Part shown: piece after piece, positions 1 through 48,615 of the stretch
Position numbering within the stretch: the first letter of the stretch is position 1
Layout: every line of letters begins with the position of its first letter
From: Patescibacteria group bacterium
GTDB lineage: Bacteria > Patescibacteriota > Patescibacteriia > Patescibacteriales > WJLG01
Direction of reading: 5' to 3'
Assembly: GCA_028707065.1 (NCBI GenBank)
Contig: JAQTUZ010000009.1
Location: 1 to 48,615, forward strand
Length of the DNA stretch: 48,615 nt
Notes under the pieces: model-generated
Database searches by the model: none
Told to the model about the DNA's origin: nothing
The model's input: only the letters and a program-made list of their open reading frames with translations
Position numbers and translations under genes: made by a program

Positions 1-2079
1 GGCATTGCCTTGCGAATCCACGGCTCTGGCCTGCCAGTGATATGACCCATTAGATAAATTTGACACTGAAACGGAAACAACTCCCCAAGTTGATGAAAAA
101 ATGCTGGTTGCGGTGGGAATACCGGTAAAAGGAGCGCCGACGGGCTGGACTTCAACTTGCAACCGGGTCGGATTATTTTCCGGGTTATCTATCGTGCCAA
201 GCGTTCCCTGAAAAACGACCGTGTTGCCGAAAGTGTCGCCGCCTTCGGGAATAGCCGTTATACCATCAGCTTGAAACTGACCGAGATTGGAAAGGCTTAC
301 TGTCAAGGCTGAATCTTCAAAATATTGGATGTCATCAAAATGTAAAATGGGGTCTTGCAAATACTGATTACCGCTATTCTGTATCCTGACAGAATTTAAG
401 GCGGGCATAGGATATAGAACATTTTGCCAAGAGCCGGTTAGGCCGTTTAGATCGGCGCGTATCGCCCCGCCTGATCGATCCCAATAAAAGCTGATTGTAT
501 TCCAGGAACTATCATTCAAAACTCCAACTATCAAGTTAACGTCATAATATGCCCCGTTATCGCGAATGGCCTGAAGCCTTACCACGTTTTTTCCATCAAT
601 ATTTATCCGATACACAGAACTAGGGTCATATTCCTCCACCACTGAAAGTGATTGATGCCAGGTAGAGCCGGTATATTTGGGATAAACTTGCCAAGTAATG
701 TGCCCTTGATCGGGAAAAACCGGAGTGTCATAGGGCTGACGAAGAAAGCAACCGCTACCGCCCCAACCGTTAAAATAAAGGGAATTAGGAGATGAGGCTG
801 ATAAATCATTTTTAATCTGACCAAAAGGCACATTGCAAGAAGAGTTCCAAAACCAACCATCACAATTGCTCATTGCCGGATTTGCCCCGACTGTGCAGCC
901 GATACCGCTGTCAAAATTATCAGTCGCAACCAAAACGGAAGAAAAAAATGTTTCTCCAGTCGTCGAATCAATCGTAAAGTCAAGCGAGGCCGCAGGATTG
1001 TTCATTGCCTTCCAGGCAGAAACAACGCCTTGTAAATTAGCGCCTCGCGCCTGCCAATGATATCGGCCGTTGGGCAGGTTCGATACGGTTATCAGAACAA
1101 TTTGTCCGGAAGCGAAAAAACTGCTGGTCGCATTTGGGTTGCCGGTGAATGGAATACCTGATGGCTGAACTTCAACCTGCAATTGCACCGGATAATTTAC
1201 AGGGCTGCTTAACATTCCCCGTATCGTAATGGAGCTATCTGTAGTGCTCGCGCCTTCAGCGATCGGCGTTGTTCTGTCAGATTCGAATTGTCCAAGCCCG
1301 GAAATGATTACCGCTGGCGGAGAATCCTGAAAATATTGTATGTCATCAAAATGTAAAATCGGGTCTTGCAAATACTGATTACCGCTATCCTGTATCCTGA
1401 CAGAATTTAAGGCGGGCATAGGATATAGAACATTTTGCCAAGAGCCGGTTAGGCCGTTCAAATCGGCGCGTATCGCCTCACCTGATCGATCCCAATAAAA
1501 ACTGATTGTATTCCAAGAGCTATCGTTCAAAGCGCCGACGATCAGGTTAACGTCATAATATAACCCGTTATCGCGAATGGCCTGAAGCCTTACCACGTTT
1601 TTTCCATCAATATTTATCCGATACACAGAACTAGGGTCATATTCCTCCACCACTGAAAGTGATTGATGCCAGGTGGAGCCCACGTATTTAGGGTAAACTT
1701 GCCAGGTGATATGTCCTTTGTCGGGAAAAACGGGGGTGTCATAGGGCTGACGAAGAAAGCAACCGCTACCGCCCCAACCGTTAAAATAAAGGGAATTAGG
1801 AGATGAGGCTGATAAATCATTTTTAATCTGACCAAAAGGCACATTGCAAGAAGAGTTCCAAAACCAACCATCACAATTGCTCATTGCCGGATTTGCCCCG
1901 ACTGTGCAGCCGATACCGCTGTCAAAATTATCGGTGGCAACTAAAGTGTTTTGCCAATCAGTCTCCGCATTAACCGGACTGGTAAAAATAAAAAAACCGC
2001 CTATAACAATGGCAGCGACAAACACAAAAATAAGCTTGCATGATAGCAATTTGCTTCTAAATTTTGTCGCGACATTCAT
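1..2079 (-). CDS. Secreted protein with two near-identical LamG-like domains (3' end outside window)
   Basis: An open frame of 693 codons runs from an ATG at 2079 off the left edge with no stop. The N-terminus is a signal peptide: K/R-rich start, a hydrophobic stretch at about residues 15-34, and a likely cut after V-N-A. Two tandem units of 337 residues follow, each a beta-rich domain of about 200 residues (starting near T-D-N-F-D-S-G-I-G-C and ending near H-F-D-D-I-Q-Y-F), resembling concanavalin A/LamG-type jelly rolls, then an Fn3-like linker containing Y-H-W-Q-A-R. Likely exported and surface-bound or adhesive; the ligand is unknown. The two units are nearly identical in DNA, which points to a recent duplication. 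No Shine-Dalgarno is seen. The LamG assignment is by general look and is tentative. Confidence 0.8.
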   Translation of the reverse strand, partial: MNVATKFRSKLLSCKLIFVFVAAIVIGGFFIFTSPVNAETDWQNTLVATDNFDSGIGCTVGANPAMSNCDGWFWNSSCNVPFGQIKNDLSASSPNSLYFNGWGGSGCFLRQPYDTPVFPDKGHITWQVYPKYVGSTWHQSLSVVEEYDPSSVYRINIDGKNVVRLQAIRDNGLYYDVNLIVGALNDSSWNTISFYWDRSGEAIRADLNGLTGSWQNVLYPMPALNSVRIQDSGNQYLQDPILHFDDIQYFQDSPPAVIISGLGQFESDRTTPIAEGASTTDSSITIRGMLSSPVNYPVQLQVEVQPSGIPFTGNPNATSSFFASGQIVLITVSNLPNGRYHWQARGANLQGVVSAWKAMNNPAASLDFTIDSTTGETFFSSVLVATDNFDSGIGCTVGANPAMSNCDGWFWNSSCNVPFGQIKNDLSASSPNSLYFNGWGGSGCFLRQPYDTPVFPDQGHITWQVYPKYTGSTWHQSLSVVEEYDPSSVYRINIDGKNVVRLQAIRDNGAYYDVNLIVGVLNDSSWNTISFYWDRSGGAIRADLNGLTGSWQNVLYPMPALNSVRIQNSGNQYLQDPILHFDDIQYFEDSALTVSLSNLGQFQADGITAIPEGGDTFGNTVVFQGTLGTIDNPENNPTRLQVEVQPVGAPFTGIPTATSIFSSTWGVVSVSVSNLSNGSYHWQARAVDSQGNA
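326..928. repeat. Intragenic direct repeat, copy 1
   Basis: About 600 bp repeated at 1337-1939 with an offset of exactly 1011 bp (337 codons), so the frame is kept. The stretch 725-921 is identical to 1736-1932 by eye (197 bp). Other parts differ by scattered substitutions, a patchwork that fits gene conversion between the copies. Confidence 0.9.
1337..1939. repeat. Intragenic direct repeat, copy 2
   Basis: Partner of the repeat at 326-928. Encodes the first domain of the secreted protein. Beyond its ends (linker regions) the two units are much more diverged, so the domain itself is the homogenised part. Confidence 0.9.
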
Positions 2080-2293
2080 ATTTAATAGAAAAATAATGTC
2101 CTTCGGAAATCTATCGCCAAATCGCCGACTTTAGCATAAACTTATCAAATGATTTTCGCGGAATAACTATAATCCATAACTACAACGGAGAAATTATCTT
2201 GTCAACTGGGCGGAAAATACAATCATTCAGTTTAGTAATCGGGTTTTAATTATGAGATTATTCTGTTCTAATATGAATTATAAATTATAATTT

Positions 2294-3088
2294 TTATTCC
2301 GTTTTGCCGAGAAAATATCTTTTCGCGTCCGAGCCGACATACCAGAGATATCCCGAAGGATCGAGAAGTATTTTTCCTTTTTGCGCACCGGCAAAATTCA
2401 GATCAATCGGTAATTTTCCGCCGGCAACCAGAGGATCAAAGCCGGCGATAATTTCGGCGCGGTCGGCATACCCGTCAGCGTCAGTATCGGTGGAAGTCGC
2501 CGAAGTGCCCAGGGCCGCTTCCAAATTATCCGGCAAGCCGTCGGCGTCCGCATCGATGCCGCCGTAAGCGATATCGGCCAAAGGAATTTTATCCAGATCG
2601 GCCGGCGTGATGGGCGAGGCGATTTTGGCGGCGCTCCGCAATAAAGAATCGGAGAAATCCAATTGCGATTTATTTTGATCAACCTTGCTTTGCAGAGCGG
2701 TTTTTTCATCAAGCGTTTTTTTCGCCGCCGCGATCTGCGCCGTCAGATCGTCGGAAACTTTTTTATTTTGAGCGATCAGATCGTCTCTGGTCTTCTGCAA
2801 ACCGGCCAGATCGGCTTGCGCTTTGGCCAAATCCGTCTGCCGCTGCGACAAACTCGACTGCGTGTCGGCCATGGCGGTCAAAAGCTTGGTATTAATGCTG
2901 TAAATTTTTATGACAATGCCGACGGCGCCGGCGAAAGCCAAAATGAACAGGCAGTAAAAAATCCACCGCTGGTAGCGCCGGAAACCGATCTCTTTGACCA
3001 GCTGATCTTTGGGAAAAACTTCCGCGCCGCAATTGGGGCAGCGCTCGGAATCGTCGGGAATTTGTTGTTTGCAAGATAGGCAAATCAT
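2294..3088 (-). CDS. Zinc-ribbon, single-TM, coiled-coil protein with calcium-type Asp-rich repeats
   Basis: 264 residues from the ATG at 3088. An N-terminal zinc ribbon (C3-x2-C6, C17-x2-C20) is followed by one transmembrane segment at about residues 41-63. A long Ala/Gln/Lys/Asp-rich coiled coil covers about 70-150. Two thrombospondin-type-3-like stretches follow (D-A-D-A-D-G-L-P-D-N and D-T-D-A-D-G-Y-A-D), known as calcium-binding loops. The C-terminus, G-Y-L-W-Y-V-G-S-D-A-K-R-Y-F, resembles the N-terminal module of the S-layer-like protein at 6007-9747. The topology suggests a cytosolic zinc ribbon and an external coiled coil tied to the cell surface. Longer starts only translate the repeat at 3089-3150. 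Function unknown. Confidence 0.8.
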   Translation of the reverse strand: MICLSCKQQIPDDSERCPNCGAEVFPKDQLVKEIGFRRYQRWIFYCLFILAFAGAVGIVIKIYSINTKLLTAMADTQSSLSQRQTDLAKAQADLAGLQKTRDDLIAQNKKVSDDLTAQIAAAKKTLDEKTALQSKVDQNKSQLDFSDSLLRSAAKIASPITPADLDKIPLADIAYGGIDADADGLPDNLEAALGTSATSTDTDADGYADRAEIIAGFDPLVAGGKLPIDLNFAGAQKGKILLDPSGYLWYVGSDAKRYFLGKTE

Positions 3089-3150
3089 ATTGGTATTTAG
3101 TATTTGGTATTTAGTATTTCGCAACGAAATAAAAAATACCAAATTCAATT
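3089..3150. repeat. Word-repeat hairpin (TATTTAG/TATTTGG words)
   Basis: Left arm is five imperfect 7-bp units (TATTGG, TATTTAG, TATTTGG, TATTTAG, TATTTCG); the right arm contains AAAAATACCAAATTC, partly complementary. It abuts the start codon at 3088. Confidence 0.6.
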
Positions 3151-3184
3151 TTAGGCTCTGGTGCGTACGAATTTATTATACCAC

Positions 3185-3218
3185 AAAAAAACTCGCCGGA
3201 AAATCCGGCAAGTTTTTT
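3185..3218 (-). terminator. Intrinsic terminator
   Basis: Stem GCCGG/CCGGC with loop AAAAT, extended by A-rich and T-rich flanks. In the minus direction it ends in a T run. It follows the O-antigen ligase-like gene. Confidence 0.75.
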
Positions 3219-3240
3219 AAAAAAATGCTAAGAATATACC

Positions 3241-3283
3241 CACCCCGTCCGCCCGGGGCGGCCACCCCTCCCGTGGAGGGGAA
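3241..3283. repeat. G/C-rich palindromic element (ACCCCTCC...GGAGGGG family)
   Basis: Two small hairpins, CCGCCC/GGGGCGG and CCCCTCC/GGAGGGG. The same family occurs at 10716-10800, 27226-27300, 30430-30483, 37651-37711 and 38491-38551. Confidence 0.6.
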
Positions 3284-3288
3284 TAAAT

Positions 3289-5715
3289 TTATTGCTGGTT
3301 CTGCAGCTGTTTGATATAAGCATCAGCGTCGGCTTTCAAGGCCGGATCGATCTTCTCAGCCTGTTGCGCGGCCGCGATAGCTTTATCGATCGCCCCTTTC
3401 TGCTGGTAAAGCCTGGCTAGGGCCACATAATACTGGGCGTTGCTTTCGTATTGCACCAATTGTTCGTAAAGCTGGATAACTTTGTCCAGGTCTTGGCTGT
3501 CGATATAATGATCGATCGACATTTTGATCACATCGGCAATCGCCAAATTGCCGGCGCCGTTATGATCCAGGCAAATATCCATTGCCGACCAGCCCTTGTC
3601 GCCCGCGGCGTTGATCGTGGAAGTGGCCGCCTTGGCTTGCCGCAGCTGGTTTTCTTTGATCAGATAAGCCTGGGCTAATTGGCAATCAGTATCGAAAAAA
3701 TCAGTCTTGATCGACTTGGCATATTCCAAAGCGCTGATGCCGGCGTCGGTCTGGCTTTGGCCGATCAGCATTTGCGCTTTGATGAAATAAACCGGAACGC
3801 GCTCCGGGCTGGCGGCGATCGATTTATCAATGTGCTCGAGCGCAGCTTTAGCATAAGCTGAGCGCAAGGCCGGATCGCTGACCACTTTAAAACCGACGTC
3901 ATTGACCCGGGCCAGTTCCATCTGCATCAAGCTGTCCCGGGGATTATAAGCGAGATTTTTTTCTCCTTCCGCGACGGCGAAGGCGATGATATCAACGGCT
4001 TGCGCCTGGGGCAATTTGGAAATATTCCAGGCGTAGTCGGCCACGGCGCGCAAAAACATCGAGCGGCCATCTTTATCGATCGGCGTATTATTGGCCAGGG
4101 CCTTCCGGTAAAGTTGGACGCCGGTGGCGATATCGCCCTGGCTAAAATTCATTTGCCCCTGAATCACTCCGGCAAAGGTCCGCAGCGGCATGACGGCAAA
4201 ATTATAAATAAGGAAGGCGGCGATCAAACCGGCGCCGATCAAAACGAAAATTTCCCGGTCAACAAAACCAGCCGGACCGCCGGTAGCGAGCAGCGCCCTG
4301 GTGTTGCCGCGGTCTTGCCCAGTGTTCGAGAGCCAATGGATATAGCCTAAGACGATCAACAGGCACATATAAGTGACGAAGGAATCGAAAACATCCAAAT
4401 TTTGCACGAAATAAGCGACCAACAGCGAAGCGATCAGACAAAATTCAACCGGCTTGATCCGGCCGCGGCGGAGCGCGCGGACCAAATAAATTCCTACCGC
4501 CGCGAAAATGGACAAATAGGCCAGGATGCCCAAAATACCGGTGGTGGAAGTAAGATCGACGATATTGTTGTGGGCGCGATCGAAATAAGTTTCCGTTTTG
4601 GCATAGTTATAGAATTTGGCCTGAAAATAACGATCGAAAGTAATGGCGTAATTGCCAAAGCCCGTGCCCAGGAGCCAGTGATTGTGAAAATCCTTGGCGC
4701 CCGCTTCCCAGGAAAGAAGACGAGTTTGGAAAGTGGCGCGGTCAGTATTGAATTTACTTAAAAATCGGTTATGGGTAATGATCGGATTGGTATGATAAAC
4801 AAAAGCGAAAGCGATAATGCCGACGACGGATAAAGTCAAAACCCAGCTGGCGACGCGGATGACGCGCCGCTTATTGATAGCGCCGAAGAGAAGAATAAAG
4901 GCGGCCGCGCCCATCAATAAACCGATCGTATCGCCGGCCTTGTTGACTTTATAAAATTGGATATAAAGGAAAGGGATGGCTAAAAAATAAAACCATTTCC
5001 AGGAAGAATAGCTCTTCTTGCCGTCATTCCCCTCTTTATGAAAAAACAACAGCAAGATGAAGTAGAAAGCGAAGATCATAAAGACGGCGGCATAAAGGCT
5101 GTTGCCGAGCGTGCTGTAAACCGAGCCGTTAAAACTGCCGATTGCCACTCCAACCGCGAAGACCAGCAAAGCGGTGAAAACGATTTGCCAATCCAGCCAA
5201 TCGCGAAAAACAGTAATGGCGATCAGATAGAGCGCGAAAAAATGAAGAATGTGATAAACGCCGAGCATCCTTTCGGCATTGCTCCAGAAACTCATGTGAA
5301 AATCAACGCCGGTAAAACAGGAGATGAGAATAATGACAAAAAAAGCCAAGGTGCTTAAAGTGATCAGATTTTGCGGAAGCAGGATCGGCTCCGGCTCCGC
5401 AACGATCGGGACGCCTTTCTTGGGCGGGCGGAGTTTTGGCGCTGTTTCACCGGAGGCGGCAAGTTCAGGCTGTACAGGTTTTGGCTTAAAGGCGCTAAAG
5501 GGCCAGCTGCGTTGCCAATTTTTAAACGGGCTCCATTGCGGATATTTGATGATAAAAGCCAGCCAGAAAACCAGCAGCACCTCGATCAAGATATTAAAAG
5601 GGATCTGCTTGGAGGTGATGTAAGGAAAAAGCAGATTTTTAAAAACAAAAAAAACGCAGAGGAAGGAAAGGATCACTCCGGTTTTCAGGATCCAGAGATA
5701 GACTTTTTGAGACAT
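3289..5715 (-). CDS. O-antigen ligase/polymerase-like membrane protein with C-terminal TPR repeats
   Basis: 808 residues. The N-terminal half has about a dozen hydrophobic segments (from residues 8-30 to about 485-507). The family signature is R-L-L-S-W near residues 332-336, G-T-G-F-G-N-Y at 350-356, and the A-H-N-N-x2-D-L...G-I-L-G-I-L-A-Y-L block at 381-401, as in Wzy_C/WaaL proteins, which join or polymerise lipid-linked glycans outside the membrane. Residues from about 520 to the end are alpha-helical TPR-like repeats, probably outside the cell. Many Patescibacteria lack lipopolysaccharide, so the substrate may be a surface glycan or S-layer glycoprotein (inference). It lies among surface genes. 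Confidence 0.85.
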   Translation of the reverse strand: MSQKVYLWILKTGVILSFLCVFFVFKNLLFPYITSKQIPFNILIEVLLVFWLAFIIKYPQWSPFKNWQRSWPFSAFKPKPVQPELAASGETAPKLRPPKKGVPIVAEPEPILLPQNLITLSTLAFFVIILISCFTGVDFHMSFWSNAERMLGVYHILHFFALYLIAITVFRDWLDWQIVFTALLVFAVGVAIGSFNGSVYSTLGNSLYAAVFMIFAFYFILLLFFHKEGNDGKKSYSSWKWFYFLAIPFLYIQFYKVNKAGDTIGLLMGAAAFILLFGAINKRRVIRVASWVLTLSVVGIIAFAFVYHTNPIITHNRFLSKFNTDRATFQTRLLSWEAGAKDFHNHWLLGTGFGNYAITFDRYFQAKFYNYAKTETYFDRAHNNIVDLTSTTGILGILAYLSIFAAVGIYLVRALRRGRIKPVEFCLIASLLVAYFVQNLDVFDSFVTYMCLLIVLGYIHWLSNTGQDRGNTRALLATGGPAGFVDREIFVLIGAGLIAAFLIYNFAVMPLRTFAGVIQGQMNFSQGDIATGVQLYRKALANNTPIDKDGRSMFLRAVADYAWNISKLPQAQAVDIIAFAVAEGEKNLAYNPRDSLMQMELARVNDVGFKVVSDPALRSAYAKAALEHIDKSIAASPERVPVYFIKAQMLIGQSQTDAGISALEYAKSIKTDFFDTDCQLAQAYLIKENQLRQAKAATSTINAAGDKGWSAMDICLDHNGAGNLAIADVIKMSIDHYIDSQDLDKVIQLYEQLVQYESNAQYYVALARLYQQKGAIDKAIAAAQQAEKIDPALKADADAYIKQLQNQQ

Positions 5716-5790
5716 AGCGTTAGACGATTATAAATTATTAATGAATATAAAAGCATTCTAACGTATTTTCCCGGCAAAGTCAAAACGGGA

Positions 5791-5887
5791 CTTAGTTAAT
5801 TAGTTGATTAGTTAATTAGTTGTAATGCTAATTAGTTCGCTGAAATATTTTACTTAAAAACTAATTAACTAATTAACCAATCAACTA
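5791..5887. repeat. Word-repeat hairpin (TTAGTTAA family)
   Basis: Left arm 5791-5822 is four 8-bp words (TTAGTTAA, TTAGTTGA, TTAGTTAA, TTAGTTG); right arm 5859-5887 is the complementary series. Loop about 36 bp. Confidence 0.85.
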
Positions 5888-5917
5888 TAAAAGCTCAATC
5901 GAAAAAAAGCCGGTTTT

Positions 5918-5957
5918 CTAAAAACTAAAGGAGCCACATCCTTGCGGACATGGCTCC
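5918..5957 (-). terminator. Intrinsic terminator of the S-layer-like gene
   Basis: Stem GGAGCCA/TGGCTCC with further TCC/GGA pairing around a small internal mismatch. In the minus direction TTTAGTTTTT follows. It lies 50 bp past the stop of the 1246-residue gene. Confidence 0.85.
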
Positions 5958-6006
5958 CCGTGAGGTTTAAAGTTTCTCACTCAACTCTAATCCAATTTGA
6001 TTTGGA

Positions 6007-9000
6007 TTACGGTTCCAGAATCTTAACACCGGTGACCTTGGTGATCGACAGCAACAGCTTGTACAACGGCGAGGCTTCGGACGAATCCTGCCAGCCGATG
6101 TTGCCGGTTGTTGCGGCGCCATCCAAAGTATCGAGGTCAACCTCGACCCAGTCATTGCCCGTACCCGATTCCATAGCGGAGACATCACCCTTAATGGCGT
6201 AATAGCTGGTGTCCTGCTTCACGATCTGGGCGTCAACGCCAAGATGAGACATAAGCGGGAAGACAACCGGACCATTGGCCGTGGTGACGAGAGTGGTGGC
6301 ATAGGTGGTGCTGCCGGTGGTGCCGCTGCACTTTTCGATAGTCCAGAAATCGAAAGTGGTGGTGGCGTTCTTGAGAACGTTCACGCGGATCGAGCTAAGA
6401 ATGGTCTTAACCGGATCGCCAGTGGACAAAGTATTGCTATTGGCATCGGTCGTAACCTTGAGAATAGCAAGGGTGTTAGGACCGCCGCTCAAGGAAGTCG
6501 CCAAAGCGCAACCAGGCGCGGAAGCAACCAAGTCAACCGAGGAGATTCTCGACGCAACGCTGTCAATGACTTTGGACTGATCAGTGCGCATATTCTTTTG
6601 CGCCGCAGTCGAAACCGCGTAGCAGACCTTGCTTGACGCGCAAGTGCCGCTGGTCGTGGTCGTCGCTTCAGTCAAAGTTACGTTGGAAGAAACTCCCTTG
6701 GAGTTGGTCAAATCAGAAATAACGAAGGAGGAGGAAGCATGCGAGACGTTAATCTGATCCTGACCGATCGGATTCAAGACGCCCTTCAAGTACAGAGTTT
6801 CCGTACCGACCGGCACAACATGGTTGAAGCCGGTGAAGGTGGTTGAAGCCAAAACGTCGTTTACCGAGGCCAAAACCAGGCCGGAAGAATCGGTAATCGA
6901 CAAGCTGGCGAACATCTTGTTGGCATTAGTGTTGCCAATGGTGGTGGTCGGATCAAGGACGCCAACAGTGAGGTCCTGGATCTTCACGGCTTCATTGGTC
7001 GCTCTCAATTTGATCGCGGCCAAATAACCGGTCGAAGCGGCGCCATCAACCTGGATGGTGTCTCTCGAGGTGTTGGTGTCGGTGTTGTCAATCGCGACGA
7101 ACAGCGAACCAGAACTCAAGAAGGCAACCTTTCTGGCGGAATTCATCACTGAATCCATGGTGCCATCGAGATTGCTATCGTTGGTCGCATCGTAAACGCT
7201 ATTATTGTCAACATCACCGATAGAATAAGCGGAAACGCCCAAATAGACGCCCTTGCCGCTCAAAGTGTTGTCGCTGTTGATATCCTCGGTCACGCAGTAC
7301 TGTACTGTCTGGTTGGCCGGGATGCTCAACGACAAGTTGTTGAAATCGATAACGTTAGTCGCAACCGTCGAAACTGATTTTATCGGGGTGGTGCCAGGCA
7401 CGCCGCCCGGGCATTGATAGAGGCGGAATTGGGAAATCGCGTGCGAAGCAGCCAAGGTGGTGGTAAATAAGGTCGTGCTGCCCGTGAACTGCAGATCAGT
7501 AACTTTCAAGTCCGAAGTCTGGTTGGCCTTCATGTTGAAGTAAACGGCCAAAACATTGGTCGTACCAACAACCTTGCTGAACGGAGTCGACAACGGATTG
7601 ATTGAGAAGGTCACAGCCGGAGCCTGCACGGTCACCGAATTATAGGTGACGGAGTTCGGAGTAATGTCGGTGATCGCGGTGTTGTTCTGGTCATGGACGA
7701 TCAAATCGGTTGTCGCGTTAGCTATGGCGAAGACATAGCTCTGATTGGTGGAGGACGCTTTCACGTCAGCCACGAGATCAAAGGTATAAGTCTGGCCGGT
7801 AGTTAAAGTCTTGCCGATATTGTTGATCGCGCCATAAACCTTGGCGTAAGCGGCGCCGGAAGCATACTCCAGGTCAAATCCCTGGCCAGTGGACTCTTCA
7901 ACCAGCTTGACGTTTTCAATGCTGCGGAAGGCGACACTGCCGATATTACCATCGTTAGTGCCGGTAATGGTGACTTTCAAGGTGTCGAAAGTAGCGTTAG
8001 CGCTGCTATTCGAAGTGATCTTGAGAACACCAAACACCACGCCCGTGGAATTTGATTTAACCTTGTCGCTCGGAGCTTGAGCCACGCCTAAAGCGATCGT
8101 GCCGGCATTGATAACAAAGCCTCTGGTGCCAGCCGCATAGGTGCTCTGATAGAACGAATTCACGGAGGCGGTAATCGTGGCCGATTGGCCGTAAACACTG
8201 CCCACCGCGTCGATATCAGAAGTGGAATCAACGGAAATGACAGTCGTATCAGCGGCGCGGCCGTCAACTATGTCAGCATGCACTTCGAATTTGACGGTCT
8301 GGTTCTTCTTGATCACCAACGGAGAGGTCAAAACGAAAGTGGCATAACCATTGGATTTTCCAGAAAAGCCCGCGGAGCTGGCGATTTTCACGCCATTCAG
8401 ATATAAAGCCAGATTGGCAAAATCAGAATTGACGGAAGTGCCATCCGATCTCTGGACCGTAATGGAATTCAAAGTGATTTCTTCCACGTTATCATTGGCG
8501 AATTTGAATTTACCAATGACCGCGTTAACATCGCCCAAATTCACATCAGACGGATTGCCGTCCTGAGAAAGGGTTAAAGCGCCAACAGTAACATCGACAC
8601 CGCTCATCGTATTGCCAGCGATCGGGAAAGAACCCGAAACAGTGGCGCCGGAAGCGCTGATGTCAGCCGCCTGCAAAACGCTTAAGTTATGCTGATTGGT
8701 ATCGGTGATTTTGGCTTTCACGGTGATCGCGACAGTCTGGCCGGCCGGAATCGATAACGGAGTGGCCAGATTGAAGATCGCCTCGCGGTTGGAGTCGACA
8801 GTATTCTTAACATTGCCGATTCTGGTGCCGTTCGCGAAAAGAACAACATTCGTTATGGCGGAAACAGCGCCCAAACCGTCGGCAGTCAAAGTGATACCGT
8901 TAATAAGAGCCGCGCCATCATTGGAAGCGGTCAAATTAAATTTCAACATCGGAACCGAGGAATTTTTAGCCACGGAAGCAGCAGCCGGAGAATCGGAAGC

Positions 9001-9747
9001 TAACGCAACCGAAACGGCACTGCCGCCGGCAACCGGACCCGGAACCACGCCGCTCTGCGACACAGTGTTCAAACCGCTCTCAATACCATTTACGACAGCC
9101 CCGGTAGAGGGCATGACATAAGCGGTCGGAACAGTCGCCACGTAGTCGAAGTTATAGCTATTGGCATCAAAAGCCGCCTGTGAGGCGAACTTTCTGGCCG
9201 TACCATCGGCAGCCAAGAGCATGACGTCCGGAGAACCGGCAGTCTTGATCAGCTGGCCAATCGGATACGCGCCGACAGCTAACGGAGTGCCAACCGTGTA
9301 GTTGACAAAGAAAGAATCGGGAACATCGATAACCATCTTGGCCCAATTGGCGCCCCAAAGACTGATGGCGTTAGCTTCGCTAACGATCGATCTTAAAACG
9401 CCGTTCGGTTCAACCGCGTAAACGGTATTGATGCTCGGAGATTTGATTAATTTAGTACCCGGTCTAACGACGACGTTCGCGGCTAAAGGATAACCTTCCA
9501 TTTCAGAAGCAGGAATGGTTATCACGCCGGAGAAGTCCTTGTACCAGGAAAAATAAGTCGACTGATTCGGGAAAACATATCTCTTACCGTTGGCGCCAAG
9601 ATAATACACGGAAGAAAGACCGTTAATCTTGATCAGATCGCCGGCCGAGGCAGCCGCGCTCGCTCCTTGCGGGGCGACAACAACTGACATCGACAAGACG
9701 GTCATAAACATGACGCTGCCGATAAGAATTTTTCTTAACATACTCAT
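6007..9747 (-). CDS. S-layer-like major surface protein
   Basis: 1246 residues, starting M-S-M-L-R-K (a second ATG lies at 9741). Signal peptide with hydrophobic core at about residues 8-25 and likely cut after A-S-A. Residues about 38-215 hold three copies of a small module with a Y-x-L-G-x-N-G-K-R-Y / V-E-P-N-G-V-L-R / A-A-D-G-T-A-R-K core. The rest is a chain of Thr/Ser/Val/Asn-rich beta-sandwich (Ig/cadherin-like) repeats of 100-150 residues; four Cys lie in the last third. Size, composition, own terminator and long upstream leader suggest an abundant secreted protein. Patescibacteria are known to carry S-layers. The role is inferred; no anchoring motif is recognised. Confidence 0.8.
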   Translation of the reverse strand: MSMLRKILIGSVMFMTVLSMSVVVAPQGASAAASAGDLIKINGLSSVYYLGANGKRYVFPNQSTYFSWYKDFSGVITIPASEMEGYPLAANVVVRPGTKLIKSPSINTVYAVEPNGVLRSIVSEANAISLWGANWAKMVIDVPDSFFVNYTVGTPLAVGAYPIGQLIKTAGSPDVMLLAADGTARKFASQAAFDANSYNFDYVATVPTAYVMPSTGAVVNGIESGLNTVSQSGVVPGPVAGGSAVSVALASDSPAAASVAKNSSVPMLKFNLTASNDGAALINGITLTADGLGAVSAITNVVLFANGTRIGNVKNTVDSNREAIFNLATPLSIPAGQTVAITVKAKITDTNQHNLSVLQAADISASGATVSGSFPIAGNTMSGVDVTVGALTLSQDGNPSDVNLGDVNAVIGKFKFANDNVEEITLNSITVQRSDGTSVNSDFANLALYLNGVKIASSAGFSGKSNGYATFVLTSPLVIKKNQTVKFEVHADIVDGRAADTTVISVDSTSDIDAVGSVYGQSATITASVNSFYQSTYAAGTRGFVINAGTIALGVAQAPSDKVKSNSTGVVFGVLKITSNSSANATFDTLKVTITGTNDGNIGSVAFRSIENVKLVEESTGQGFDLEYASGAAYAKVYGAINNIGKTLTTGQTYTFDLVADVKASSTNQSYVFAIANATTDLIVHDQNNTAITDITPNSVTYNSVTVQAPAVTFSINPLSTPFSKVVGTTNVLAVYFNMKANQTSDLKVTDLQFTGSTTLFTTTLAASHAISQFRLYQCPGGVPGTTPIKSVSTVATNVIDFNNLSLSIPANQTVQYCVTEDINSDNTLSGKGVYLGVSAYSIGDVDNNSVYDATNDSNLDGTMDSVMNSARKVAFLSSGSLFVAIDNTDTNTSRDTIQVDGAASTGYLAAIKLRATNEAVKIQDLTVGVLDPTTTIGNTNANKMFASLSITDSSGLVLASVNDVLASTTFTGFNHVVPVGTETLYLKGVLNPIGQDQINVSHASSSFVISDLTNSKGVSSNVTLTEATTTTSGTCASSKVCYAVSTAAQKNMRTDQSKVIDSVASRISSVDLVASAPGCALATSLSGGPNTLAILKVTTDANSNTLSTGDPVKTILSSIRVNVLKNATTTFDFWTIEKCSGTTGSTTYATTLVTTANGPVVFPLMSHLGVDAQIVKQDTSYYAIKGDVSAMESGTGNDWVEVDLDTLDGAATTGNIGWQDSSEASPLYKLLLSITKVTGVKILEP

Positions 9748-9929
9748 ATTAAGTACTTTCGGAAGCCTTATCTGAATGTTTACACATTTACATGCGCAAA
9801 CAATTCAAGTAAAGCAGAATTGCTTTTGAACTTTCAAGGATGACGGTTCCATTGCAAATCAATTGGAATCCCATACCCTACCCGACAGGAAAGACAATGT
9901 ATTTGACTTTATGGAAACAGCCGCTAAGC

Positions 9930-10225
9930 CGCTTCCAGGCTTCTTCTAGAAAAGAAGCCGCTTGCAAGGCAGAGCAAAATTTAGCTGATTTGCTCCGGCC
10001 GAGGAACGCGATATTTCGCGTTCTTGTCTCCCCTACTTGTTCATAAGCAAAATTAAATAATTTTTGTAAGAAGGAATCCGTCTTATCCTCGTTTAGACCA
10101 GTCGTCGGAACGCGATATTCTGCGTTCCGATCCCTGACAAAAGATAAGATTCGACCTTTAGGGAATTCCCTAGTCTGTTTAGACCAGACCCATTAAGTCC
10201 GAACTTGTTCGGAATTAATGGCTCC
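9930..10225. ncRNA. Hairpin-rich region upstream of the S-layer-like gene; possible structured leader or small RNA
   Basis: Six compact hairpins in 300 bp: 9938-9959 (GGCTTCTT/AAGAAGCC), 9972-9995 (GAGCAAA/TTTGCTC), 10004-10023 (GAACGCG/CGCGTTC), 10106-10129 (CGGAACGC/GCGTTCCG), 10161-10172 (AGGGAATTCCCT) and 10191-10222 (15-bp stem, CCATTAA...TTAATGG). The two GGAACGCG hairpins are related. No credible ORF lies here. It may be the 5' leader of the surface protein mRNA or a separate RNA; no known RNA family was recognised. Confidence 0.5.
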
Positions 10226-10241
10226 GTCTAAATGCAATTTT

Positions 10242-11060
10242 CTATTTTATAAAGATGGAATATATCTTATCAATAAATTTCATCACCGGATTATTGCGCA
10301 GTTTATCCAGGGCGGCCGGATTGACGGAAACAACACTTTCTTTGAATAAGTCTGAAAGTTTTAAATCATTATTACTGCAGACGGCGATGAAATAAAGCGG
10401 TTTGCTCTGCCCGGAAAAATAAACCTCTCCCCTGCCTCCGGCCCTGATCAGGCTGGCAATTCCGTTCGTCTGTTCCAGGATATATATATTTTTAAAATAC
10501 TTTTTTAATATTTCCTCGAATTCGCCGCGGGTGAATTCGCGAAGGTGGTAAGGATTTTTTTGGCCGAACACTTCGCGATTAGGCGTGGAAACCAAAAAAA
10601 TTCCTTCCTCATCCAAAACTCGGGCGATCCCGGCCAAATATTTTTCCGCATTGGTTAAATGTTCGATAGTTTCGAAGGAAACAACCAGATTGAACGACTT
10701 GTCGGCCAGATCGGTCTCCCCTCCTTCCGAAGGAGATCCCCCCTCCTTTCCAAGGAGGGGTTTGGGGGTGGTTGCGAGGGGGTGGGTTTCCTCCGCGTCG
10801 CCGACCATAAAAACAATATTGCCGGCAGAATATTTTTCCCTGGCTGCCGCGATCGCTTCCGGACTTTTATCAACCGCCGTAACTTTTTGCGCTCCGGCTT
10901 CGGCTAAAATTTTCGAACCATAACCTGATCCGCAAGCAATATCCAGAATATTTTTACCGGCCGCGATTTGCGCCGCTAATTGATAACGAACCAGATGCTC
11001 GTCGTAAATAATATTCGAACGATTCTCTTTATTGATGATTAATCTTTCCTCAAAAACCAT
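10242..11060 (-). CDS. Class I SAM-dependent methyltransferase
   Basis: 272 residues from the ATG at 11060. Motif I, I-L-D-I-A-C-G-S-G-Y-G-S, is at residues 38-49 and the acidic motif II, V-D-K-S, at 63-66. V-V-S-F-E-T-I-E-H matches motif IV/V of UbiE/Methyltransf_11-type enzymes, which move a methyl group from S-adenosylmethionine. The substrate cannot be told; nearby glycan and surface genes make a sugar or lipid possible. Residues about 92-115 (T-T-P-K-P-L-L-G-K-E-G...) are encoded by an inserted palindromic element and interrupt the Rossmann domain between beta strands. The longer ORF start translates the 11064-11094 repeat and was rejected. Confidence 0.8.
   Translation of the reverse strand: MVFEERLIINKENRSNIIYDEHLVRYQLAAQIAAGKNILDIACGSGYGSKILAEAGAQKVTAVDKSPEAIAAAREKYSAGNIVFMVGDAEETHPLATTPKPLLGKEGGSPSEGGETDLADKSFNLVVSFETIEHLTNAEKYLAGIARVLDEEGIFLVSTPNREVFGQKNPYHLREFTRGEFEEILKKYFKNIYILEQTNGIASLIRAGGRGEVYFSGQSKPLYFIAVCSNNDLKLSDLFKESVVSVNPAALDKLRNNPVMKFIDKIYSIFIK
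10716..10800. repeat. Palindromic element inserted in frame in the methyltransferase gene
   Basis: Contains CCCCTCCTTTCCAAGGAGGG and CTCCTTCCGAAGGAG hairpins and a G/T-rich tail, as in the intergenic ACCCCTCC family. It encodes a low-complexity Pro/Gly/Leu loop without breaking the frame. Confidence 0.75.
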
Positions 11061-11063
11061 ACT

Positions 11064-11266
11064 CACGTAACACATATCACGTAACACGTAACATGGCGAA
11101 AATAAAAATATTTTTAAAATAATCACCTTTTCTCTTGAATCAAATGTTGTTTTAAAAATTTAGCCAATAAGGATAATTGTTATGTGTTATGTGTTATGTG
11201 TTATGTGTTATGTGTTATGTGTTATGTGTTATGTGTTATGTGTTATGTGTTATGTGTTATGTGTTA
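11064..11266. repeat. Perfect 7-bp tandem array (TATGTGT)n with an inverted partner
   Basis: 11179-11266 is about 12 uninterrupted copies of TATGTGT. 11064-11094 carries ACGTAACAC / ATATCACGTAACACGTAACAT units, roughly the reverse complement. The array supplies the stop codon of the DUF5667 gene (11264-11266). The unit is not a multiple of 3. Confidence 0.9.
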
Positions 11267-12289
11267 TTTTCCGCTCGAGCTGCCGACAGCTCCGGCCGAA
11301 TTGCCGACGCTGGTGGAAGCTCCCGGTTCGCTAACGCCTTTAACTATTCCAAAATCGATTTTTTCAATAATTTTTCCCACTTGATCCAGCATATCCTTGG
11401 CTCCGGAAAAATCTTTCGTCTCAAAAGACTGAGTCGCCTTATCCAAGGTGGTATTAATATCAGCCGGGGTAGTCGTGGAAGAAGCCGCGGTGGAAGTTGC
11501 CAGACTGGAAACACTGTTCGAGGAAACGGTTTGCGGCACCAGTAAAGAAGAGGTAACTACTCCATCATAAGCGGTATTTTTTAAAACGGCATTGGGATCG
11601 TAAAGCTGCAATCCTTTGTTATCCTTGCCCGATTCCACGCCATAAACTTTGCCTTCAGCATCCTTTTGCATGCCGCCGATGCCAACCTTGGCATCATCGT
11701 TATTCCCGGCCAAATTGCCGTTAGCGTTATTGGCCGCCGCTCCGGAAGCGGGAAGGGCGGAATTTTTTTGCTGCATCTCGCTGATTTCCGAATATCTTTC
11801 TTTCACCGTATTAATTTCCTGTTTGAAATTTTGCGCCAGTTGCTCCGCTTTCTTTTGATTTCCCGCGGCATTAAAATTCGGATTGGATAATATTTCTGTG
11901 ATCTCCCTGGCATGGATGTTCGCCAGCTTCATATCGAGTTTCGCTTTATCCTCCTGATCGAAAGTCATCAGCAACTGGATATTTTCTTTCCAAACTTTGA
12001 CAATATATAAATTGTCTCCCGGCTTGGAATTTTGGGCCGCCAGCGCGCCCAGGCTGCCGCCGGTCAAAATTATCACTAAACCAATAACGGCCCAAGCGGT
12101 GGCCGGCAAAAAAGAAAAAATATTTTTCAAATCATAGGCCATCACTTCGAAAAGATTAACTTTAATTTCCTTGCCGACGGAATTGGAAATTTGCGCCAAC
12201 AAAACATCCCGGGCCTCCTGTTTCCAGGAAGACTCGGGTCTTGTTTCTTTTAAAATGCTCAACTTTTTAATTAACTCATGATCGGTCAT
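11264..12289 (-). CDS. DUF5667-type membrane protein downstream of an ECF sigma factor
   Basis: 341 residues from the ATG at 12289. Residues 1-50 are soluble and helical; one transmembrane helix lies at about 57-80. Next comes the DUF5667 signature, K-P-G-D-N-L-Y-I-V-K-V-W-K-E-N near residues 86-100, with helical K-A-K-L-D-M-K-L-A and heptad-like segments, then a Ser/Thr/Ala-rich tail. The family is known mainly from Patescibacteria and often follows sigma genes. The position 130 bp after the sigma gene suggests a membrane-anchored anti-sigma or sensor role (inference). The 40-residue upstream extension of the ORF looks non-coding. The last codons run into the TATGTGT array. Confidence 0.75.
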   Translation of the reverse strand: MTDHELIKKLSILKETRPESSWKQEARDVLLAQISNSVGKEIKVNLFEVMAYDLKNIFSFLPATAWAVIGLVIILTGGSLGALAAQNSKPGDNLYIVKVWKENIQLLMTFDQEDKAKLDMKLANIHAREITEILSNPNFNAAGNQKKAEQLAQNFKQEINTVKERYSEISEMQQKNSALPASGAAANNANGNLAGNNDDAKVGIGGMQKDAEGKVYGVESGKDNKGLQLYDPNAVLKNTAYDGVVTSSLLVPQTVSSNSVSSLATSTAASSTTTPADINTTLDKATQSFETKDFSGAKDMLDQVGKIIEKIDFGIVKGVSEPGASTSVGNSAGAVGSSSGK

Positions 12290-12421
12290 AAGAATGATGG
12301 GGACAAACTTTTTTGAAGTTTTAATTGGGCAAATTACGTTGTACTCTTTATACCTAATAATACGTAAAACCGGGTAAAACGTTACAGTTGACAAAACCGG
12401 AAAAACCAATCATTGTGATGA

Positions 12422-12988
12422 TCATTTTTTCTCTTCCAGCAGATCTTTCAAAGCCTGCAGGGCGCGAAAAGTCTGCACGCGCACCGAACCGGTTGTCTTG
12501 CCGGTTACTTCGGCTATTTCGGCAAAGGATAACTCATCCACAAAGCGCATTAAGATCATTTCCCGATATTCCTCTTTAAGTTTAGCCAAGCCGGCTTTGA
12601 CCAAGCCCATATCGGATAAAACTTCCGCCTGCTGCTCCAAATTTTGCTTTTCGTCAGAAAGCATTCCTATCACGCCGTTTTCAAAGACATCCAGCCTGGC
12701 CTCGGTTTCCCGCAATTGCCGATAATGATCAATGATCAAATTTCTGGCTGTTTTATAGATAAAAGCCCGTAAAGACTTGCTTTCATCCAACCCCTGGCTT
12801 TGGGCGTAATTCCAAACCTTAAGAAAAACCGCCGAGGTCAAATCCTTGGCTTCTTCGGCATTGCTAATTTTAAAATAAGCAAAACGATAAATATCGTCCG
12901 CGTACAAATCATAAGCCTCGATAAAAGCATTTTTATCTTTTTTCTTGACTCGAAAAAACAATTTTTTGTCCTGTCGGTTCTTATTCAT
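12422..12988 (-). CDS. ECF-type RNA polymerase sigma factor (sigma-70 family)
   Basis: 188 residues. Region 2 is seen at about residues 20-90 (A-Y-D-L-Y-A-D-D-I-Y-R-F-A and D-L-T-S-A-V-F-L-K-V-W) and region 4 at about 125-185 (Y-R-E-M-I-L-M-R-F-V-D-E-L-S-F-A-E-I-A, then a recognition helix T-G-S-V-R-V-Q-T-F-R-A). No region 1 or 3, so group 4. It would direct RNA polymerase to a special set of promoters; the DUF5667 gene just downstream is its likely partner. The 132-bp spacer contains the related words CGTTTTAC and GTTTTACG near a TATAAA, which could be a promoter for the partner gene. No Shine-Dalgarno. Confidence 0.9.
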   Translation of the reverse strand: MNKNRQDKKLFFRVKKKDKNAFIEAYDLYADDIYRFAYFKISNAEEAKDLTSAVFLKVWNYAQSQGLDESKSLRAFIYKTARNLIIDHYRQLRETEARLDVFENGVIGMLSDEKQNLEQQAEVLSDMGLVKAGLAKLKEEYREMILMRFVDELSFAEIAEVTGKTTGSVRVQTFRALQALKDLLEEKK

Positions 12989-13292
12989 TTGCGTCAGATT
13001 ACCGCCAATCTCGCGGTTGACAAAAGTAAAAAAATTAATCTGCTAAACAAAAAATCAAGTGCTTACCGCACCTTTTAATTGTTGATAAATTTATTATGAG
13101 CATAACACAAAAAATGATTAAAAATCAATAGAGAAATCCGCTCCTGACCGATAAAAAAATATTGGCACGAATAAACTGTTAAATAAAAAATCAATTTCAA
13201 CTGATTGATAATTAGATCAAATATAAAATGCGGCTTGCCTGAAAAAATACTTGTATTTTTTTTGCAATAGATATATAATTTATTTCACAAAA

Positions 13293-13327
13293 TGACTTTA
13301 GTACATAATATCGTGGACAAAAAGTCA
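13293..13327. promoter_or_regulatory. Operator-like palindrome 1 (imperfect)
   Basis: TGACTTTAGTACA...GTGGACAAAAAGTCA, an imperfect 35-bp dyad. It shares ACTTTAGT and GTGGAC with the perfect palindrome at 13453-13482. Confidence 0.6.
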
Positions 13328-13389
13328 TAAAAATAGATTTTTGTAAATATATTTTCCCGATAATTACCTCAAAATAGCAAAATGTATGA

Positions 13390-13418
13390 TTTTTAGTCCA
13401 CTTTATCGTAGACTTAAA
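13390..13418. promoter_or_regulatory. Operator-like palindrome 2 (imperfect)
   Basis: TTTTTAGTCCACT...GTAGACTTAAA. Same half-site TTTAGTCCAC as the site at 13453-13482, with a degenerate right half. Confidence 0.55.
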
Positions 13419-13452
13419 TCAAATATTAGTTTAATTTAAGCCTGATTAGTAT

Positions 13453-13482
13453 ACTTTAGTCCACTATATAGTGGACTAAAGT
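13453..13482. promoter_or_regulatory. Operator-like palindrome 3 (perfect 30 bp)
   Basis: ACTTTAGTCCACTAT followed directly by its exact reverse complement. It ends 46 bp before the start of the HTH gene, where a repressor site would overlap or follow the promoter. Likely the strongest site of the set; autoregulation by the adjacent HTH protein is inferred. Confidence 0.65.
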
Positions 13483-13528
13483 CATATATTTTTCATTTCC
13501 AGTCAAAAATATCCTTTATTTCATACCT

Positions 13529-14008
13529 ATGTCTGATTTTTATCAAATACTAAAACGTGAGATCAAGCCTGGCGAAAACCAGCTCAATACCAAAACAAAG
13601 GACGAGGATTTTAATCTTGAAAATGACCCTGTGGATAACTCAATTTCGGAATCAAGAAATAAAATCAAATCTCAAACTCGCGCGGTAAAAAATAAAGTTA
13701 AATCCGCAAGAGCTAAGGCCGGGCGGACAATAAAAAACAAGCGCCTTAATAAAAACACAGGGTTGTTTTCACTAAAGGCGGCCAACCCGATCTGGCTGAC
13801 AATGGCGGAAACCGCCAAGCTGGGCGGAGTGCAAAAACGCACCATCAAGCGAGCCTTAAGATCGGGGCACCTTAAATTTCGAATCGTTGAAGGCCGTTAT
13901 CAGGTTGATCTGCGCTCAACGCTGGTATATTTTTTTTCCAGAAAAAAACTTTGGAACAAATTAATAGAATCGGGCATCGGGCAGTACGTGGAGAAATGGA
14001 GAAATTAG
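13529..14008 (+). CDS. Basic protein with C-terminal MerR/excisionase-like HTH
   Basis: 159 residues. Residues 1-40 are acidic and polar, and 41-75 are strongly Lys/Arg-rich. About 88-135 reads as a helix-turn-helix of the HTH_17/excisionase type: W-L-T-M-A-E-T-A-K-L-G-G-V-Q, then K-R-T-I-K-R-A-L-R-S-G-H-L, then a wing-like R-Y-Q-V-D. A short helical tail follows. Such domains bind DNA; this one may read the palindromes upstream. No phage or plasmid genes are nearby, so an excisionase role is unlikely. The stop codon lies inside the TTAGTTAA-type repeat that follows. No Shine-Dalgarno. Confidence 0.75.
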   Translation: MSDFYQILKREIKPGENQLNTKTKDEDFNLENDPVDNSISESRNKIKSQTRAVKNKVKSARAKAGRTIKNKRLNKNTGLFSLKAANPIWLTMAETAKLGGVQKRTIKRALRSGHLKFRIVEGRYQVDLRSTLVYFFSRKKLWNKLIESGIGQYVEKWRN

Positions 14009-14094
14009 TTGATTAGTTAATTGGTTAATTAGTTGAAGTGATAAAAAAATAATGAACTTTATTTTTGCTACAACTAAGCGCCTTAATCAACTAA
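14003..14094. repeat. Word-repeat hairpin (TTAGTTAA family)
   Basis: Left arm 14003-14036 in 8-bp words (AATTAGTT, GATTAGTT, AATTGGTT, AATTAGTTG); right arm 14071-14094 is less complete. The left arm holds the stop of the HTH gene. Confidence 0.75.
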
Positions 14095-14130
14095 ATGCCG
14101 ATAATATTTTAAAAAGGATTGAATAAAAAA

Positions 14131-14160
14131 ATACCCCGCGCTACGGCGGGATATTTTTAT
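14131..14160 (-). terminator. Terminator of the HU gene, possibly bidirectional
   Basis: CCCGC/GCGGG stem flanked by A and T runs on both sides. Located 20 bp past the HU stop. Confidence 0.8.
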
Positions 14161-14178
14161 TGAGAACTAGAATCTTAA

Positions 14179-14460
14179 TTACATCACGGCTTCCTTGGCA
14201 GCCTTGGCCAAGCGGAATTTAACCACAGTTTTGGCCGGGATCTTGATCGATTCACCCGTAGCAGGATTGCGGCCCATTCTCTCTTTGCGATTAACCTTCA
14301 CCATCTTGCCGAAACCGGGAAGAACGAATTCGCCGTTCGTCTTAACTTCTTTGTAGGCCATTTCCACCACCGCATCCATCATGCCCACAACTTCGCTCTT
14401 CTTCAAGCCGGTTTTCTCGGCTAACGCAGACATGATCTGCGCCTTGGTCATTTTCGCCAT
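14179..14460 (-). CDS. hup: HU-family nucleoid protein
   Basis: 93 residues, the usual HU length. Helical dimer part at residues 4-46 (K-A-Q-I-M-S-A-L-A-E-K-T-G-L-K-K-S-E). The beta-arm core G-F-G-K-M-V-K-V-N is followed by R-M-G-R-N-P-A-T-G-E, the conserved DNA-intercalating tip with Pro. C-terminal P-A-K-T-V-V-K-F-R-L. It bends and packs DNA as a dimer. Single gene with its own terminator. The upstream region holds a hairpin, ATCGGG/CCCGAT, about 20-45 bp before the start. Confidence 0.95.
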   Translation of the reverse strand: MAKMTKAQIMSALAEKTGLKKSEVVGMMDAVVEMAYKEVKTNGEFVLPGFGKMVKVNRKERMGRNPATGESIKIPAKTVVKFRLAKAAKEAVM

Positions 14461-14940
14461 AATAGTTGGTCATATTCATCGGGTTGCCCCATTTACCCCC
14501 GATAAATAAGATTTATTTTAATTAATTAAGATAACTGATTGATTTGTGTTAATTATATTTTTAATTTTTTCCATTCGAATATTTGGGATTCCGTCCGATA
14601 TTCGGCTGGAAAGATTGATAAAATATAATTTAACTGACAAAATCAAGAAGTTATTAAAATTATAAAAGGGCTTTATGATTGATATTATACACCCCTTATT
14701 AAATAAATACAATAAAATCAAGGGTTATCTTAATCTTTTATTTTTTTTGTCAATGAACGGCAGAAAACGTGTTTTTTCTAATATTTAAATATTGCTATTA
14801 TTAAAGAAAAAAATCCATTGATCTTAATTTTCTATTGACTTTACTTAGTATTGATGATTAAATGAATTGTTGCTCTTTGCACAATTTTTTTTCGAATTCA
14901 TTGACTTTTCCACAACCCTCAACCCATAAAGGGAGGTTCT
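14461..14940. other. A/T-rich intergenic region
   Basis: 480 bp between HU and a divergent secreted-protein gene. A 67-codon A/T-rich frame at 14518-14721 has Ile/Asn/Leu-rich composition and no initiation signal and is judged random. The right end carries the promoter and ribosome site of the gene at 14941. Confidence 0.6.
14835..14863 (+). promoter_or_regulatory. Promoter and Shine-Dalgarno for the gene at 14941
   Basis: TTGACT, 17-bp spacer, TTAAAT at 14858-14863. Start of RNA would be near 14870. A clear GGGAGG at 14930-14936 stands 5 bp before the ATG, unlike most genes of the window. Confidence 0.7.
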
Positions 14941-15507
14941 ATGTTTTCACGATTCGTCCGTCTGGCTTCTGTCGTTTTCGTAACAGTCATTGCCGCCACC
15001 GCGTTTGTTTCCGGCCAGAGCGCCGCTCCTCAATCACCGGCATCTGCCAGGCCGGAAATCGCGCAGGCCACCGAACAACAGCCCGCGCCCGCGGCTGCTA
15101 TCCCCGCGCCCGCCACAACTGGGACCGAGCAATCGGCCAAAGTTGCCACGGCACCGGCGAAAAAATCGATCACCGACGATGCCATTGTCGATTCCATTCT
15201 TGAGTCCCTAAAAAACATTAAATCCGGGGATTCAGTGGATTACGACGTAGTAACAATAACTATCAAGCATCAACGTCAGACGACAACCAAATCAGTCGAC
15301 ACTAAGCAGCTGATCGCGGCCACGGACTACGGGTTGATAGCCACGCAAAACATAGTCACCGTAAAAGAAGGGCAGGTGCGGATTATTTCCATTGGCAACG
15401 TCGCCGGACAACCGATTTTAAAAATCAAAACAAAAAATTCGGGCGGCAAACCGCAAATGAGCCAAATCTACATTGGCGCGCCAGTGAACACTTTGCCGAA
15501 AAATTAA
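14941..15507 (+). CDS. Secreted protein of unknown function, Ala/Pro-rich linker plus C-terminal beta domain
   Basis: 188 residues. Signal peptide at residues 1-25 (hydrophobic core L-A-S-V-V-F-V-T-V-I-A-A-T-A, likely cut near V-S-G-Q). Residues about 27-75 are a low-complexity Ala/Pro/Gln/Thr linker. Residues about 78-188 form a compact domain with alternating Val/Ile strands (V-D-Y-D-V-V-T-I-T-I-K; Q-V-R-I-I-S-I-G-N-V). No Cys and no recognised family. It has its own promoter, strong Shine-Dalgarno and terminator. The next gene has a similar plan (signal peptide plus Ala/Pro linker), so the two may act together outside the membrane. Confidence 0.8.
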   Translation: MFSRFVRLASVVFVTVIAATAFVSGQSAAPQSPASARPEIAQATEQQPAPAAAIPAPATTGTEQSAKVATAPAKKSITDDAIVDSILESLKNIKSGDSVDYDVVTITIKHQRQTTTKSVDTKQLIAATDYGLIATQNIVTVKEGQVRIISIGNVAGQPILKIKTKNSGGKPQMSQIYIGAPVNTLPKN

Positions 15508-15530
15508 AAAAATATCGGCAAAAAATACCA

Positions 15531-15562
15531 AAAATCGTGATTTTTTCGGAAATCACGATTTT
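15531..15562 (+). terminator. Intrinsic terminator
   Basis: AAAATCGTGATTT / AAATCACGATTTT, a 13-bp stem with loop TTTCGG and a T tail. Follows the secreted protein gene. Confidence 0.9.
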
Positions 15563-15575
15563 TTAATTTCCACCA

Positions 15576-15604
15576 TTGACATTTTTTATATAATATGGTA
15601 AAGT
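15576..15604 (+). promoter_or_regulatory. Promoter and Shine-Dalgarno for the gene at 15662
   Basis: TTGACA, 17-bp spacer, TAAAGT at 15599-15604. GAGGAGG at 15651-15657 lies 4 bp before the ATG. Confidence 0.7.
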
Positions 15605-15661
15605 GAGCAAAACGTTCGCATATTCACAATTTTTTCTTTCACCTTTTCCAGAGGAGGAGTT

Positions 15662-16120
15662 ATGAGCAACAAACTGCTCAGGCTTTCGTTGTTGGCAGCC
15701 GTGGTCATTTTCGTGGTTCCGGCACTGGCACAACGTCATTTCAATATGGGCATCGGCGACCAGAAAAATCAGACCAAAGACACTGCCGCGGTGTCTTTGC
15801 CCGCTCCCGCACCCGCCCCGGTCTGGGTCATCATTGACACTTCCGGACGGGTCTTATCGGAAAAGTTCGATACCATAGTTGTTCGAATTCAGGTAAGAAA
15901 CGTCAAGCAGGCGATCCGCCCCCTTGATAAAAACAATCCCCAGGATAGCGCCGCTTACAATCAGGGATGCCGAGCCGCGCGGTTTGACGCGACCAGAACC
16001 GTAGTCGTCCAAACCTACATCAATAAAGACATCTACGGAAAATGGAGCAAAGTTCAAACCGGCCCCACCGTTTTAAGGGAAGACACAACCAATACCCCGA
16101 TACCGCCGGCAAAATACTGA
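15662..16120 (+). CDS. Small secreted protein of unknown function
   Basis: 152 residues. Signal peptide at residues 1-23 (L-L-R-L-S-L-L-A-A-V-V-I-F-V-V-P-A-L-A, cut after A-L-A). A short Ala/Pro linker lies at about 45-53 (P-A-P-A-P-A-P-V). The remaining domain begins V-W-V-I-I-D-T-S-G-R-V-L and holds one Cys, and the C-terminus is rich in Pro and Thr. No family recognised. Strong Shine-Dalgarno, own promoter, and the same island as the gene at 14941, whose architecture it shares. Confidence 0.78.
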   Translation: MSNKLLRLSLLAAVVIFVVPALAQRHFNMGIGDQKNQTKDTAAVSLPAPAPAPVWVIIDTSGRVLSEKFDTIVVRIQVRNVKQAIRPLDKNNPQDSAAYNQGCRAARFDATRTVVVQTYINKDIYGKWSKVQTGPTVLREDTTNTPIPPAKY

Positions 16121-16182
16121 TTTCAATCGTGTTATTCATGACAATTTCATTACCTTTTTTATTCAAACGAGAAAGGGTCGCC

Positions 16183-16314
16183 ATGAAGAAAAGAGTTGCC
16201 GCTTCCGTTGTCGTAATTTTCATCATTGTCTGGATCTTCCTTCCCAAAATAAAAAAGGCTCACCGCAATCGCGAGGCGGTGAAGATTCAAAAAAGGGTTC
16301 GCCAGTTTCGCTAA
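16183..16314 (+). CDS. Tiny membrane protein (43 residues)
   Basis: Starts at the ATG at 16183, preceded by GAAAGGG at 9 bp. M-K-K-R, then one transmembrane helix (V-A-A-S-V-V-V-I-F-I-I-V-W-I-F-L), then a Lys/Arg-rich cytosolic tail. A frame-compatible ATG at 16138 would add a hydrophobic segment. It follows the secreted-protein gene by 60 bp and ends before a strong terminator, so it is probably co-transcribed. Function unknown; it could be a membrane anchor or partner. Confidence 0.55.
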   Translation: MKKRVAASVVVIFIIVWIFLPKIKKAHRNREAVKIQKRVRQFR

Positions 16315-16343
16315 TCCCGCCAACTTCGGCAAAAACACTTATC

Positions 16344-16372
16344 CCCGCTTCACTTCGAAGCGGGATTTTTTT
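16344..16372 (+). terminator. Intrinsic terminator
   Basis: CCCGCTTC / GAAGCGGG with loop ACTTC, then ATTTTTTTA. Ends the plus-strand unit 15662-16314. Confidence 0.9.
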
Positions 16373-16388
16373 ATTTTTTCAAAAATAA

Positions 16389-16416
16389 AGCCCGCTGTTT
16401 TCCAAACCAGCGGGCT
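16389..16416 (-). terminator. Intrinsic terminator of the DAHP synthase gene
   Basis: AGCCCGCTG / CAGCGGGCT stem; in the minus direction it is followed by TTTATTTTT. Located 20 bp past the stop. Confidence 0.88.
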
Positions 16417-16436
16417 GATAATTGTTAAACAATGAT

Positions 16437-17618
16437 TTACCGCATCTTTTCGTAAGTCCAATCCAACACTTCTTCGGTTTCCGCGAAAGATAAGCATGAA
16501 TCCGTTACGGAGATTTCCGGATCCATTTCGGAAAAACGCTGTCCTTGATGTTTTTGCGCTCCCCCTTTCAAATATGATTCAAGCATCCCGCCAATAATCG
16601 CCGAATTTCCATCACAACGCTGTTGAACGACTGCTTTCCAGACATCGATCTGCCTTTTATGCTCCTTGAGGGAATTTCCATGGCTGGCGTCAACGACTAC
16701 TGCTGCCCGCAAACCTGCCTTCTTGTAGCACGCGATCGCCCGATCGATTTCTTCCGGATGATAATTGGTCCTGATCGCGCCGGAAAAGATATTCGCTGCC
16801 GCTTTGATTATCTGCTCGTCGACGTTTCCCTCGCGGAGTATTTTCTCCATCGCTTCGACTTCTCCGGCGCAATAATCGGATCTTTTGCCGCCGCGCAGGA
16901 TAAGGAACGTATCAAGATTGCCGGTCGCGTGAATTTCCGCCACCCGGCCGTTCAAAGCCGGACCCGGAAAGGCGCGCCCGCTTTTAGCGATGTATTTTAT
17001 CGCATTGACAGCCGAACCGATATCGCCGCTGGTGGCATTCTTGATGCCTACCGGCATTGACATTGCCGAAGCCATGCGCCGCAATGTCGTCGTTTCCGCG
17101 TTTCTGGCTCCCAGCCAGGCGGCCGAAAGCAAGTCGGAAAAATATTGTTCGCTGACCTGATCCAGCGCCTCCGCGGCGACCGGTAAGCCCAATTTTACTA
17201 TTTTCCACAGCAGATGCCGGCTCTTTTCCATGCTCATCGCCAAATTGCACGTACCGTCGCCCGTCCAGTCGTTAGCCGCCCCTTCCCAGCCGGTTTCAGT
17301 CCGCGGTTTTTCAAAGCAGAGACGGATGACCACGAAAATCTTGCTCTGGTATCTGTCAGCCAGCTTAAGCAAGCGTCCGGCATACTCCAATACCGCTGCT
17401 TCATTATGGACCGAGCAAGGTCCGACAATCGCCAAAAATCGCGGGTCGCGGCCATCAAGGATATTCTTGATGGTTTCCCGAAACCCCAAAATTTGCCGGT
17501 CCAAATCCGGATTCAGCGGATACTTTTTCCTTATTGCTCGCGGCGACGGCAGGATTTTCACTTCTTTTGTCCGCAAACCGTCCGTCGGGCTCCTGAAAAT
17601 CGAGACGAATCTGTTCAT
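16437..17618 (-). CDS. aroF: 3-deoxy-7-phosphoheptulonate (DAHP) synthase, class I (AroF/G/H type)
   Basis: 393 residues. Joins phosphoenolpyruvate and erythrose-4-phosphate in the first step of the shikimate route to Trp, Phe and Tyr. Visible: G-P-C-S-V-H with metal-ligand Cys68, F-E-K-P-R-T at 102-107, I-K-N-A-T-S-G, I-L-R-G-G-K, D-A-S-H-G-N (His ligand), G-G-M-L-E-S (Glu ligand) and S-V-T-D-S-C (Asp ligand), so all four metal ligands are kept. The N-terminal 60 residues correspond to the regulatory extension of the E. coli-type enzymes. The start at 17618 is fixed by GGGAGG 5 bp upstream. The 215-bp leader is an apparent attenuator. No other shikimate gene lies in the window; many Patescibacteria lack the pathway. 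Confidence 0.95.
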   Translation of the reverse strand: MNRFVSIFRSPTDGLRTKEVKILPSPRAIRKKYPLNPDLDRQILGFRETIKNILDGRDPRFLAIVGPCSVHNEAAVLEYAGRLLKLADRYQSKIFVVIRLCFEKPRTETGWEGAANDWTGDGTCNLAMSMEKSRHLLWKIVKLGLPVAAEALDQVSEQYFSDLLSAAWLGARNAETTTLRRMASAMSMPVGIKNATSGDIGSAVNAIKYIAKSGRAFPGPALNGRVAEIHATGNLDTFLILRGGKRSDYCAGEVEAMEKILREGNVDEQIIKAAANIFSGAIRTNYHPEEIDRAIACYKKAGLRAAVVVDASHGNSLKEHKRQIDVWKAVVQQRCDGNSAIIGGMLESYLKGGAQKHQGQRFSEMDPEISVTDSCLSFAETEEVLDWTYEKMR

Positions 17619-17682
17619 TAGTCCTCCCATAGTTGGAAAATAATGAGTAAACTTCAGTTTAACAATTTTTTTGTCAAAGAGC

Positions 17683-17818
17683 AAAAACAAACCGGCCTTC
17701 GCTTGAGGCGAAAGCCGGTTATTATATCAATTTACTGATTACTTCTTACTGATGATTGACACAATTAAAACCCAGCTTCGCCGTCGAGGTAAAGTAAAAG
17801 CTCCAGCTGGTTTTAATT
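17683..17818 (-). promoter_or_regulatory. Attenuator: four pairing segments upstream of DAHP synthase
   Basis: In RNA order: segment 1 at 17818-17805 pairs with segment 2 at 17778-17763 (AATTAAAACC core, 14 bp). Segment 2 (AAGCTGGGTT) can instead pair with the first part of segment 3 (AACCGGCTT at 17720-17712) with one bulge. Segment 3 (17720-17708) pairs with segment 4 (17702-17690) in a 13-bp stem with loop CTCAA, followed by TGTTTTT at 17689-17683: an intrinsic terminator before the structural gene. Segment 1 overlaps the aromatic codons of the leader peptide. This is the layout of a ribosome-stalling attenuator. Confidence 0.85.
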
Positions 17819-17832
17819 ATTAATTTTTCCAT
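17746..17832 (-). CDS. Leader peptide of the DAHP synthase attenuator (28 residues)
   Basis: ATG at 17832, TAA at 17748-17746. Residues 10-14 are Trp-Ser-Phe-Tyr-Phe (TGG AGC TTT TAC TTT at 17805-17791), all three products of the pathway in five codons; one more Phe follows at residue 22. The ATG coincides with the expected RNA start (about 7 bp past the -10), so translation would be leaderless. The stop lies between segments 2 and 3, so a non-stalled ribosome would cover or pass segment 2 and allow the terminator. Seen directly in sequence; function inferred from known trp/phe leaders. Confidence 0.8.
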   Translation of the reverse strand: MEKLIIKTSWSFYFTSTAKLGFNCVNHQ

Positions 17833-17838
17833 ATTATT

Positions 17839-17867
17839 ATATTATCTTATAACTAAAAAATTGTCAA
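17839..17867 (-). promoter_or_regulatory. Promoter of the DAHP synthase leader
   Basis: TTGACA at 17867-17862, 17-bp spacer, TAATAT at 17844-17839: a near-consensus sigma-70 promoter reading into the leader peptide. Confidence 0.85.
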
Positions 17868-17893
17868 TTACCCCTTATAATTTTCCCAAATTT

Positions 17894-17921
17894 AAAGCCC
17901 TACGATAAATTGTAGGGCTGT
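17894..17921 (-). terminator. Terminator of the short unit at 17.9-18.2 kb
   Basis: AGCCCTAC / GTAGGGCT with an 8-base loop, then TTTAAATTT in the minus direction. Confidence 0.8.
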
Positions 17922-18124
17922 GTTGTGTGCCAGGATAAATTTCTCCGGGGTCTCTTTAGGGCACGTAGACATGCCGGAGGGTGAACGATTTCTTCTTCGT
18001 CCCAGAATTCTTCTCGAACAACTGGGTCGAAGTCGCTTTTAGAAACCTTCCTAAGAACAACCAATGTCAGCGGCAGGGTGGAGCAAGAGATGCTCCTACA
18101 AGATGGTGTTTTCTGTCCAACCAT
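17900..18124 (-). CDS. Candidate small protein (74 residues), or part of an RNA gene
   Basis: Lies inside a self-contained unit with a promoter at 18265-18237 and a terminator at 17894-17921. The last 55 residues look protein-like (D-F-D-P-V-V-R-E-E-F-W-D-E-E-E, then a basic Pro/Arg stretch), but no ribosome site precedes the ATG. A second frame, 18213-18067, starts at a GTG with AGAAGGA 4 bp before it and codes for 48 residues with two Cys, overlapping this one out of frame. Options: two small genes, one frameshifted gene, or a noncoding RNA of about 330 nt. No family recognised. Confidence 0.35.
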   Translation of the reverse strand: MVGQKTPSCRSISCSTLPLTLVVLRKVSKSDFDPVVREEFWDEEEIVHPPACLRALKRPRRNLSWHTTQPYNLS

Positions 18125-18236
18125 TGGTTACCGAACAGGCAACCCATCTTATAATCATTAGATCGGTACTTCTTGCTGGTCCTCATTAGAGCTCGATTTG
18201 AGGGGCAATCCACCGTTCCTTCTTAATGATATTATC

Positions 18237-18265
18237 ATAGTAGCACGGATACAAAAAAATGTCAA
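18237..18265 (-). promoter_or_regulatory. Promoter of the short unit
   Basis: TTGACA at 18265-18260, 17-bp spacer, TACTAT at 18242-18237. Confidence 0.75.
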
Positions 18266-18401
18266 TGCCTTAAAACTAAAATGGTCGATACTTTAATATT
18301 TATTATTTAAAATTAGCTAAAAATATTAATAATTTCCCAAGCTTTGTACCATTTATATTAAGGAATTACCCTCCCCAAACCCCTCGCGCTTGCCCGCCTC
18401 G

Positions 18402-18425
18402 GGCGGGTTCGAATCCTTCCCGGAC
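18402..18425 (+). other. tRNA T-arm-like fragment, inverted relative to tRNA-Tyr
   Basis: GGGTTCGAATCCTTCCCGGA matches a T-arm plus acceptor strand. CGAATCCTTCCCGG is shared with the 3' end of the tRNA-Tyr gene 110 bp away on the other strand. No other tRNA parts are present, so it is a fragment. Confidence 0.5.
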
Positions 18426-18430
18426 AAAAC

Positions 18431-18449
18431 AAAAAAGCCCGAAAGGGCT
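18431..18449 (-). terminator. Terminator after tRNA-Tyr
   Basis: AGCCC-GAAA-GGGCT with an A run on the left, giving a T run in the minus direction; also T-rich on the right. Confidence 0.75.
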
Positions 18450-18463
18450 ATTTTATTTTTCCC

Positions 18464-18524
18464 GCCTTCGCTCGTCTTGGTGGGCATTGCCCACCGAAGC
18501 CGAGCTACGGCGAGGCGAAGGTGG
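18464..18524. repeat. Palindromic element overlapping the 3' end of tRNA-Tyr
   Basis: CCCGCCTTCGCTCG and CGAGGCGAAGGTGGG arms around GTGGGCATTGCCCAC; GAGCTACGGCGAGG resembles the GTAGCTTTGGCGGAG core of the element found in rplD, rplW and the ybaK-like gene. It starts directly at the tRNA end. Confidence 0.5.
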
Positions 18525-18605
18525 GCCGGGAAGGATTCGGACCTTCGAAGGCGTAAAGCCAGCAGATTTACAGTCTGCCCCAGTTGACCGCTTTGGTACC
18601 GACCC
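18522..18605 (-). tRNA. tRNA-Tyr (GTA)
   Basis: 84 nt class II tRNA. Acceptor GGGTCGG pairs with CCGGCCC (one G-T pair). Anticodon GTA at 18571-18569 in the arm CAGACTGTAAATCTG. A long variable arm follows, then T-arm with GGTCCGAATCC. The encoded tail is ACCT, so CCA is completed after transcription. Confidence 0.95.
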
Positions 18606-18607
18606 AG

Positions 18608-19045
18608 GTATTAACAATTAACTATTAACATTTTACAATTAACTAATTAAGATAGCAATGATTTTTTAAAACCTCCAAGTTGTCTTGATATTGATTCGCA
18701 TCTGTTTATCATTATTTGAAAAATTTCACTGTTTATCAAATTTGTTTTAAACATCGCATCAAGACAAGCAGCCACTTCATTCGCCGAACCCAATGATTTT
18801 TCCAAATATCTCGCGAATTCCTTATCTGACTTTACCGCGGATCCTTCGGCAATATTTAAAATAATTGAGAGACCGGCTCTCCTTGCCTGATCCTTAATAA
18901 CAGAATCGCTCAATCGATCAAGGATGCTCAATAGAGAAATATAAAATTTTACAGCATCTTTATAGACAGAAAAATCAAAAAATCGATAAGTTCTCATAAC
19001 CCTCCTTAATGAGTTAATTGTTAACTGTTAAAGGTTAACTGTCAT
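18608..19045. repeat. Inverted word-repeat arms (GTTAACT words) flanking the four-helix-bundle gene
   Basis: Left arm 18608-18650 (TTAACAATTAAC, TATTAAC, ACAATTAACT, AATTAA) and right arm 19008-19045 (GAGTTAATT, GTTAACT, GTTAAAG, GTTAACT) are roughly reverse complements. The gene at 18647-18997 occupies the loop, and its stop lies in the left arm. Confidence 0.7.
18647..18997 (-). CDS. Four-helix-bundle protein, 23S rRNA intervening-sequence (S23/IVP) family
   Basis: 116 residues, the family's usual size. R-F-F-D-F-S-V-Y-K-D-A-V-K-F-Y at the start, and the core A-G-L-S-I-I-L-N-I-A-E-G-S-A with F-A-R-Y-L-E-K-S-L-G-S-A-N-E-V identify it. The family was first found in intervening sequences of bacterial 23S rRNA genes; related bundle proteins act as accessory factors of retroelements. 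Its function is not established. Here it sits between two tRNA genes and between inverted arms, like an IVS cassette. It has a strong Shine-Dalgarno (AAGGAGGG, 2 bp spacer to the ATG), unusual for this genome. Confidence 0.88.
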   Translation of the reverse strand: MRTYRFFDFSVYKDAVKFYISLLSILDRLSDSVIKDQARRAGLSIILNIAEGSAVKSDKEFARYLEKSLGSANEVAACLDAMFKTNLINSEIFQIMINRCESISRQLGGFKKSLLS

Positions 19046-19051
19046 TACCTG

Positions 19052-19124
19052 AGCCGTTGTCGGGAATCGGACCCGAGACCCCCTCCTTACCATGGAGGTG
19101 CTCTACCAGCTGAGCTACAACGGC
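19052..19124 (-). tRNA. tRNA-Thr (GGT)
   Basis: 73 nt. Acceptor GCCGTTG/CAACGGC, D-arm AGCTCAGCTGGTAGAGC, anticodon arm CCTCC-ATGGTAA-GGAGG with GGT as anticodon, T-arm CGGGTCCGATTCCCG. CCA is not encoded. Confidence 0.95.
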
Positions 19125-19247
19125 CTTCTCAATTTTCGAAGTACGATTTTCTATTTTCGTTTTTTTCCAAGCCTCTTACTAAAAATGCCGCCGAAAAGCG
19201 GCCAAAAATCTATTGATTTTTACTATACGTCCTCATTAACAAAAAGG

Positions 19248-19787
19248 TTAGAAATCGAACTCTCCCTTCACTCTGTCTTTCTCATTTCTTTCAACTGTAT
19301 CCTGATATCTTTTTATTGCTATTTCAGCGGTTGTAACCCATCCGCTTTGACTTGCGATATGGCTAAATCCGTATTTCTCCATTTCATTAGCCGCAAGTTG
19401 TAACATTTTTAATTCATTAGTAATATTAGGGTTTTTTTGCAGAGTGCCGATCTTACTAAAATCCGGCTTAAAAGAAGCTATATTACCATCACTGTCGAAA
19501 AAATAAAACTTATTATTGTTTTCCCAAAAATGCCCTTTAGCATTCTCTAGGCTTTTAGATTCTCCTTTATTAAGGGTATCTTTGGGGCAGGCAATCTCTT
19601 TGTGCAGTCTTATCCAGGCCGCGACATTAGGGACCCATTCGCCTTCGTGTTCTTTTTCTAAATTTTCCGCCTGTTCAGGAGTAACGCCTGTAATGGCATA
19701 ATCAGCTCCGCCTTTGATTAATTCCGCCGCCGCCTCTCTTCTGGTTTTATCCAAATCTTCACCTAACATGTTAGGTTCTTTTTCCAT
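19248..19787 (-). CDS. Hypothetical soluble protein
   Basis: 179 residues; an alternative ATG seven codons in (M-L-G-E-D) is possible. Charged, mostly helical, no signal peptide, no membrane segment, one Cys. Contains W-V-P-N-V-A-A-W-I-R-L-H-K-E-I and a small beta part, F-Y-F-F-D-S-D-G-N-I-A-S-F. No family recognised. It stands alone between tRNA-Thr and the TPR gene, with no obvious operon partner. Confidence 0.65.
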   Translation of the reverse strand: MEKEPNMLGEDLDKTRREAAAELIKGGADYAITGVTPEQAENLEKEHEGEWVPNVAAWIRLHKEIACPKDTLNKGESKSLENAKGHFWENNNKFYFFDSDGNIASFKPDFSKIGTLQKNPNITNELKMLQLAANEMEKYGFSHIASQSGWVTTAEIAIKRYQDTVERNEKDRVKGEFDF

Positions 19788-19859
19788 AAATTTATTAACT
19801 TTTCTGCCAAACGGGAATTAATCCTGATTTAGCGAAAGTTATTTAATTGATGTCATTAA

Positions 19860-20648
19860 TCACTCCAGTTGATCGATTTGTCCCTTAAATTCCGCTAATT
19901 TGCCGTTTTCCGGATTAACTGCGGTTAATTTATCAAAGGCGTCCAGAGCGGCGATTTTATCTCTATTCATTATACTTATTTCCAAAAGCGAGTCAAGATA
20001 ACGCGGGTTGTTCGGCGCTAATTTGGCCGCCATTTTGATGGTCTCCAAGGAACTCGCTGCTTCGCCCGTATCGCGATAAATGGCCGCCAGGTCATAATAA
20101 ATTTCCGCTTGCTGGTCCGACTCTTCGTTGCCCAAAAGTTTCAAAACATGGACAAAAGCCTGTTTCCCTTCTTCGTATTTTTTATTGGCCGCGTAAAGAT
20201 TGCCCAAGACGATGAAAGCTTCCGCGGACCTGGGTTCCAATTCGATTATCTTGATCAAATTAGCCTCTTTATCGGCAAAATTTTCCCGGTCATCCAGAGC
20301 GGAATTTTTGGCGAGCAGCCCATCGATCATCGTCTGTTTGTCTTCGGGAGGAAGAGCGGACGGACGGCTGTAATTCTTTTTGGCCTCCTGCAATTTACGC
20401 TGGATGAATTTGAATAGCGCGCCGATCCCGCCGCCGAGAAAGCTAAAAAACTTACCCAGACGAACCTTCCATTTGGCCATGCTTTTTTGCATCCGGCCGG
20501 TAATAATCTGCTCTTTGAAACGCGCTTCCTTTTCCGCCGGCATATTTTCCACGTCAATATTGGCCAGGGCCGGAAATTTCCGCACGATGACGACAATAAT
20601 AATGAAGAGACTGAGGCAAATTAGAATTAGAGGGATGATATTATACAT
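19860..20648 (-). CDS. Membrane-anchored TPR protein
   Basis: 262 residues from the ATG at 20648; the 38 residues upstream in the open frame only translate a repeat arm. One N-terminal transmembrane helix at residues 4-24. A basic linker (M-A-K-W-K-V-R-L-G-K) is followed by three to four TPR-like helix pairs from about 120 to the end (E-A-F-I-V-L-G-N-L-Y-A-A-N-K-K-Y-E-E-G; A-E-I-Y-Y-D-L-A-A-I-Y-R-D-T-G). TPR domains bind protein partners; the partner here is unknown. Next upstream gene is tpiA (120 bp away). Confidence 0.8.
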   Translation of the reverse strand: MYNIIPLILICLSLFIIIVVIVRKFPALANIDVENMPAEKEARFKEQIITGRMQKSMAKWKVRLGKFFSFLGGGIGALFKFIQRKLQEAKKNYSRPSALPPEDKQTMIDGLLAKNSALDDRENFADKEANLIKIIELEPRSAEAFIVLGNLYAANKKYEEGKQAFVHVLKLLGNEESDQQAEIYYDLAAIYRDTGEAASSLETIKMAAKLAPNNPRYLDSLLEISIMNRDKIAALDAFDKLTAVNPENGKLAEFKGQIDQLE

Positions 20649-20651
20649 GAA

Positions 20652-20727
20652 ATCATAGAGCATGGAACATAGAGCATGGAACAGGCATTTAAAATTTGTT
20701 CTTTGCTCTTTGTTCTTTGCTCTGCAG
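20652..20727. repeat. Word-repeat hairpin (AGAGCAT/GGAACAT family)
   Basis: Left arm 20652-20684 of AGAGCAT and GGAACAT words, right arm 20695-20727 of TTTGTTC and TTTGCTC words, complementary with mismatches. Lies directly before the TPR gene start. Confidence 0.85.
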
Positions 20728-20770
20728 GTAAAAATTCCATCTATTAAATTACTGGATAACAATTTTCAAC

Positions 20771-21553
20771 CTAAATCCCCCGGCAAATCTTGTAAAATTC
20801 TTCCGCATCCAAACTGGCGCCGCCCACCAAAAGTCCGTCCATATTTTCCAAATTACTGAATGATTTGACATTCTTGCCGGTAACACTGCCGCCATAGACG
20901 ATCTGGAAACCTTTTTCCACCGCCTGCATCCCGAACATATCATCCAGGGCCAAACGGATGATCTTGTGGGCATAGGTGGCCTCGGAAGGCTCAATGGCCG
21001 TGCCTGAACCGATCGCCCAAACCGGTTCATAAGCGACAATGATCCGCTGGCTGGCCGAAATATCGATCCCGCCCAAAGCCTGCTGCAATTGATTCAAGAG
21101 CACGAAATCGCGCCGGTCGGTTTTGCGGTCTTCGTTTTCTTCGCCGATGCAAACCACCGGCACCAGCTTTTCGGTATTCAAAACCTCGCGGACCTTCTGG
21201 TGGATCATCGCGTAATTTTCCAAGAGATATTTTCTCCGCTCCGAATGGCCGATGACCACGTATTGGCAGCCGGTCTCGATCAGCATCTGCGGCGAAACCT
21301 CGCCGGTATAGGAGCCGCGATCTTCCCAAAAAACGTTTTGCGCGCCCAATTTCAAATTGCTTTTCTTGATCACTTTGTCCACTTCGGTCAAGGCTACTAA
21401 AGTCGGGCAGACCACTACTTCTTTACCATCCTCCTTGAAATCTTGAAATTTTTCCACCATTTCTTTGGCCAGCGCCACGCTCTCCGCCAAGCCCTTTTTC
21501 ATTTTCCAGTTGCCAATAATTATTTTACCGGCCTTTTTTTCCTGTTTAGACAT
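20771..21553 (-). CDS. tpiA: Triosephosphate isomerase
   Basis: 260 residues, normal length. Interconverts dihydroxyacetone phosphate and glyceraldehyde-3-phosphate in glycolysis. Catalytic Lys in G-N-W-K-M near residue 17, His in V-I-G-H-S-E-R-R near 103, Glu in A-Y-E-P-V-W-A-I-G-S-G near 180, and the phosphate-binding I-V-Y-G-G-S-V and L-V-G-G-A-S-L loops are all present. Complete and probably active. Flanked on both sides by different word-repeat hairpins. Confidence 0.97.
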   Translation of the reverse strand: MSKQEKKAGKIIIGNWKMKKGLAESVALAKEMVEKFQDFKEDGKEVVVCPTLVALTEVDKVIKKSNLKLGAQNVFWEDRGSYTGEVSPQMLIETGCQYVVIGHSERRKYLLENYAMIHQKVREVLNTEKLVPVVCIGEENEDRKTDRRDFVLLNQLQQALGGIDISASQRIIVAYEPVWAIGSGTAIEPSEATYAHKIIRLALDDMFGMQAVEKGFQIVYGGSVTGKNVKSFSNLENMDGLLVGGASLDAEEFYKICRGI

Positions 21554-21561
21554 AAATAAAT

Positions 21562-21627
21562 GAAATTAGAAATTAGAAATTAGAAATTGCCAAGGCGTCA
21601 AATTTCCAATTTCAAATTTCAAATTTC
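21562..21627. repeat. Word-repeat hairpin (GAAATTA family)
   Basis: Left arm 21562-21589 is four 7-bp words GAAATTA; right arm 21599-21627 is AATTTCC/AATTTCA words. Precedes the tpiA start. Confidence 0.85.
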
Positions 21628-21682
21628 TGGTTAAGCCTCTTTGATATTATATAATAAAATTATCCTAAAGTCTAATGATCAT

Positions 21683-22678
21683 TTATTGCCAACTATAATT
21701 ATCATACGCCCATTTCACCAATTTTTTAGTTTCCGCGAAACGATCTTCATCGGAATTAGTCCCCATCACCACGGAAATTATTTTATGGCCGGCTTGATCG
21801 GCGAATTCTCCCACAAAACAATAACCGGCGTCTTCAGTATGGCCGGTCTTGCCGCCGATGATATTGATGCCATCAATCGGAAAAACCGAAAGCAGCGCGT
21901 CGGTTGATTGCACTTTGACGTCTCGCCCGCCCGCGGTGGAAAATTCGTAAGTAGCTTCGATAGTGGTATCGCGGATCATCTGTTTAGCCAAACATCTCTT
22001 GGCCAAAATCAAAACTTCCTTAGCCGTGGAAACATTGCCATTGCTCAAGCCGGAAATATCTTCAAATTTAGTGTTAGTCAGGCCAAAATCATGCGCCTGC
22101 CGGTTCATTTTGTCCACGAATTCCGGTTCGCTAAAACCGGCCGACTTGACCATGGCTACGGCCGCCGTATTATCCGAACCGACTAAAGTCAAATAAAAAA
22201 GATCTTTGACCTTGACCTGGTCGCCGGGGTAAATATAGCTTCTGCCGCCAACGCGCACATCTTCTTTCTGTAATTCATAAATTTTCTCCCAATCCGGATT
22301 AGTCTCCAAAAAAACTAAAGCAGTCATTAATTTAGTAATGCTGGCGATCGGCCTAATGACGCTCGACTGGTCATCCCATAAAACCGTATTACTGTCTCGG
22401 TCAATAGCAATGCTGGAAGAAGCGTTAATTTCGAGGTCAATGCTATCAACAACCTTCTTGGGTGTAATAATTTTAACCTGATTCGGCGGCAAATTATTCT
22501 CCGGAAAAAAAGAAACATAAGTCTGTTCGGGGAGAGACGATATTTGCTCCATCGCGCCCAAAACAGCGCCAAAGCGGGGAAAATCTGAAACACCCGCCAG
22601 GCGGTTATCGCCGATGGCGGGAAAGATATTGGCTAACAATGAAGTCACGATAAAACCGATGGCGGCCGGAATTGTCAT
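21683..22678 (-). CDS. dacA: D-alanyl-D-alanine carboxypeptidase-like serine hydrolase (peptidase S11)
   Basis: 331 residues. N-terminal signal or anchor at residues 1-20. The three penicillin-binding motifs are present: S-I-T-K (S-x-x-K), S-D-N, and K-T-G in G-G-K-T-G-H-T. S11 enzymes trim the terminal D-Ala of peptidoglycan stem peptides outside the membrane. The start overlaps the stop of the upstream 132-residue gene by 4 bp (ATGA type), so the two are translationally coupled. Closest family name is DacA/PBP5 without a clear C-terminal membrane anchor. Confidence 0.9.
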   Translation of the reverse strand: MTIPAAIGFIVTSLLANIFPAIGDNRLAGVSDFPRFGAVLGAMEQISSLPEQTYVSFFPENNLPPNQVKIITPKKVVDSIDLEINASSSIAIDRDSNTVLWDDQSSVIRPIASITKLMTALVFLETNPDWEKIYELQKEDVRVGGRSYIYPGDQVKVKDLFYLTLVGSDNTAAVAMVKSAGFSEPEFVDKMNRQAHDFGLTNTKFEDISGLSNGNVSTAKEVLILAKRCLAKQMIRDTTIEATYEFSTAGGRDVKVQSTDALLSVFPIDGINIIGGKTGHTEDAGYCFVGEFADQAGHKIISVVMGTNSDEDRFAETKKLVKWAYDNYSWQ

Positions 22679-23073
22679 AATCGAGTTAAGGTTATGGGTT
22701 TAATTTTTTTAATTTCATCTTTCCAAAGTTCGTCTCTATAATATTCTCCAATTTTAACAGGATCGGCTTTTTCCAAATATTGATTATTTCGCCGCCGAAA
22801 AAAGACTGAGCCGGCTTTGTTGAGGAAAAAATTCACCAACATCAAGTCGGTTGGCGGCGGCGTCATTGTGCCATAAAATCTTTCATAGGCTTTTTTAGTT
22901 CGTTCGCCAGTCATCTCGGCGATTTGCAATATATTAAACTGCTCATCGCTCATATGCTTAGGCGCGGTTTTCCAGTTTTTCCATTCCTCATAGTCGTTTC
23001 CCCAAATCGATTCCAAATCATCCGCTGACTCATGTTCGGCAACGGCGCTTTCGGCCTCATGCTCAATAGGCAT
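22675..23073 (-). CDS. Hypothetical protein in the scpA-scpB-dacA operon
   Basis: 132 residues. Acidic N-terminus, then helices with many aromatic residues (W-G-N-D-Y-E-E-W-K-N-W; V-F-F-R-R-R-N-N-Q-Y). No signal peptide, Cys or family signature seen. It lies 18 bp after scpB and overlaps dacA by 4 bp, so it is expressed with a chromosome-segregation pair and a wall enzyme. The role is unknown. Confidence 0.7.
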   Translation of the reverse strand: MPIEHEAESAVAEHESADDLESIWGNDYEEWKNWKTAPKHMSDEQFNILQIAEMTGERTKKAYERFYGTMTPPPTDLMLVNFFLNKAGSVFFRRRNNQYLEKADPVKIGEYYRDELWKDEIKKIKPITLTRL

Positions 23074-23091
23074 AAATTTTAGATTAATTAT

Positions 23092-23799
23092 TTACGCAGC
23101 TTTGTTGTTTTCCTCGCCACTTTCTTCGTCATCCTCATCGTCCTCATCATCTTCATCCTCAAATTCTTCTTCCTCCTCGGCGACATTTTCCTCCGGCGCG
23201 GCCGAAGAATCACTGGACAAATCAAGCGCCGGCTGGTTGGCGCCAAACTTTTCGGCCAGCGGATTGTCTTCGAGAATCCTATCAATAGTATCATCTTTGC
23301 TTAATTTGTCATAGTCAGGCAATTCCTTGACATCATTTAAGCCCAGGAAGCGCAAAAAATCAAATGTCACCGTGTAATAACTTTCGTCTTTTTTTCTATC
23401 CTCCTTGACATCAACCAAACCTCTGATCAATAAATTACGTAATATTAGCGAACAATTAATACCACGAATCCGGTCCAGATCAGTCTTGGAAACCGGCCCG
23501 CGATAAGCGATGATCGTCAAAGTTTCCAAGCTGGGCCTGGTTAATTCCCCGGTTGTTTCATCTTTGACAAATTCTTGGATCAGCGCGGCGTTTTCCGGCG
23601 AAGTTACCATTTGGAAGCTGGAACCGTTCTTGATGATCTGGGTGCCGGCATTTTTTTCCTTATACTCCACAATTAATTTTTCCCCTGCCGTTTCAACTTC
23701 CTTAACCTCGCCTTTGATCAGATCCGCCAATTCTCTAGCCGACATCGGCCGCCCGGAAACAAATAATAATGACTCAATTTTAGATTCTAGATTGTTCAT
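23092..23799 (-). CDS. scpB: Segregation and condensation protein B
   Basis: 235 residues. Two winged-helix domains: S-K-I-E-S-L-L-F-V-S-G-R-P-M-S near the start, and the family mark L-T-I-I-A-Y-R-G-P-V-S-K-T-D-L-D-R-I-R-G at about residues 95-115. It forms the kleisin complex with ScpA and SMC for chromosome compaction. The C-terminal 60 residues are a very acidic tail (runs of E-D-D), longer than usual. scpA lies 110 bp upstream with a repeat hairpin between. Confidence 0.93.
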   Translation of the reverse strand: MNNLESKIESLLFVSGRPMSARELADLIKGEVKEVETAGEKLIVEYKEKNAGTQIIKNGSSFQMVTSPENAALIQEFVKDETTGELTRPSLETLTIIAYRGPVSKTDLDRIRGINCSLILRNLLIRGLVDVKEDRKKDESYYTVTFDFLRFLGLNDVKELPDYDKLSKDDTIDRILEDNPLAEKFGANQPALDLSSDSSAAPEENVAEEEEEFEDEDDEDDEDDEESGEENNKAA

Positions 23800-23826
23800 A
23801 AAATTATGCGCTTCAAAATATTAACC

Positions 23827-23916
23827 CAATTGCCAAATTGTTAAATTGTTACATTGTTACGCAACGCAATAATTTCCTTCGTAGCGCAACAATGTAGCAA
23901 TGAAACAATTCAATTT
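23827..23916. repeat. Word-repeat hairpin (AATTGTT/CATTGTTAC words)
   Basis: Left arm 23827-23866 and right arm 23880-23916, complementary in most positions, including GTTACGCAACG against CGTAGCGCAAC. The right arm contributes the TGA stop of scpA. Confidence 0.8.
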
Positions 23917-24626
23917 ATTTCTTTACGGCTAATTAATATTTCCGCAAACAGCTCCTCTTGTTCTACGGAAATAGTTTTTTGCTTCATCAATTCCAAAACG
24001 GCCAAGAAACTGACGATCACCTCGGTTTTCGACTCGGCTTTGGCCAAAAAATCCCGGAAACTTAAATTTATTCTGGCTAAAAGCGCATCACAGATTCCCT
24101 GAATCTTTTCTTCGATATTAACCTTGACTTGAATGGTCTCTTCTTCTAATTTAACTATTTTTTTATTGACCAGAAATTCCCTGAAAGCCGCGGCTAATTG
24201 TTCTTTGGCCAATTTCTTGGGCGGGGCGAAAAATTTATCTTCGGCGCCGATCATTTTCCATAATTTTCGCTCGGCGGGGGCGAACATAAAACGCTTTTCT
24301 TTCAATCGGCTTTCTATTTTTTTCATCGCTTCCAGAAATTCGCGATACATCTTCAACTGGCGTTCCAGATCGTCCTCGTCAACTTCCTCGGCCGGAAAAA
24401 GATAAGGCAAAAGGGCGCGGGATTTGAGATAGAGCAATTTGGCGGCCACCACTAAAAAATCCGCCATGGAATCCGGATCAATCTCGCTGGTTGTCCTGAT
24501 GAATTCCACGTATTGATCGGCGATCTTAGCCAGCGATATTTCGGCAATATCCATCTTTTCCGCCTCAATTATCTTTAATAATAAGGAAAGCGGACCTTCA
24601 AATTTTTCCAGTTTTACGTTTATCAT
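23910..24626 (-). CDS. scpA: Segregation and condensation protein A (kleisin)
   Basis: 238 residues from the ATG at 24626. N-terminal F-E-G-P-L-S-L-L-L-K-I-I-E and I-A-E-I-S-L-A-K-I-A-D-Q-Y define ScpA. The middle is charged and helical. The C-terminal winged helix has S-F-L-A-V-L-E-L-M-K. It bridges the heads of the SMC dimer and binds ScpB. The 18 codons upstream in the open frame encode repeat arm sequence and were excluded. The stop lies in the adjacent repeat. Confidence 0.93.
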   Translation of the reverse strand: MINVKLEKFEGPLSLLLKIIEAEKMDIAEISLAKIADQYVEFIRTTSEIDPDSMADFLVVAAKLLYLKSRALLPYLFPAEEVDEDDLERQLKMYREFLEAMKKIESRLKEKRFMFAPAERKLWKMIGAEDKFFAPPKKLAKEQLAAAFREFLVNKKIVKLEEETIQVKVNIEEKIQGICDALLARINLSFRDFLAKAESKTEVIVSFLAVLELMKQKTISVEQEELFAEILISRKEIN

Positions 24627-24645
24627 TTCGAAAAACTTGGTTATA

Positions 24646-24901
24646 TAATGCGAATACCACGAATTATACGCGAATACCACGAACTATTTAACGAATTTCT
24701 GACGATAATTCGTTCTGCCTATTTGTAGTATTCGCGAAGAATTCGCAGTATTCGCATCATGTTAGTATTTTATCAGAAAAAACCTATCCCCGAAAGCCCA
24801 TTTATCCACCGAATTGTCTCGCTTTTTAAAACTAAATACAATACGTTCGTGTCGAATTTTGTTCGTAGTATTCGCGTATAATTCGTAGTATTCGCATTAT
24901 G
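24646..24901. repeat. Two word-repeat units (GCGAATAC family) upstream of scpA
   Basis: 24646-24761: left arm of TGCGAATAC/CACGAATTA words, right arm of GTATTCGCG words. 24842-24901 holds a further right-type arm (TTCGTAGTATTCGCG). The stretch between them has no gene. Confidence 0.8.
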
Positions 24902-24940
24902 TACCCAAATCGGGCAAAAAAATAACGCCCGCTAACGAAA

Positions 24941-24972
24941 ATCCGCTTTGACCCTTGCGGGCAAAAGCGGAT
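24941..24972 (-). terminator. Likely terminator of the ybaK-like gene
   Basis: ATCCGCTTT / AAAGCGGAT 9-bp stem with an inner hairpin, followed in the minus direction by TTTTCGTTAG; a further T run lies 25 bp on. Confidence 0.6.
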
Positions 24973-25018
24973 CCTCCTCGTCCGGGCGAATTCCGCCCGC
25001 GATAATATACTGCCTATA

Positions 25019-25627
25019 TTATTTCTTCTTTTTCTTCGAAGCCTTTTTCTTGGACTTCTTGGCAGCCTTTTTTTTCTTGGCCATTTTTTTATTCGCGCCA
25101 GGCTTCATCTTAATTGGTGAAGATGGGCGTGTATTAGTTAACTTCACTTTTTTATTAATGCCGAAACTGGCTAAAACCGCGTTTTCCAGGCGGAGAAAAT
25201 CCTTAACACTCAATTCTATCGAATGATTGAAGCTTCCCGAAGAAAATACCGCTTTTTTCAATCCGGCCAGCTTTTTTTCCGCTAAGATCGGCAATTTATG
25301 AAACCCTCCAAACGCTGTAACCCCTTGATCTTTAAGTTTTAAGATTTCCTTCATTACCTTTTCCGAAGGGATTTGAACGGTTTTTACTTTAACCCCGGCT
25401 TCTTTTTCAATCGCCTGCTTGATCTTGGCAAAATCCAAATTTTGGTTAGCCGGCAGGCAAACGATATAATAATAATTGTCCGCCTTGACCAAAAGCGACT
25501 TGACGATCTCATCCATTTTTCTTTTCAAAGTATTGGCAACGTCGATCGCCGTGTAAACTGTTTTGTGCTCTAAAACTTTCGGACTGATTCCTCCGGCTTC
25601 CAAATACTTGATCAGCGCGGTCGGCAT
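25019..25627 (-). CDS. YbaK/ProX-type aminoacyl-tRNA deacylase-like protein with Lys-rich tail
   Basis: 202 residues from the ATG at 25627, which has AAAGGA 8 bp before it and fits the family's start (K-Y-L-E-A-G-G-I). The family hydrolyses mis-charged tRNAs. Core features: V-Y-T-A-I-D-V-A-N-T-L near residues 24-34, K-S-L-L-V-K and G-V-T-A-F-G-G-F, with S-S-G-S near 130. The tail (last 35 residues) is almost pure Lys/Ala/Ser, as in DNA- or RNA-binding tails. An upstream ATG at 25681 would add 18 residues encoded by a palindromic element (S-A-K-A-T-E-D-K), so the start is uncertain. Confidence 0.85.
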   Translation of the reverse strand: MPTALIKYLEAGGISPKVLEHKTVYTAIDVANTLKRKMDEIVKSLLVKADNYYYIVCLPANQNLDFAKIKQAIEKEAGVKVKTVQIPSEKVMKEILKLKDQGVTAFGGFHKLPILAEKKLAGLKKAVFSSGSFNHSIELSVKDFLRLENAVLASFGINKKVKLTNTRPSSPIKMKPGANKKMAKKKKAAKKSKKKASKKKKK

Positions 25628-25634
25628 TTTTTTT

Positions 25635-25675
25635 CCTTTGTCCTCCGTAGCTTTGGCGGAGAAGGATTCTGACTT
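25635..25675. repeat. Palindromic element (CTCCGTAGC...GGCGGAG type) at the start of the ybaK-like gene
   Basis: TTGTCCTCCGTAGCTTTGG then CGGAGAAGG. CTCCG/CGGAG form the stem. In the minus frame it reads F-S-A-K-A-T-E-D-K, the same peptide type as in rplW (F-A-K-A-S-A-D-K) and rplD (S-A-T-A-T-G-D-K). Confidence 0.75.
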
Positions 25676-25790
25676 GCTCATAATCACATTATAGCACGTT
25701 TATTTTTTTTGGGAAGAGATTTTTCCATTTTTCCCCTTTCGTCGTATTACACATCATACCACAGAAAAAAATTTTTGCAAAGAATTTTCG

Positions 25791-25901
25791 CGGAAATTGG
25801 AAAATTTGAAATTAAAATAATTGATTGATCAAAAAATCTTCCGCTCAAGGCGGAAGATTTTTTAAATTCCAATTTTCAAATTTTCCAATTTTCTAATTTC
25901 C
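25791..25901. repeat. Word-repeat hairpin (GAAATTGG family) enclosing a terminator
   Basis: Left arm 25791-25817 (GGAAATTGGAAAATTTGAAATT), right arm 25862-25901 (AATTCCAATTTTCAAATTTTC...). The loop holds the terminator at 25832-25862. The TAG stop of the DUF5671 gene lies in the right arm. Confidence 0.8.
25832..25862 (-). terminator. Bidirectional-looking intrinsic terminator
   Basis: AAAATCTTCCGC / GCGGAAGATTTT with loop TCAAG, A and T runs at both sides. Ends the DUF5671 gene. Confidence 0.85.
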
Positions 25902-26849
25902 CTTTACCGGCGTAATAAATATTTGCCGCTTCAAACACTGATAACCGGCATCATGCGCGGATGAATTCGCGCCAACGCTGGCTGGATAAGTCATGCCGAG
26001 ATTTTTATCTCTACCAATGTTAGAAGTCCTAAAATTAGCGCAAATTTCATAGGTGGTCGTACCCGTAACATTATAAACAAAGGCCTGGCCGGTCTGGCTG
26101 TCTTTTAATAGATCGGCGGTCAAATAAGCGCAATCAGCTTGCATCGCGGCAAAGTTGGGCGGAAGTTTTGTCTTTTCCCGATAATATTGATCAGCGCAAG
26201 AATCGATCGTGTAAAAATTATTGATCACCTGCTCGTCTAATCTTCTGTTCCGCGCTTCGCCCGGCGTGGCGGCGACAAAGAATGAAGCGACGAAAACTAT
26301 CACGGTTACGGCCAGTGTGGCGATAAAAAATATTTTTAAGGTTTTATCCTTAACGTTTTCCACAACCGCGCGCCGGATATCATAAAGATAGAATCCGAAC
26401 ACTGCCGCAGCAATTACCAGGACAGAAATTGTTTTCAAAATAAATTTCATCGTCACTTCGCCATTTAAAAAATTATTGACAAAAGCGATCAGCCAGCCGA
26501 TAAAGATGCAGAAAGAAACAAAAAGTATCAAATAAGTCAGCCAGCGGCGGATGCCCGAATCTTTTTTCAATTCTCCTTTAAATAAACTTCGTTGAATCAG
26601 CCAGCTGATCCCATAAAAAATCGGGGTAGAGACCAGCAAAGCCGAGATCGCGAATTTCAAAGCATTTTCATCATAGCTTCCCGAATAAGCGACGATCACA
26701 TCAGCGATGTTCTTGTTGATGATCTGAAACAAGATTATGCCGAAAGAAACCGTCATAAACCCCAACGAAACCAGATGAATGAGATAAAAGAACACGAATT
26801 TGGCCGCATTGCTTTTGACCGGCGCGGCAGCCGCGGTGGATTGGTCCAT
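25893..26849 (-). CDS. DUF5671-type multi-pass membrane protein
   Basis: 318 residues from M-D-Q-S. Six hydrophobic segments lie in the first 210 residues, with the first pair (F-F-Y-L-I-H-L-V-S-L-G-F and F-A-I-S-A-L-L-V-S-T-P-I-F-Y-G-I-S-W) typical of DUF5671. The C-terminal 110 residues are outside the membrane and carry four Cys (S-C-A-D-Q-Y; D-C-A-Y-L-T; I-C-A-N-F; Q-C-L-K-R), possibly two disulphides. This part, with Q-V-I-N-N-F-Y-T-I-D-S-C-A and Y-E-I-C-A-N-F, resembles pilin-like globular heads. Function unknown; common in Patescibacteria. Confidence 0.75.
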   Translation of the reverse strand: MDQSTAAAAPVKSNAAKFVFFYLIHLVSLGFMTVSFGIILFQIINKNIADVIVAYSGSYDENALKFAISALLVSTPIFYGISWLIQRSLFKGELKKDSGIRRWLTYLILFVSFCIFIGWLIAFVNNFLNGEVTMKFILKTISVLVIAAAVFGFYLYDIRRAVVENVKDKTLKIFFIATLAVTVIVFVASFFVAATPGEARNRRLDEQVINNFYTIDSCADQYYREKTKLPPNFAAMQADCAYLTADLLKDSQTGQAFVYNVTGTTTYEICANFRTSNIGRDKNLGMTYPASVGANSSAHDAGYQCLKRQIFITPVKGN

Positions 26850-27033
26850 AAAAATCAATTATTAATTATAAATGATAAATTATAAATGTCTTATTTTCTA
26901 GCTTAAATTATACTATTTATTGCCAGATAAAGCAAAAAGAGGCTGATTTCGCCTCTGTTTTCATCATTTTTAAAATTTACTAAAAACCGATACTGCGCCA
27001 TTGGAAAATTTCGGATAAGACGCGCAGCGTATT

Positions 27034-27173
27034 TTTTGTCATCCTGAGCCCCTGGCGAAGGATCTATTTTGCAGAAACGCAGACTTGCTTCAATAAAAAT
27101 TTTTGACGAAGAACCGCGTGCTTCTCGGACAATAGATCCTTCACTCCGCTACGCTCCGTTCAGGATGACAAAA
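27034..27173. mobile_element. MITE-like element, copy 1 (140 bp)
   Basis: Ends TTTTGTCATCCTGAG and TTCAGGATGACAAAA, with inner inverted GGATCTAT/ATAGATCC. It matches the element at 31343-31484 in ends, length and part of the interior (TTCTCGGA.AATAGATCC). No ORF, so non-autonomous. Related TCATCCTGAG repeats are widespread in bacteria. Confidence 0.8.
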
Positions 27174-27225
27174 GGAAAAAACGTTGCGCAACAATGTAAC
27201 AACAAAACAATGCCGGGAATAGACC

Positions 27226-27300
27226 AACCCCGTCGCCGAACTCGGCACCCCTCCCCCACGCATCGCTATCGCTTTGCGGGGCGGACAAGAGGGGACTTTT
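27226..27300. repeat. G/C-rich palindromic element (ACCCCTCC family)
   Basis: ACCCCGTCGCCGAACTCGGC, ACCCCTCCCCCACG, GCGGGGCGG, GAGGGGACTTTTTT: same order of motifs as at 30430-30483. It ends right at the aspS stop and gives it a T run on the plus strand. Confidence 0.65.
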
Positions 27301-29082
27301 TTATTTCTCGTCTATCTTTATATGAAGCTCTTTAAGCTGTTTCGGGTTGACTTCTGAGGGCGAGTCCATCATCACGTCGCGGCCGGCGCCGTCCTTGGGG
27401 AAGGCGTAGATGTCACGAATTGAGTCCAAATCGAAGAAAATCATCAGCAAGCGGTCAAGGCCAGGAGCGGCGCCAGCGTGCGGCGGAGCGCCATATTCAA
27501 ACGCCCGAAGCATGGCGCCGAATTTGGCATCAACTTCCGCTCGCTTATAACCGGCGATTTCAAAAGCGCGATACATAATTTCCGGTTCGTGATTACGAAC
27601 CGCACCAGAAGTAATTTCGTAACCATTAGCCACTAAATCGTATTGATAAGCCAGAATTTCCAGCGGATTTTTGGTATTCAAAGCTTCCAAACCGCCTTGG
27701 GGCATGGAAAAAGGATTATGACTAAAATCAATTCTCCCCTCTTCGATTTCCGAATATTCATACATCGGGAAGTCAACCACCCAGGCGAAGGCGACCTCTT
27801 GGGGATTTTTCAAGCCAAGCAAAGTTCCGCATTGGCTTCTGACCGCGCCTAAACTCGAGCAAACCGTGCGGAAATTATCAGCACCAAAAAAGATAATATC
27901 GCCTGTTTTAGCGCCAAGTTCCTCGATCAACCGCTTAGTCAACTCATCACCCAAAAACTTAATGATGGGCGAATTGGGACCTTCTGGCTTCATCTGAATG
28001 TAGGCCAACCCTTTGGCTTTTTTAGTTTTGGCCAATTCGGTCAGATCATCGATAATACTGCGGGTAAATTGATTGCCGCCATCAACTTTCAAAGCATGCA
28101 CCACGCCGCCATCTTTAATGGCGTTGGCAAAAACCGAAAAACCGCAATCCTTGACCATTTCAGTTACCGGCTTGATCGGCAGATCAAAACGCAGATCTGG
28201 CTTGTCCGAACCATATTTGGTCAGCGCTTCCTGATAAGCGATCTGGGGGAATTTATCCCACTTGATCTTTTTATCAGTGAATTTTTTAGTCAGTTCGATC
28301 ATCAACGGCTCGATCATCGCCCAAACGTCTTCCTGATTGACAAAACTCATTTCCATATCAATCTGATAAAAATCCCCCGGATGGCGGTCGTTACGGGGAT
28401 CTTCGTCGCGAAAACAAGGCGCGATCTGAAAATAGCGGTCTAGCCCTGCTACCATCAATAATTGCTTGAATTGCTGGGGCGCCTGGGGCAGGGCGAAAAA
28501 CTTTCCCGGATAAACGCGGGACGGGACAAGATAATCACGCGCGCCTTCGGGCGAAGAATTGGCCAAAATCGGCGTCTGCACTTCGATAAAATCATTTTTA
28601 TGAAAATATTCGCGGATCGCGGTAATGACCTCATCGCGCTTTTTCATGATGTTCTGCAATTTTTCCCGGCGCAGATCAAGAAAACGATATTTCAAACGGA
28701 TCTGTTCGTTGGCCTGGCTTTCTTTTTCTTCCTCAAGCTCGAAAGGCAAAGCTTTGGACTTGCTTAAAATTTTCAACTCGGCAACTTCAATTTCAATTTC
28801 GCCGGTGGCCAACTTGGTATTAATCATCTCGGCCGGCCTCGCGGCTACTTTGCCTTTAATATTGATCACCCACTCGCTTCTTAATTGATCAGCGTTTTTC
28901 ATTACCTCGGCGCTAGTGCCATGATCCAAATCAAATTTGATCTGCGTCACGCCATAGCGGTCGCGCAAATCGATAAAAATCACTCCGCCGTGGTCTCTAC
29001 GGCGATAAACCCAGCCGGAAAGCTCGACGGCCTGGCCGATTTGTTCTTTTCTTAATTGTCCGCAGGTATGAGTTCGCAGCAT
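27301..29082 (-). CDS. aspS: Aspartyl-tRNA synthetase
   Basis: 593 residues, bacterial type. N-terminal OB fold binds the anticodon (L-S-G-W-V-Y-R-R-R-D-H-G-G-V-I-F-I-D-L-R-D at 20-40). Class II motif 2 is F-R-D-E-D-P-R-N-D-R-H near residue 220. The inserted GAD domain lies at about 290-420, and motif 3, G-A-A-P-G-L-D-R-L, near 565. It charges tRNA-Asp (and perhaps tRNA-Asn if non-discriminating; not decidable here). Expression is apparently set by the T-box leader upstream. Directly before the start is a TTAGTTAA-type repeat. Confidence 0.97.
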   Translation of the reverse strand: MLRTHTCGQLRKEQIGQAVELSGWVYRRRDHGGVIFIDLRDRYGVTQIKFDLDHGTSAEVMKNADQLRSEWVINIKGKVAARPAEMINTKLATGEIEIEVAELKILSKSKALPFELEEEKESQANEQIRLKYRFLDLRREKLQNIMKKRDEVITAIREYFHKNDFIEVQTPILANSSPEGARDYLVPSRVYPGKFFALPQAPQQFKQLLMVAGLDRYFQIAPCFRDEDPRNDRHPGDFYQIDMEMSFVNQEDVWAMIEPLMIELTKKFTDKKIKWDKFPQIAYQEALTKYGSDKPDLRFDLPIKPVTEMVKDCGFSVFANAIKDGGVVHALKVDGGNQFTRSIIDDLTELAKTKKAKGLAYIQMKPEGPNSPIIKFLGDELTKRLIEELGAKTGDIIFFGADNFRTVCSSLGAVRSQCGTLLGLKNPQEVAFAWVVDFPMYEYSEIEEGRIDFSHNPFSMPQGGLEALNTKNPLEILAYQYDLVANGYEITSGAVRNHEPEIMYRAFEIAGYKRAEVDAKFGAMLRAFEYGAPPHAGAAPGLDRLLMIFFDLDSIRDIYAFPKDGAGRDVMMDSPSEVNPKQLKELHIKIDEK

Positions 29083-29089
29083 AGTAAAA

Positions 29090-29180
29090 TAGTTAATTAG
29101 TCAATTAGTCACTTAGTTGAAAAATAGATTGCCGCTGGTTTGCTCTTCAACTAAGTGACTAATTGACTAATTTCCTAATT
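29090..29180. repeat. Word-repeat hairpin (TTAGTTAA/TTAGTCAC family) inside the aspS leader
   Basis: Left arm 29090-29119 (TAGTTAAT, TAGTCAAT, TAGTCACT, TAGTTGA), right arm 29147-29180 complementary with TCAACTAAGTGACTAATTGA. Located between T-box and aspS, so it is transcribed with them. Confidence 0.85.
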
Positions 29181-29242
29181 AAATTTAAATATTTATCTTT
29201 AGTGTAATATCGCGCCGAAAAAATTTTAATAGTCAGTGTAAA

Positions 29243-29607
29243 TTAAAAACCGCCCTTGCCAGATAAACACAAAAATCGTGTCGATCTTGCAAGGGCGTTT
29301 TAAGGAACTGCCGCTGGATGCTCTTTCGAGTATAAATTTTTAGATTTCGAGCAAATTTTGAAAAAAATTTTGAAGGTGATGTGGTTCATCAGCTGAAAAA
29401 TTTTTTAAAAAATTTGCCGAAAGATAAAGATTTAGACCGAAAACGGCATTCAGCGGCAGTTCCTCCTACGCGGTGCCACCTCGCTTTTGTCTTATAACGC
29501 TCAAACGCGCTATTGGTTCGATAACGGGAACTCCCGGAGGGTTCTACTCCGTCAAAATAACGTTTCTTCCCCCGCTCGGCCGTGTTAGCGGCCTCATTGC
29601 TTTGTTA
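29243..29607 (-). promoter_or_regulatory. T-box riboswitch-like leader of aspS
   Basis: The conserved T-box GCGAGGTGGCACCGCG lies at 29484-29469 (minus). Upstream is the usual stem III-like CGGGAGTTCCCG and a G/C-rich hairpin, GGCCG/CGGCC. Downstream, GGAACTGCCGCTG (29464-29452) can pair with CAGCGGCAGTTCC (29316-29304) across a long loop, and a terminator GCCCTTGC/GCAAGGGC with GTTTTTAATT is at 29296-29243. A GAC triplet at about 29550 may be the Asp specifier. T-boxes sense uncharged tRNA; with aspS the ligand would be tRNA-Asp. Confidence 0.85.
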
Positions 29608-29613
29608 TTTAAT

Positions 29614-29643
29614 ATAATAACAAAAATGCCGACATTTTGTCAA
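29614..29643 (-). promoter_or_regulatory. Promoter of the T-box-aspS unit
   Basis: TTGACA at 29643-29638, 18-bp spacer, TATTAT at 29619-29614; the RNA would begin near 29607, just before the first leader hairpin. Confidence 0.75.
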
Positions 29644-29757
29644 TGTGTTGGCCGATAACTTATAGCCATATGTTTATTTAACAAAAATAGCATTATTGAA
29701 TTTACTGAGATTTAATGGTATCATAAAAGCTTGTTTTATAGATAAGCTCCACAATCT

Positions 29758-30324
29758 ATGAAAAAAATCATTTCGCTTTACGGCTTGCCGGCCTGCGGCA
29801 AGACAACGCAGGCGGAAAAATTGGCTAAAAAATACGGGCTATACCAATTCGGCATGGGCGACAGGATTCGCGCCGAAATTCAGGCTGGCACCGAGCTGGG
29901 CAAAAAAATCAAAATCATGCACGACTCCGGCGTTTTAATTCCCGACGATTTAATGATCCAAATAATTCAAAACTGCGGCGAGCAAGCCAAAAAAACCGGC
30001 ATTGTTTTCGATGGTTTTCCGCGCATGATAAGTCAGGCGGAAATGCTTGATAAAATTTTGTCTCAAGCGGGAAAAAAAATTGAAAAATTTTTCTATCTGA
30101 AAATAAGCCGCGAGGAAGCCATAAACCGGATAAACAAACGTACCGCCCTTACCGGCCGAGTGGATGATAAAGACTTGGAAGCCGTGAATAACCGCTTTGG
30201 CGTCTTTCAGGAGCAATCAACCGGGCTAATCGATTACTATCAAAAACGAGGGGAATTAGTCGAAATCGACGGCGAAAAAAATATCGAGGAGGTGTTCCTC
30301 GAAATTTGCGCGCATTTAGAGTAA
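29758..30324 (+). CDS. Adenylate kinase-like nucleotide kinase (short form)
   Basis: 188 residues, the only plus-strand gene in the right half. P-loop G-L-P-A-C-G-K-T-T at residues 9-17. NMP-binding part G-M-G-D-R-I-R-A-E and F-D-G-F-P-R-M (family motif D-G-F-P-R). Lid reduced, R-T-A-L-T-G-R-V-D-D, without the four Cys of the other adenylate kinase at 32502. Could be a short adenylate kinase or another NMP kinase. The P-loop is unusual in having A-C instead of G-S/G-A. No Shine-Dalgarno. Divergent from aspS. Confidence 0.8.
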   Translation: MKKIISLYGLPACGKTTQAEKLAKKYGLYQFGMGDRIRAEIQAGTELGKKIKIMHDSGVLIPDDLMIQIIQNCGEQAKKTGIVFDGFPRMISQAEMLDKILSQAGKKIEKFFYLKISREEAINRINKRTALTGRVDDKDLEAVNNRFGVFQEQSTGLIDYYQKRGELVEIDGEKNIEEVFLEICAHLE

Positions 30325-30342
30325 TAAATATTAGATCTCCTT

Positions 30343-30870
30343 TTATTTTCTCCTTAACTCTTCAAATTCTTCTAAAGAGAACCCGAGAATGGCAGCAAAC
30401 TTATTAGAAAAAATTTCAAATTGATTGACGACTTTAACACACCCCGCCTCGCCGGGCTCGGCACCCCTCTCAAGAGGGGATTTTTTTTCCAAGCCATCTA
30501 AAAAATCTTTGAGCAGATTGAAGATTTCTTCGTGACCGTCAATCTCCCCTTCGCGGGTCATTTTCTCAACTAGCGCCAGGGTCTGATTGGCAAGAGATAC
30601 TTTTTCTAAATTTTCCTTGATATTGGGATAAAAATTTTCCCCGGTGGCCGTGCCGACATAATTAAGGTCTTTACCGGTTACAACCATTAGACGCGACAAG
30701 GTGAGCGGTTCGATGTGGCCGGAAAGTTTTGATTTTAATTTTTTGGCGCCGCGGGCGACCAATTCCAATTTTCCCCGGTCCTCGCTATAACAAACAATCC
30801 GGGAATCGTTTTCCCGGAAATCCTGACGGTTGAGTATAATAACTTTTGTATTAAATGTTGCTTCGTGCAT
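30343..30870 (-). CDS. recO: DNA repair protein RecO, short form
   Basis: 175 residues from the ATG at 30870; usual RecO is about 230-250. N-terminal OB fold: I-I-L-N-R-Q-D-F-R-E-N-D-S and G-K-L-E-L-V-A-R-G-A-K-K, both family hallmarks. RecO loads RecA with RecR and anneals strands. Residues about 130-147 (K-S-P-L-E-R-G-A-E-P-G-E-A-G) are an in-frame palindromic element. The C-terminus ends soon after F-S-L-E-E-F, so the usual zinc-binding Cys cluster is absent. Longer starts translate a repeat. Confidence 0.88.
   Translation of the reverse strand: MHEATFNTKVIILNRQDFRENDSRIVCYSEDRGKLELVARGAKKLKSKLSGHIEPLTLSRLMVVTGKDLNYVGTATGENFYPNIKENLEKVSLANQTLALVEKMTREGEIDGHEEIFNLLKDFLDGLEKKSPLERGAEPGEAGCVKVVNQFEIFSNKFAAILGFSLEEFEELRRK
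30430..30483. repeat. Palindromic element inserted in frame in recO
   Basis: ACACCCCGCCTCGCCGGGCT, CGGCACCCCTCTCAAGAGGGG: the same motif order as the intergenic copy at 27226-27300. Multiple-of-three insertion keeps the frame. Confidence 0.8.
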
Positions 30871-30880
30871 AAAATCAAGA

Positions 30881-30955
30881 TTAGAACAAAGAACATCGAA
30901 CAAAGAGCAAAAACTTGCCAATCCTTGCTCTTTGCTCTATGTTTTATGCTCTATC
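30881..30955. repeat. Word-repeat hairpin (AGAACAA/CGAACAA family)
   Basis: Left arm 30881-30910, right arm 30925-30955, of 7-bp AGAACAA/AGAGCAA words and their complements. The last three codons and stop of ruvX (30944-) lie in the right arm. Confidence 0.88.
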
Positions 30956-31333
30956 TAAGTATTCTTGCAATAATAACATTGCCGCCACCTCATCGCGCGA
31001 TGCTTTAAGATCCCCTCCCGGCAGGGCATCCGCGGCTTTGCTCGACAAGCGCTCATCGACCAAAACGATTTCTTTCTCCGGCAATTTATCTTTTATCTCT
31101 TCAATAAATTCCAAATACTCCGGTGCTATTCCGTCTTTAAGGCCGCGCATTTTGATCGGCTGGCCGATCACTAAAACATCGGCGTTTTCTTCAACCGCCG
31201 TTTCCACCAAGTCATGCACGCCGCTAACCGTCTTAAAAGGCGTAGCCATTCTGGTTTCGCTGTCGCCCAGCGCCAAACCGACGCGCTTCGCGCCCCAGTC
31301 CACCCCGAGGTAAATTTTTAACTCTAAGCTCAT
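30944..31333 (-). CDS. ruvX: RuvX/YqgF-family nuclease
   Basis: 129 residues, typical length. RNase H-like fold: Y-L-G-V-D-W-G-A-K-R-V-G-L-A at the start (first catalytic Asp), V-L-V-I-G-Q-P-I near 54-61, L-V-D-E-R-L-S-S near 91-98 and S-R-D-E-V-A-A-M (Asp) near 112-119. Known roles: pre-16S rRNA 5' processing, formerly listed as a Holliday junction resolvase. The final D-R-A-stop is encoded by repeat DNA. Probably in one unit with recO downstream (74 bp). Confidence 0.93.
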   Translation of the reverse strand: MSLELKIYLGVDWGAKRVGLALGDSETRMATPFKTVSGVHDLVETAVEENADVLVIGQPIKMRGLKDGIAPEYLEFIEEIKDKLPEKEIVLVDERLSSKAADALPGGDLKASRDEVAAMLLLQEYLDRA

Positions 31334-31342
31334 AAAACACGC

Positions 31343-31484
31343 TTGTCATCCTGAGCGCCGCGCGAAGGATCTATTAAGTAGGAAACACAAACTTTATCGA
31401 CAAAAATTTCTAAAGAAAAAAATTGAATTTCTCGGATAATAGATCCTTCGTTATCCGCCAAGGCGGATTCCTCAGGATGACAAA
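31343..31484. mobile_element. MITE-like element, copy 2 (142 bp)
   Basis: Ends TTGTCATCCTGAG and CTCAGGATGACAA, inner GGATCTAT/ATAGATCC. Sits between map and ruvX and runs up to the map stop. See the copy at 27034-27173. Confidence 0.8.
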
Positions 31485-31488
31485 AAAA

Positions 31489-32316
31489 TTATTCGGTGAT
31501 AACAATATTCCCCTTCTCCGTGATCGCCACGGTATGCTCGAAATGCGCCGAGAGCGAATTATCGGCCGTGACAATGGAAAAGCCATCCGGACCGCTTTTA
31601 GTGTCGGCGCGGCCCATATTCACCATCGGCTCGATGGCGATCACCATGCCCGGCCGCAATTCCGTGTCGCGGATGCCATAGGAAACAAATTCATAATTGA
31701 AAACTTCCGGCTCTTCATGAACCTGATGGCCGACGCCGTGTCCGACCAGATCGCGAACCACCGAGAAACCGGCTTTCTCCACAAAATTTTGCACGGCAAT
31801 GCCCAGCTTGTTCAAAGTTCCGCCCGGCTTGGCTTCTTCAATGGCGATTTCCAAGGCTTTTTTGGTAACCTCGATCAATCTTTTGGCGTTCTTGCCGATC
31901 TTGCCGACCGGAACCGTTAAGGTCATGTCCGTGTAAAAACCGCCCAAGGCCGAATAACGGTTTTTGGCCTTAATTTTCTCGGCCGCGCGGCCTCCAACCG
32001 GATATTCCATGCCCAAATCCAGGCCAATAATATCGCCTTCTTTGAGTATGCGCCCCGGGATCGGCAGCCCGTGCACAATCTCGTTATTGATCGAGGCGCA
32101 TAAGGCGGTCGGAAAAAACCGGCCGTTAGCCACTTCATAATTTTTAAACGAAGGCCGGCCGCCGGCGGAGTCGATTAATTCGCAGGCCAAATTTTCCAAT
32201 TTTTCCGTGCTGACTCCGGGTTTGACTTCGGCGGCGATCCGGCGCAAAATTCGGGACAATATCTTGCCGCCGGCCCGAAGCACGATTATTTCATCTTTAG
32301 TCTTGATGGTAATCAT
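31489..32316 (-). CDS. map: Methionine aminopeptidase, type I
   Basis: 275 residues. Removes the initiator Met from new proteins. The five metal ligands are visible: Asp in I-G-L-D-L-G, Asp in F-Y-T-D-M-T, His in G-H-G-V-G-H, Glu in A-I-E-P-M and Glu in F-E-H-T-V-A. Between the two Asp ligands there are about 30 residues (Y-P-V-G-G-R-A-A-E-K-I-K-A-K-N-R) instead of the usual ten or so, an insertion near the active site. Separated from adk by 185 bp with a repeat hairpin, but in the canonical secY-adk-map order. Confidence 0.95.
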   Translation of the reverse strand: MITIKTKDEIIVLRAGGKILSRILRRIAAEVKPGVSTEKLENLACELIDSAGGRPSFKNYEVANGRFFPTALCASINNEIVHGLPIPGRILKEGDIIGLDLGMEYPVGGRAAEKIKAKNRYSALGGFYTDMTLTVPVGKIGKNAKRLIEVTKKALEIAIEEAKPGGTLNKLGIAVQNFVEKAGFSVVRDLVGHGVGHQVHEEPEVFNYEFVSYGIRDTELRPGMVIAIEPMVNMGRADTKSGPDGFSIVTADNSLSAHFEHTVAITEKGNIVITE

Positions 32317-32357
32317 TAATTTAAAAAAGTCTTTGCGATTTTAAGATACTTAATCGG

Positions 32358-32462
32358 GTAATTAGTTAATTAGTTACTTAGTTTAAAAATAGATAAGCTT
32401 CATTATTATCCGTGAACTTCGTTGCGATACAACTAAGTACCTAATTAACTAAGCGACTAATA
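32358..32462. repeat. Word-repeat hairpin (TTAGTTAA/TTAGTTAC family)
   Basis: Left arm 32358-32383 (AATTAGTT, AATTAGTT, ACTTAGTT), right arm 32430-32462. Loop about 46 bp. Between map and adk. Confidence 0.85.
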
Positions 32463-32501
32463 ACCCCTGCCATACTTTCAAATTTTAAAAATCCGTGAAG
32501 T

Positions 32502-33161
32502 TTAACGCCGCACTTTATCCAGATTGCTTAGGATATCTTTTTCAACTTTAGCGATATTCTGCTCGCCGTTTATCCGAAATAACATATTCCTCGAGGAAAA
32601 ATAATTCAAAACCGGATCATTCTCGCGGTGAAAATTACGCAAGCGGCGGGAAATCGACTTTGGCTCATCGTCAGGACGGCGCTCAATTTTATGGCCGCAA
32701 GAATCGCAGACCCCCTTCTCGCGCGGAGGATTTACTCCAAGATGATAGGTCCGGCCGCAAGCGTAACAGACTCGGCGCTTGCCCAGGCGTTTTCTCGCTT
32801 CTTGCGCGCTGATATAGATATAAAAAACCAGCACATCTTTTTCTCCTTCATGAAATTCGCGCAAAATTTCTTCCAGGATGCGGATCTGTTTAAAGTGCCG
32901 GGGGAAACCGTCAAGAATAAAACCTTTTTTAGTGTCAGGCTGGCGCAGCCGTTTTTCCATCACTCCTCTCATTAACTCATCGGACACCAAACTCCCTTGA
33001 TCCATTTTTTTCTTGATCGCTTTTCCGATCTTGGTTTTATTTTTTATTTCCAGGCGCAATAACTCGCCCCCGGAAATAGCCGGAATTTTCAACCGTTCGG
33101 CTAATTTATCGGTTTGCGTTCCCTTGCCCGACCCGGGAGGACCCATAAAAATTAATATCAT
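32502..33161 (-). CDS. adk: Adenylate kinase with zinc-binding lid
   Basis: 219 residues from the ATG at 33161, which has AGAGG 7 bp upstream; ATGs at 33179 and 33185 are alternatives. Balances ATP, ADP and AMP. P-loop G-P-P-G-S-G-K-G-T at 7-15, D-G-F-P-R at 84-88, lid with four Cys at about residues 132, 135, 152 and 155 (C-x2-C...C-x2-C), the Gram-positive-like zinc form. Follows secY in the usual spc order, but two unknown genes intervene. Confidence 0.95.
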   Translation of the reverse strand: MILIFMGPPGSGKGTQTDKLAERLKIPAISGGELLRLEIKNKTKIGKAIKKKMDQGSLVSDELMRGVMEKRLRQPDTKKGFILDGFPRHFKQIRILEEILREFHEGEKDVLVFYIYISAQEARKRLGKRRVCYACGRTYHLGVNPPREKGVCDSCGHKIERRPDDEPKSISRRLRNFHRENDPVLNYFSSRNMLFRINGEQNIAKVEKDILSNLDKVRR

Positions 33162-33236
33162 CTTCTTCCTCTTTTTCATGTTCATTGCTTAAAAAATCAT
33201 TAACTGATATTTATCAAATTAAGATTTAAAAATTAT

Positions 33237-33273
33237 GCCGACGTAAAGTCGGCATCCCGAGCTTGCCTCGGGA
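33237..33273 (-). terminator. Tandem hairpins, likely terminator
   Basis: GCCGAC/GTCGGC and TCCCGAG/CTCGGGA side by side; in the minus direction ATAATTTTTAAAT follows. Lies between the 130-residue gene and adk. Confidence 0.7.
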
Positions 33274-33285
33274 AGAATTAATAAA

Positions 33286-33678
33286 TTATCTGCCAAAACC
33301 CAAAGGTTTAGCTGGAGGTTTGATTCCCGGCGTACCAGCCGCCGAGGCATAATCGCTTTTCTTGGCGAAACCGGTCCTGGCCGAACCGTACCTCCCCTTG
33401 GCAAAACCGAGTTTGCTTCTAACTTTGCCAACCGCCGCCCGGCCGACTTCGCCTTCGGTGGTTCCGCCCACCAAAGAAACGCGGGAACGGCTCTCCACTT
33501 CGCCGCCGGCAAAAGCCGAGCGGGAAGTTCGATAACCGGTCACACCTTCTTCTCCGGAACGACGGGTGAGAAAAATATTTATTTTCTTTTTTTGCTCAGC
33601 CATTTTTTCGGCCTCAACTTTCTCCCGATAGGTCAGCGGCTTTCCCTCTTTGGCTATTTTTTTTGCCGGACTAAACAT
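33286..33678 (-). CDS. Hypothetical basic protein, Gly/Arg/Ser-rich
   Basis: 130 residues. N-terminal helix rich in Lys and Glu (T-Y-R-E-K-V-E-A-E-K-M-A-E-Q-K-K-K), then a low-complexity region with Gly, Arg, Ser and Ala (G-R-Y-G-S-A-R-T-G-F-A-K-K), probably disordered; no Cys. Lies 3 bp after the 97-residue gene and before adk, downstream of secY, so probably co-expressed with translation genes; RNA binding is possible but only inferred from charge. Confidence 0.6.
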   Translation of the reverse strand: MFSPAKKIAKEGKPLTYREKVEAEKMAEQKKKINIFLTRRSGEEGVTGYRTSRSAFAGGEVESRSRVSLVGGTTEGEVGRAAVGKVRSKLGFAKGRYGSARTGFAKKSDYASAAGTPGIKPPAKPLGFGR

Positions 33679-33681
33679 AGA

Positions 33682-33975
33682 TTAACCGCTTAAATGCTCT
33701 AAAATTTTCATTACCAATTCCATATCCCAATGAGTCAAGCTCCGATCGCCTGTTCTGATCTTTTCCCAAATATGAAACCTGGCCGAATGATCCAATCCGC
33801 CTCGACGGATGACCTCTTCGTAAGGATCGAGAGCGTCAACGATCAGGTCGATATCATTCCTGATGTTTTTATATTCGGACTTAAAGGTGATCTCGGTTAA
33901 CTTGTGCCTAAAACCGAGGTGGGGGTCATTAAGCCTGAAATCCGGGCCCGGACCAGGCAATCGGGCAGTATCCAT
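33682..33975 (-). CDS. Hypothetical small acidic/basic protein after secY
   Basis: 97 residues from the ATG at 33975 (M-D-T-A-R-L-P-G-P-G-P-D-F). Mostly helical: K-N-I-R-N-D-I-D-L-I-V-D-A-L, E-E-V-I-R-R-G-G-L-D-H, W-D-M-E-L-V-M-K-I-L-E-H-L. No family recognised. Forms a two-gene unit with the 130-residue gene; both are inserted between secY and adk, which are usually adjacent. Confidence 0.6.
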   Translation of the reverse strand: MDTARLPGPGPDFRLNDPHLGFRHKLTEITFKSEYKNIRNDIDLIVDALDPYEEVIRRGGLDHSARFHIWEKIRTGDRSLTHWDMELVMKILEHLSG

Positions 33976-34063
33976 AAAATTAAAACACTCAATTGACAAT
34001 GCTAATTATCAATTGAAATATTATGACTTACTGTCTAATCATAGCACAAAATCACCCGACAAA

Positions 34064-34087
34064 AAAGCCCCCAAGGGGCTTTATACT
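34064..34087 (-). terminator. Terminator at the end of the ribosomal-protein/secY cluster
   Basis: AAAGCCCC / GGGGCTTT with loop CAA; TTTTTT follows in the minus direction. About 30 bp past the secY stop. Confidence 0.9.
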
Positions 34088-34114
34088 AAATATTTTATAC
34101 TTCATACCAATATC

Positions 34115-35374
34115 CTACATTCCTTCGTACTCCCGCATCGTCAACTGCGCTTCGATCTGTTTGACCATATCGATCACTACGGCGACCACGATCAAAATGC
34201 TGGTACCGCCGATCGCCAGTGAACCGATATTAGTGAAGGCTTTGATGATCAGGGGCAAGACGGCGATCAAGCCCAAAAATAAGGCGCCGACTAAAATTAT
34301 CTTATAAGTCGTATTAGCCAGATATTCCTGCGTATGCAATCCCGGGCGAATCCCGGGGATAAAAGCCCCCTGCTTCTGTAAATTTTCGGCGATCCGGTCC
34401 GGATGGAAAATAACTTCGGTATAAAAATAGGTGAAAGCAAAAACCAAAACAAAATACATAATGCCGTAGATCAGCTGGTTGTTCCAAGCTTGAATGATCC
34501 ATTCGGCAAAATTAGCAATCCATTCGGTCCGAGCCTTAACAAAAAATTGCGCGATCATTTGCGGGAAAAGGATCACGGAAATAGCGAAGATGATCGGGAT
34601 GACGCCGCCCATATTAACGCGAAGCGGCAAATGAGTGGTGGTGCCGCCGAAAGTCCGGTTGCCGCGGATCTGGCGGGCATGCTGGACCGGAATATTTCGC
34701 TGGCCCTCGTTGATAATAACAATGCCGATGACGGTGATCACGGCCACAATCACAAAAGCTAAAATAGTGAAAAGTTTGGAAGGGTCGTAAACGCTGAAAG
34801 TCTGCATTACGCTTTGGGGCAAGTCGGCGACGATACCGGCAAAGATCATCATCGAGATGCCATTGCCGATCTTTTTCTCGCTGATCAACTCGCCAAGCCA
34901 CATCAAAAAAATAGTGCCGGAAGAGGTTACCAGCATGATCGAAAGAATATCAAAAGCGCTGACATCTCCCAAATATTGCCGTAGCATGGCAACCATGCCA
35001 TAAGATTGGAGCATGGCTAAAGGAACGGTCAGCCAGCGGGTCCACATCGTAATCTTCTGGCGGCCAACCTCGTCTTTCTGCATTTCTTCCAATGACGGGA
35101 CGATCATGGCCAAAAGCTGGAAAATAATCGAGGAAGTGATATAAGGGCCAACGCCCATCAAAACTACGGAAAAATTGCTCATTCCTCCGCCGGAAAATAA
35201 ATTCAAAAGTCCCAGGGCCTGGCTGGAAGAAAATAAATTTTGCATGGCAGCCACGTCAACGCCGGGAATCGGAATATGCGCGACAAAACGATAAATCGCC
35301 AATAAACCCAAAACAAAAAGAATATTGTTCCTCAAATCGCGGGCTTTCCAAATTTTCTCAACTTTATCCCACAT
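34115..35374 (-). CDS. secY: Protein translocase subunit SecY
   Basis: 419 residues with ten hydrophobic segments. Channel of the Sec system, moving proteins out through the membrane. Family marks: H-I-P-I-P-G-V-D at about 33-40 (start of the plug region), G-I-M-Y-F-V-L-V-F-A-F-T-Y-F-Y and R-P-G-L-H-T-Q-E-Y-L near 335-345. Complete; slightly shorter than E. coli SecY (443). Last gene of the cluster, ended by a terminator. Confidence 0.97.
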   Translation of the reverse strand: MWDKVEKIWKARDLRNNILFVLGLLAIYRFVAHIPIPGVDVAAMQNLFSSSQALGLLNLFSGGGMSNFSVVLMGVGPYITSSIIFQLLAMIVPSLEEMQKDEVGRQKITMWTRWLTVPLAMLQSYGMVAMLRQYLGDVSAFDILSIMLVTSSGTIFLMWLGELISEKKIGNGISMMIFAGIVADLPQSVMQTFSVYDPSKLFTILAFVIVAVITVIGIVIINEGQRNIPVQHARQIRGNRTFGGTTTHLPLRVNMGGVIPIIFAISVILFPQMIAQFFVKARTEWIANFAEWIIQAWNNQLIYGIMYFVLVFAFTYFYTEVIFHPDRIAENLQKQGAFIPGIRPGLHTQEYLANTTYKIILVGALFLGLIAVLPLIIKAFTNIGSLAIGGTSILIVVAVVIDMVKQIEAQLTMREYEGM

Positions 35375-35376
35375 AG

Positions 35377-35456
35377 ATCATGGAGCATGAGAGCATAGAG
35401 CATAGAGCATGAAGTCGATTCAGAACTGCTCTTTGTTCTTTGCTCTATGTTCTAAA
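35377..35456. repeat. Word-repeat hairpin (AGAGCAT family)
   Basis: Left arm 35377-35412 (GGAGCAT, GAGAGCAT, AGAGCAT, AGAGCAT), right arm 35423-35456 (TGCTCTT, TGTTCTT, TGCTCTA, TGTTC). Between rplO and secY. Confidence 0.88.
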
Positions 35457-35465
35457 TATCCAATA

Positions 35466-35882
35466 CTACTTTTTAAGTCCAGCCGCAATCGATTGATTGA
35501 GCTTTATCGCTTTGTCGAATTCAATCTTCACTTCCAATTTCTCCTTACCTAAAACTTTCACGGGCTTTTGCGCGTCAGCAATCAAACCTTTGGCAAACAA
35601 AGTCGCCACCGAGACCGTCTCGCCGTCCTTGAAATTTTTATTGATTACCGCGACCTTAACCACTTGATTTTTCGGCGCGAGCGAGCGGAAGCCGCCGATC
35701 TTCGGCGTCTGTAAAATATGCGGGCGCATACCCAAGCGCTTTAAACCGGTCACGCCGGAACGGGAATTCTGGCCCTTCTGCCCCTTGCAACAATAAGTGC
35801 CGTGGCCGGAACCATTGCCCCTGCCCACGCGCTTGATCTTTTTCTGCCCCCTTTTAGCTTTAATATTATTAAGAGATAACAT
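35466..35882 (-). CDS. rplO: Ribosomal protein L15 (uL15)
   Basis: 138 residues, near usual. N-terminal R-V-G-R-G-N-G-S-G-H-G-T-Y-C-C-K-G-Q-K-G-Q is the conserved Gly-rich rRNA-binding tail; C-terminal V-K-V-L-G-K-E-K-L. The only space between it and rpsE is 42 bp, so rpmD (L30) is absent. Confidence 0.96.
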   Translation of the reverse strand: MLSLNNIKAKRGQKKIKRVGRGNGSGHGTYCCKGQKGQNSRSGVTGLKRLGMRPHILQTPKIGGFRSLAPKNQVVKVAVINKNFKDGETVSVATLFAKGLIADAQKPVKVLGKEKLEVKIEFDKAIKLNQSIAAGLKK

Positions 35883-35883
35883 A

Positions 35884-35946
35884 TTTGGAATATGGAATTT
35901 GGAATATGGAATTTCCCAAATTTTTTACTTTTTACTTATTACTTCT
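35884..35946. repeat. GAATATG/GAATTTG words followed by TTACTTATTACTT words
   Basis: 35884-35915: four 7-bp words GAATATG/GAATTTG. 35917-35946: ACTTTTTACTTATTACTT. Read on the minus strand the second part gives GTAATAAGTAAAAAGTAA, which encodes the final V-I-S-K-K and stop of rpsE. Confidence 0.8.
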
Positions 35947-36617
35947 GCCTTCTTATTTTCAGTCTTATTATTATTTTCAACTCTCTTCAAGCTCTTCAAA
36001 GCTTCAATCGTGCAGGCCGCATTACTTAATTTGCTTTTGGAACCCAGGATCTTGGAAGTGATATTCTTGACTCCGGCCAATTCCAAAATAATTCTCACCA
36101 CGCCGCCGGCGATAACGCCCTTGCCTTTGGCGGCCGGCTTGAACAGGATCTTGGCGGCGCAATACTTATTATACACCTGGTGCGGAATAGTATCATTAAC
36201 CAAGGGTACGTCGATAATTTCTTTTCTGGCTTGATTGACCGCTTTCTTTACGGCCGCGGTAACGTCCGCGCCCTTGCCCACGCCGGTGCCGATCTTGCCC
36301 TTATGATCGCCGATCGCCACGCAAACGCGGAAACGCATTCTTTTGCCGCCGGCCATAACGCGCGTCACCCGGGCAATATCCAAAATTCTCTCGTCAAATT
36401 CGTCTCTTTTTTCCAATTTCAAGCCGCCCTTCTTAAAACCGAAGGTTTTTCGCGAGCCCTTTCCTTTTTCCACCGCAATCCCCTTGCCTGCCGGACCTTT
36501 TACTTCTAACGGTGCGGCCGGCCCGACGATTTCTTCAACCTCTTCAGGGACGATCGCTTCCGGTTCGATAGCAACCGCTTCCGGGACCTCTTCTATTTTC
36601 TTATCTTCTGTTATCAT
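35925..36617 (-). CDS. rpsE: Ribosomal protein S5 (uS5) with acidic N-terminal extension
   Basis: 230 residues against about 165 usual. Residues 1-45 are a Glu/Pro/Ala-rich extension and about 45-70 are Lys/Gly-rich. Then the S5 domain: V-T-R-V-M-A-G-G-K-R-M-R-F, G-D-H-K-G-K-I-G-T-G-V-G-K-G, and the second fold V-I-A-G-G-V-V-R. Part of the decoding-site proofreading region. The C-terminus ends in repeat-encoded V-I-S-K-K. Confidence 0.96.
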   Translation of the reverse strand: MITEDKKIEEVPEAVAIEPEAIVPEEVEEIVGPAAPLEVKGPAGKGIAVEKGKGSRKTFGFKKGGLKLEKRDEFDERILDIARVTRVMAGGKRMRFRVCVAIGDHKGKIGTGVGKGADVTAAVKKAVNQARKEIIDVPLVNDTIPHQVYNKYCAAKILFKPAAKGKGVIAGGVVRIILELAGVKNITSKILGSKSKLSNAACTIEALKSLKRVENNNKTENKKAEVISKK

Positions 36618-36627
36618 ATAAATAATT

Positions 36628-36692
36628 TTGTTCTATGTTCCATGCTCTTTGCTCTTTTTAATTAAGATCATAGATCAAAGAGCAAAGATCAG
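36628..36692. repeat. Word-repeat hairpin (TTGTTCTA/TGCTCTT family)
   Basis: Left arm 36628-36656, right arm 36664-36692 (AAGATCATAGATCAAAGAGC). Very short loop. Between rplR and rpsE. Confidence 0.85.
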
Positions 36693-36706
36693 TTTTATTT
36701 AAATTA

Positions 36707-37063
36707 CTAAAACTTTAATCCTCCCGCTCTCGCCGCCTCGGCCGCCGCCTTGATCCGGCCGTGAAACTTATAAAAACTCTTATCAAAAACTACTTGGCTG
36801 ATTTTCTTGGCGACGGCTTTCTTGGCCAAAAGTTTACCCAATTCAGCCGCCATCTCGATCTTGTTCAATTTTTTGATTTTAATTTCCCGGACTCCCGCAC
36901 TAACCAAAGTTTTACCAGCTTCATCGTCGATCAACTGTAAAAACATGCCGCGATTGGAACGAAAAACCGAAAAACGCGGGCACTCCGCCGTGCCTTCGAT
37001 CTTGGCGCGAATTCTCGCATGCCGTCTGATTCTCTTTGTTTGTCTCACTATCTGTCTATTCAT
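36707..37063 (-). CDS. rplR: Ribosomal protein L18 (uL18)
   Basis: 118 residues, usual length. R-I-R-R-H-A-R-I-R-A-K-I-E-G-T near the start, P-R-F-S-V-F-R-S-N-R, and the end G-R-I-K-A-A-A-E-A-A-R-A-G-G-L-K-F are family marks. Binds 5S rRNA with L5. Confidence 0.97.
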   Translation of the reverse strand: MNRQIVRQTKRIRRHARIRAKIEGTAECPRFSVFRSNRGMFLQLIDDEAGKTLVSAGVREIKIKKLNKIEMAAELGKLLAKKAVAKKISQVVFDKSFYKFHGRIKAAAEAARAGGLKF

Positions 37064-37067
37064 AAAT

Positions 37068-37096
37068 TTATTCTTACTTCTAACTTCTTACTTCAA
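37068..37096. repeat. TTACTTC words between rplF and rplR
   Basis: TTCTTAC, TTCTAAC, TTCTTAC, TTCAATT: four 7-bp direct words. No strong inverted arm. Confidence 0.6.
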
Positions 37097-37642
37097 TTAT
37101 TCGCTCTTTACTGCCGCCTTGCCTTCCTTTCTCCTGATCACTTCATCGACATATTTAATCCCCTTACCCTTGTAAGGTTCGGGTTTTTTGATATTTCTGA
37201 TCTGATTGGCGATCTCCCCCAGCAATTCCTTGTCCGCGCTGCTCACCGTAATGACATTTTCCTCGACTTTTGCGTCAATCGCGGCCGGCAATTCGAAAAC
37301 GACCGGATGGGAATAACCGACTTCAAAAGTTAATTTTTTGCCCGAGCCTTGAACCTTGAAACCAACGCCGTTGATTTCCAATTTTTTCTCGAAGCCGTCT
37401 TTGACGCCAATCACCATATTTCTGATCAAATTCCAATACAGGCCCCAGAGCGCATTTTCTCTTTTATTTTTAGGGTTAATGATACTGACGTAAATTTCGC
37501 CATTCTCCGCTTTTACGGCAATCTGCGGAATCAATTTTCTTTTCAGTTCGCCCTTCGGGCCTTTCACGGTCACTAAATCGCCTTCAATCTTCACTTGAAC
37601 GTCAGCCGGGATCTTAATTGGTAATTTTCCTAAACGGGACAT
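37097..37642 (-). CDS. rplF: Ribosomal protein L6 (uL6)
   Basis: 181 residues, usual length. Two L6 folds; signature at the end P-E-P-Y-K-G-K-G-I-K-Y. Start M-S-R-L-G-K-L-P-I-K-I-P. Located near the GTPase centre of the large subunit. Confidence 0.97.
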   Translation of the reverse strand: MSRLGKLPIKIPADVQVKIEGDLVTVKGPKGELKRKLIPQIAVKAENGEIYVSIINPKNKRENALWGLYWNLIRNMVIGVKDGFEKKLEINGVGFKVQGSGKKLTFEVGYSHPVVFELPAAIDAKVEENVITVSSADKELLGEIANQIRNIKKPEPYKGKGIKYVDEVIRRKEGKAAVKSE

Positions 37643-37650
37643 ACATTTAT

Positions 37651-37711
37651 TTTAATCCCCTCTCGGGAGGGGTGCCGCGATTGAAATGAGCGGCGGGGTG
37701 GGTTTTCAGAA
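37651..37711. repeat. Palindromic element, 61 bp, copy A
   Basis: TTTAATCCCCTCTCGGGAGG then GGTGCCGCGATTGAAATGAG and a G/T-rich tail. One mismatch against 38491-38551. CCCCTC/GAGGGG hairpin. Between rpsH and rplF. Confidence 0.88.
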
Positions 37712-37753
37712 ATTGGGGATTAAACCACTATTTAAATAATTATTCTTCAATTC

Positions 37754-38170
37754 TTAATAGATTTCGCAAAGCACTTCTCCGCCGATCTTCTGTTTCTTGG
37801 CTTCTTTGGCGGTCATCAAGCCCCGGGAGGTGGAAACAATAGCCGTGCCCATGCCGTTCAAAACCACCGGCATCTTATCTTTGCCGGCATAAACGCGCAA
37901 ACCCGGTTTGCTGACCCGCTGAATCGAGCTGATCGCCGGACGGCCGCTTTTCTTATATTTCAAAACTATCTTCAATTCCTTGAAGGCTCCATCAGCTTTG
38001 GCTTTGGCGTTTTCGGCGCCAAGAATCTCGAACTTCTGAATCCAGTTCTCGCTTTCCAGTATCTTAGCGATCTCTTGCTTGATCTTGCTCGACGGCAAAG
38101 AGAGCTCGCTAATTCCGGCAGCGGCCGCGTTCCTGATTCTTGTTAGCATATCTCCTATTGGATCGGTCAT
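37754..38170 (-). CDS. rpsH: Ribosomal protein S8 (uS8)
   Basis: 138 residues. Start T-D-P-I-G-D-M-L-T-R-I-R-N-A; C-terminal signature S-T-S-R-G-L-M-T-A-K-E-A and G-G-E-V-L-C. Binds the centre of 16S rRNA and organises the platform. Confidence 0.97.
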   Translation of the reverse strand: MTDPIGDMLTRIRNAAAAGISELSLPSSKIKQEIAKILESENWIQKFEILGAENAKAKADGAFKELKIVLKYKKSGRPAISSIQRVSKPGLRVYAGKDKMPVVLNGMGTAIVSTSRGLMTAKEAKKQKIGGEVLCEIY

Positions 38171-38190
38171 ATGTGTTTGAAAAAAATGAT

Positions 38191-38268
38191 TCTGTTATTG
38201 TTCTTTGCTCTTTGCTCTCTGTTCTTTCGAAAAAACAACCGAACAAAGATCAAAGAACAAAGAGCAGT
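38191..38268. repeat. Word-repeat hairpin (TTGCTCTTTGTTC family)
   Basis: Left arm 38191-38228, right arm 38239-38268 (CGAACAAAGATCAAAGAACA). Between rpsN and rpsH. Confidence 0.87.
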
Positions 38269-38295
38269 TATAAATATATTATGTATTTTACCCGC

Positions 38296-38481
38296 CTACC
38301 ACGAGGCTCTTTTTATTCCCGGCAATTCTCCCTTTTCAGCCAACTCGCGAAAGCAAATGCGGCACAATTCAAAATCACGCATATAGCCGTGATTGCGGCC
38401 GCAGCGCCAGCACCGTCTGATCTTCCGGGTGGAAAATTTCGGTTTTCTTTTCGCTTTGACTATTAATGCTGTTCGAGCCAT
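38296..38481 (-). CDS. rpsN: Ribosomal protein S14, zinc type (uS14)
   Basis: 61 residues, the short form. Zinc site C-W-R-C-G-R-N-H-G and [10 protein letters not shown], with C-x2-C...C-x2-C. C-terminal G-I-K-R-A-S-W is the family end. Part of the small-subunit head. Confidence 0.97.
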
Positions 38482-38490
38482 ATCCTTGAA

Positions 38491-38551
38491 TTTAATCCCC
38501 TCTTGGGAGGGGTGCCGCGATTGAAATGAGCGGCGGGGTGGGTTTTCAGAA
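38491..38551. repeat. Palindromic element, 61 bp, copy B
   Basis: Same as 37651-37711 with C to T at the fourth base of the hairpin loop side. Starts 10 bp before rpsN. The two copies are about 840 bp apart. Confidence 0.88.
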
Positions 38552-38589
38552 CTATTTTTTTCTTTAAAAATTAATAAATGATAACTGTT

Positions 38590-39129
38590 TTATTCTTTTC
38601 TCAAAGGGAATTTCAATAATCTGAATAATTCCAATCCTGCTTGCGCGTTTTTAGCGGTTGTCGCCAGACAAATCTCCAAGCCGTGCAGTTTTTCCAAATC
38701 CCTGACTTCAATTTCGGCAAAAGGCATAATGTCCTTGAAACCGATAGTCAATCCGCCATTGCGATCAATCGATTTTGGATCAACTCCGCGAAAATCGCGG
38801 ACGCGGGGCAAATAGACATTAACCAGCCTTTCCACGAAATCGTACATTCTTTTACCGCGCAAAGTAACCGACGCGCCAATAATCATTCCTTCTTTGATCT
38901 TAAAAGCAGAAACGGCTTTTTTGGCTTTATTCAACATCGGTTTCTGCCCGGCAATGATCGTCAGATTCTCTTCCACGATCTTGATCAATTCCTTATCTTT
39001 AACACTGCGTCCGAAGCCAACGTTAATTACGACCTTTGCCAATCGAGGCGCGGCCAGATCATTCCCGATGTTCAACCGTTTTTTTAATTCCGGCAGGATT
39101 TCTTTTTTGTAGTATTCTTTCAATCGCAT
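38590..39129 (-). CDS. rplE: Ribosomal protein L5 (uL5)
   Basis: 179 residues from the ATG at 39129; the 23 codons before it encode repeat arm. L-K-E-Y-Y-K-K-E-I-L-P-E-L start, V-V-I-N-V-G-F-G-R-S motif, G-Q-K-P-M-L-N-K-A-K-K, F-K-I-K-E-G. Binds 5S rRNA and contacts the P-site tRNA. Confidence 0.97.
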   Translation of the reverse strand: MRLKEYYKKEILPELKKRLNIGNDLAAPRLAKVVINVGFGRSVKDKELIKIVEENLTIIAGQKPMLNKAKKAVSAFKIKEGMIIGASVTLRGKRMYDFVERLVNVYLPRVRDFRGVDPKSIDRNGGLTIGFKDIMPFAEIEVRDLEKLHGLEICLATTAKNAQAGLELFRLLKFPLRKE

Positions 39130-39155
39130 AAATGTTTGAAATTCTTTAAATTGAT

Positions 39156-39219
39156 TTGTTCTTTGCTCTTTGTTCTCTGTTCTTTTAAGAAAGAACAAGA
39201 AACAAGGAACAGAGAACAG
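39156..39219. repeat. Word-repeat hairpin (TTGTTCTTTGCTC family)
   Basis: Left arm 39156-39184, right arm 39189-39219, almost no loop. Between rplE and rplX. Confidence 0.87.
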
Positions 39220-39234
39220 TTTATATGACGTAAT

Positions 39235-39570
39235 CTATTCAATTGATTTATTACACTTCTTGCAAATTCTCACTTTTTTCTTGATCTTTTTCCCTTCGCC
39301 AACCGTTTCTTCGATGAACTGATAGCCGACCCTGGTGGCCTTGCCGCAATTCGGACAAAGCAAAGCCAAATTAGTGATCGACAGCGGAGCGGGAAATTCA
39401 ATTCTCTGCCCTTTCTCGCCTTGTTTTCTCGGACGCAAATGCTTGATCAAAAGATTCAACCCCTCAATACTGGCTTTATTGGTGTCAACAAAGATTTGCA
39501 GGACTTTTCCTTCCTTGCCCTTGTCTTTGCCGGCCATTATTCTCACTTTGTCATTCTTCTTTATTTTCAT
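39235..39570 (-). CDS. rplX: Ribosomal protein L24 (uL24) with C-terminal zinc ribbon
   Basis: 111 residues. KOW motif K-V-R-I-M-A-G-K-D-K-G-K-E-G-K-V. The C-terminal part carries L-C-P-N-C-G-K and I-C-K-K-C-N, a C-x2-C...C-x2-C zinc ribbon seen in some lineages. Starts large-subunit assembly at the 5' end of 23S rRNA. Confidence 0.96.
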   Translation of the reverse strand: MKIKKNDKVRIMAGKDKGKEGKVLQIFVDTNKASIEGLNLLIKHLRPRKQGEKGQRIEFPAPLSITNLALLCPNCGKATRVGYQFIEETVGEGKKIKKKVRICKKCNKSIE

Positions 39571-39603
39571 ACGATATTCGTTAACGGGATATAGTAATTT
39601 TTA

Positions 39604-39700
39604 TTGTAATACTAATCCACGAATACATACTAATATGACGAATAATTATTTAACAAGCATTCGTTATATTAGTATGTATTCGTATGACATTAGCATTACC
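39604..39700. repeat. Word-repeat hairpin (ACGAATACATACTAAT family)
   Basis: Left arm 39604-39645, right arm 39657-39700. The right arm is nearly the same as the right arm at 42850-42892 (TTCGTTATATTAGTATGTAT). Confidence 0.88.
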
Positions 39701-39709
39701 TGTGATAAT

Positions 39710-40081
39710 TTATAAAACTTCAGGAGCCAAAGAGGCGATCTTGGCAAAACCCTTTCTTCTGACTTCGCGGGCAATAGGACCGAAAATTCTCGTTCCCTTG
39801 GGTTCGCCTTTATCCGCATCAACGATAACACAAGCATTCTCGTCAAAACGCAGACAAGTGCCGTCTTTTCTCTTGATCTCTTTTTTAGTTCTGACAACAA
39901 CCGCCTTGACGACGTCGCTTTTCTTAACCGGCGCGTGCGGAATCGCTTCCTTGACCGCGCAAGTTATAATATCGCCGACCGTGGCATATCTTTTGCCGTA
40001 AGTTCCGACAACATGAATACACTCGGCCAATTTGGCGCCGGTATTGTCAGCTACCCTTAATTGTGTCCCAACCTGAATCAT
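39710..40081 (-). CDS. rplN: Ribosomal protein L14 (uL14)
   Basis: 123 residues, usual length. Start [16 protein letters not shown]; middle [23 protein letters not shown]. Forms part of the inter-subunit bridge and the RsfS site. Confidence 0.97.
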
Positions 40082-40088
40082 ATTAATC

Positions 40089-40191
40089 TGATGCGAATGA
40101 CGCGAATTAGTCGCGAATGCTGCGAATCAATGCGAATAATTTATTAGCATTCATTTGCGGCATTCGCGCTCATTAGCGGATTCGCATCATG
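40089..40191. repeat. Word-repeat hairpin (GCGAATGA/GCGAATTA family)
   Basis: Left arm 40089-40140 in 8-9 bp words around GCGAAT; right arm 40145-40191 around ATTCGC. Loop only about 5 bp. Between rpsQ and rplN. Confidence 0.9.
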
Positions 40192-40192
40192 T

Positions 40193-40441
40193 TTATTTAG
40201 ATAAAACTCGCCACTTTTTGTCTTTACTTAACGGGCGACATTCGATAAATTCAACCTTATCCCCTTCCTTGTACTGATTATTTTCATCGTGAACCTTATA
40301 TTTTTTGGAGATGAAATAATTCTTTTTATATTTTTGGTCGCGCTTGTGGGTGATCACTTGGACCGAGATGGTTTTATCCATCTTATCGCTGGTAACTGTT
40401 CCGACAAACTTTCTTTTGCTGATTTTTTTATCTTTATTCAT
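40193..40441 (-). CDS. rpsQ: Ribosomal protein S17 (uS17)
   Basis: 82 residues from the ATG at 40441; the longer ORF start translates repeat DNA. F-V-G-T-V-T-S-D-K-M-D-K-T-I-S-V-Q near the start, V-E-F-I-E-C-R-P-L-S-K-D-K near the end. Binds 16S rRNA in the body. Confidence 0.97.
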   Translation of the reverse strand: MNKDKKISKRKFVGTVTSDKMDKTISVQVITHKRDQKYKKNYFISKKYKVHDENNQYKEGDKVEFIECRPLSKDKKWRVLSK

Positions 40442-40456
40442 ACGATTATATATATT

Positions 40457-40556
40457 TGTTGATTTGAATGTCATTTGTAGATTTGAATTTCGGATCCAAA
40501 CTAATTACTTTTGATTCAAAATTCAAATTTACAAATCTGCTCAAATCTACGAATGA
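40457..40556. repeat. Word-repeat hairpin (GATTTGAAT/CATTTGTA family)
   Basis: Left arm 40457-40490, right arm 40511-40556 (CAAATTTACAAATCTGCTCA). Between rpmC and rpsQ. Confidence 0.8.
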
Positions 40557-40750
40557 TTTATTGTTTTCTTGTTCAAATTAAGCAAAGTCAAAACATTGGC
40601 GATAACGCTTCTCGCCACTCTGATCTCGCGGACGTTTTTTAATTGTTTATTGGCATCCTTAAAACGGGCTGATCTTAATTTTTCCCGATACTCGGCTAAG
40701 ATCGCCTGCAATTCCTTTTCAGTTTTTTTGGCTAATTCTTTAAACTCCAT
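40547..40750 (-). CDS. rpmC: Ribosomal protein L29 (uL29)
   Basis: 67 residues from the ATG at 40750. Helical hairpin: E-L-A-K-K-T-E-K-E-L-Q-A-I-L, then V-R-E-I-R-V-A-R-S-V-I-A-N-V-L-T (R-K-x-I-A-R family motif variant). Near the polypeptide exit. The last residue region touches the neighbouring repeat. Confidence 0.95.
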   Translation of the reverse strand: MEFKELAKKTEKELQAILAEYREKLRSARFKDANKQLKNVREIRVARSVIANVLTLLNLNKKTINHS

Positions 40751-40758
40751 ATTGTAAT

Positions 40759-40859
40759 TGATGCTAATCCGCAAATTGATGCGAATGCTGCGAATCAATG
40801 CGAATAACCTATTAGCATTCATTAGCGGCATTCGCGCCCATTAGCGGATTCGCATCATA
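40759..40859. repeat. Word-repeat hairpin (GCGAATG family)
   Basis: Left arm 40759-40807, right arm 40811-40859, loop about 3 bp. Shares GCGAATGCTGCGAATCAATG with the copy at 40089. Confidence 0.9.
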
Positions 40860-40864
40860 TTTTT

Positions 40865-41269
40865 TTATTCATTCGCTTTAACGAACCGCGAGGTAACCGG
40901 CAATTTATCGCCGGCAAATTTCATTCCTTCCTTGGCTTCCGCCTCGGTAACGCCTTCAATCTCGAACATCACCATCCCCGGCTTAACATTACAAACATAA
41001 TGATCGACCGAACCCTTGCCTTTACCCATCGGCAGTTCGCCGCCCTTGGCCGTGACCGGCTTGGCCGGAAAGATCCGGCAAAAAATTCTGCCGCCTTTCT
41101 TGATATATCTGGTCAACACGCGGCGGGCTGCTTCGATCTGTCTCGCCGTTACCCAGCAATTTTCCAAAGACTTAAGGCCATAACTCCCAAAACTAACCCT
41201 CAGGCCGCTGGTGGCTTTGCCGCCTCTCGCGCCCTTATGGGACTTGCGATATTTTGTTTTTCTGGGCAT
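40865..41269 (-). CDS. rplP: Ribosomal protein L16 (uL16)
   Basis: 134 residues from M-P-R-K-T-K-Y-R-K (a second ATG lies two codons upstream). Family marks: Q-I-E-A-A-R-R, R-I-F-P-A-K-P-V-T-A-K, P-M-G-K-G-K-G-S-V-D. Organises the A-site side of the large subunit. AAGG precedes the upstream ATG. Confidence 0.97.
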   Translation of the reverse strand: MPRKTKYRKSHKGARGGKATSGLRVSFGSYGLKSLENCWVTARQIEAARRVLTRYIKKGGRIFCRIFPAKPVTAKGGELPMGKGKGSVDHYVCNVKPGMVMFEIEGVTEAEAKEGMKFAGDKLPVTSRFVKANE

Positions 41270-41281
41270 CAACATACCTTA

Positions 41282-41389
41282 TGTAATTTGTAGATTTGGA
41301 TGTCATTCGTAGATTTGGATTATCACCTGAAATTAATTATTATCAGATTATAATCCAAATCTACGAATTGTATCCTAATCTACGAATAG
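41282..41389. repeat. Word-repeat hairpin (GTAGATTTGGAT family)
   Basis: Left arm 41282-41321 (GTAGATTTGGA, GTCATTC, GTAGATTTGGA), right arm 41350-41389 (ATCCAAATCTACGAATTGTA). Confidence 0.85.
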
Positions 41390-41398
41390 TTTTGATAT

Positions 41399-42094
41399 TT
41401 ATTTTCTTCTCCCTAAAATCTCTCCCTTGCCGTCTTTATTCTTAAGATCTTTTTCAAAAACTTCACCTTTATATATCCACACCTTCACGCCGATGGTTCC
41501 ATAAGTGGTCTTGGCCGCGCCGCGGGAATAATCAATATCGGCTCGAAGCGTCTGTAATGGGATCTTTCCGGAAACTAATTTTTCTTCGCGGGCGATTTCC
41601 GCGCCATTCAAACGTCCGGACACCACCACCTTGACTCCCAAGCCGCCGGCTTTTTCCACCCGGGAAATAGCTTGCTTCATCGTCCGCTTGAAAGGCATTC
41701 TCTTCTCGATATCGGCGATGATCGATTGCATTACGATCTGCGAACTTAAATTGGGGCGATCACATTCTTTGATATTGATGTTGATTTCTTTCAAGCGAAA
41801 ATTTTTCAAGTATTTATTATGAACTTTCTTCTTCAATTCTTCAATGCCGTTGCCGCCGCGGCCGATTATAACTCCGGGTTTGGAAGCGGTAATGTCGAAA
41901 GAAATTTTCTTAACGCCTCTTTCGATTTTGACATTATCAACGCCGGCTTCCTTCAATTCGTTCATTAAAAATCTTCTCGTTTGCACATCTTGCCTGGTAT
42001 TTTTAATATAGTCCTGACCCGTCGCAAACCAGACGGACGGCCAAGTTCGATTAATGCCTATTCGGAATATTTTTGGATTTATCTTCTTGCCCAT
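41399..42094 (-). CDS. rpsC: Ribosomal protein S3 (uS3)
   Basis: 231 residues, normal. Start G-K-K-I-N-P-K-I-F-R-I-G-I. KH domain with G-V-I-I-G-R-G-G-N-G-I-E-E-L. C-terminal V-S-G-R-L-N-G-A-E-I-A-R and T-Y-G-T-I-G-V-K-V-W-I. Lines the mRNA entry channel. Confidence 0.97.
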   Translation of the reverse strand: MGKKINPKIFRIGINRTWPSVWFATGQDYIKNTRQDVQTRRFLMNELKEAGVDNVKIERGVKKISFDITASKPGVIIGRGGNGIEELKKKVHNKYLKNFRLKEININIKECDRPNLSSQIVMQSIIADIEKRMPFKRTMKQAISRVEKAGGLGVKVVVSGRLNGAEIAREEKLVSGKIPLQTLRADIDYSRGAAKTTYGTIGVKVWIYKGEVFEKDLKNKDGKGEILGRRK

Positions 42095-42170
42095 ATTTTT
42101 CTAAATTCATTCTTTCTTTTTAAATATATAATTTTACGAAAGATGGATGTTTCGATATTTTCAGCAAGAT

Positions 42171-42246
42171 ATTTGAAATTGGAAATTGGAAATTTGTATT
42201 TTCTGTCGTGATTTTTTTAATTTCAAATTTCTAATTTCTAATTTCA
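42171..42246. repeat. Word-repeat hairpin (GAAATTG family)
   Basis: Left arm 42171-42195 (TTGAAATTGGAAATTGGAAA), right arm 42217-42246. Between rplV and rpsC; the right arm runs to the rplV stop region. Confidence 0.87.
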
Positions 42247-42251
42247 GTTCT

Positions 42252-42791
42252 TTATCCATTTCCGCTTTTGCGCTGGAACATTTTATTGACAAAACCCTTC
42301 TTGGAGGCGCCTTCTTTCTTTAAATCCTTCCCGGCCGATTCTTTCTTAATATCTTTTCCACTGTCTTTTTTAGCCGCCTTTTCCCCTTCTTTAACCATTT
42401 CCTCGAGACTGATCGGAGCTTCCACTTCTTTCGCCTTGGCCGCGGTAACGCCCGAAGCTTTAAGCTCGCCCAAAGTTATGTTAATATGACTTAATCTTCT
42501 TCGGATCGGCGTGGCGCTGCCGTGAGCCTTGGGGGTCCAGCGCTTTAACATCCCGCCTTCATCAATTTTTATTTCCTTAACAAACAAATTATTTTTATCC
42601 AACGCAAAATCATTTGCCGCGGTTGCGATCCCCGACTTAAGCAGCTTGGCGATCGGTTCAGCCGCTTTTTTATTGGCAAATCTCAATTGATTCAAAGCCG
42701 AATTGGCTTCGGCGCCGCGAATAAGATTGGCCACCAAGCGCAGCTTCTTCGAAGACATTTTCAAAAATTTTAGTTTAACCTTGATTTCCAT
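42252..42791 (-). CDS. rplV: Ribosomal protein L22 (uL22) with Lys-rich C-terminal extension
   Basis: 179 residues against about 110 usual. L22 fold at 1-112: S-S-K-K-L-R-L-V-A-N-L-I-R-G, P-K-A-H-G-S-A-T-P-I-R-R-R, H-I-N-I-T-L-G. Residues about 115-179 are a charged, low-complexity tail (repeated K-D-x-K-K-E). Lines the exit tunnel. Confidence 0.96.
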   Translation of the reverse strand: MEIKVKLKFLKMSSKKLRLVANLIRGAEANSALNQLRFANKKAAEPIAKLLKSGIATAANDFALDKNNLFVKEIKIDEGGMLKRWTPKAHGSATPIRRRLSHINITLGELKASGVTAAKAKEVEAPISLEEMVKEGEKAAKKDSGKDIKKESAGKDLKKEGASKKGFVNKMFQRKSGNG

Positions 42792-42796
42792 ATCGG

Positions 42797-42892
42797 AATA
42801 TAATACTAATTTATACGAATATATACTAATTGCGAATACTTATTAAGAACTAATTCGTTATATTAGTATGTATTCGTATAAATTAGTATTAC
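42797..42892. repeat. Word-repeat hairpin (ATACTAATTTATACGAATA family)
   Basis: Left arm 42797-42839, right arm 42850-42892. Right arm shared with 39657-39700. Confidence 0.9.
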
Positions 42893-42925
42893 CTGCAATT
42901 GTTGATTTATAGAACTTTTAGATGT

Positions 42926-43285
42926 TTATTTTTTCCCTCCCGCCGCCGGCGCTTTAGCCGGGGCCGCTGCCGCCGGAGCTGCCGCCGGTTTGCCCGCTTC
43001 CGCTTCTTCCATCGCTTCAATCTTAGCCATCTTGCCGCCGTGAACGACAAATTTTCTCGTCAGAGAAAATTCGCCCAAACGATGGCCGACCATATTTTCA
43101 ATAATATAGACCGGGATATGCTGTTTGCCGTTATGCACGCCAATCGTAAATCCCACCATTTCCGGAGTGATAGTGCAAGCCCGATCCCAAACCTTGATCA
43201 CGGTTTTATCACCGGGCTTAAGATTCTTGATCTTCTTGATTATTCTGGGGTTGACGTACGGTCCCTTTTTTAAGCTTCTCGACAT
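42926..43285 (-). CDS. rpsS: Ribosomal protein S19 (uS19) with Ala/Pro-rich tail
   Basis: 119 residues from the ATG at 43285 ([10 protein letters not shown]). Usual length is about 92. [11 protein letters not shown] is the family end; residues about 95-119 are Ala/Pro/Gly/Lys repeats. Head of the small subunit. The longer ORF start translates the repeat. Confidence 0.97.
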
Positions 43286-43289
43286 ATCA

Positions 43290-43388
43290 TTGGAGCATAG
43301 AGCAAAGAGCATGGAACATGGTGCTTCAGATAAATTTCCGATTTTCACCCTGCTCTTATGTTCTATGTTCTTATGTTCTTTGTTCTAT
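43290..43388. repeat. Word-repeat hairpin (GGAGCATAGAGCAAAGAGC family)
   Basis: Left arm 43290-43321, right arm 43350-43388 (TGCTCTTATGTTCTATGTTC). Between rpsS and rplB. Confidence 0.87.
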
Positions 43389-44230
43389 TATTTTTCTATT
43401 CTCTTCTTTCTGCGGTGAATAATTAGATTGTCTGAATATTTCTTCCTTCTCGTCGGCACGCCCAGAGCCGGTTTGCCCCAAGGAGTTTTCGGATGCTTCA
43501 AACCGATCGGCTGTTTGCCTTCACCGCCGCCATGCGGGTGATCGTTGGGATTCATCGCGGTGCCGCGGACGGTCGGGCGGATGCCCAATCTTCTCTGGCG
43601 GCCGGCCGCGCCAATAACGATATTCATATGATCGGGATTGCTGACCTGGCCGACAGTGCAAAGACATTCTTTATTGACCTGGCGGATTTCGCTCGACGGC
43701 ATTCTTAACTGCGCGAACTCCCCTTCCACGCCCATGACAAAAACCGCGTTTCCCGCGCCGCGCGCGACCTTGGCGCCCTGGCCCGGAAAAATTTCCACGC
43801 CGGAAACGGCTACGCCGGCCGGAATGAATTTGATCGGCAGGCAATTGCCGGTTTTTATCTCAATTTCTTTCTGGGAACTTAAAATTTTATCGCCGACATT
43901 CATTCCGATCGGAGCGACAATATATCTCTTTTCGCCATCAGCGTACCAAAGCAGAGCGATTCTCGCGCCGCGGCCCGGATCGTATTCAATCGTCTTCACG
44001 ACCGCCGGCACATCGAATTTATCTCTTTTATAATCAACGATACGAATCGCGCGCTTCACGCCGCCGCCTTTATGCCTAACGGTTATCTTACCCTGGAAAT
44101 TGCGGCCGCCGGTGGATTTCTTCGCCAATAACAAACTTTTCTCCGGCGTAGTCGAAGTGATATCGGCAAAATCATCAAAATTCAATTCTCTTCTCGCCGC
44201 AGTATTCTGTTTTACGTTTCTGATACCCAT
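43388..44230 (-). CDS. rplB: Ribosomal protein L2 (uL2)
   Basis: 280 residues, usual. Conserved N-P-N-D-H-P-H-G-G-G-E-G-K with the functional His near residue 235, and the C-terminal G-V-P-T-R-R-K-K. N-terminal G-R-N-F-Q-G-K-I-T-V-R-H-K-G-G-G. Needed for subunit joining and peptidyl transfer. Confidence 0.98.
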   Translation of the reverse strand: MGIRNVKQNTAARRELNFDDFADITSTTPEKSLLLAKKSTGGRNFQGKITVRHKGGGVKRAIRIVDYKRDKFDVPAVVKTIEYDPGRGARIALLWYADGEKRYIVAPIGMNVGDKILSSQKEIEIKTGNCLPIKFIPAGVAVSGVEIFPGQGAKVARGAGNAVFVMGVEGEFAQLRMPSSEIRQVNKECLCTVGQVSNPDHMNIVIGAAGRQRRLGIRPTVRGTAMNPNDHPHGGGEGKQPIGLKHPKTPWGKPALGVPTRRKKYSDNLIIHRRKKRIEK

Positions 44231-44240
44231 ACGAAAATAA

Positions 44241-44330
44241 TATTTGAAATTGGAAATTTGAAATTAGGTAAAAAATTCACGAACAATCTTTTAAGCGCCT
44301 AATTTCTAATTTCCAATTTCTAATTTCCTA
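44241..44330. repeat. Word-repeat hairpin (GAAATTG/GAAATTTG family)
   Basis: Left arm 44241-44268, right arm 44299-44330 (AATTTCTAATTTCCAATTTC). Between rplB and rplW. Confidence 0.88.
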
Positions 44331-44332
44331 AT

Positions 44333-44854
44333 CTATATTCCTTCGTAGATCTGGATCGTTTTTCCGGCCGGCAAGGTAACGATCGCCTTCTTCCAATTTT
44401 TTCTCCGTCCTTCCGTTCTTCCCCGGCGCATAACTTTTCCGGCCAGCTTGATCATGTTAACTTTCAGCGGCTTAATGCCATAGGTGGCTTCGATCGCCTT
44501 GGCTACCTCGATCTTATTGCAATTATAATCAACTTCAAAGATATATTTATTGATCACTCCCATATGGCTGGCTTTCTCCGTAACTAACGGGCGCAACAGT
44601 ACGCGATAAGCATTGGATTCAGTCGAAGCGCTTTTTACGACTTCTGGTTTTCCTTCCGCTTTAGCCGCGACTGGAGCAGTCACTTTTTCTTTACTCGCGC
44701 CGCCATAAAGATCCTTCATGGATTTTTTTGCCTCCGGCTTGTCCGCCGAAGCTTTAGCAAAGGGGGGTTTCGCTTTCTTGGCACTAACAACCTTGGCCGA
44801 TTTTTCTTCGCCTTTTTTATTTTCTTCGATTTTATTTTTTCCAAAAATAGACAT
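44333..44854 (-). CDS. rplW: Ribosomal protein L23 (uL23) with N-terminal extension
   Basis: 173 residues against about 95 usual. Residues 1-78 are a charged extension containing an in-frame palindromic element (K-P-P-F-A-K-A-S-A-D-K-P at 29-40). The L23 fold starts near L-L-R-P-L-V-T-E-K-A-S. Ends in a loop with G-R-R-K-N-W-K-K-A-I-V-T-L. Docking site for SRP and trigger factor at the exit; the extension would lie on the ribosome surface. Confidence 0.96.
   Translation of the reverse strand: MSIFGKNKIEENKKGEEKSAKVVSAKKAKPPFAKASADKPEAKKSMKDLYGGASKEKVTAPVAAKAEGKPEVVKSASTESNAYRVLLRPLVTEKASHMGVINKYIFEVDYNCNKIEVAKAIEATYGIKPLKVNMIKLAGKVMRRGRTEGRRKNWKKAIVTLPAGKTIQIYEGI
44732..44767. repeat. Palindromic element inserted in frame in rplW
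   Basis: GGCTTGTCCGCCGAAGCTTT then AGCAAAGGGGGG. Same layout as TTGTCCTCCGTAGCTTTGGC at the ybaK-like gene; in the protein it gives the F-A-K-A-S-A-D-K peptide. Confidence 0.8.
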
Positions 44855-44861
44855 ATTTACG

Positions 44862-44952
44862 AAAATTGAAATTGGAAATTTGAGATTTGAAATTTGAAAT
44901 TTAGATTAAAGTTATTTTCTCGCCTAATTTCCAATTTCTAATTTCAAATTTC
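44862..44952. repeat. Word-repeat hairpin (GAAATTTG family)
   Basis: Left arm 44862-44903 (AAATTGAAATTGGAAATTTG, AGATTTG, AAATTTG), right arm 44922-44952. Between rplW and rplD. Confidence 0.88.
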
Positions 44953-44953
44953 T

Positions 44954-45712
44954 TTACTTCTTGTACGTTTTTTCCAGCTTATCTATCGCCTTATCAGTGA
45001 ATATAATATTTTTATGGCTCAGCAAATCAACGATATTGATATTTTCCAGATTTAACATTTTTACGCCGGCCAAATTTCTTCCCGAATTGACGACTTTCAA
45101 GTCCCTGGCATCGTTGATAAAAAGAATGCTTCTTCCGGTGCTTCTTGTTTTTTTGACCTTGGACTTGTCCGCAGGCTTGTCCCCCGTAGCCGTAGCGGAG
45201 GGGGAAGCTTTAACGGAGGCGGATTTCTTTTTTTCCGCGATCGTAAAATTCTTAAAAATTTTTTCTTCCCAATTATTTAAAATTCCATCCATCACTTTTG
45301 TTTTATAATCATCCAGGGTTAATTTTTCCACAATCGCCAAGCCGTTATTAGCCGCTCGGTCGGACAAAACCATAAACATCGCTTTGCGCTTGGCTTTCTT
45401 ATTGATCTTCTTGGAAAAATTGCGGTCGGAATTGGGGCCGAAAATTATGCCGCCGCCTTTCCAGAGCGGAGAACGGCTCGAGCCGACTCTGGCCCGGCCG
45501 GTTCCTTTCTGGCGCCACGGTTTCTTGCCGCCGCCTCTCACTTCGCTTCTGGTCTTGGTATGCGCCAAAACCTGGCGCTCATTAGCCATCTGGGCGGTAA
45601 CCGCTTCATTGATCAATCCCGGATTGGATTTAACGGCAAAAATCGCGTCAGAGACTTCCTTCTGTCCCTTAGCTTCGCCGTTTTGATTGTAGACGTTTAA
45701 CTTTATCGCCAT
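44954..45712 (-). CDS. rplD: Ribosomal protein L4 (uL4) with in-frame repeat insertion
   Basis: 252 residues against about 205 usual. Core: G-G-G-K-K-P-W-R-Q-K-G-T-G-R-A-R at about 60-75 (exit-tunnel loop), S-P-L-W-K-G-G-G-I-I-F-G-P. Residues about 160-193 are an insertion (S-P-S-A-T-A-T-G-D-K and flanking Lys/Ser) encoded by a palindromic element. After it the fold resumes at I-L-F-I-N-D-A. In E. coli L4 also represses the S10 operon; not testable here. Confidence 0.96.
   Translation of the reverse strand: MAIKLNVYNQNGEAKGQKEVSDAIFAVKSNPGLINEAVTAQMANERQVLAHTKTRSEVRGGGKKPWRQKGTGRARVGSSRSPLWKGGGIIFGPNSDRNFSKKINKKAKRKAMFMVLSDRAANNGLAIVEKLTLDDYKTKVMDGILNNWEEKIFKNFTIAEKKKSASVKASPSATATGDKPADKSKVKKTRSTGRSILFINDARDLKVVNSGRNLAGVKMLNLENINIVDLLSHKNIIFTDKAIDKLEKTYKK
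45136..45232. repeat. Palindromic element inserted in frame in rplD
   Basis: GGACTTGTCCGCAGGCTTGT then CCCCCGTAGCCGTAGCGGAG. CCCCCG/CGG-AGGGGG stem; core GTAGC...GCGGAG as in the other copies. Part of the surrounding Lys/Ser codons may also come from the insertion. Confidence 0.75.
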
Positions 45713-45715
45713 ATC

Positions 45716-45761
45716 TTGAAAAACAAATTTTTTACTTTTTACTTATTACTTTTTACTTTTT
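45716..45761. repeat. TTACTTATTACTT words at the end of rplC
   Basis: TTTTTTACTTTTTACTTATT then ACTTTTTACTTTTTTTC. On the minus strand it gives repeated AAGTAA and AATAAG, holding the rplC stop. Nearly the same as at the end of rpsE (35917-35946). Confidence 0.8.
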
Positions 45762-46463
45762 TTCTGCCTCCGCCGCAGCTTCGGCCGGCTTAATTTCTTC
45801 TTTAACGGCAACAGCGGGTTTGCTGGCGACAATATCTCCCGCGCCTTCAATCAACACTAACCCATTTCTAGCTCCGGCAATTCCGCCCTTGATGTATAAA
45901 ATATTTTTTTCCTTATCAATTTCAATAATTTCCAAATTTTTGGTGGTGACCGTTTCCGTGCCCATCCGTCCCGGTTTCTTGGTGCCCTTGAAAACGTGGC
46001 CCGCGCCGGTCGCGCCGGTAGAACCGGGCATTCTCAATTGATCCTTATTGCCGTGCGATTTGCGGCCGCCGGAAAAACCGTGTCTTTTGACTACGCCCTG
46101 GAAACCGCGGCCTTTGGAAACGCCAGTCGCGGCGACCTTATCGCCGATGGCAAAAGCGCCGACGTCGATTTTGTCGCCAATCTCCAAGGCCGACTTAGCG
46201 TCAACTCTGAATTCGCGCAACCAAGCAAAATTATCATCAATCCCTTTGGTTTTAATATTTTTCAAATGACCGATTTGCGGCTTGTTGGTATTCTTTTCTT
46301 TCTTTCCGCCAAAACCAAGCTGAACTGCCTGATAGCCGTCCTTTTCGGTTGTTTTAACTTGGGTGACATAACAAGGCCCGGCCTGAACAGCAGTCACGCC
46401 CGCGACATTTTCTCCCTGCCAAAGCTGGGTCATCTCAATTTTCTTACCGATAATAAACTTCAT
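45753..46463 (-). CDS. rplC: Ribosomal protein L3 (uL3) with Ala/Glu/Lys tail
   Basis: 236 residues. G-K-K-I-E-M-T-Q-L-W start; F-S-G-G-R-K-S-H-G-N-K and R-M-P-G-S-T-G-A-T and G-T-K-K-P-G-R-M-G are the loop contacting the peptidyl transferase centre. Last 25 residues are low complexity. First gene after a 512-bp gap from rpsJ, with its own likely promoter. Confidence 0.97.
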   Translation of the reverse strand: MKFIIGKKIEMTQLWQGENVAGVTAVQAGPCYVTQVKTTEKDGYQAVQLGFGGKKEKNTNKPQIGHLKNIKTKGIDDNFAWLREFRVDAKSALEIGDKIDVGAFAIGDKVAATGVSKGRGFQGVVKRHGFSGGRKSHGNKDQLRMPGSTGATGAGHVFKGTKKPGRMGTETVTTKNLEIIEIDKEKNILYIKGGIAGARNGLVLIEGAGDIVASKPAVAVKEEIKPAEAAAEAEKK

Positions 46464-46500
46464 ATTCTAGTTAACTTAATTTGTTCCGTACTTACTGACA

Positions 46501-46588
46501 GAAAGAGCAAAGAACATCGAACAAAGAACATTTTAAAATAAGTTGCTCTTTGTCCCGTGCTCTATGCTCTTTGTTTTATGTTCTTTCT
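46501..46588. repeat. Word-repeat hairpin (AGAGCAA/AGAACAT family)
   Basis: Left arm 46501-46530, right arm 46543-46588 (TTGCTCTTTG ... TGCTCTTTGTTTTATGTTCT). In the leader of rplC. Confidence 0.87.
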
Positions 46589-46595
46589 AAAACAA

Positions 46596-46624
46596 AAATT
46601 GACCTTTCAACAAATGGTCAATTT
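46596..46624 (-). terminator. Terminator-like hairpin between rpsJ and rplC
   Basis: AAATTGACC / GGTCAATTT, 11-base loop, then TTGTTTT in the minus direction. Could end the tuf-rpsJ transcript or cap the 5' end of the rplC transcript. Confidence 0.55.
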
Positions 46625-46644
46625 CACAAAAAATGACTAAGATA

Positions 46645-46673
46645 ATGATAACTTATTATCGAAAATTAGTCAA
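46645..46673 (-). promoter_or_regulatory. Promoter-like pair upstream of rplC
   Basis: TTGACT at 46673-46668, 17-bp spacer, TATCAT at 46650-46645; RNA would start near 46638, about 175 nt before the rplC ATG. Confidence 0.6.
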
Positions 46674-46751
46674 TATTCAATTTTGTGCTAACGTTTGTTG
46701 ATATTTTCTCCTCAATTAGTCATTTACTATCATTTAAACACTTTCCCCGGA

Positions 46752-46977
46752 ATTAGTTGATTAGTTAATTAGTCACTTAGTTTACAATCTGAATAACCCC
46801 TTCAGATATTCAGCTAAATCACTAGCTAACTTCTTAACTTCGGGGAGTTGAATAAATAATAATCCTTGACGTATGTATCTATAAAAAACTTACTTGATAA
46901 TTTATCGGCAAAAAATTAATTAGTTTAAAATATTTTTTTACCACAACTAATTAACCAATTAACTAATCAACTAACCT
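46752..46977. repeat. Word-repeat arms (TTAGTTAA family) with a long loop
   Basis: Left arm 46752-46784 (AATTAGTT, GATTAGTT, AATTAGTC, ACTTAGTT), right arm 46942-46975. Loop about 158 bp, longest of the family. The rpsJ stop adjoins the right arm. Confidence 0.82.
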
Positions 46978-47341
46978 AGACCATTTTAATTTCCACATCC
47001 ACGCCGGCCGGAAGATTCAAATTGGTCAGATCCTCGACGGTTTTGGCGGTCGGTTCGACAATGTCGATCAATCTTTTGTGGACGCGCATTTCATACTGAT
47101 CCCGGGCGTCCTTGTTCACAAAGGTCGCGCGGTTAACCGTATATTTGATTTTTTCGGTCGGCAAAGGAATGGGCCCAAAAATCTTGGCATTGCTTTTTTC
47201 CACGGTATCAATGATCGTCTTGGTGGACTTATCGATTATTTTATGATCAAACGCTTTGATCTTGATGCGGATCTTCTGTTTGACTTCTTGTTCCGCTTCA
47301 ACCGCTTTTTTCGTCACTTTTTTAGCTTTGGGTTCAGACAT
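46976..47341 (-). CDS. rpsJ: Ribosomal protein S10 (uS10)
   Basis: 121 residues from the ATG at 47341; a Lys/Glu-rich extension of about 20 residues precedes the fold at [18 protein letters not shown] and [10 protein letters not shown] are family marks. Small-subunit head; also the NusE role in transcription antitermination. Upstream ORF extension is repeat-encoded. Confidence 0.97.
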
Positions 47342-47352
47342 GTAATTAATAT

Positions 47353-47429
47353 CATCGAGCAAAGAACAGGGAGCAAAGAGCATTTTGTTTTAGTCTTGTT
47401 CTTTGTTCTTTTGTTCTTTGTTCTTTTTT
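47353..47429. repeat. Word-repeat hairpin (AGAACAG/GAGCAAAGAGC family)
   Basis: Left arm 47353-47383, right arm 47393-47429 (TCTTGTTCTTTGTTCTTTTG). Between tuf and rpsJ. Confidence 0.85.
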
Positions 47430-47442
47430 AAATGGATTTAGC

Positions 47443-47472
47443 CTCCCTCCCCAAAAATTTGAGGAGGGATAA
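47443..47472 (-). terminator. Hairpin after tuf
   Basis: CCTCCC / GGAGGG stem, 13-15 base loop; no long T run, so a weak terminator or a member of the G/C-rich palindrome family. Confidence 0.4.
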
Positions 47473-47480
47473 AAATTCAC

Positions 47481-48615
47481 TTACTTAATGATTTTCGAAA
47501 CGTTGCCCGCGCCCACGGTTTTGCCGCCTTCGCGAATGGCAAATTTCATTTTTTCTTCCAAGGCGACCGGAGCGATCAGCTTGATCTTCAAGCTGGCCGT
47601 ATCACCCGGCATCACCATTTCAGTTCCGGCGTTCAATTCTACTTCACCGGTCACGTCCGTGGTTCTGATGTAAAATTGCGGCTTATAGCCTTTGAAAAAC
47701 GGTTTATGGCGTCCGCCTTCTTCCTTGGTCAAGACATAGACTTCGGCTTCAAATTCAGTGTGCGGAGTGATTGAACCCGGTTTGGCCAAAACCATGCCGC
47801 GCTCGACTTCTTCTTTCTTGGTGCCGCGCAAGAGAATGCCGGCGTTATCGCCCGCCCGGCCTTCGTCTAACGACTTGTTGAACATTTCAATGCCGGTGAC
47901 CACCGTTTTCTGGGTTTCACCCAAACCGACGATCTCGATATCTTCGTTGATATGGATTGTGCCCCTGTCGATCCTGCCGGTCACGACCGTGCCGCGGCCT
48001 TCGATTGAGAAGATGTCTTCGATCGGCATCAGGAACGGTTTGTCCACGTCTCTTTTGGGTTCCGGGATATAAGTATCCAAAGTCTTTACCAGTTCAAAAA
48101 CTTTTTCTCCCCATTCGCCGGTCGGATTTTCCAAAGCTTTCAGCGCCGAACCGCGGATGATCGGAGTGGTGTCGCCCGGGAACTCATATTGTTTCAGGAG
48201 ATCGCGGATCTCTTCCTCGACCAAGTCGATCAATTCTTTGTCCTCAACCATGTCGCACTTGTTCAGGAAAACGACGATGTAAGGCACGCCGACCTGGCGG
48301 GCCAAAAGGATATGTTCTCGGGTTTGCGGCATCGGACCGTCGGTCGCGGCCACTACCAAGATCGCGCCATCCATCTGGGCGGCGCCGGTGATCATGTTCT
48401 TCACATAATCGGCATGACCCGGGCAATCGACGTGAGCATAATGCCTGGTTTCAGATTCATACTCGACGTGCGCCGTGTTAATGGTGATGCCGCGGGCTTT
48501 TTCTTCCGGAGCCGAGTCGATCTGGTCAACGGTTTTGTGCGAAGTGGTAAAACCCTTCGCGGTCAAAACCGCCAGAATCGCCGCGGTTAAAGTTGTCTTG
48601 CCGTGGTCAACGTGG
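47481..48615 (-). CDS. tuf: Elongation factor Tu (5' end outside window)
   Basis: About 377 residues in the window; roughly the first 18-20 are cut off by the right edge. GTPase motifs visible: H-V-D-H-G-K-T-T right at the edge (end of G1), G-I-T-I-N-T-A-H (switch I), D-C-P-G-H-A-D-Y (G3), N-K-C-D (G4) and G-S-A-L-K (G5). Domains 2 and 3 are complete to V-S-K-I-I-K. Carries aminoacyl-tRNA to the ribosome. Upstream of rpsJ as in many bacteria. Confidence 0.98.

Follow-up and report, generated by a model that had tools for sequence, protein, structure and literature searches.

A multi-domain structured RNA upstream of S-layer-like genes across one order of Patescibacteria

The window, by which we mean the whole 48,615-nucleotide stretch that was analysed (contig JAQTUZ010000009.1 of assembly GCA_028707065.1), carries on its minus strand a gene for an S-layer-like protein of 1246 amino acids (6007 to 9747). 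An intergenic gap of 494 nt (9748-10241) separates this gene from that of a SAM-dependent methyltransferase immediately upstream (10242 to 11126, minus strand; Pfam Methyltransf_11, 4.2e-19). Further upstream on the same strand are genes for a DUF5667 protein (11264 to 12409; Pfam) and an ECF sigma factor (12422 to 12988; NCBIfam sigma70-ECF superfamily, above its cut-off). The S-layer-like protein itself matched nothing in Pfam, SLH domain included, or in NCBIfam at E 0.001, and its S-layer identity is therefore one that we infer; the product is probably a very abundant surface-coat (S-layer) protein. A homolog is present in 90 of the 111 genomes of the order. Many of the 80 S-layer-like genes collected below, that of the window (9747) included, lack by eye a clear Shine-Dalgarno sequence in front of the ATG; AAAGGA stands before the ATG at other such loci, e.g., L030 and L070.

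Compact hairpins were located at 9913-9936, 9938-9959, approximately 9967-9992, 10002-10024, 10106-10129, 10159-10172 and 10190-10221. They occupy most of the gap, confirming the hairpin array that the original prediction had placed before the S-layer-like gene at 9930-10225. One additional hairpin, at 9765-9815, lies beyond those coordinates. The array is thus present where it had been described, but the conserved RNA extends further, reaching about 9851 and probably 9765. Two of the hairpins had been called related, and the GGAACGCG pair is indeed 90% identical over 21 nt. The minus strand of the gap, which is the sense of the S-layer-like gene, folds at -182.6 kcal/mol compared with a mean of -125.6 for shuffled sequences (z -9.66), and the plus strand gives a z of -6.93; neither value was equalled by any of 100 shuffles. 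At 20 chosen loci, z was below -3 for the sense strand of the corresponding leader in 17 (mean -6.02) and for the antisense strand in 16 (mean -4.98), with the sense strand folding better in 15. Stretches further upstream reached z < -3 in 0 of 19 cases. Because the sense and antisense energies are close, the strand preference should be considered modest, and the case for an RNA rests on covariation.

Upstream stretches were collected for 80 homologs in 78 of the 90 homolog-bearing genomes, leaving out L098, whose contig stops where the gene does, as well as any second homolog without an N-terminus match. The 15-base motif GGGATTCCRRYYGAT (at least 13 of 15 matches, at most 320 nt from the start codon) was found in 69 of the 80 stretches, compared with about 0.4 of 80 in mononucleotide shuffles. 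With this motif ends, on the 3′ side, a folded domain that is designated D and ranges in size from 60 to about 340 nt. Helix P1 closes this domain; an AAGC strand and helix P2 follow, and GGGAUUCC leads back to P1. The GGGATTCC motif is missing in 11 of the 80 upstream regions, of which L021 and L035 have less than 300 nt of sequence and L052 has domain D further upstream. Its interpretation as a promoter element was dropped, the motif being one strand of the covarying domain.

In the window, domain D was assigned to 9851 to 9996 (minus strand) on the basis of covariation and of a match to R1, a covariance model of the domain. It consists of the closing helix P1 (9983-9993 with 9854-9864), the inner helix P2 (9968-9974 with 9876-9883), the strand GGGAUUCC that joins P2 back to P1 (9865-9872), and variable hairpins at 9938-9959 and 9913-9936. 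R1 matches the window with an E value of 3.6e-9; note that the window sequence was among the 47 from which R1 was built. The window member is divergent, scoring 51.7 bits where other loci score up to 105.8. P1 and P2 are part of its minimum free energy fold, yet their pair probability is only about 0.2. In the canonical form of the domain (e.g., L056), a hairpin loop with the sequence CCCCAUG could form a pseudoknot with the GGGG strand of P2. This hairpin is, by eye, absent in f1, the family of the window, and in many members of f16.

When 61 whole domain-D sequences were aligned with MAFFT and folded with RNAalifold, most of the structure was lost. Due to this variability in the middle of the domain, P1 and P2 were assigned by hand on an alignment (A2) of 47 of the 69 domain-D sequences, from which near-duplicates, overlong members and some members with an extra inserted hairpin or an odd middle were left out. 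In P2, 82.7% of cells were paired, with double-sided changes at six of nine pairs. In P1, 97.2% of cells were paired, with double-sided changes at 8 of 10 pairs, although this count is biased by a first placement of the P1 5′ strand that used pairing in part. For the two helices together, 125 double-change cells were counted compared with 38.5 in shuffles, and 14 pairs carried a double change compared with 10.1 in shuffles, 8 of 500 of which reached 14. When the partner strand was slid by one to three columns, pairing fell from 90.4% to at most 54.1%. Because of the bias in P1, the test was repeated with placement by sequence only, using the 27 loci that have exactly one AGCTTT-type match. Here, 9.4 of 10 pairs formed on average between strands of the same locus and 8.1 between swapped strands, a result not reached in any of 10000 permutations.

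The 5′ strand of P2 has two possible partners, one local and one distal. After near-duplicates and short domains had been removed, 44 loci gave mean scores for own and swapped partners of 16.94 versus 13.0 for the local pairing and 16.11 versus 12.84 for the distal pairing (0 of 5000 permutations each), but such permutation results overstate independence because related loci resemble each other. The own partner outscored every other in 7 of the 44 loci for the local pairing and in 6 for the distal one. Both alternatives are weak in the window member, which scores 10.5 and 9.5.

A second domain, B, occupies approximately 10071 to 10171 (minus strand) and comprises an outer helix S1 (10163-10171 with 10071-10079), the conserved strand AAAGGUCGAA (10150-10159) and an inner helix S2 (10143-10149 with 10081-10087). 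Counting near forms, the motif AAGGUCG was found upstream of domain D in 63 of 69 loci compared with 9.9 expected from shuffles, the motif having been chosen by eye from the data in which it was counted. It lies on the 5′ side, between S1 and the inner hairpin S2. The alignment of domain B (A3) was out of register on its 3′ side, and a partner-swap test was therefore used in place of a pair count. Among 55 of the 63 loci, near-duplicates having been removed, S1 strands scored on average 15.95 with their own partners and 12.04 with swapped ones (0 of 5000 permutations); the own partner was the single best in 11 of the 55. In the fold of the window, the pair probability is 0.82-0.97 for S2 and 0 for S1.

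Domains B and D are accompanied by hairpins on either side. Domain A (10178 to 10232, minus strand) is a long 5′ hairpin with a core at 10190-10221 (CCATTAATTCCGAAC..GTTCGGACTTAATGG) and an outer stem. Of 15 core positions tested, 12 have pair probabilities of 0.9-1.0, and a compensatory change converts CAUUAA/UUAAUG of the window to CGUUAA/UUAACG in a sister species (G001). By eye, many other loci have a long hairpin of differing sequence at this position before B. Domain E (9765 to 9815, minus strand) is a hairpin near the start codon whose inner stem has a probability of 0.53-1.0. For the hairpin at the corresponding position, 18 chosen f16 sequences were aligned (A4), other f16 members being left out. 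In these, 89.9% of cells were paired compared with 74.5% in shuffles, and 22 double-change cells were counted compared with 6.9; two of the five measures, namely pairs with a double change (4 versus 3.3) and further pair types (12 versus 10.5), were not above shuffles.

R1 matched 69 of the 111 genomes of the order, at a single place in each. Sixty-five of these matches lie on the same strand as a homologous S-layer-like match and 38-385 nt upstream of it, and the other four (G019, G082, G088 and G097) are at contig ends. Because the sequences used to build R1 came from these loci, matches there are obtained by construction, and weight is placed on the single copy and on the lack of matches elsewhere. 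Twelve of the genomes listed for the S-layer-like gene gave no R1 match, and at least two of them (G007 and G027) have a divergent domain (L028 and L065). Note that searches over more than 40 genomes at once apply stricter filters, with which weak matches are lost. Matches were obtained in 16 of 285 genomes of the class and in 3 of 379 genomes of the phylum, both samples including members of the order. Outside the order, these two samples yielded one weak match under strict filters that may miss divergent relatives. This class-level match (G346, 32.8 bits) was rejected as it falls inside a coding frame of 280 codons, presumably lgt. Among 18 named loci encoding relatives of the protein, the element was found in five, namely L100, L103 and the Candidatus Falkowbacteria loci L101, L102 and L104, and was absent from a fourth Falkowbacteria locus (L105) and from the 12 others.

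The array of the window is therefore its version of a multi-domain RNA that is kept before homologous genes across one order of Patescibacteria. A lack of structural conservation, which the original prediction had named as part of the outcome that would speak against it, is not what the homologous upstream regions show. In the sister species the same region is present at 73% identity, with a differing upstream context. At its locus (L002, approximately 1950-2100), AAATCCGAAAT-type repeats stand directly before the leader in place of the upstream context seen in the window.

The two related hairpins carrying GGAACGCG do not look like part of this conserved core, since both are copies of a dispersed palindrome, GAACGC-N8-GCGTTC, to which no strand is assigned. 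The copy at 10106-10129 forms the tip of domain B and is shared with the sister species, and the copy at 10002-10024, in the linker that separates B from D, stands opposite an alignment gap in the sister species. The 20-bp palindromes proper are at 10108-10127 and 10004-10023, and further copies were seen in L040, L043 and L003. The pattern has 16 sites in the genome of the window (G000), 14 in G001 and none in G002, whereas a reversed-pattern control gave 0 or 1. Eight of the 11 distinct copies in the fetched loci are within stop-free frames of at least 90 codons, which are frames and not established genes. In four cases palindromes occur in pairs 30-48 bp apart, and CGTAG or CTACG adjoins some copies. 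Because the palindrome is scattered in two genomes and one of the window's copies is missing in the sister species, the related hairpins look like insertions of small dispersed elements into variable parts of the leader. The palindrome itself looks like a small mobile element, with a habit similar to that of the palindromic elements of Rickettsia.

Database searches agree with the earlier suggestion that the region could be an unrecognised RNA. At the gathering cut-off, Rfam 15 gave a single match over the whole window, a tRNA elsewhere, and nothing in the gap. Relaxing the threshold to E 10 for 9740-10300 gave four snoRNA or miRNA matches, all below cut-off, and six related loci searched up to E 5 gave 11 matches, none of which reached cut-off. 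A search of a phage collection gave no match. Sites resembling intrinsic terminators were found between domain D and the start codon in 2 of 69 loci compared with 1.9 expected, i.e., at the level of chance, so that transcription attenuation is not supported as a mechanism. Among the loci with 200 nt or more of sequence at that place, of which there are up to 63, sigma-70-like promoters stood upstream in 13 compared with 18.2 expected, and a sigma-70 promoter shared across the order is likewise not supported. The sigma-70-like match at 10273-10244 is no evidence of a transcription start because the count of one such site does not exceed that of shuffles (1.7).

The covarying helices and the near-invariant strands AAGGUCG and GGGAUUCC show that a multi-domain RNA stands directly upstream of the S-layer-like gene across the order, in one copy in each matched genome. 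Its nature as an RNA-level element and its position in cis are well supported by these comparisons. The original prediction had proposed a long structured leader that protects the S-layer mRNA. The leader part agrees with an order-wide structure present in one copy per matched genome, on the same strand as and just upstream of the same gene. With a probability of about 0.6, we take the region to be a structured part of the S-layer mRNA, either a leader or an intercistronic segment, that acts in cis on the stability or translation of this mRNA, probably by switching its conformation. In many loci a same-strand open frame ends upstream of the leader, and by eye its C-terminus is often DUF5667- or methyltransferase-like; five upstream-frame proteins were scanned, yielding two methyltransferases, one DUF5667 protein above cut-off, one below cut-off and one protein without a match. 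Due to these same-strand upstream genes the leader may be intercistronic, and it may separate S-layer expression from that of a low-level upstream operon. A DUF5667-like gene is frequent before the leader by eye, and in the window this gene follows that of the ECF sigma factor, which may therefore be a regulator of the coat locus.

In the mechanism that we envisage, the leader would be transcribed together with the S-layer-like gene and would act on the mRNA once transcription has begun. The invariant strands AAGGUCG and GGGAUUCC would be docking sites for a protein or ligand, and the stability of a very abundant message, or ribosome access to it, would be set by the fold. In members with a full domain D, the choice between the local and the distal partner of P2 looks like a two-state switch, which would be weak in the window member. 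A more far-reaching version is possible and is offered tentatively. It would make the leader an undescribed class of large regulatory RNA of approximately 350-500 nt that is built from domains A, B, D and E and restricted to a single order of Patescibacteria. Its competing helices would take the RNA from one of two folds to the other around AAGGUCG and GGGAUUCC as these bind a ligand or protein. Synthesis of the surface coat would then be set by sensing, for example, the state of the envelope or contact with a host.

Protection of the message could in principle be passive, with stable 5′-side hairpins shielding an abundant mRNA from nucleases. The very stable fold beside a gene for a probably abundant protein fits such a role, as do, in the available text of the reports, the long-lived S-layer mRNAs of Bacillus anthracis (PMC8056022) and the stem-loop in the slpA leader of Lactobacillus acidophilus (PMC6482533). 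Stability alone, however, needs neither near-invariant AAGGUCG and GGGAUUCC strands nor one defined architecture across an order, and we regard a purely passive stabiliser as rather doubtful. Those same joining strands between covarying helices, together with a mutually exclusive pairing conserved across loci, are the anatomy of a riboswitch. Domains B and D could form an aptamer for a metabolite or ion and the alternative helices its expression platform. A published candidate, the SLH motif, precedes S-layer-homology genes in other phyla according to the available description (PMC6429828). A riboswitch nevertheless seems unlikely, in that intrinsic terminators are not enriched (2 of 69 loci versus 1.9) and the matches that can be placed (65 of 69) precede an S-layer-like gene and not genes for transport or biosynthesis.

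The remaining alternatives deny a leader altogether. An independent noncoding RNA acting in trans, upstream of the S-layer gene by happenstance, would account for the size and multi-domain build, which resemble those of large noncoding RNAs, and for the single copy per matched genome. Such an RNA would have no need to keep a position 38-385 nt before a single gene, as is seen in 65 of 69 genomes, and terminator-like sites downstream of domain D are no more frequent than chance, which makes this explanation improbable. Strong folding of both strands, and the identity of two hairpins with a dispersed palindrome, could point to an element acting at the level of DNA, such as a promoter, an operator or a group of mobile palindromes. 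Against this, P1, S1 and hairpin E show compensatory changes, which are a signature of RNA, the model matches have a fixed orientation relative to the gene (65 of 69), and sigma-70-like matches are not enriched; we therefore consider a DNA-level element very improbable.

The leader is undescribed in the literature and databases searched. That an entire order of tiny bacteria keeps it directly before the S-layer-like gene suggests a new RNA device for the control of this gene. It is generally assumed that members of the Patescibacteria live fixed to host cells and that the two meet at the cell surface, and to our knowledge little is known of their regulatory RNAs. A large RNA tied to a probable coat gene throughout an order would add a level of control that has gone unrecognised in these bacteria. 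The leader is a defined sequence that can be probed in vitro without culturing the organism, and its near-invariant strands and covarying helices allow a direct search for a ligand or protein. Among known systems, the 5′ stem-loop of Escherichia coli ompA is an mRNA stabiliser in which a hairpin lies near the 5′ end of the mRNA for an abundant envelope protein. It is far shorter and simpler than the leader described here and has no near-invariant joining strands.

Among the matches listed in the literature search, no RNA leader was described for S-layer genes of Patescibacteria, the nearest relative in the available text being a motif from other phyla, SLH (Stav et al. 2019, PMC6429828). That motif is reported from Synergistaceae, Firmicutes and metagenomes, approximately 60% of examples preceding SLH-domain genes, and is likewise a structured RNA before surface-layer genes that was proposed as a riboswitch candidate. 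As described there, it is set apart from the present leader, which belongs to an order of Patescibacteria and precedes a protein without a Pfam match, SLH included. The slpA mRNA of L. acidophilus, as cited in the available part of PMC6482533, likewise has a large folded untranslated leader on an S-layer message, in that case a computer-predicted stem-loop of one gene that is thought to be protective; the leader described here differs in having several domains and covariation across an order.

Follow-up and report, generated by a model that had tools for sequence, protein, structure and literature searches.

A predicted aromatic-codon attenuator upstream of a DAHP synthase gene in Patescibacteria

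DAHP synthase and its leader region

The DNA analysed here (the window) is a stretch of 48,615 nucleotides from a Patescibacteria group bacterium. A single gene on its minus strand (17618–16437) encodes a type I DAHP synthase of the AroF/G/H subfamily with 393 amino acids. The protein matched TIGR00034 with 325.6 bits, above the cut-off of 173.2, and had relatives in the PDB at 2.5e-74. Alignments revealed that the motifs GPCS, EKPRT, GAR, KN, LRGG, SH, ES and TD of E. coli AroG, which we take to be the metal and substrate residues, were retained. About 36 extra residues near positions 258–293, absent from the relatives, are located between LRGGK and the helix before the VDxSH motif, where the flanking stretch looks partly duplicated. 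When genome contigs were searched with this DAHP synthase as the single query no relative was found, and an alignment-based search gave 80 loci, all with 35–40% identity to it and none labelled Patescibacteria.

The same contig contains the S10/spc ribosomal operon and SecY (34115–46463). The S5 gene is followed by L15 after 42 nt, leaving no room for L30. The absence of L30 is a marker of Patescibacteria, and the earlier impression of a Patescibacteria-like genome fits this arrangement. Contamination by another organism was considered and rejected on the grounds of the ribosomal operon on the contig and a tetranucleotide profile resembling the rest of the genome. The stretch containing DAHP synthase scored lower in tetranucleotide similarity (0.59) than 7-kb pieces elsewhere (0.68–0.84), so the gene may have been acquired from outside.

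The region from 17867 to 17618 on the minus strand contains its parts in the order given by a preliminary description, which had proposed a ribosome-stalling attenuator. The promoter (17867–17839), assigned by a 10/12 consensus match alone, consists of TTGACA (17867–17862), a 17-nt spacer and TAATAT (17844–17839). The leader ORF MEKLIIKTSWSFYFTSTAKLGFNCVNHQ (17832–17746) has 28 codons and no Shine-Dalgarno sequence, with its ATG 6 nt 3′ of the −10 hexamer. The codons Trp10, Ser11, Phe12, Tyr13 and Phe14 (17805–17791) are the putative regulatory codons, to which the stall simulation described below was applied. When the complete window leader is folded at minimum energy, segment 1 (17820–17805) is the 5′ arm and segment 2 (17777–17761) the 3′ arm of hairpin 1:2. 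Segment 2 also gives the 5′ arm of an antiterminator 2:3 (GACGGCGAAGCTGG, 17785–17772), the 3′ arm of which was located in segment 3 by duplex search (CCGGCTTTCGCCTC, 17718–17705). The intrinsic terminator 3:4 (17720–17690) has 13 perfect base pairs, 8 of them G-C, and a CTCAA loop followed by TGTTTTT; no other terminator scored higher among the leader-plus-terminator matches listed for the window together with 420 kb from elsewhere in its genome. The Shine-Dalgarno sequence GGGAGG (17628–17623) precedes the DAHP synthase ATG at 17618.

The near-consensus promoter, the leader ORF with its Trp-Ser-Phe-Tyr-Phe codons, the strong ribosome site and the terminator of the preliminary description were all recovered when the sequence was re-read. 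Its 1:2 stem and 2:3 alternative are likewise present with revised dimensions, the former having 16 bp with one bulged base rather than 14 bp, and the latter, whose extent had been underestimated at 9 bp, having 13 bp with two bulges. Just upstream of the promoter lies a near-perfect inverted repeat AGCCCTACAATTTATCGTAGGGCT (17896–17919) that is terminator-like on both strands, and further out two tRNA genes (18522–18605 and 19052–19124) flank a gene for a 23S rRNA-intervening-sequence-type protein (18647–18997).

Predicted folding and simulated ribosome stalling

RNA folding had been proposed earlier as a check. The leader RNA as a whole folded with −61.3 kcal/mol, far better than its shuffles, which averaged −41.9 kcal/mol (z = −4.76) and of which 0 of 200 were as good. 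The best 2:3 duplex gave −20.6 kcal/mol (p = 0.001, 1000 dinucleotide shuffles), compared to −22.1 kcal/mol for terminator 3:4, and because this duplex extends over 13 bp nearly all of segment 3 is common to the two structures. The window leader therefore has the mutually exclusive 1:2, 2:3 and 3:4 hairpins of trp-type attenuation, with 3:4 as the intrinsic terminator, and it shares with that type a short ORF with regulatory codons upstream of a gene for the synthesis of its own amino acids.

Ribosome stalling was modelled by placing a ribosome on each aromatic codon and cutting the RNA at its leading edge, a treatment that leaves out kinetics and pairing across the ribosome. For a stall at Trp10, Phe12, Tyr13 or Phe14 the predicted pairing of segment 3 with segment 2 in the nascent RNA was 0.86, whereas with the ribosome at Phe22 or the stop codon it was 0.00. 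The calculation therefore predicts that a stall frees segment 2 and that passage to the stop codon does not. Eight other leaders, described below, gave predicted 2:3 pairing of about 0.6–0.9 at most aromatic codons before segment 2, and across all nine the value fell to 0.00–0.37 with the ribosome at the stop codon. The same calculation on E. coli trpL as a control gave 0.62 at Trp10/11 and 0.01 at the stop. In five modelled leaders of one family (f168) the antiterminator prevailed even at equilibrium for some stall positions. The full-length window leader always preferred the terminator (P = 0.96–0.97), so that antitermination would have to be under kinetic control, which the calculation also implies for E. 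coli trpL. In the nascent window RNA without a ribosome, 2:3 was predicted to be preferred over 1:2 at equilibrium (0.84), and low basal read-through would therefore depend on 1:2 forming first.

The recurrence of such leaders, the excess of 2:3 pairing over shuffles and the likeness of the stall simulation to that of E. coli trpL argue strongly for ribosome-mediated attenuation. The leader is very probably a transcription attenuator that would tie the expression of DAHP synthase to the charged state of tRNA-Phe, tRNA-Tyr and probably tRNA-Trp. The transcript would start at the leader ATG or a few bases before it, and the ORF would be translated without a Shine-Dalgarno sequence. With aromatic tRNAs charged, the ribosome would pass through segment 2 to the stop codon and block 2:3, hairpin 1:2 would re-form behind it and terminator 3:4 would follow, ending transcription near 17683 as judged from folding. 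When charging drops, the ribosome would stall at codons 10–14 and cover segment 1, leaving segment 2 free; 2:3 would then form before segment 4 is made, the terminator would be pre-empted and the polymerase would enter the gene. We infer that a shortage of any one of Phe, Tyr and Trp would trigger the switch, which would state what these uncultured cells sense, namely a shortage of charged aromatic tRNAs.

Leaders in other Patescibacteria and alternative explanations

DAHP synthase was rare in the Patescibacteria sample at the thresholds used, being present in 9 of 381 genomes of the class and 10 of 380 of the phylum. An F/Y/W-rich leader with a terminator was observed at 11 of the 25 phylum DAHP-synthase loci examined; the remaining 14 had no leader in the stretch read, several of them lying behind other pathway genes. 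Homologous leaders lacking both the aromatic codons and the alternative stems had been named in the preliminary description as evidence that would count against it. That comparison was run, and both features recur at the 11 loci. Leaders are located upstream of DAHP synthase in G024 (MTYKTTQRTNFYFSFFWAFQRRSVCCGVLTT), G005 (MNYKTIQQSNFYFSFWSFSQRSFRCGVLIT) and G128 (MHYAHANFFGFTYFTDQAGQTV), and family f168 comprises those of G555 (MTHSGIFFGAYWYPFSAGKVLLRLS), G813 (MVSRSYAFGFWFFAFMAGKGRA), G847 (MAQRQSYFYGFFFTPYLAGKEPYDLK), G807 (MVYSTLNYGAYTFSFTAEGVCVRD) and G710 (MTSNMFFNGYWSFAFCARTVL). In G844 a B-type leader, as in family f168, is followed by a 103-aa ORF and then DAHP synthase. In G845 (L152 9194–10800) the leader MPVQTFTFGFYAFPFSAGQEPMCLN is followed by prephenate dehydratase, then by a small ORF without a Pfam match and by DAHP synthase. 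Two genomes, G844 (L153 10300–11400) and G847 (L151 6110–6900), have tandem leaders, with the B-type before DAHP synthase or its operon and an A-type further upstream, before a small gene without an assigned family.

An automatic rule was applied to the same genomes, with an ORF of 10–40 codons containing at least 4 F/Y/W in 9 residues and a terminator 5–60 nt after the ORF stop and at most 120 nt from the gene. It matched 8 of 25 phylum DAHP-synthase genes compared to 4 of 496 other genes, with a Fisher p of 4e-9 that is optimistic because the rule was set after some leaders had been seen. The rule missed G128, and one of its four control matches was the real leader of G845. A Fisher value of 7.8e-13 was set aside, as it covered only 11 loci, most of them chosen because a leader had already been seen.

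The 2:3 pairing exceeded shuffles in 8 of 9 leaders (p 0.001–0.03) of unrelated sequence, with a combined p of 2e-10 for the nine and 1e-8 without the window leader; the 2:3 pairing of the G128 leader was weak (p = 0.45). The distance from stop codon to terminator was 24–32 nt in all nine. Leaders could be aligned only within one family, being too divergent between lineages, across which aromatic runs are kept and little other sequence. Third codon positions accounted for 11 of 18 differences between closely related leaders (p = 0.014), a value that is only indicative since the pairs share one sequence and that no more than suggests translation of the leader ORFs.

The −10 hexamer is 6 nt from the ATG in the window leader and 10–12 nt in the G128 and f168 leaders (by eye for the A-type leaders of G844 and G847). 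The promoters of these leaders have spacers of 16–17 nt, and a 5′ UTR of about 0–6 nt without a Shine-Dalgarno sequence is predicted. In G024 and G005 the distance from TATAAT to ATG is 24 nt by eye. The 6-nt distance in the window suggests that its leader ORF may be leaderless or nearly so, and the sequences favour initiation with almost no 5′ UTR as the probable norm among these leaders. The ilvBNC leader peptide of C. glutamicum is made without a ribosome binding site, according to the title of Morbach et al. (2000) as cited in PMC4046766, and so gives a precedent for an attenuator ORF lacking a Shine-Dalgarno sequence, as in the window leader. It belongs to another phylum and responds to branched-chain amino acids, while the window leader has aromatic codons. 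Leaders with almost no 5′ UTR may offer a way to test leaderless initiation in Patescibacteria.

Three other explanations were weighed against the attenuator. The terminator could be a plain constitutive one, or the end-of-transcript signal of an upstream transcript, preceded by a chance ORF, with the DAHP synthase promoter located 3′ of it. Short aromatic-rich frames with some hairpin are indeed not rare, as a loose ORF-plus-hairpin scan, rejected as evidence by itself, gave 18 matches with a downstream gene per 420 kb, and a perfect TTGACA also occurs after the terminator at 17677–17672. However, no promoter-like site was found on the minus strand downstream of the terminator, while the promoter that was found lies exactly before the leader ORF. 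The stricter rule reduces the chance rate to 4 of 496 against 8 of 25 for DAHP synthase, and both the 2:3 alternative and the stop-to-terminator spacing recur, making this explanation very unlikely.

An antiterminator/terminator pair alone would equally suit another signal, such as an aromatic metabolite arresting the nascent peptide in a TnaC-like manner, an RNA-binding protein, a T-box or a riboswitch. This is at least as improbable, as the recurring feature is the aromatic codons and not a conserved peptide or RNA motif, and a search of window positions 15000–20000 with the Rfam 15 covariance models gave no T-box, riboswitch, Trp_leader or Phe_leader match at E up to 10. That the ORF encodes a functional small protein, with regulation of DAHP synthase incidental, is hardly credible: one pair of related genomes does have an identical leader peptide with only synonymous changes, but between lineages conservation is limited to the aromatic cluster, the overlap with segment 2 and the spacing to the terminator.

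Known systems and metabolic context

The closest precedent for the proposed attenuator is aroR of C. glutamicum, in which a Phe-Tyr-Phe leader peptide is described as controlling aroF by ribosome-mediated attenuation (Neshat et al. 2014, as cited in PMC11802643; Mentz et al. 2013, PMC4046766), with a response to Phe and not Tyr according to PMC11802643. Like aroR-aroF, the window has an adjacent Phe-Tyr-Phe leader before a DAHP synthase gene, and its Phe/Tyr-rich leader and terminator lie directly before a synthase of the AroF/G/H type; the comparison extends to the leader and gene and not to the RNA segments. C. glutamicum belongs to another phylum, and unlike aroR the window leader has a Trp codon besides those for Phe and Tyr. 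The pheL-pheA system of E. coli, mentioned in PMC11802643, uses a Phe-rich leader to attenuate an aromatic pathway gene. It resembles the window in its leader but controls chorismate mutase-prephenate dehydratase, and the window has no Phe_leader match; the G845 leader, located before prephenate dehydratase, is functionally nearer to it than the window leader.

The trpL-trpEDCBA leader of E. coli has regulatory codons in segment 1, the same three alternative hairpins and the same folding behaviour as the window leader, but only one regulating amino acid, where the window leader has three kinds of aromatic codon. The trpL stop codon lies ahead of segment 2 or in its first part. The window ORF instead traverses segment 2, with its stop codon 25 nt 5′ of the terminator, and there is no Rfam Trp_leader match. 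The trp and phe leaders, given as models in the preliminary description, are thus supported as to mechanism, while aroR-aroF is nearer as precedent and makes the novelty smaller than had been implied. The accompanying view that such attenuation is little described in this phylum is in keeping with the open-access literature, in which no paper relevantly joining leader-peptide attenuation with Patescibacteria or CPR was found, itself weak evidence of being undescribed; the kind is known from aroR. What appears new is the recurrence in Patescibacteria, the near-leaderless leader ORFs, the tandem leaders and the apparently orphan first enzyme. The leaders indicate that trp-type attenuation is in use in Patescibacteria, whose genomes are small and for which few regulatory systems have been described.

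The automatic rule matched 8 of 76 DAHP-synthase loci of other phyla, and 7 were convincing by eye: Planctomycetota L022, Deltaproteobacteria L042, Desulfobacteraceae L071, Comamonadaceae L056, L067 and L089, and Rhodococcus L075. At L056 the ORF reported by the rule was not the best frame, a better one being obtained by direct reading, and the L087 match is probably chance, as it resembles the final part of a gene for a dehydrogenase. In a tree of 36 DAHP synthases, built without C. glutamicum, the leader label had to change 7 times, and at least 3 of these changes were forced by well-supported branches. The leader-bearing Patescibacteria synthases were placed in two distant clades, with that of the window on a long branch whose position is uncertain. 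The tree is compatible with several gains of the leader as well as with its repeated loss, and the pattern suggests more than one origin or acquisition of the switch before DAHP synthase.

Pathway enzymes were counted in nine leader genomes, G000 (that of the window), G005, G024, G128, G555, G710, G807, G813 and G847, leaving aside G845 and G844. None of the 9 gave a match to chorismate synthase (PF01264), compared to 14 of 14 control genomes and 18 of 287 phylum genomes. As the leader genomes are 92–99% complete, one such absence carries little weight and nine carry more. DHQ synthase was undetected in 8 of the 9, being present only in G000, and chorismate-binding enzymes were detected only in G128 and G847. 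The enzyme under the aromatic-starvation switch therefore appears to be an orphan first enzyme. The earlier statement that starvation opens transcription of the first shikimate enzyme is supported as regards control of DAHP synthase, while an opening of the shikimate pathway as physiology is made doubtful by the chorismate synthase count. It is conceivable, though rather unlikely, that these cells have lost the rest of the pathway and yet induce DAHP synthase when starved of aromatic amino acids. The product of the enzyme would then be used by a partner cell, by an unknown enzyme or in a salvage route, and not for chorismate synthesis in the same cell. With chorismate synthase apparently lacking, the question arises of the source of aromatic amino acids in these presumed epibionts.

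Prephenate dehydratase was detected in G000, G024 and G128. In G000, where TrpE was undetected and EPSP synthase detected, the prephenate dehydratase domain is part of a 566-aa fusion (L143 7711–9411; C1 82710–84410) whose other half is prephenate dehydrogenase by eye. The fusion gene is preceded by a class IV aminotransferase and is divergent from EPSP synthase. In G555 (L147 8474–9634) a class I/II aminotransferase follows DAHP synthase after approximately 20 nt on the same strand.
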